DNA of 17,339 nt from Streptomyces sp. NBC_00513. Lineage in GTDB: Bacteria > Actinomycetota > Actinomycetes > Streptomycetales > Streptomycetaceae. Positions 1 to 17,339 of this stretch are shown one piece after another. The notes beneath the pieces are model-generated. The model was not told the origin of the DNA. It made no database searches and was given only the letters and a program-made list of their open reading frames with translations. Both the position numbers and the translations under genes were made by a program. The stretch covers positions 1-17,339 of the forward strand of contig NZ_CP107848.1 of NCBI RefSeq assembly GCF_041431415.1, written 5' to 3'. The stretch's first letter is position 1; each line of letters opens with the position of its first letter.

Positions 1-26
1 ACGGACCAGCTCCAAGCGAGTACGAC

Positions 27-44
27 GGTACTACACTGTGTACC
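27..44. promoter_or_regulatory. Putative GntR operator, copy 1
   Basis: An imperfect 18-bp palindrome with outer arms GGTAC/GTACC and a perfect 11-bp core TACACTGTGTA (32-42). It overlaps the -35 of the proposed gntR promoter and the -10 of the proposed leftward promoter. The geometry suits autoregulation by the adjacent GntR protein; binding is inferred. Confidence 0.45.
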
Positions 45-67
45 TCAGTGCCACACCCTTGTAGCAT
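39..67 (+). promoter_or_regulatory. Candidate gntR promoter, copy 1
   Basis: A -35-like TGTACC (39-44) lies 17 bp from a -10-like TAGCAT (62-67), which fits the loose actinobacterial sigma-70 pattern. Transcription would start near 74, about 53 bases before the gntR start. The -35 overlaps the 27-44 palindrome. Confidence 0.4.
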
Positions 68-70
68 CAA
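42..70 (-). promoter_or_regulatory. Candidate leftward operon promoter, copy 1
   Basis: On the minus strand TTGATG (70-65) and TGAGGT (47-42) are separated by 17 bp. In this copy it points off the left edge of the window. In the circle it would drive the membrane-protein operon; its intact equivalent is at 8719-8747. Confidence 0.4.
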
Positions 71-80
71 GTCCCCAGGG

Positions 81-94
81 CAAGTTCGAACTTG
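81..94. promoter_or_regulatory. Perfect 14-bp palindrome in the gntR leader, copy 1
   Basis: CAAGTTCGAACTTG is fully self-complementary and lies between the proposed gntR transcription start and its ribosome binding site, where a bound repressor would block transcription. Its half-sites do not match the 27-44 element, so it may bind a different protein. Confidence 0.4.
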
Positions 95-126
95 ACCCGC
101 CGTCACCAACAGCAGGAGCGACCGCC

Positions 127-864
127 ATGGACCCCACCGAAATCGGCTACCTAGACATCACCGACCACTACCGCCGGCTGATCGCCGACCGGCAGATCAC
201 CGACGGCGCGCGGCTGCCCTCGGTGCGCGACATCGCCACCGAGTGGGGCGTGGCCACCAAGACCGCGCAGCGGGCCCTGAAGGCCCTCTCGATGGAGGGC
301 TACGCCTCTGCGGTGCGTGGACTCGGCTACGCGGCGACCTTCCGCCCCCACGACTTCGCGACCCTGCGCGTACGCGTGAACGGCTCCCGCGAACGCGGGG
401 AGGCGTATGCCCCCGGCGACGAACAGCGCATCCTGTCCGCGAAGCTGACGCCCGCCGGCGGCGCGGTCTCCGAAGTCCTCGGGATCGAGCCGACCGACCT
501 CGCGGTGCTCCGAACCGGGAGCGTGACCCGGGCGGGTCGGGTCATCCGGATGTCACACTCCTGGTTCCCCGCCGAACTCGCCGATCTCGTCCCGGAACTG
601 CTGACCACCGAGTCCACCCCGCCCGGCAACGTCGCCCGGATCGAGGCAGCGACTGGCCGCAGGACCGAACTCACCGCCGACCACTTCACCGTGGACCTCA
701 CCGCCCTCCAGCACGTCCAGGGTTTCGGGGTCGCCCAGGGGACACCGGTCCTCGTACGCACCACGGTCCGCCACGACGGGCAGGGCGTCATCGAGTACGG
801 AACCACCTGGTTCCCTCGCAACGTGGTCCTCGCCGTCGAGTACAACGAGGTGGCCGGCAACTGA
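127..864 (+). CDS. GntR/HutC-family transcriptional regulator (KorA/KorSA-like)
   Basis: This 245-aa protein has an N-terminal winged helix of GntR type (about residues 7-72, with LPSVRDIATEWGVATKTAQ followed by the wing at GLGYAAT) and a C-terminal UTRA-like domain (about 95-240), the HutC subfamily plan. Length and layout match KorA/KorSA/TraR regulators of Streptomyces plasmids, which repress transfer genes and themselves. The start is well placed: AGGAG at 114-118 lies 8 nt before the ATG. It is transcribed divergently from the leftward membrane-protein operon, with palindromes between them, and is followed by a terminator. The family assignment is strong. The role as repressor of the operon is inferred from position, and the UTRA ligand, if any, is unknown. 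Confidence 0.85.
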   Translation: MDPTEIGYLDITDHYRRLIADRQITDGARLPSVRDIATEWGVATKTAQRALKALSMEGYASAVRGLGYAATFRPHDFATLRVRVNGSRERGEAYAPGDEQRILSAKLTPAGGAVSEVLGIEPTDLAVLRTGSVTRAGRVIRMSHSWFPAELADLVPELLTTESTPPGNVARIEAATGRRTELTADHFTVDLTALQHVQGFGVAQGTPVLVRTTVRHDGQGVIEYGTTWFPRNVVLAVEYNEVAGN

Positions 865-887
865 ACCCAGACCGCTTCAACACCCTT

Positions 888-916
888 CAGCCCCCGCCGG
901 AGTTCGGCGGGGGCTG
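888..916 (+). terminator. Terminator of gntR
   Basis: A perfect 12-bp stem (cagcccccgccg, loop gagtt, complementary arm) begins 23 bp after the gntR stop codon. It lacks a T-tract, as is common for actinobacterial terminators. It also separates gntR from the convergent zinc-knuckle gene. Confidence 0.75.
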
Positions 917-1242
917 CGTCGTATCGCTCGGGTCGACTGTGGGGCGCCTACCGTCAAATGGCATGCGCGGCCGGCTGGGACGGCGGCTGCGGGCGCGCTC
1001 GGATCAGCAAAAGCGGCCGGCGGCGGGAGGGGTGGGGTCGGGGGCCGTCCGTCACCTCTCAGCGACCCCGGACTCTGGCCGGGCGCCGTACCCCCGCCGT
1101 CACGGATGCGGGCGCGTGAGGCGCACGACCGCCCCGTCTCGGGCTGGCGGGGAGCTATCAGCTGCCGCGATGCGGATCCGCCGTCAATCTCGCTCCGCTC
1201 GTGACAGGTCCGTCGTGGGCGCGGGTTCGGGTGCGGGCCGTC
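917..1242. other. Intergenic region between convergent genes, no gene seen
   Basis: About 325 bp between the gntR terminator and the end of the leftward 143-aa gene. Open frames here lack plausible starts. I see a 10-bp palindrome, gcggatccgc (1172-1181), and a 17-base stretch (1188-1204) that also occurs exactly at 5537-5553 inside the DUF2637 gene. Nothing else is recognisable. Confidence 0.5.
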
Positions 1243-1674
1243 TCACCAGAGGCCACTACCCCCCTTCCGCCGGCCCTTGCCGACAGCCTCGGCACGAGCC
1301 GCCAACGCCCTCGCGAGCCCGGACGAGTCAGGGTCCACAGCCGGCGGGGCCGGCGGCGCGGGCGGGGCCAGCTCGAAGTCACCGCCCGCCGGCTCCTGGT
1401 GGTGGTCGACGTCCACCGACGTCCGCTCGATCGCCGTCGCGAGGAAGAGCGCCGCCTGCATCTCGCGGGGCGCCGGCACCGGCACCGGCGAGGCCGCCGG
1501 CGCGCGGTCCCGCTTCATCGGCAGGCCCAGGCGCTCAGCCTCGTACGCACGCTGCCGGTGCGACCGCCGGCAGTAGCGCCGCGGCGTACGGGTGCCGAGC
1601 TGACTCACCGGCTCACCACACCACCGACACCCCGGATCCGGACCCACCCGCCGCACCACCACGTCATCGCTCAT
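1243..1674 (-). CDS. Small zinc-knuckle protein, function unknown
   Basis: This 143-aa protein carries C16-x2-C19-x15-C35-x3-H39 and the run YCRRSHRQRAYEAERLG, resembling the short Cys-rich motif ending in YC-x3-C-RQRAY found in many actinobacterial plasmid proteins, here with His as the fourth ligand. Rep has a related motif at C75/C80/C94/C98. The C-terminal half is low complexity, with a Pro/Ala stretch around 102-113 and a basic tail (GKGRRKGG). A longer reading from 1950 is open, but the two operator palindromes lie in that extension and the composition changes, so I chose the ATG at 1674. There is little Shine-Dalgarno, so the message may be leaderless. A role in DNA binding or copy-number control is plausible but unproven. 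Confidence 0.65.
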   Translation of the reverse strand: MSDDVVVRRVGPDPGCRWCGEPVSQLGTRTPRRYCRRSHRQRAYEAERLGLPMKRDRAPAASPVPVPAPREMQAALFLATAIERTSVDVDHHQEPAGGDFELAPPAPPAPPAVDPDSSGLARALAARAEAVGKGRRKGGSGLW

Positions 1675-1684
1675 GCCTGCACCG

Positions 1685-1739
1685 TAGCCGTCACTGTGAC
1701 GGCTAGACCGGACCCACCTAGCCGTCACAGTGACGGCTA
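1685..1739. promoter_or_regulatory. Paired 21-bp palindromic operators upstream of the zinc-knuckle gene
   Basis: Two near-perfect palindromes with arms TAGCCGTCAC/GTGACGGCTA sit at 1685-1705 and 1719-1739 and differ only at the central base (T or A), so they are exact reverse complements of each other. They are 34 bp apart. On the minus strand TACGGT (1686-1681) just after the first could be a -10, so a bound dimer would cover the promoter of the 143-aa gene. The binding protein is unknown; candidates are the 143-aa protein or the GntR regulator. Confidence 0.65.
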
Positions 1740-1831
1740 GCCCCGCGTCGAGGACGAGCACCAGGCGCACGAGCCCGGCCGCCGTCGACCGGTACGTCAT
1801 CGAGGCCAGCCGTACGTCTACGCGATGACGT

Positions 1832-1864
1832 ACGTCGAGGAGCACCAGGCCGTCACCGACGACG
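1832..1864 (+). repeat. 33-bp direct repeat, left member
   Basis: Matches 2563-2595 at 32 of 33 positions (G in place of C at 1840). Both include AGCACCAGGCCGTCACCGAC. The two members bracket the iteron and palindrome block. A further core GAGCACCAGGC lies at 1756-1766. Confidence 0.8.
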
Positions 1865-2064
1865 TCGACCAGGAGCACGCGCAGCACCGGAATAGCGACC
1901 AGCCGCCGAACACCTCTGGCACTACGCCGATCCGGAGCCCGACCCAGCACCGCGGATCCCGCCCCACGGGACCACGCTCACTCGACCACCCAGAAGGGCA
2001 CACCTCTTGCTACCCGCCCCCGAAGACCACCCCACCCCCCCACCCACACATATAAGTCCGGCTA

Positions 2065-2091
2065 GTCACCGGGCCAGATCCGGCCGGTGAC
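2065..2091. repeat. Inverted repeat GTCACCGG(g)CC / GGCCGGTGAC
   Basis: Ten paired bases with one bulged G and a 6-base loop (agatcc). It carries the same TCACCGG/CCGGTGA heptamer that builds the 38-bp palindrome at 2238-2275, so the two may bind the same factor. Confidence 0.5.
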
Positions 2092-2122
2092 CAGCGCGGA
2101 TGCGCGGGGGTCGGACGTACCG

Positions 2123-2194
2123 CTTCCCCCCATGTTTCCCCCCATGTCTCCCCGGATGTTTCCCCCCATGTCTCCCCCCTTGTTTCCCCCCATG
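2123..2194. repeat. Six tandem 12-bp repeats (iteron-like array)
   Basis: Units of consensus TTTCCCCCCATG run without spacers at 2123, 2135, 2147, 2159, 2171 and 2183. Three are exact; the first begins CTT, the third is TCTCCCCGGATG and the fifth TCTCCCCCCTTG. The array gives purine-rich CATGGGGGGAAA on the minus strand. It could be a protein-binding array for replication, partition or transfer. The absence of spacers excludes a CRISPR. An open frame reading through it on the minus strand is a by-product of the repeats. Confidence 0.85.
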
Positions 2195-2237
2195 TGTTCA
2201 CGGGAGCACCCAGGTATCTGCCGATACGGATCATGAA

Positions 2238-2275
2238 ACCGGTGACTCACCGGTCCGGACCGGTGAGTCACCGGT
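2238..2275. repeat. Perfect 38-bp palindrome
   Basis: The segment is fully self-complementary about TCCGGA, each half containing CCGGTGACTCACCGG or its complement. It is built from repeated CCGGTGA/TCACCGG heptamers that continue to 2277. It can form a long hairpin in single-stranded plasmid DNA, or two or more operator sites. Confidence 0.85.
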
Positions 2276-2276
2276 G

Positions 2277-2298
2277 ACTCACCAACCGGCTGGTGAGT
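2277..2298. repeat. Inverted repeat ACTCACCA / TGGTGAGT
   Basis: Eight-bp perfect arms flank a 6-base loop (accggc), directly abutting the 38-bp palindrome and using a related half-site. Probably part of the same structured element. Confidence 0.6.
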
Positions 2299-2333
2299 GA
2301 GCGCGGAGAGGCCGGCTGTCAGGCCAGAACGGT

Positions 2334-2365
2334 GGAGCAAGATAGTGCGTACTGGGCCCAGTACG
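2334..2365 (-). other. Candidate double-strand origin element (CTTGCTCC plus 18-bp palindrome)
   Basis: An 18-bp perfect palindrome CGTACTGGGCCCAGTACG (2348-2365) is followed on the Rep coding strand by CACTATCTTGCTCC (2347-2334). The pattern CCAGTA-N8-CTTGCTCC recurs at 2673-2652 across the rep stop codon. A hairpin beside a short nick-like sequence is the usual layout of rolling-circle origins. The nick-site assignment is inference; I cannot confirm the motif for this Rep family. Confidence 0.35.
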
Positions 2366-2368
2366 GTG

Positions 2369-2460
2369 CGGCCGAGGACGGCCGGAGCATGATCAAACGG
2401 GGTGGATGGACAAAGGCAGTTCCCCTGTCTGGAGAACTGCGACCGAGCGGCAGACTGCCG
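2369..2460. other. Cluster of small stem-loops, possible single-strand origin
   Basis: Three hairpins follow closely: CGGCCG-agga-CGGCCG (2369-2384), GCAGTTC/GAACTGC with an 11-base loop (2416-2440) and CGGCAGACTGCCG (2448-2460). With the palindromes at 2238-2365 they make a highly folded single strand, as expected for an sso or a sti-like element of pIJ101-type plasmids. Confidence 0.35.
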
Positions 2461-2562
2461 TCATGAGCACCCCCCGCCGCGCGCTCGGCGCCGGCCCGAC
2501 GTCGAGCACCAGGCCGCCGGCCGCGATACCCGCACCGCGGCTTCTGCCGGCGGAACGAGCGG

Positions 2563-2595
2563 ACGTCGAGCAGCACCAGGCCGTCACCGACGACG
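2563..2595 (+). repeat. 33-bp direct repeat, right member
   Basis: Partner of 1832-1864 (32/33 identity). A further GAGCACCAGGC follows at 2595-2605, and another lies at 2504-2514. Confidence 0.8.
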
Positions 2596-2666
2596 AGCAC
2601 CAGGCCGTGAAGATGCCGGAGGGCCGGCGCCATCTCGGCACCGGCCCCGGCGGAGCAAGTTGGGCG

Positions 2667-4763
2667 CTACTGGACCGTTAGCGCGTGCCGGGCCGCACGG
2701 ATGTGGGCCAGCAGGTTGACGGCCTCGACCGGTGCCGCCAACGCCGACTTGGCGGGCTTGTACTTGGCCATCCACTCGGCAACCTGCTGTTCGGACCGCC
2801 GCTTCCGCGCCTTCGCGTTGACCCGCTCGTACAGGTCCGCCTGCACCCTGGCCAGCTGCTCGGCAGTCGCCACCCGGACGTGGTCGGCCCGGCCGCCGAG
2901 GTCGACGACGACGTCGGCCGCCGTGTCGTACGACTCGGTCTTGATGACGTCCTGCATGTGCAGTTCGGCGTCCCCGTCGACCACCTTGTCGTGGGCGTCA
3001 CGCGTGAGGATGACCCCGCCGGTCAACTCCTGGTTCTTGTCCTGCTCGAAGACGAACGCCTTGTTCGTCTCATCGGAGTCGTCTCCGGTGAGCTGGACGT
3101 GACCGCGCAGGCCGCGCGTCCACTCGATCGCCCGCCGGCCGGCCATGGCGCTCTCGTACTCCGCCCACCAGATCCGGCACTGCGCGGCGGTACCGTACCC
3201 CTCCGCCCGCGCAGGCTTGAGCCTCGCGACCTCCAGGTCGTGCAGCCGGTAGAGCATCTGGAACGGCGTCATGGACTGGCCCCGGTACGACTTGTTGTCG
3301 GCGCGGGTGGTCTCCATCGCGGCCCCGCTCGCAGCGTCCAGATCCGCGCGGACCGACGCCGCCGGCGCCTTGCCGTCCTGGACCTTGGTCAGGTACTCGA
3401 TCAGCGCTTCGTCGTCCGCCGACGTGATCAGCTTGACCATGACGCCGTGGCCCTTGCCCTCGCACTTGCAGTCGCGGGTGTAGCAGTCGGTCGAGGGCGT
3501 GAACTCCGGGTCTGCCTTGGCAAGAGCGCCGGTCCACAGCTCGCGGAGCCAGTCCTCCCACTCCTCCAGCGCGTCGCCCCCGGGCGTGAAGTAGCCGGCT
3601 ACCTTGCCCTTGGCCGGGGTCCCGTTGACCTTGCCGCCGAGGAACACGAGCCCGTTCGTGTGCGGGTGCCAGCCGTGCTCCAGCGACCGCGTCACCTCCG
3701 AGGCCCGGACCATGCCCGCGTACCCGATCCGGTGCCGGATGCCCTGCTCCGCCGCACGGACCGAGTGCCCGAACGACCCGTCCTTGCGCTCCCACCAGGA
3801 CACCGCCTCGGGCCGGCCGTAGAACCTCGGGTCGGTGAGCATCGTCTGGTAGGCGCCGGGTACCCGCCGCGGCTTCCCGTTCCGGTCCCGGACCGGGGCG
3901 CCGTCCGCATCGAGCATCGGCGCGCCCCACATCGCGGCCGCGAGCCGGGCCAGTTCGTGCGTCCGGTTGTGCCGGGCGGTGAGGACGACCACGGCGAGCG
4001 TGCCGCCAGCCGCCAGCCACCTCAGAGCGCCCGTCTTCAGTTCCTCGGTCCGGCCCCGGCGGATCGCACCGGAGCACTCCGGGCAGAACCAGATCCGCCC
4101 GCAGCGGACGAGCCCGATCGTCACGACGTAGCCGCGCGTCGAGCGGGCGTAGATCACTCCCGTCTCCGGGTCGAGCACCCGCCGGCCGCAGCCCCCGCAC
4201 GCGTCGATGCCCGAGACCCGGTTCAGAACCTTCCGGCCCTGGTAGCGCCGAATCGCGGCAGCCGCCGCTTTGTCCGCGCGGGTCTGTTCTGAGGGGCGCT
4301 GCGCCCCCTCAGACTCCCCCGCTCCACCCTCCGGACGTTCCCGCAGGTCAGAGGCGGTCTGGCCGCTCTTGGAAAACTCTGTCAACCCTTTACCTAGTTG
4401 TGCAGCTCCGCTGCCCTGTTCTTGCAGGTCAGAGGCCGTTTTCGGGGTGGATTTCGCGTCACCCTTGCGACAGGTGGGAGAGCAGTAGCTCTGACCCGCT
4501 CGCGAGCGGGTGAACTGGCGTCCGCACGCCTTCCGCCGGCAGCGGGCCCGCCGGGCGGGTACACGAACGGCCCCGCTCTGCGACGCGTCCGGGGACGGGG
4601 TCGCGGCCGGGGCCGAGGTTCCTGCATCATGGGAGAGCACTGCGTGAGCACCAATCCGGGGTCCGTGAGAAGAAGTCGGGTTCTGGTGTTCGCGGAATGA
4701 GGTCCGGCGTTGACGCGCCGGACCTCTCCGCGTTTCTGGAGTTATGTGGGTCGAGCCTGTCAC
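2667..4763 (-). CDS. rep: RepSA-type HUH rolling-circle replication initiator
   Basis: This 698-aa protein should nick the double-strand origin and start rolling-circle replication. The core has a Cys cluster (C189-x2-C192, C221, C227-x2-C230), a first strand motif AVVVLTARHN (257-266), the HUH metal-binding motif in GWHPHTN (H366, H368) and the likely catalytic tyrosine in EYLTK (Y457, with K460), in the order expected of pSAM2/pIJ101-type initiators. It exceeds the roughly 450-residue relatives because of an extra N-terminal 170 residues: a knuckle (C75-x4-C80-x13-C94-x3-C98) and a Ser/Gln/Glu-rich linker with TASDL twice. The start is uncertain: 4763 is a GTG with a weak ribosome site, a strong hairpin covers codons 11-25, and a second in-frame GTG lies at 4640. 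A terminator at 4832-4862 separates it from the upstream operon. Confidence 0.88.
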   Translation of the reverse strand: MTGSTHITPETRRGPARQRRTSFREHQNPTSSHGPRIGAHAVLSHDAGTSAPAATPSPDASQSGAVRVPARRARCRRKACGRQFTRSRAGQSYCSPTCRKGDAKSTPKTASDLQEQGSGAAQLGKGLTEFSKSGQTASDLRERPEGGAGESEGAQRPSEQTRADKAAAAAIRRYQGRKVLNRVSGIDACGGCGRRVLDPETGVIYARSTRGYVVTIGLVRCGRIWFCPECSGAIRRGRTEELKTGALRWLAAGGTLAVVVLTARHNRTHELARLAAAMWGAPMLDADGAPVRDRNGKPRRVPGAYQTMLTDPRFYGRPEAVSWWERKDGSFGHSVRAAEQGIRHRIGYAGMVRASEVTRSLEHGWHPHTNGLVFLGGKVNGTPAKGKVAGYFTPGGDALEEWEDWLRELWTGALAKADPEFTPSTDCYTRDCKCEGKGHGVMVKLITSADDEALIEYLTKVQDGKAPAASVRADLDAASGAAMETTRADNKSYRGQSMTPFQMLYRLHDLEVARLKPARAEGYGTAAQCRIWWAEYESAMAGRRAIEWTRGLRGHVQLTGDDSDETNKAFVFEQDKNQELTGGVILTRDAHDKVVDGDAELHMQDVIKTESYDTAADVVVDLGGRADHVRVATAEQLARVQADLYERVNAKARKRRSEQQVAEWMAKYKPAKSALAAPVEAVNLLAHIRAARHALTVQ
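4289..4312. repeat. Hairpin-forming segment inside rep
   Basis: CTGAGGGG and CCCC(C)TCAG pair around cgctgcg within the low-complexity linker of Rep (about residues 151-158). It may be only a product of the composition. Confidence 0.35.
4494..4511. repeat. Perfect 18-bp palindrome inside rep
   Basis: ACCCGCTCGCGAGCGGGT is fully self-complementary and encodes TRSRAG at residues 85-90, between the two Cys pairs of the N-terminal knuckle. It could be a binding site embedded in the coding sequence or chance in GC-rich DNA. Confidence 0.5.
4691..4732 (-). promoter_or_regulatory. Strong hairpin at the 5' end of rep
   Basis: Outer arms CGCGGA/TCCGCG and inner 11-bp arms GAGGTCCGGCG/CGCCGGACCTC pair around a 6-base loop, with a 2-base bulge. 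It falls on codons 11-25 of the longest reading of Rep. Possible roles are a translational block or attenuator in the rep leader, which would imply a downstream start, an operator, or an origin cruciform. Confidence 0.55.
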
Positions 4764-4911
4764 AAGTGGCGGCCCATCAGCCGCGAGGCGCCAATGTCGC
4801 CTTGGGGCTGGTGGGGTTTCGAGGGCCGAGGAACGCCCCGCCGACTAGGTCGGCGGGGCGTTGGTGTGCCCTGTCAGCTCTCGCGGTTGGTCGCGGTCAG
4901 CGGGTGGGTGC
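4764..4911. other. Intergenic region between the spread-like operon and rep
   Basis: 148 bp holding the operon terminator (4832-4862) and presumably the rep promoter in the roughly 70 bp between the terminator and the rep start. I could not identify convincing -35/-10 boxes. Confidence 0.5.
4832..4862 (-). terminator. Terminator of the membrane-protein operon
   Basis: Perfect 14-bp stem AACGCCCCGCCGAC with a 3-base loop, starting about 50 bp beyond the DUF2637 gene stop. Read leftward it ends in TT followed by CC, so only a short T stretch. It should isolate rep transcription from the upstream operon. Confidence 0.85.
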
Positions 4912-6039
4912 TCATGCGCTCATCTCCAGTTGTCCGGGCACCTGCTCCAGCTCGCGGTATCGGGCGGCGATCCAGCCGGTGGACCAGCCCGTGAGCGCTG
5001 CCGTGGCGCGCTGTGAGCGCCCTTCGCGGACCGCGCTCACGACCGCCGCGCGGGCGTCCCGCTCGCTCATCTTGCCGTCGGTCGGGGCCGGCTGAGGGGC
5101 CGGCTCGGCGACGTCGTGAGCGGGGGTGCTCACGGTGGCACTCACGGCCGGGCGCGGGGTGCTCACGGCAGCGCTCACAGGCGCCGGGACGGACCGGCGA
5201 GCGTCAGTCGCCTTGCGGTCCCGCTCGGTCTTCTGCGCGGCTTCACGGGCCGCGTGCTCACGGTCGAGACGCTGCTGCTCATCACGGCGCAACCGGTCGA
5301 CGCGCTCCCGCTCCTGCCGCTTCTCCTCAGCAGCCGCAAGGCGTGCGGCTTCCTCGCGAGCCGCGGCCCGCTCTTCCCGCTCACGTTCCATCTGCGCGGC
5401 GTGGTCCCGCTCTTCGCGAGCGAGCTGGGCAGCGTGCTCACGCTCGTGCGCACGGTCGGCCCGCTCTTGCTCACGGCGCCGCTCCTCCGCCTGCCGGTCG
5501 CGCTCACGCTCGTCTGCACGAGCCATCTCCCGCGCCTCTCGCTCCGCTCGTGAGCGCTCCTCCTCCTCCCGCCGCTCACGGGCCACCCGGTCTCGCTCCA
5601 CGGCGCGCTCACGCTGGATCCGAGCCACGGCCCGCGTGATCGCCCGCCGCCACATGAGCGCCGCCTCAGCGGTGACGATGAGCAGGATCGGGGCGACCGC
5701 GTGCACGCCCACGCCGACCCAGTCGCCCGAGAGCATCGAGTCCCCGACGTTGAGCGCGAGCGTCATGGCGCCGGTGAGCCAGCGCAGGACCACCGGCCAG
5801 GCGCCAGCCTCCCCGTCGAGCCGCGCGACGATGGCACCGACGCGAACGACGATGATCACGGCCGCGTCCACGACGAGCGGAAGAATCGGCGCGGTCCAGT
5901 CCCACTCGTCGGAGGTCACCCGCTGGACGAGCGGAGTCACGGTGAGGACCGAGTACAGGACCGCCCCGGCGACGATGACCCAGACGAGCCGCAGAGTCCG
6001 TTCGGCAGCGTCGATCTGCTGCTGGGTGCTCAACTTCAT
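4912..6039 (-). CDS. DUF2637 membrane protein with coiled coil and C-terminal HTH (Spd-like)
   Basis: This 375-aa protein has four predicted membrane segments (about 17-37, 50-72, 81-100 and 108-128) with the DUF2637 pattern (P-LVVDAAV-V, LTLALNVGDS, HAVAPILLIVTAE). A roughly 150-residue Glu/Arg/Ala-rich helix or coiled coil follows (132-282), then a Pro/Thr linker (283-322) and a C-terminal HTH-like segment (328-365, with RSQRATAALTGWSTGWIAARYREL). Streptomyces plasmids carry such proteins among their spread genes; SpdB2 is a membrane DNA-binding example, but I infer only a general resemblance. The start at 6039 has GAAGGG 6 nt upstream and overlaps the preceding 44-aa gene by 4 bp (ATGA). 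A longer in-frame reading reaching back to 6285 runs through the preceding genes and is rejected. It is the last gene of the operon. Confidence 0.8.
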   Translation of the reverse strand: MKLSTQQQIDAAERTLRLVWVIVAGAVLYSVLTVTPLVQRVTSDEWDWTAPILPLVVDAAVIIVVRVGAIVARLDGEAGAWPVVLRWLTGAMTLALNVGDSMLSGDWVGVGVHAVAPILLIVTAEAALMWRRAITRAVARIQRERAVERDRVARERREEEERSRAEREAREMARADERERDRQAEERRREQERADRAHEREHAAQLAREERDHAAQMEREREERAAAREEAARLAAAEEKRQERERVDRLRRDEQQRLDREHAAREAAQKTERDRKATDARRSVPAPVSAAVSTPRPAVSATVSTPAHDVAEPAPQPAPTDGKMSERDARAAVVSAVREGRSQRATAALTGWSTGWIAARYRELEQVPGQLEMSA

Positions 6040-6170
6040 CGCTTGCCCTTCGGATTGATGTCGGTTTTGGCCTTCGCGTGGCGCTGGAGTGCGGCGGCGG
6101 CCTTGCGGCTGGCGGCCTCGGCGCTCGCGGCAGCCGCGGCAGCCGCAGCGGCGTTCTCTTTCTGTCCCAT
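6036..6170 (-). CDS. 44-residue alanine-rich peptide, unknown function
   Basis: ATG at 6170, stop overlapping the DUF2637 gene start by 4 bp. The peptide begins MGQKENA, has nine consecutive Ala (7-15), and is otherwise a charged Ala/Lys/Arg helix ending NPKGKR. It starts 3 nt after the stop of the exported-protein gene, so the three are probably translationally coupled. There is no signal or membrane segment. A real small protein is supported mainly by the perfect packing between neighbours; alternatively it is a coupling ORF whose product matters little. Confidence 0.6.
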   Translation of the reverse strand: MGQKENAAAAAAAAASAEAASRKAAAALQRHAKAKTDINPKGKR

Positions 6171-6173
6171 GGC

Positions 6174-6542
6174 TCAGCCGCCGCAGGGGACGACGCCGTC
6201 GACGTCCGCAAACTGGTGGCGGACGTACCCGGCCATGGCGCCCCAGCCGCCGCTGTGCGTACCGGTGGTGATCTGGTGGACCCACACGAGCGCGGGGTCG
6301 GTCGGGTGGCAGCCCTGGATGCTGGCCTCGTCGGCGGTGCCCATGGCTCCGATGACGGTCCCGTCCTCGGCACGGAGCAGCAGACCGCGCGTACCGTCCT
6401 TCGGGGTCACGTCCACCGTGGCTCCCTCGTAGTGGACGTAGCCGGGGGACGGCGCCTTCTCCGGCAGGGCGACGGTGACGGCGGCGCCGGTCCCGAGCGC
6501 GGCGGCGAGTACGGTGGCAGCGGCCTTGGTTGCGAGGATCAT
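6174..6542 (-). CDS. Small exported protein, possible SH3-like fold
   Basis: A 122-aa protein with a typical secretion signal: Lys at 6, a hydrophobic Ala-rich stretch (7-26) and possible cleavage after VTVA or EKA. The mature part is about 95 residues with only two Cys (C78 and C120), suggesting a disulfide. Alternating short hydrophobic runs (GLLLRAEDGTVIGAM, ALVWVHQI, GYVRHQFADVDGVVPC) recall bacterial SH3-like domains of secreted actinobacterial proteins, which may contact peptidoglycan; this is a weak resemblance. GGAG 6 nt before the ATG supports the start. A 145-bp structured gap precedes it, so it may have its own promoter, and it leads into the 44-aa and DUF2637 genes. Confidence 0.65.
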   Translation of the reverse strand: MILATKAAATVLAAALGTGAAVTVALPEKAPSPGYVHYEGATVDVTPKDGTRGLLLRAEDGTVIGAMGTADEASIQGCHPTDPALVWVHQITTGTHSGGWGAMAGYVRHQFADVDGVVPCGG

Positions 6543-6571
6543 CGCGTTCTCCTACTGGGGTTGGCCGCCCT

Positions 6572-6603
6572 CACCCGGGATCTTGTTCAGGGAGCACCGG
6601 GTG
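6572..6603. repeat. Inverted repeat CACCCGG / CCGGGTG before the exported-protein gene
   Basis: Seven-bp arms with an 18-base loop, about 30 bp upstream of the ATG at 6542. It could form in the 5' leader of the downstream gene set or be an operator. Confidence 0.35.
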
Positions 6604-6620
6604 GGGGCGGGTCTACTGAC

Positions 6621-6636
6621 GGCCCCGATCGGGGCC
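6621..6636. repeat. Perfect 16-bp palindrome in the operon gap
   Basis: GGCCCCGATCGGGGCC is fully self-complementary, 50 bp beyond the stop of the 317-aa gene. It can act as an intra-operon terminator hairpin or an operator. Confidence 0.5.
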
Positions 6637-6648
6637 AGCTCCGAGGAG

Positions 6649-6700
6649 CGGTAAACGGGTAAGCGGTAAGCCGGTGACCTGCGGGTTTACCCGCTTACCG
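6649..6700. promoter_or_regulatory. GGTAARCSG repeat cluster forming an imperfect stem
   Basis: Three overlapping forward copies (GGTAAACGG 6650, GGTAAGCGG 6658, GGTAAGCCG 6665) face two inverted ones (GGTAAACCC 6692-6684, GGTAAGCGG 6699-6691). The outer 16-base arms pair with one mismatch and one wobble around a 20-base loop. The right arm overlaps the last codons of the 317-aa gene. Could be a partial terminator, a processing site or an array bound by a plasmid protein. Confidence 0.55.
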
Positions 6701-7640
6701 ATCGGGTCCCGAAGTCGGGGGAGTGGGGGACCGGAGCCGTCTGGGTCAGGTCCGGCACCAGGTGGACCGGGAGGCGCGGCATGTGTCCCAGGGCCTGCGC
6801 GAGCTGGTCGTAGGCGACACCGATCGCCTTGGCGCCGGAGACGCTGACGACCTTTGTCGGGACACCGACGTCGCGCAGCTTCGCGGGGAACGTCGCCGAG
6901 GTGAGGCCGAGGAAGTCGCCTCGCTGGTGCAGGCCGTGCAGGAGATCGACGGCATGGACACCGTTGTGCCCCGACTGCTGCGCGGTCGCGACGGCCTGCT
7001 CGACGTACGTCAGGAGCTGCTGCTTCCACTTCCCCGTATCGACCGGCTCCGGCTCCGGCGCCGCAGGTTCCAGGACGAGCAAGGCCGTGTCCGCGAGGAG
7101 TTCGGCGGGTACCGGACGGACCGTCCGGCCGAAGGACCGGTCACCGCGCACACAGCAGGCCGTCACCGCTCCGGCCGTCGAGAGCAGGAACACGACACCG
7201 TCGAGCAGCCAGGAGCCGGCCACCACTCCCCCGACGGGGACGGCGAGCAGCGAGCAGCGCGCCACCGCGATCCGGACCCGGCGGTGACGGATCTGCCCCG
7301 GGTCGACGTCACGAATCTCGAAGTCGCCCAGTGCGTCGAGCGCGGCATCGTGGCGCCGGGCCTCGCGCTCCGCCTGGGCGAGGTCGGCCTGCGCCGCCGG
7401 CACGAGCCCGCCGTCTTCGGCCGCGATCCGACGCAGCTTCGTCGCCCGCCGGTGCGCACGCTTCGCCTCGCGGGCATGCTCCTCGACGGCCTCACTGTGC
7501 TTGGCGGCGCGCGCTTTGACGATCCGCCGGTGGAGCTCCTCTTCCGACACCGTGTGTCCGCCCGCCCAGTGCGCGACGGCGACACCGATATGGCCGGCCC
7601 CAGCGGCAGTCCGGGCAATCAGGGGTGCAGGCCGGTTCAT
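6687..7640 (-). CDS. Membrane protein with N-terminal helical domain and possible C-terminal winged helix
   Basis: A 317-aa protein not assigned to a named family. Residues 31-105 form a charged helical, coiled-coil-like segment (VSEEELHRRI through RHDAALDAL). Two adjacent membrane segments lie at about 122-143 and 145-164, then a Pro/Glu linker (190-200). The C-terminal 204-290 region (WKQQLLTYVEQAV, HAVDLLHGL, FPAKLRDVGVP, GVAYDQLAQALG) looks like a winged helix of the kind seen at the C-terminus of actinobacterial plasmid transfer proteins. There is no Walker A motif, so it is not a TraB/FtsK motor. The ATG at 7640 overlaps the upstream stop by 4 bp (ATGA), with GGGAGG upstream. A longer in-frame reading back to 8096 overlaps the 174-aa gene and is rejected. 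Confidence 0.65.
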   Translation of the reverse strand: MNRPAPLIARTAAGAGHIGVAVAHWAGGHTVSEEELHRRIVKARAAKHSEAVEEHAREAKRAHRRATKLRRIAAEDGGLVPAAQADLAQAEREARRHDAALDALGDFEIRDVDPGQIRHRRVRIAVARCSLLAVPVGGVVAGSWLLDGVVFLLSTAGAVTACCVRGDRSFGRTVRPVPAELLADTALLVLEPAAPEPEPVDTGKWKQQLLTYVEQAVATAQQSGHNGVHAVDLLHGLHQRGDFLGLTSATFPAKLRDVGVPTKVVSVSGAKAIGVAYDQLAQALGHMPRLPVHLVPDLTQTAPVPHSPDFGTRSVSG

Positions 7641-8161
7641 CCGATCAGCACCTCCCCCGCCCAGGACACGAGTGGGACCAGGACCATGGACGCCCAGCCG
7701 CCGACCGCGACCGTGATGCCCCAGGTAGCGCCGGTCACCGCGCCCGAGAGGGCGAGGGCGCGTTCGCCCCACCCCTTGGCGAAGTAGACGAACAGACCGA
7801 GGCCCACCACGAGAATCAGGGCGATCCAGGACCCGGAGTAGGTCAGAACCTCCCCTGTGGACAGGGGGACCGCGCCCGCCCCGGCCTGGCCGATCGCCGC
7901 GTCCCCGACCGTCCGGCCCATCGCGTTGCCGGTACCGGTGAAGCCCGCAGAGATCCGGCCCAAGAGCCCGGCCGTGACGGCGGAGGCCAGAACCATCGTG
8001 AGGAACGAGCCGGACCACGGCAGCCAGATCCGGCGCTTCTTGAGCGCCTTGAGCTTGCGGCCCTGCGAGTAGAAAACCGACATCGCAGTGACGCACAACA
8101 GGAAGAACCCGAAGGCCGATCCCGCCCTCGTCACGACGTGGGTGAAGGTGATCAGGTCCAT
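7637..8161 (-). CDS. Polytopic membrane protein, 174 aa
   Basis: Not a family I recognise. Four or five membrane segments are visible: about 5-30, 50-70, 108-128, 135-153 and 155-173. A strongly basic cytoplasmic loop (RKLKALKKRR, 35-44) lies between the first two, and a Gly/Ala-rich loop (71-100) before the third. Size and topology fit small Streptomyces Spd proteins or a conjugation-like channel subunit, but neither is shown. The start overlaps the preceding stop by one base (TGATG), and the stop overlaps the next start by four, implying translational coupling and stoichiometric synthesis with both neighbours. A longer reading from 8380 would run inside the upstream gene and is rejected. 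Confidence 0.7.
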   Translation of the reverse strand: MDLITFTHVVTRAGSAFGFFLLCVTAMSVFYSQGRKLKALKKRRIWLPWSGSFLTMVLASAVTAGLLGRISAGFTGTGNAMGRTVGDAAIGQAGAGAVPLSTGEVLTYSGSWIALILVVGLGLFVYFAKGWGERALALSGAVTGATWGITVAVGGWASMVLVPLVSWAGEVLIG

Positions 8162-8532
8162 CAGGCGCCCACGATCCAGGCCGCGATCAGGCTGCGGGTC
8201 GGCTCGGCGATCAGCGTCCCGCCGATGGCGGCGACGAGGAGCGCGGCGCACGCCCACCGGCGGACGCGTCCGCCGGTCGCCATGCCGATCGCGCAGACCA
8301 TGGACGTGATGAACGCGGTGGAGAACGCGGCGTCCACCGACACCGCCTCGGTCACCGGAACCGCCACCCGGTCGGCCCACACCAGGGCCGGGACGGTCGC
8401 GAGGCCGATCACCGTGAGAGTGCGGACCGGCCGCGCCGCCTTGATCGCGGCCCGGACGCGATCCCAGTCCACCGCGTGCGCGTTGGTCGGGTCCAGCTCC
8501 GGAATGTGGTCGAAGTTCTCCGGCAGAGTCAT
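8161..8532 (-). CDS. Small membrane protein, first structural gene of the operon
   Basis: A 123-aa protein with a soluble acidic N-terminus (1-36), then hydrophobic segments at about 38-54, 66-86 and 92-110, with a possible re-entrant end at 113-123; a basic GGRVRR turn separates the second and third. No family recognised. I chose the ATG at 8532, with GGGGGG 7 nt upstream, over an in-frame TTG at 8547 that lacks a ribosome site. It begins one base after the stop of a possible 19-codon leader ORF. With the next two genes it forms a tightly overlapped trio of membrane proteins expected to be made together. Confidence 0.7.
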   Translation of the reverse strand: MTLPENFDHIPELDPTNAHAVDWDRVRAAIKAARPVRTLTVIGLATVPALVWADRVAVPVTEAVSVDAAFSTAFITSMVCAIGMATGGRVRRWACAALLVAAIGGTLIAEPTRSLIAAWIVGA

Positions 8533-8533
8533 A

Positions 8534-8593
8534 TCAAAACCCCCCAATACGGGAGGTGCGGAGCCGGAGCTCCGAGGGGCTAGCGTGGGACAC
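8534..8593 (-). CDS. Possible 19-residue leader peptide
   Basis: A GTG at 8593 preceded by AAAGG (8606-8602) at 8-nt spacing opens a 19-codon frame (MSHASPSELRLRTSRIGGF) whose TGA lies one base before the ATG of the 123-aa gene. The location in the operon leader, after a strong hairpin, fits a coupling ORF. Another in-frame GTG at 8602 would add three residues. It is too short for codon statistics, so this is tentative. Confidence 0.35.
   Translation of the reverse strand: MSHASPSELRLRTSRIGGF
8559..8574. repeat. Small hairpin CGGAGC-CGGA-GCTCCG in the operon leader
   Basis: Six-bp perfect arms with a 4-base loop, within the putative leader ORF and about 27 bp before the ATG at 8532. It might modulate access to the GGGGGG ribosome site when the leader is not translated. 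Confidence 0.35.
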
Positions 8594-8627
8594 GGCGGTC
8601 ACCTTTCACGAGGCGTGCTGCTACGGA

Positions 8628-8665
8628 GCCCCGCCCGCGATCTGTGGAAGGTGATCGGGCGGGGC
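8628..8665 (-). promoter_or_regulatory. Strong leader hairpin upstream of the operon
   Basis: GCCCCGCCCG(c)GATC pairs with GATCGGGCGGGGC (13 bp, one bulged base) around a 10-base loop. It lies between the candidate leftward promoter (8719-8747) and the leader ORF. AAGGTGA (8648-8654), spanning loop and right-arm bases, is complementary to TCACCTT at 8599-8605, which on the RNA carries the leader's ribosome site, so an alternative or pseudoknotted fold is possible. It may be an attenuator or a terminator between the divergent units. Confidence 0.5.
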
Positions 8666-8703
8666 GCTGTGTGACGTACGGACCAGCTCCAAGCGAGTAC
8701 GAC

Positions 8704-8721
8704 GGTACTACACTGTGTACC
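8704..8721. promoter_or_regulatory. Putative GntR operator, copy 2 (both divergent genes present)
   Basis: Same element as 27-44. Here the leftward operon (from 8593) and the rightward gntR (8804) flank it intact, so this copy shows the real regulatory arrangement. Confidence 0.45.
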
Positions 8722-8744
8722 TCAGTGCCACACCCTTGTAGCAT
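8716..8744 (+). promoter_or_regulatory. Candidate gntR promoter, copy 2
   Basis: TGTACC (8716-8721), 17-bp spacer, TAGCAT (8739-8744). The -35 shares bases with the operator at 8704-8721. Confidence 0.4.
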
Positions 8745-8747
8745 CAA
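8719..8747 (-). promoter_or_regulatory. Candidate promoter of the leftward membrane-protein operon
   Basis: TTGATG (8747-8742), 17-bp spacer, TGAGGT (8724-8719) on the minus strand. Its -10 overlaps the operator palindrome at 8704-8721 and it faces the gntR promoter, so one bound GntR dimer could silence both. The leader would be about 180 nt long and contain the hairpin at 8628-8665. Confidence 0.45.
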
Positions 8748-8757
8748 GTCCCCAGGG

Positions 8758-8771
8758 CAAGTTCGAACTTG
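8758..8771. promoter_or_regulatory. Perfect 14-bp palindrome in the gntR leader, copy 2
   Basis: CAAGTTCGAACTTG; equivalent to 81-94. Confidence 0.4.
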
Positions 8772-8803
8772 ACCCGCCGTCACCAACAGCAGGAGCGACC
8801 GCC

Positions 8804-9541
8804 ATGGACCCCACCGAAATCGGCTACCTAGACATCACCGACCACTACCGCCGGCTGATCGCCGACCGGCAGATCACCGACGGCGCGCGGCTGCCCTCGG
8901 TGCGCGACATCGCCACCGAGTGGGGCGTGGCCACCAAGACCGCGCAGCGGGCCCTGAAGGCCCTCTCGATGGAGGGCTACGCCTCTGCGGTGCGTGGACT
9001 CGGCTACGCGGCGACCTTCCGCCCCCACGACTTCGCGACCCTGCGCGTACGCGTGAACGGCTCCCGCGAACGCGGGGAGGCGTATGCCCCCGGCGACGAA
9101 CAGCGCATCCTGTCCGCGAAGCTGACGCCCGCCGGCGGCGCGGTCTCCGAAGTCCTCGGGATCGAGCCGACCGACCTCGCGGTGCTCCGAACCGGGAGCG
9201 TGACCCGGGCGGGTCGGGTCATCCGGATGTCACACTCCTGGTTCCCCGCCGAACTCGCCGATCTCGTCCCGGAACTGCTGACCACCGAGTCCACCCCGCC
9301 CGGCAACGTCGCCCGGATCGAGGCAGCGACTGGCCGCAGGACCGAACTCACCGCCGACCACTTCACCGTGGACCTCACCGCCCTCCAGCACGTCCAGGGT
9401 TTCGGGGTCGCCCAGGGGACACCGGTCCTCGTACGCACCACGGTCCGCCACGACGGGCAGGGCGTCATCGAGTACGGAACCACCTGGTTCCCTCGCAACG
9501 TGGTCCTCGCCGTCGAGTACAACGAGGTGGCCGGCAACTGA
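8804..9541 (+). CDS. GntR/HutC-family transcriptional regulator (copy 2)
   Basis: Identical 245-aa product to the gene at 127-864: GntR winged helix at 7-72 and UTRA-like domain at 95-240. In this copy the complete intergenic region with the divergent operon (8533-8803, 271 bp) is present, so the regulatory inferences rest on this context. The ribosome site AGGAG is at 8791-8795. If the molecule is a true dimer, gene dosage is two; if it is an assembly read-through, this is the same gene seen twice. Confidence 0.85.
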   Translation: MDPTEIGYLDITDHYRRLIADRQITDGARLPSVRDIATEWGVATKTAQRALKALSMEGYASAVRGLGYAATFRPHDFATLRVRVNGSRERGEAYAPGDEQRILSAKLTPAGGAVSEVLGIEPTDLAVLRTGSVTRAGRVIRMSHSWFPAELADLVPELLTTESTPPGNVARIEAATGRRTELTADHFTVDLTALQHVQGFGVAQGTPVLVRTTVRHDGQGVIEYGTTWFPRNVVLAVEYNEVAGN

Positions 9542-9564
9542 ACCCAGACCGCTTCAACACCCTT

Positions 9565-9593
9565 CAGCCCCCGCCGGAGTTCGGCGGGGGCTG
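9565..9593 (+). terminator. Terminator of gntR, copy 2
   Basis: Same 12-bp stem and 5-base loop as 888-916. Confidence 0.75.
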
Positions 9594-9919
9594 CGTCGTA
9601 TCGCTCGGGTCGACTGTGGGGCGCCTACCGTCAAATGGCATGCGCGGCCGGCTGGGACGGCGGCTGCGGGCGCGCTCGGATCAGCAAAAGCGGCCGGCGG
9701 CGGGAGGGGTGGGGTCGGGGGCCGTCCGTCACCTCTCAGCGACCCCGGACTCTGGCCGGGCGCCGTACCCCCGCCGTCACGGATGCGGGCGCGTGAGGCG
9801 CACGACCGCCCCGTCTCGGGCTGGCGGGGAGCTATCAGCTGCCGCGATGCGGATCCGCCGTCAATCTCGCTCCGCTCGTGACAGGTCCGTCGTGGGCGCG
9901 GGTTCGGGTGCGGGCCGTC
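9594..9919. other. Intergenic region, copy 2, no gene seen
   Basis: Equivalent of 917-1242; only the small palindrome and the 17-base shared segment noted there. Confidence 0.5.
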
Positions 9920-10351
9920 TCACCAGAGGCCACTACCCCCCTTCCGCCGGCCCTTGCCGACAGCCTCGGCACGAGCCGCCAACGCCCTCGCGAGCCCGGA
10001 CGAGTCAGGGTCCACAGCCGGCGGGGCCGGCGGCGCGGGCGGGGCCAGCTCGAAGTCACCGCCCGCCGGCTCCTGGTGGTGGTCGACGTCCACCGACGTC
10101 CGCTCGATCGCCGTCGCGAGGAAGAGCGCCGCCTGCATCTCGCGGGGCGCCGGCACCGGCACCGGCGAGGCCGCCGGCGCGCGGTCCCGCTTCATCGGCA
10201 GGCCCAGGCGCTCAGCCTCGTACGCACGCTGCCGGTGCGACCGCCGGCAGTAGCGCCGCGGCGTACGGGTGCCGAGCTGACTCACCGGCTCACCACACCA
10301 CCGACACCCCGGATCCGGACCCACCCGCCGCACCACCACGTCATCGCTCAT
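9920..10351 (-). CDS. Small zinc-knuckle protein, function unknown (copy 2)
   Basis: Identical 143-aa product to 1243-1674, with C16, C19, C35 and H39 as likely metal ligands and the YCRRSHRQRAYE signature. Start at the ATG at 10351, directly downstream of the paired operators at 10362-10416. Convergent with gntR copy 2. Confidence 0.65.
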   Translation of the reverse strand: MSDDVVVRRVGPDPGCRWCGEPVSQLGTRTPRRYCRRSHRQRAYEAERLGLPMKRDRAPAASPVPVPAPREMQAALFLATAIERTSVDVDHHQEPAGGDFELAPPAPPAPPAVDPDSSGLARALAARAEAVGKGRRKGGSGLW

Positions 10352-10361
10352 GCCTGCACCG

Positions 10362-10416
10362 TAGCCGTCACTGTGACGGCTAGACCGGACCCACCTAGCC
10401 GTCACAGTGACGGCTA
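10362..10416. promoter_or_regulatory. Paired 21-bp palindromic operators, copy 2
   Basis: Palindromes at 10362-10382 and 10396-10416, identical to 1685-1739. Confidence 0.65.
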
Positions 10417-10799
10417 GCCCCGCGTCGAGGACGAGCACCAGGCGCACGAGCCCGGCCGCCGTCGACCGGTACGTCATCGAGGCCAGCCGTACGTCTACGC
10501 GATGACGTACGTCGAGGAGCACCAGGCCGTCACCGACGACGTCGACCAGGAGCACGCGCAGCACCGGAATAGCGACCAGCCGCCGAACACCTCTGGCACT
10601 ACGCCGATCCGGAGCCCGACCCAGCACCGCGGATCCCGCCCCACGGGACCACGCTCACTCGACCACCCAGAAGGGCACACCTCTTGCTACCCGCCCCCGA
10701 AGACCACCCCACCCCCCCACCCACACATATAAGTCCGGCTAGTCACCGGGCCAGATCCGGCCGGTGACCAGCGCGGATGCGCGGGGGTCGGACGTACCG

Positions 10800-10871
10800 C
10801 TTCCCCCCATGTTTCCCCCCATGTCTCCCCGGATGTTTCCCCCCATGTCTCCCCCCTTGTTTCCCCCCATG
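10800..10871. repeat. Six tandem 12-bp repeats, copy 2
   Basis: Same TTTCCCCCCATG-type array as 2123-2194, with the same variant units, so no unit was gained or lost between copies. Confidence 0.85.
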
Positions 10872-10914
10872 TGTTCACGGGAGCACCCAGGTATCTGCCG
10901 ATACGGATCATGAA

Positions 10915-10952
10915 ACCGGTGACTCACCGGTCCGGACCGGTGAGTCACCGGT
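10915..10952. repeat. Perfect 38-bp palindrome, copy 2
   Basis: Equivalent of 2238-2275, with the ACTCACCA/TGGTGAGT repeat following at 10954-10975. Confidence 0.85.
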
Positions 10953-11010
10953 GACTCACCAACCGGCTGGTGAGTGAGCGCGGAGAGGCCGGCTGTCAGG
11001 CCAGAACGGT

Positions 11011-11042
11011 GGAGCAAGATAGTGCGTACTGGGCCCAGTACG
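11011..11042 (-). other. Candidate double-strand origin element, copy 2
   Basis: Palindrome CGTACTGGGCCCAGTACG at 11025-11042 followed leftward by CACTATCTTGCTCC; second CTTGCTCC site at 11336-11329. See 2334-2365. Confidence 0.35.
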
Positions 11043-11343
11043 GTGCGGCCGAGGACGGCCGGAGCATGATCAAACGGGGTGGATGGACAAAGGCAGTTCC
11101 CCTGTCTGGAGAACTGCGACCGAGCGGCAGACTGCCGTCATGAGCACCCCCCGCCGCGCGCTCGGCGCCGGCCCGACGTCGAGCACCAGGCCGCCGGCCG
11201 CGATACCCGCACCGCGGCTTCTGCCGGCGGAACGAGCGGACGTCGAGCAGCACCAGGCCGTCACCGACGACGAGCACCAGGCCGTGAAGATGCCGGAGGG
11301 CCGGCGCCATCTCGGCACCGGCCCCGGCGGAGCAAGTTGGGCG

Positions 11344-13440
11344 CTACTGGACCGTTAGCGCGTGCCGGGCCGCACGGATGTGGGCCAGCAGGTTGACGGC
11401 CTCGACCGGTGCCGCCAACGCCGACTTGGCGGGCTTGTACTTGGCCATCCACTCGGCAACCTGCTGTTCGGACCGCCGCTTCCGCGCCTTCGCGTTGACC
11501 CGCTCGTACAGGTCCGCCTGCACCCTGGCCAGCTGCTCGGCAGTCGCCACCCGGACGTGGTCGGCCCGGCCGCCGAGGTCGACGACGACGTCGGCCGCCG
11601 TGTCGTACGACTCGGTCTTGATGACGTCCTGCATGTGCAGTTCGGCGTCCCCGTCGACCACCTTGTCGTGGGCGTCACGCGTGAGGATGACCCCGCCGGT
11701 CAACTCCTGGTTCTTGTCCTGCTCGAAGACGAACGCCTTGTTCGTCTCATCGGAGTCGTCTCCGGTGAGCTGGACGTGACCGCGCAGGCCGCGCGTCCAC
11801 TCGATCGCCCGCCGGCCGGCCATGGCGCTCTCGTACTCCGCCCACCAGATCCGGCACTGCGCGGCGGTACCGTACCCCTCCGCCCGCGCAGGCTTGAGCC
11901 TCGCGACCTCCAGGTCGTGCAGCCGGTAGAGCATCTGGAACGGCGTCATGGACTGGCCCCGGTACGACTTGTTGTCGGCGCGGGTGGTCTCCATCGCGGC
12001 CCCGCTCGCAGCGTCCAGATCCGCGCGGACCGACGCCGCCGGCGCCTTGCCGTCCTGGACCTTGGTCAGGTACTCGATCAGCGCTTCGTCGTCCGCCGAC
12101 GTGATCAGCTTGACCATGACGCCGTGGCCCTTGCCCTCGCACTTGCAGTCGCGGGTGTAGCAGTCGGTCGAGGGCGTGAACTCCGGGTCTGCCTTGGCAA
12201 GAGCGCCGGTCCACAGCTCGCGGAGCCAGTCCTCCCACTCCTCCAGCGCGTCGCCCCCGGGCGTGAAGTAGCCGGCTACCTTGCCCTTGGCCGGGGTCCC
12301 GTTGACCTTGCCGCCGAGGAACACGAGCCCGTTCGTGTGCGGGTGCCAGCCGTGCTCCAGCGACCGCGTCACCTCCGAGGCCCGGACCATGCCCGCGTAC
12401 CCGATCCGGTGCCGGATGCCCTGCTCCGCCGCACGGACCGAGTGCCCGAACGACCCGTCCTTGCGCTCCCACCAGGACACCGCCTCGGGCCGGCCGTAGA
12501 ACCTCGGGTCGGTGAGCATCGTCTGGTAGGCGCCGGGTACCCGCCGCGGCTTCCCGTTCCGGTCCCGGACCGGGGCGCCGTCCGCATCGAGCATCGGCGC
12601 GCCCCACATCGCGGCCGCGAGCCGGGCCAGTTCGTGCGTCCGGTTGTGCCGGGCGGTGAGGACGACCACGGCGAGCGTGCCGCCAGCCGCCAGCCACCTC
12701 AGAGCGCCCGTCTTCAGTTCCTCGGTCCGGCCCCGGCGGATCGCACCGGAGCACTCCGGGCAGAACCAGATCCGCCCGCAGCGGACGAGCCCGATCGTCA
12801 CGACGTAGCCGCGCGTCGAGCGGGCGTAGATCACTCCCGTCTCCGGGTCGAGCACCCGCCGGCCGCAGCCCCCGCACGCGTCGATGCCCGAGACCCGGTT
12901 CAGAACCTTCCGGCCCTGGTAGCGCCGAATCGCGGCAGCCGCCGCTTTGTCCGCGCGGGTCTGTTCTGAGGGGCGCTGCGCCCCCTCAGACTCCCCCGCT
13001 CCACCCTCCGGACGTTCCCGCAGGTCAGAGGCGGTCTGGCCGCTCTTGGAAAACTCTGTCAACCCTTTACCTAGTTGTGCAGCTCCGCTGCCCTGTTCTT
13101 GCAGGTCAGAGGCCGTTTTCGGGGTGGATTTCGCGTCACCCTTGCGACAGGTGGGAGAGCAGTAGCTCTGACCCGCTCGCGAGCGGGTGAACTGGCGTCC
13201 GCACGCCTTCCGCCGGCAGCGGGCCCGCCGGGCGGGTACACGAACGGCCCCGCTCTGCGACGCGTCCGGGGACGGGGTCGCGGCCGGGGCCGAGGTTCCT
13301 GCATCATGGGAGAGCACTGCGTGAGCACCAATCCGGGGTCCGTGAGAAGAAGTCGGGTTCTGGTGTTCGCGGAATGAGGTCCGGCGTTGACGCGCCGGAC
13401 CTCTCCGCGTTTCTGGAGTTATGTGGGTCGAGCCTGTCAC
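11344..13440 (-). CDS. rep: RepSA-type HUH rolling-circle replication initiator (copy 2)
   Basis: Identical 698-aa product to 2667-4763: N-terminal knuckle at C75-C98, Cys cluster at 189-230, HPH metal motif at 366-368 and probable nicking tyrosine Y457. The same start uncertainty applies: GTG at 13440, or the in-frame GTG at 13317 downstream of the hairpin at 13368-13409. A stable dimer would carry two functional initiators as well as two origins. Confidence 0.88.
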   Translation of the reverse strand: MTGSTHITPETRRGPARQRRTSFREHQNPTSSHGPRIGAHAVLSHDAGTSAPAATPSPDASQSGAVRVPARRARCRRKACGRQFTRSRAGQSYCSPTCRKGDAKSTPKTASDLQEQGSGAAQLGKGLTEFSKSGQTASDLRERPEGGAGESEGAQRPSEQTRADKAAAAAIRRYQGRKVLNRVSGIDACGGCGRRVLDPETGVIYARSTRGYVVTIGLVRCGRIWFCPECSGAIRRGRTEELKTGALRWLAAGGTLAVVVLTARHNRTHELARLAAAMWGAPMLDADGAPVRDRNGKPRRVPGAYQTMLTDPRFYGRPEAVSWWERKDGSFGHSVRAAEQGIRHRIGYAGMVRASEVTRSLEHGWHPHTNGLVFLGGKVNGTPAKGKVAGYFTPGGDALEEWEDWLRELWTGALAKADPEFTPSTDCYTRDCKCEGKGHGVMVKLITSADDEALIEYLTKVQDGKAPAASVRADLDAASGAAMETTRADNKSYRGQSMTPFQMLYRLHDLEVARLKPARAEGYGTAAQCRIWWAEYESAMAGRRAIEWTRGLRGHVQLTGDDSDETNKAFVFEQDKNQELTGGVILTRDAHDKVVDGDAELHMQDVIKTESYDTAADVVVDLGGRADHVRVATAEQLARVQADLYERVNAKARKRRSEQQVAEWMAKYKPAKSALAAPVEAVNLLAHIRAARHALTVQ
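13368..13409 (-). promoter_or_regulatory. Strong hairpin at the 5' end of rep, copy 2
   Basis: Equivalent of 4691-4732. Confidence 0.55.
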
Positions 13441-13508
13441 AAGTGGCGGCCCATCAGCCGCGAGGCGCCAATGTCGCCTTGGGGCTGGTGGGGTTTCGAG
13501 GGCCGAGG

Positions 13509-13539
13509 AACGCCCCGCCGACTAGGTCGGCGGGGCGTT
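13509..13539 (-). terminator. Terminator of the membrane-protein operon, copy 2
   Basis: Same perfect 14-bp stem and 3-base loop as 4832-4862. Confidence 0.85.
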
Positions 13540-13588
13540 GGTGTGCCCTGTCAGCTCTCGCGGTTGGTCGCGGTCAGCGGGTGGGTGC

Positions 13589-14716
13589 TCATGCGCTCAT
13601 CTCCAGTTGTCCGGGCACCTGCTCCAGCTCGCGGTATCGGGCGGCGATCCAGCCGGTGGACCAGCCCGTGAGCGCTGCCGTGGCGCGCTGTGAGCGCCCT
13701 TCGCGGACCGCGCTCACGACCGCCGCGCGGGCGTCCCGCTCGCTCATCTTGCCGTCGGTCGGGGCCGGCTGAGGGGCCGGCTCGGCGACGTCGTGAGCGG
13801 GGGTGCTCACGGTGGCACTCACGGCCGGGCGCGGGGTGCTCACGGCAGCGCTCACAGGCGCCGGGACGGACCGGCGAGCGTCAGTCGCCTTGCGGTCCCG
13901 CTCGGTCTTCTGCGCGGCTTCACGGGCCGCGTGCTCACGGTCGAGACGCTGCTGCTCATCACGGCGCAACCGGTCGACGCGCTCCCGCTCCTGCCGCTTC
14001 TCCTCAGCAGCCGCAAGGCGTGCGGCTTCCTCGCGAGCCGCGGCCCGCTCTTCCCGCTCACGTTCCATCTGCGCGGCGTGGTCCCGCTCTTCGCGAGCGA
14101 GCTGGGCAGCGTGCTCACGCTCGTGCGCACGGTCGGCCCGCTCTTGCTCACGGCGCCGCTCCTCCGCCTGCCGGTCGCGCTCACGCTCGTCTGCACGAGC
14201 CATCTCCCGCGCCTCTCGCTCCGCTCGTGAGCGCTCCTCCTCCTCCCGCCGCTCACGGGCCACCCGGTCTCGCTCCACGGCGCGCTCACGCTGGATCCGA
14301 GCCACGGCCCGCGTGATCGCCCGCCGCCACATGAGCGCCGCCTCAGCGGTGACGATGAGCAGGATCGGGGCGACCGCGTGCACGCCCACGCCGACCCAGT
14401 CGCCCGAGAGCATCGAGTCCCCGACGTTGAGCGCGAGCGTCATGGCGCCGGTGAGCCAGCGCAGGACCACCGGCCAGGCGCCAGCCTCCCCGTCGAGCCG
14501 CGCGACGATGGCACCGACGCGAACGACGATGATCACGGCCGCGTCCACGACGAGCGGAAGAATCGGCGCGGTCCAGTCCCACTCGTCGGAGGTCACCCGC
14601 TGGACGAGCGGAGTCACGGTGAGGACCGAGTACAGGACCGCCCCGGCGACGATGACCCAGACGAGCCGCAGAGTCCGTTCGGCAGCGTCGATCTGCTGCT
14701 GGGTGCTCAACTTCAT
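13589..14716 (-). CDS. DUF2637 membrane protein with coiled coil and C-terminal HTH (copy 2)
   Basis: Identical 375-aa product to 4912-6039: four membrane segments (17-128), a long Glu/Arg-rich helix (132-282) and an HTH-like C-terminus (328-365). Starts at 14716, overlapping the 44-aa gene by 4 bp; ends about 50 bp before the terminator at 13509-13539. Confidence 0.8.
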   Translation of the reverse strand: MKLSTQQQIDAAERTLRLVWVIVAGAVLYSVLTVTPLVQRVTSDEWDWTAPILPLVVDAAVIIVVRVGAIVARLDGEAGAWPVVLRWLTGAMTLALNVGDSMLSGDWVGVGVHAVAPILLIVTAEAALMWRRAITRAVARIQRERAVERDRVARERREEEERSRAEREAREMARADERERDRQAEERRREQERADRAHEREHAAQLAREERDHAAQMEREREERAAAREEAARLAAAEEKRQERERVDRLRRDEQQRLDREHAAREAAQKTERDRKATDARRSVPAPVSAAVSTPRPAVSATVSTPAHDVAEPAPQPAPTDGKMSERDARAAVVSAVREGRSQRATAALTGWSTGWIAARYRELEQVPGQLEMSA

Positions 14717-14847
14717 CGCTTGCCCTTCGGATTGATGTCGGTTTTGGCCTTCGCGTGGCGCTGGAGTGCGGCGGCGGCCTTGCGGCTGGCGGCCTCGGCG
14801 CTCGCGGCAGCCGCGGCAGCCGCAGCGGCGTTCTCTTTCTGTCCCAT
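14713..14847 (-). CDS. 44-residue alanine-rich peptide (copy 2)
   Basis: Identical to 6036-6170, packed between the exported-protein gene (3-nt gap) and the DUF2637 gene (4-bp overlap). Confidence 0.6.
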   Translation of the reverse strand: MGQKENAAAAAAAAASAEAASRKAAAALQRHAKAKTDINPKGKR

Positions 14848-14850
14848 GGC

Positions 14851-15219
14851 TCAGCCGCCGCAGGGGACGACGCCGTCGACGTCCGCAAACTGGTGGCGGA
14901 CGTACCCGGCCATGGCGCCCCAGCCGCCGCTGTGCGTACCGGTGGTGATCTGGTGGACCCACACGAGCGCGGGGTCGGTCGGGTGGCAGCCCTGGATGCT
15001 GGCCTCGTCGGCGGTGCCCATGGCTCCGATGACGGTCCCGTCCTCGGCACGGAGCAGCAGACCGCGCGTACCGTCCTTCGGGGTCACGTCCACCGTGGCT
15101 CCCTCGTAGTGGACGTAGCCGGGGGACGGCGCCTTCTCCGGCAGGGCGACGGTGACGGCGGCGCCGGTCCCGAGCGCGGCGGCGAGTACGGTGGCAGCGG
15201 CCTTGGTTGCGAGGATCAT
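14851..15219 (-). CDS. Small exported protein, possible SH3-like fold (copy 2)
   Basis: Identical 122-aa product to 6174-6542: signal peptide over about 1-29, mature domain with two cysteines (C78, C120). GGAG precedes the ATG at 15219 by 6 nt. Confidence 0.65.
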   Translation of the reverse strand: MILATKAAATVLAAALGTGAAVTVALPEKAPSPGYVHYEGATVDVTPKDGTRGLLLRAEDGTVIGAMGTADEASIQGCHPTDPALVWVHQITTGTHSGGWGAMAGYVRHQFADVDGVVPCGG

Positions 15220-15297
15220 CGCGTTCTCCTACTGGGGTTGGCCGCCCTCACCCGGGATCTTGTTCAGGGAGCACCGGGTGGGGGCGGGTCTACTGAC

Positions 15298-15377
15298 GGC
15301 CCCGATCGGGGCCAGCTCCGAGGAGCGGTAAACGGGTAAGCGGTAAGCCGGTGACCTGCGGGTTTACCCGCTTACCG
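15298..15377. promoter_or_regulatory. Operon gap palindrome and GGTAARCSG repeats, copy 2
   Basis: GGCCCCGATCGGGGCC at 15298-15313 and the five-copy GGTAARCSG cluster at 15326-15377, as at 6621-6700. Confidence 0.5.
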
Positions 15378-16317
15378 ATCGGGTCCCGAAGTCGGGGGAG
15401 TGGGGGACCGGAGCCGTCTGGGTCAGGTCCGGCACCAGGTGGACCGGGAGGCGCGGCATGTGTCCCAGGGCCTGCGCGAGCTGGTCGTAGGCGACACCGA
15501 TCGCCTTGGCGCCGGAGACGCTGACGACCTTTGTCGGGACACCGACGTCGCGCAGCTTCGCGGGGAACGTCGCCGAGGTGAGGCCGAGGAAGTCGCCTCG
15601 CTGGTGCAGGCCGTGCAGGAGATCGACGGCATGGACACCGTTGTGCCCCGACTGCTGCGCGGTCGCGACGGCCTGCTCGACGTACGTCAGGAGCTGCTGC
15701 TTCCACTTCCCCGTATCGACCGGCTCCGGCTCCGGCGCCGCAGGTTCCAGGACGAGCAAGGCCGTGTCCGCGAGGAGTTCGGCGGGTACCGGACGGACCG
15801 TCCGGCCGAAGGACCGGTCACCGCGCACACAGCAGGCCGTCACCGCTCCGGCCGTCGAGAGCAGGAACACGACACCGTCGAGCAGCCAGGAGCCGGCCAC
15901 CACTCCCCCGACGGGGACGGCGAGCAGCGAGCAGCGCGCCACCGCGATCCGGACCCGGCGGTGACGGATCTGCCCCGGGTCGACGTCACGAATCTCGAAG
16001 TCGCCCAGTGCGTCGAGCGCGGCATCGTGGCGCCGGGCCTCGCGCTCCGCCTGGGCGAGGTCGGCCTGCGCCGCCGGCACGAGCCCGCCGTCTTCGGCCG
16101 CGATCCGACGCAGCTTCGTCGCCCGCCGGTGCGCACGCTTCGCCTCGCGGGCATGCTCCTCGACGGCCTCACTGTGCTTGGCGGCGCGCGCTTTGACGAT
16201 CCGCCGGTGGAGCTCCTCTTCCGACACCGTGTGTCCGCCCGCCCAGTGCGCGACGGCGACACCGATATGGCCGGCCCCAGCGGCAGTCCGGGCAATCAGG
16301 GGTGCAGGCCGGTTCAT
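15364..16317 (-). CDS. Membrane protein with helical N-terminus and possible C-terminal winged helix (copy 2)
   Basis: Identical 317-aa product to 6687-7640: helical segment 31-105, paired membrane helices 122-164, winged-helix-like C-terminal region 204-290, no Walker A. Start overlaps the 174-aa gene stop by 4 bp. Confidence 0.65.
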   Translation of the reverse strand: MNRPAPLIARTAAGAGHIGVAVAHWAGGHTVSEEELHRRIVKARAAKHSEAVEEHAREAKRAHRRATKLRRIAAEDGGLVPAAQADLAQAEREARRHDAALDALGDFEIRDVDPGQIRHRRVRIAVARCSLLAVPVGGVVAGSWLLDGVVFLLSTAGAVTACCVRGDRSFGRTVRPVPAELLADTALLVLEPAAPEPEPVDTGKWKQQLLTYVEQAVATAQQSGHNGVHAVDLLHGLHQRGDFLGLTSATFPAKLRDVGVPTKVVSVSGAKAIGVAYDQLAQALGHMPRLPVHLVPDLTQTAPVPHSPDFGTRSVSG

Positions 16318-16838
16318 CCGATCAGCACCTCCCCCGCCCAGGACACGAGTGGGACCAGGACCATGGACGCCCAGCCGCCGACCGCGACCGTGATGCCCCA
16401 GGTAGCGCCGGTCACCGCGCCCGAGAGGGCGAGGGCGCGTTCGCCCCACCCCTTGGCGAAGTAGACGAACAGACCGAGGCCCACCACGAGAATCAGGGCG
16501 ATCCAGGACCCGGAGTAGGTCAGAACCTCCCCTGTGGACAGGGGGACCGCGCCCGCCCCGGCCTGGCCGATCGCCGCGTCCCCGACCGTCCGGCCCATCG
16601 CGTTGCCGGTACCGGTGAAGCCCGCAGAGATCCGGCCCAAGAGCCCGGCCGTGACGGCGGAGGCCAGAACCATCGTGAGGAACGAGCCGGACCACGGCAG
16701 CCAGATCCGGCGCTTCTTGAGCGCCTTGAGCTTGCGGCCCTGCGAGTAGAAAACCGACATCGCAGTGACGCACAACAGGAAGAACCCGAAGGCCGATCCC
16801 GCCCTCGTCACGACGTGGGTGAAGGTGATCAGGTCCAT
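16314..16838 (-). CDS. Polytopic membrane protein, 174 aa (copy 2)
   Basis: Identical to 7637-8161, with four or five membrane segments and the basic RKLKALKKRR loop. Start overlaps the preceding stop by one base (TGATG). Confidence 0.7.
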   Translation of the reverse strand: MDLITFTHVVTRAGSAFGFFLLCVTAMSVFYSQGRKLKALKKRRIWLPWSGSFLTMVLASAVTAGLLGRISAGFTGTGNAMGRTVGDAAIGQAGAGAVPLSTGEVLTYSGSWIALILVVGLGLFVYFAKGWGERALALSGAVTGATWGITVAVGGWASMVLVPLVSWAGEVLIG

Positions 16839-17209
16839 CAGGCGCCCACGATCCAGGCCGCGATCAGGCTGCGGGTCGGCTCGGCGATCAGCGTCCCGCC
16901 GATGGCGGCGACGAGGAGCGCGGCGCACGCCCACCGGCGGACGCGTCCGCCGGTCGCCATGCCGATCGCGCAGACCATGGACGTGATGAACGCGGTGGAG
17001 AACGCGGCGTCCACCGACACCGCCTCGGTCACCGGAACCGCCACCCGGTCGGCCCACACCAGGGCCGGGACGGTCGCGAGGCCGATCACCGTGAGAGTGC
17101 GGACCGGCCGCGCCGCCTTGATCGCGGCCCGGACGCGATCCCAGTCCACCGCGTGCGCGTTGGTCGGGTCCAGCTCCGGAATGTGGTCGAAGTTCTCCGG
17201 CAGAGTCAT
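16838..17209 (-). CDS. Small membrane protein, 123 aa (copy 2)
   Basis: Identical to 8161-8532. ATG at 17209 with GGGGGG 7 nt upstream. The promoter that would drive this copy lies beyond the right edge of the window; on a circle it is the element at 42-70. Confidence 0.7.
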   Translation of the reverse strand: MTLPENFDHIPELDPTNAHAVDWDRVRAAIKAARPVRTLTVIGLATVPALVWADRVAVPVTEAVSVDAAFSTAFITSMVCAIGMATGGRVRRWACAALLVAAIGGTLIAEPTRSLIAAWIVGA

Positions 17210-17210
17210 A

Positions 17211-17270
17211 TCAAAACCCCCCAATACGGGAGGTGCGGAGCCGGAGCTCCGAGGGGCTAGCGTGGGACAC
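17211..17270 (-). CDS. Possible 19-residue leader peptide (copy 2)
   Basis: Same GTG-initiated 19-codon frame as 8534-8593, one base before the 123-aa gene. Confidence 0.35.
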   Translation of the reverse strand: MSHASPSELRLRTSRIGGF

Positions 17271-17304
17271 GGCGGTCACCTTTCACGAGGCGTGCTGCTA
17301 CGGA

Positions 17305-17339
17305 GCCCCGCCCGCGATCTGTGGAAGGTGATCGGGCGG
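17305..17339 (-). promoter_or_regulatory. Leader hairpin, copy 2, truncated by the window end
   Basis: Equivalent of 8628-8665. The window stops three bases before the end of its right arm, so the sequence terminates within a very stable GC hairpin. Confidence 0.6.

Follow-up and report, generated by a model that had tools for sequence, protein, structure and literature searches.

A motor-free membrane protein occupies the FtsK/TraB slot of a conserved operon on a small Streptomyces plasmid

We analysed a six-gene operon of a small Streptomyces plasmid in which the slot that holds an FtsK/TraB translocase in related operons is taken by a shorter protein of 317 aa, consisting of the N-terminal membrane part of the translocase, no motor and a separate end domain. 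Its gene and those for a 123-aa and a 174-aa protein stand in a constant order (123-174-317) on plasmids, in integrated elements and in prophages, and no linked motor was detected there. Because the same pump-free set is present in integrated elements and prophages of relatives, it has the look of a working module, not of a wreck. At a probability of about 0.45, we read the unit as a conserved motor-free variant of a transfer or spread operon, which would encode a membrane-tethered DNA-docking/spread module that lacks a translocase. In the published description of Streptomyces transfer, a single plasmid protein, the TraB pump, is required, and the Spd proteins are helpers whose part is poorly understood (PMC4170104). 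Here the pump has been removed by nature with the anchor and its partners kept, which opens a direct approach to the role of Spd-type membrane proteins when they act alone.

Results

The plasmid and its surroundings of the operon

The window, that is the whole stretch of 17,339 nt that was analysed, is an 8,677-bp circular plasmid present twice head-to-tail (8662 of 8662 positions identical at a period of 8677), and the second copy is either an assembly doubling or a true dimer. A protein-set entry with an identical 317-aa protein has 17354 bp, or 2 x 8677, as its longest contig. The six-gene unit thus recurs at +8677 because the plasmid is read twice, and the operon coordinates in Table 1 are those of the first copy, minus strand, where the six ORFs have the positions and sizes given in the preliminary description. 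Beside the operon, the plasmid carries a pJV1-type Rep, a KorA-like GntR repressor and SpdA.

Table 1. Features of the window
Feature	Position	Strand	Remarks
Plasmid copy 1, complete	1..8677	.	period 8677; window = G000:C4:1-17339
KorA-like GntR/UTRA repressor, 245 aa	127..864	+	divergent from operon; Pfam GntR + UTRA
Non-coding block common to 11 Streptomyces plasmid records	910..1240	.	candidate single-strand origin
SpdA-like protein, 143 aa	1243..1674	-	37% (E 1.9e-14) to sps-palindrome-containing pJV1 ORF
Two sps-like palindromes CGTCAC(T/A)GTGACG	1689..1735	.	central-base variant
Six 12-bp direct repeats TTCCCCCCATGT	2124..2195	.	candidate cis-site
Rep, 698 aa, pJV1-type replication initiator	2667..4763	-	60.7% over 638 aa to pJV1 replication protein
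375-aa SpdB2-like membrane protein	4912..6039	-	3 hydrophobic segments, long charged helix-like part
44-aa Ala-rich small ORF	6036..6170	-	weak match to 55-aa ORF, same place in L009
122-aa protein	6174..6542	-	N-terminal hydrophobic (signal-like) segment 7-27
317-aa motor-free protein in FtsK/TraB slot	6687..7640	-	membrane part + predicted winged helix
174-aa polytopic membrane protein, cassette gene 2	7637..8161	-	3 hydrophobic segments
123-aa membrane protein, cassette gene 1	8161..8532	-	2 hydrophobic segments
Plasmid copy 2, 15 bp short of full turn	8678..17339	.	self-identity of window

The company of transfer genes noticed earlier is real. The KorA-like GntR/UTRA regulator matches PF00392 (E = 3e-9) and PF07702 (E = 1.1e-6). 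It is 72% identical to the GntR protein of a Kitasatospora contig (L028), and its divergent position resembles the layout of pIJ101. Among the non-coding sites, the central-base variant of the sps palindrome has been described for pSVH1 and pEN2701 (PMC4170104), and the candidate single-strand origin adjoins spdA as in pIJ101 (PMC4170104). Arrays of about six 12-bp units are present in the window, L028, L030 and L010, with a longer array in L011, and the unit of the window is unlike the units of these other loci in sequence. The repeat GACCCGGA, which we take to be the 8-bp TRS repeat of the pSVH1 clt locus, has three scattered copies per single plasmid copy, and another repeat could serve as clt. 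A search for a shared cis-site gave none.

Searches of Pfam, NCBIfam and PHROGs gave no informative family for the 123-, 174-, 317- and 122-aa proteins, and the weak PHROG matches of two operon products are to PHROGs of unknown function. The 123- and 174-aa proteins are 86% and 84% identical to proteins of an S. virginiae FtsK plasmid, compared with 28-51% and 52-66%, respectively, in nine motor-free loci, and the 122-aa protein shares 78-83% identity with proteins from the two most closely related FtsK-bearing operons. The 44-aa ORF matches the L009 ORF weakly (54% over 26 aa, E = 0.002). The 375-aa protein had been taken for a DUF2637 protein; it matched no Pfam family at E <= 1, hence not PF10935, and instead is 62% identical over 364 aa to a 371-aa ORF in the SpdB2 position of pJV1, and 63% identical to an S. 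zaomyceticus plasmid protein. We infer the name SpdB2 for the 375-aa and pJV1 proteins from ORF order after traB.

Architecture of the slot protein

Residues of about 10-197 of the 317-aa protein form long helices and a transmembrane hairpin, and align at 51-54% identity to three FtsK-type relatives. The part at about 204-285, called wHTH-like in the preliminary description, gave no profile hit and is a winged helix by model prediction; blocks within 201-290 have a pLDDT of 87-98, and the C-terminal domain alone has a pTM of 0.63. This domain is a probable DNA-binding domain. A structure search with the domain alone returned wHTH-like but weak matches, and Foldseek and VIA searches with the full 317-aa model were uninformative, with mostly long-helix matches. 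In hhalign comparisons, the domain showed no similarity to the C-terminus of close motor forms (probability 0.3%); against distant motor forms the alignment was in register and marginal (13.5%, single-comparison P = 0.002), and another group gave 4.5%. When the domain was the sole tblastn query against plasmids, no match was obtained at E 1, and yet five records had matched the full-length query in its C-terminal part with E values of 1e-6 to 1e-8, so that we treat the null result as a limitation of the search. Relatives of the domain also terminate other proteins, which match the 317-aa protein in that part only.

Search for a motor

Consistent with the lack of an FtsK-like motor claimed before, the nine matches of PF01580 at E <= 0.001 that the host genome contains are confined to contig C1, with none on the window contig C4, and no product of the operon had a translocase hit with this or with five home-made motor profiles. 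At the same limit PF01580 matched slot proteins or TraBs of five out of five related plasmids, with scores below the 24-bit curated cut-off for pJV1, S. zaomyceticus and the NBC_00105 slot protein. The earlier motor profiles had been checked solely on their own source proteins. The main one matched only 4 of 12 long N-domain relatives (L017/L057, L040, L043, L050), and both missed the host FtsK-type ORFs in L108 and L109. Because the eight missed long relatives carry Walker A motifs (seven found by pattern, L041 by eye), the five group profiles were built from 18 motor proteins in five groups. None of 2457 ORFs of the window and of the nine motor-free loci with their flanks was matched. Profiles 2 and 3 cross-recognise members (8/8), whereas profiles 1, 4 and 5 recognise their own source proteins only and are narrow; none of the five detects the EccC-type protein at the end of L103, which PF01580 finds, and PF01580 over whole genomes is the wider test. 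In genomes hosting motor-free loci, none of its matches falls within an element; they are found beyond its limits or on a different contig. It is unlikely that an element has a diverged motor in another place.

Motor-free relatives and origin of the slot gene

There are 54 other homologues of motor-free size (314-348 aa), which cover 90-98% of the 317-aa protein. The order 123-174-317 is kept in all nine further loci, with no motor found in the stretches read; these include two att-flanked prophages, one viral contig and two integrated elements of 14.6-15.2 kb. The cassette is linked to a Pfam DUF2637 protein in three of the nine (L027, L053, L054), and a portal gene lies downstream of it on the same strand in the G530 prophage and L032. 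Two elements of G523 carry an integrase, a DUF3987 protein, GntR, DUF2637 and direct repeats of 36-41 bp, inside which there is no PF01580 match. A 48-bp repeat (L100:6033, L101:1842) exceeds in length the tRNA-Lys repeat that the G396 prophage has. In genomes of the genus of L028, the 174 gene is present in 12 of 70, with a motor-free neighbour in six, a motor-bearing one in six and both in none. Homologous clusters thus come in both forms and are not always accompanied by traB. Among 199 host relatives, two matched the 317-aa protein (one being the host itself), as did 10 of 392 genus genomes, and since the full-length form within these sets is confined to the host, the family is rare in Streptomyces genomes. 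Neither the 317-aa nor the 174-aa protein had a relative in an annotated phage collection.

The nearest relatives of the flanking genes are in a motor-bearing operon and those of the slot gene are motor-free, which indicates, from sequence comparison, that a single gene of the operon was exchanged. Compared with the S. katrae copy, the slot gene shows, per site, more silent than amino-acid change (dN 0.294, dS 0.947; dN/dS ~0.31), and its neighbours have dN/dS of 0.17-0.29 against S. virginiae. A simple motor deletion was rejected for the present operon, as the slot gene belongs with motor-free proteins; a deletion in the distant past is conceivable, given the marginal likeness to distant motor forms. 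A single origin of the motor-free proteins has weak branch support (SH-aLRT 35) in a tree with a midpoint root only.

Discussion

In the docking-module reading, the 317-aa protein would sit in the membrane beside the 123- and 174-aa proteins (and here also the SpdB2-like protein), and its winged helix would bind a site on its own replicon. The site-bound protein would then dock replicon DNA at the membrane, probably at cross-walls, and docking may serve maintenance of the element or its passage between compartments of the mycelium, with force from the host or a helper replacing an own pump and KorA presumably repressing the operon. A complex of Spd proteins with an anchor has a precedent, because the SpdB2 protein of pSVH1 is a DNA-binding protein that forms oligomers and interacts with TraB (PMC4170104).

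The preliminary description had offered a mobilisation module, a remnant and an unrecognised envelope system. Loss of traB from a transfer operon, leaving a remnant, is the least credible and very improbable: the flanks do share recent ancestry with a motor-bearing operon, but the gene in the slot is intact, has a dN/dS below 1 and belongs to a diverse family with 54 relatives, and its arrangement is repeated in nine out of nine other loci, all without a detected motor. Hence the window does not show the obvious deletion once considered, since the very slot is filled by a 317-aa gene of the motor-free family. The unrecognised system fares best of the three as far as a module is concerned. A membrane or envelope role unrelated to DNA movement, for example as a membrane-anchored transcription regulator or stress sensor, is quite unlikely. 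A membrane anchor with a winged helix, here a predicted one, is also the build of membrane-bound regulators, and relatives of the C-terminal domain end otherwise unlike proteins, but the 123 and 174 partners of transfer operons are linked in nine of nine loci and a Pfam DUF2637 protein in three.

Two further explanations keep a link to transfer, and each is unlikely, if less so. One is exclusion, or transfer inhibition, in which the motor-free protein joins the TraB-type rings of related plasmids or takes their membrane partners and so blocks competitors, whether incoming or resident. The likeness of the anchor (51-54%) and of the 174-aa partner (up to 84%) to motor-bearing forms fits this, as does the fact that plasmids, integrated elements and prophages with the cassette would all benefit, the presence in phages being suited to superinfection exclusion; the mutually exclusive neighbours of the 174 gene in 12 of 70 genomes also agree. 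However, a pure poison would need neither the 123 nor the 174 gene, and both are kept in 9/9 loci; moreover, the cassette of the G530 prophage and L032 lies upstream of the portal gene and runs with the structural genes, which is unusual for exclusion. Helper-dependent mobilisation, where the plasmid's proteins do the docking and the pump is a TraB supplied by another element such as a chromosomal pSAM2-like AICE, is about as doubtful. A helper is conceivable because the host chromosome has such an AICE with an FtsK-type protein (a 482-aa ORF in the neighbourhood of genes for RepSA, DUF2637, an integrase and tRNA-Val), and hijack of another element's TraB is raised as a question in PMC9513070. 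On the other hand, the anchor domain is absent elsewhere in the host genome, where the 317-aa matches are the two copies of the window only, TraB specificity has been shown for pJV1, pSVH1 and pIJ101 (PMC9513070), and tailed prophages need no such helper.

A bolder and rather improbable extension of the docking-module reading is that, in Streptomyces and Kitasatospora, a common motor-independent, conjugation-derived membrane machine serves plasmids, integrated elements and also tailed temperate phages, docking their DNA and passing it across septal cross-walls of the mycelium. If true, phages would spread inside hyphae before or without lysis through a module taken from plasmid spread genes.

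Comparison with known systems

The closest operons of FtsK type, of S. virginiae NBC_00168 (NZ_CP108151), NBC_01298 (NZ_CP108418) and the NBC_00105 linear plasmid (NZ_CP108214), have the same order as the window (GntR, small protein, 174 aa, slot gene, small genes, DUF2637), with 74-84% identity of the 174-aa protein and 51-54% of the slot N-terminus. In contrast, their slot gene encodes 690-725 aa with an FtsK motor (PF01580, E 5e-9 to 6e-5) and a different C-terminus, and the NBC_00168 and NBC_01298 plasmids carry a relaxase gene, whereas the window has neither motor nor relaxase. The plasmid resembles pJV1 in Rep (61%), the SpdB2-position protein (62%) and SpdA with sps palindromes, and circles of the pJV1 and pIJ101 type (8.8-11.1 kb) share its divergent GntR repressor; unlike them, it has no traA or traB, and the 123-174-317-122-44 genes stand in their place. 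Another small TraB-less rolling-circle plasmid, pADI95-16d (NZ_CP033585), has a DUF2637 gene and no PF01580 match. Its Rep (76% DNA identity over 17% of the query) and SpdA (74%) are related to those of the window, but it is without the 123-174-317 cassette, and its other gene is sigma-factor-like by eye. The AICE set of integrase, Rep and FtsK is incomplete in the window, which lacks FtsK and, by Pfam over nine main proteins, an integrase; the G523 elements are AICE-like by their integrase and DUF3987 protein, with FtsK absent. The AICE screens of PMC3218068 and PMC9513070 require an FtsK/TraB gene, and motor-free elements would therefore be set aside by them.

The operon lies on a doubled rolling-circle plasmid

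The window (G000:C4:1-17339, from a host genome of 8.62 Mb in four contigs) is an exact tandem double with a period of 8677, identity being found at 8662/8662 comparable positions, and 1-8677 together with 8678-17339 make two plasmid turns minus 15 bp. In the public protein-set entry for the same protein the longest contig is 17,354 bases, that is 2 x 8677. The object behind the window is an 8,677-bp circular plasmid, and its repetition in the contig could stem from assembly or from a dimer. The six-gene operon seen in the preliminary description is present as reported, but its genes are duplicated 8,677 bases apart, the window being the doubled plasmid.

The Rep, the protein in SpdB2 position, the SpdA with its palindromes and the divergent GntR/UTRA regulator (see table) therefore identify a pJV1/pIJ101-type rolling-circle plasmid, in which the place of traA-traB is taken by other genes. 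In pJV1, traB and one further ORF are followed by the 371-aa ORF, which is the SpdB2 position, and by this gene order we infer the name SpdB2 for the 375-aa protein and the pJV1 371-aa ORF. The 143-aa protein was named SpdA because of its match to a pJV1 ORF and the adjoining sps-type palindromes; sps sites with a central base are known from pSVH1 and pEN2701 (PMC4170104).

Features of the plasmid (first copy) and other loci carrying a full-length motor-free gene
Feature	Position or size	Strand	Remarks
Divergent regulator	127-864	plus	GntR/UTRA
SpdA-like 143-aa protein	1243-1674	minus	37% to pJV1 ORF, E 1.9e-14
Two palindromes CGTCAC(T/A)GTGACG	with the 143-aa gene within 1243-1740		adjoin the 143-aa gene; sps-type with central T/A
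Rep	2667-4763	minus	61% identity with pJV1 Rep over 638 aa
375-aa protein	4912-6039	minus	62% identity with pJV1 371-aa ORF
S. katrae (L027)			contig
Kitasatospora MBT63 (L028)	10.3-kb contig		Rep-like protein 30% and GntR protein 72% to those of the window
CB01881 (L029)			integrase-like protein adjoining tRNA-Tyr (by eye, 24-25% identity; no Pfam match)
K. phosalacinea (L030)			TrwC relaxase on same contig
K. cheerisanensis (L031, genome G396)	~39.1-kb element		between 33-bp repeat copies, one within tRNA-Lys
Viral contig (L032)	38 kb		terminase small and large subunit, portal ~3-7 kb downstream
G523, two related elements	~14.6 and 15.2 kb		flanked by repeats of 36 and 41 bp; integrase, DUF3987 protein, GntR, DUF2637
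G530 element	~39.6 kb		between 46-bp repeats, one within tRNA-Lys

Outside these genes, six copies of the 12-bp direct repeat TTCCCCCCATGT lie at 2124-2195; arrays built from a different 12-bp unit, about six per array, were seen in L028 (9956-10032), L030 (1054-1128) and NBC_01298 (L010; 13764-13842). An array of 11-bp units with palindromes, of ACCGGTGACTCACCGGT type, occupies 2238-2283, and GGTGACTCACC from this array was found once in pJV1 too, at 2944. The non-coding block 910-1240, a candidate single-strand origin, gave matches of 76-83% identity on 11 Streptomyces plasmid records. NZ_CP033585 (L015), a TraB-less 7-kb rolling-circle plasmid, has a related Rep and SpdA and a DUF2637 gene, and also encodes a protein that is sigma-factor-like by eye.

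The motor position is taken by a motor-free protein

The absence of an FtsK/TraB motor from the operon, claimed earlier, was borne out: PF01580 (limit E <= 0.001; curated cut-off 24 bits) gave nine matches in the host genome, all on contig C1 and none on window contig C4, and none of the window ORFs matched five home-made, partly narrow motor profiles. As a control, PF01580 matched 5/5 related plasmids that have a motor (slot proteins or TraBs at E 5e-9 to 6e-5), with pJV1, S. zaomyceticus and the NBC_00105 slot protein below the curated 24 bits. The TraB-type proteins of NC_001759 and NZ_CP108527 scored ~18 bits at E < 1e-5; because this is under the 24-bit cut-off, PF01580 screens applying it can overlook Streptomyces TraB.

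In S. virginiae NBC_00168 (L009) and in NBC_01298 the order is GntR, 121-123 aa, 174 aa, FtsK-type 690-693 aa, 121-132 aa, 55 aa and DUF2637, and on the NBC_00105 linear plasmid (L013) it is GntR, a 165-aa ORF, 174 aa, a 725-aa protein, two small genes and DUF2637. The 317-aa gene, between the 174- and 122-aa genes, sits in the motor position (the slot) of these three. Residues ~10 to 197 of its product are 51-54% identical to the N-terminal 195 residues of the three motor proteins, and the last 120 residues gave no alignment with them; these last residues match, at 35%, the C-terminal end of a protein of 306 aa encoded on the NBC_00637 linear plasmid. In profile comparisons the C-terminus showed no similarity to close motor forms (probability 0.3%), had a marginal similarity, in register, to one distant motor group (probability 13.5%, single-comparison P 0.002) and reached a probability of 4.5% with another.

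Identity between the window and S. virginiae is 86% for the 123-aa protein, 84.5% for 174, 78.5% for 122 and 54.6% for the slot N-terminus, whereas with the motor-free S. katrae locus it is 50% for 123, 66% for 174 and 73.6% for the slot N-terminus (122 being outside this comparison). DNA similarity to L009 spans window 6174-6622 and 7267-8545 with a gap at 6623-7266; the near DNA search stops at 7623, just within the slot gene. By these comparisons the slot gene has been swapped, in one direction or the other, within an otherwise common operon. The dN and dS values were 0.294 and 0.947 for the slot gene against S. katrae; against S. virginiae they were 0.115/0.69 (174), 0.074/0.396 (123) and 0.133/0.463 (122), and the pair of slot copies in G523 gave 0.026/0.045, from 30 changes only.

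On a linear megaplasmid (L012, 4116-6324), two genes downstream of a DUF2637 gene encode a membrane protein of 427 aa and a protein of 306 aa. The latter ends in the domain found at the C-terminus of the window's 317-aa protein, and the pair is possibly another motor-free arrangement.

Distribution of the motor-free form

The protein search admits only 0.55-1.75 times the query length, such that long motor forms could not show up. It gave 55 proteins, including that of the window itself. The remaining 54, labelled motor-free by size and alignment, have 314-348 aa and 50-71% identity over 90-98% of the query, with named sources in Streptomyces and Kitasatospora. In a midpoint-rooted tree built on the N-terminal domain, with 55 motor-free sequences and 15 long ones, a single weakly supported branch (35) separates all the motor-free sequences from the rest. 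The 174-aa gene was found in 3/392 Streptomyces genomes, among them the host and one with a weak partial match, and in 12/70 genomes of the genus of L028, a group that includes CB01881, titled Streptomyces. The slot is motor-free in six of these 12 and holds a 679-706-aa protein in the other six (seven proteins, taken as motors from profile matches, sequence pattern or inspection by eye). In PLSDB the 174-aa gene is present in eight records, and the next gene is a motor in 3/3 examined.

All nine further loci keep the order 123-174-317 on one strand. The L028 contig showed no overlap between its ends. Among 30 proteins scanned in the G530 element there were single matches to portal, prohead protease, minor tail protein, amidase and integrase, with capsid under the cut-off; 24 scanned proteins of the G396 element, which IMG/VR lists as viral sequence, include SPP1-type portal, capsid, terminase small subunit, tail tube and integrase. 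The five motor profiles had no match in the nine loci, over stretches extending no more than 10 kb from the gene (shorter at contig ends), or in flanks of the G396, G530 and G523 elements. PF01580 matched in the genomes of these loci only on other contigs or far off (nearest 392 kb in CB01881, >1 Mb in G396, ~145 kb in G523 and ~9.6 kb beyond the att repeat in G530) and gave no match in the 38-kb viral record; for L027 the motor test is by profiles only.

The proteins of the G523 pair (L053, L054) are mostly ~90-99% alike. Because their DUF3987 proteins (36%) and integrases (50%) diverge, module swapping is suggested for this pair.

Remnant or module

The motor-free operon proposed in the preliminary description is real: motor tests were negative in the window. 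The 123-174-317 order recurs without a detected linked motor at 9/9 other loci. The suggestion of a remnant left after loss of traB is disfavoured by conservation across several kinds of mobile element. As a version of the transfer operon that lacks the motor, it forms a conserved module shared by these kinds of element, and it is of more interest than a remnant. Beyond the operon structure, synteny and distribution, which are observed, the module would act by docking or in spread, a mechanism whose probability we put slightly below one half. The host chromosome contains a pSAM2-like AICE (L108, G000:C1 ~2.692-2.700 Mb) with an FtsK-type ORF of 482 aa, DUF2637, RepSA, integrase and tRNA-Val, and therefore a foreign motor is available in the host; no chromosomal protein with a matching anchor domain of the 317-aa protein was found in the host genome.

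A motor-free protein in the TraB slot was not met in literature titles and abstract openings, a coverage with most subscription journals outside it. One AICE screen requires an FtsK gene and leaves out fragments with at most two components (PMC3218068). TraB is described as the sole essential transfer protein, and SpdB2 as an oligomeric DNA-binding membrane protein that interacts with TraB (PMC4170104).
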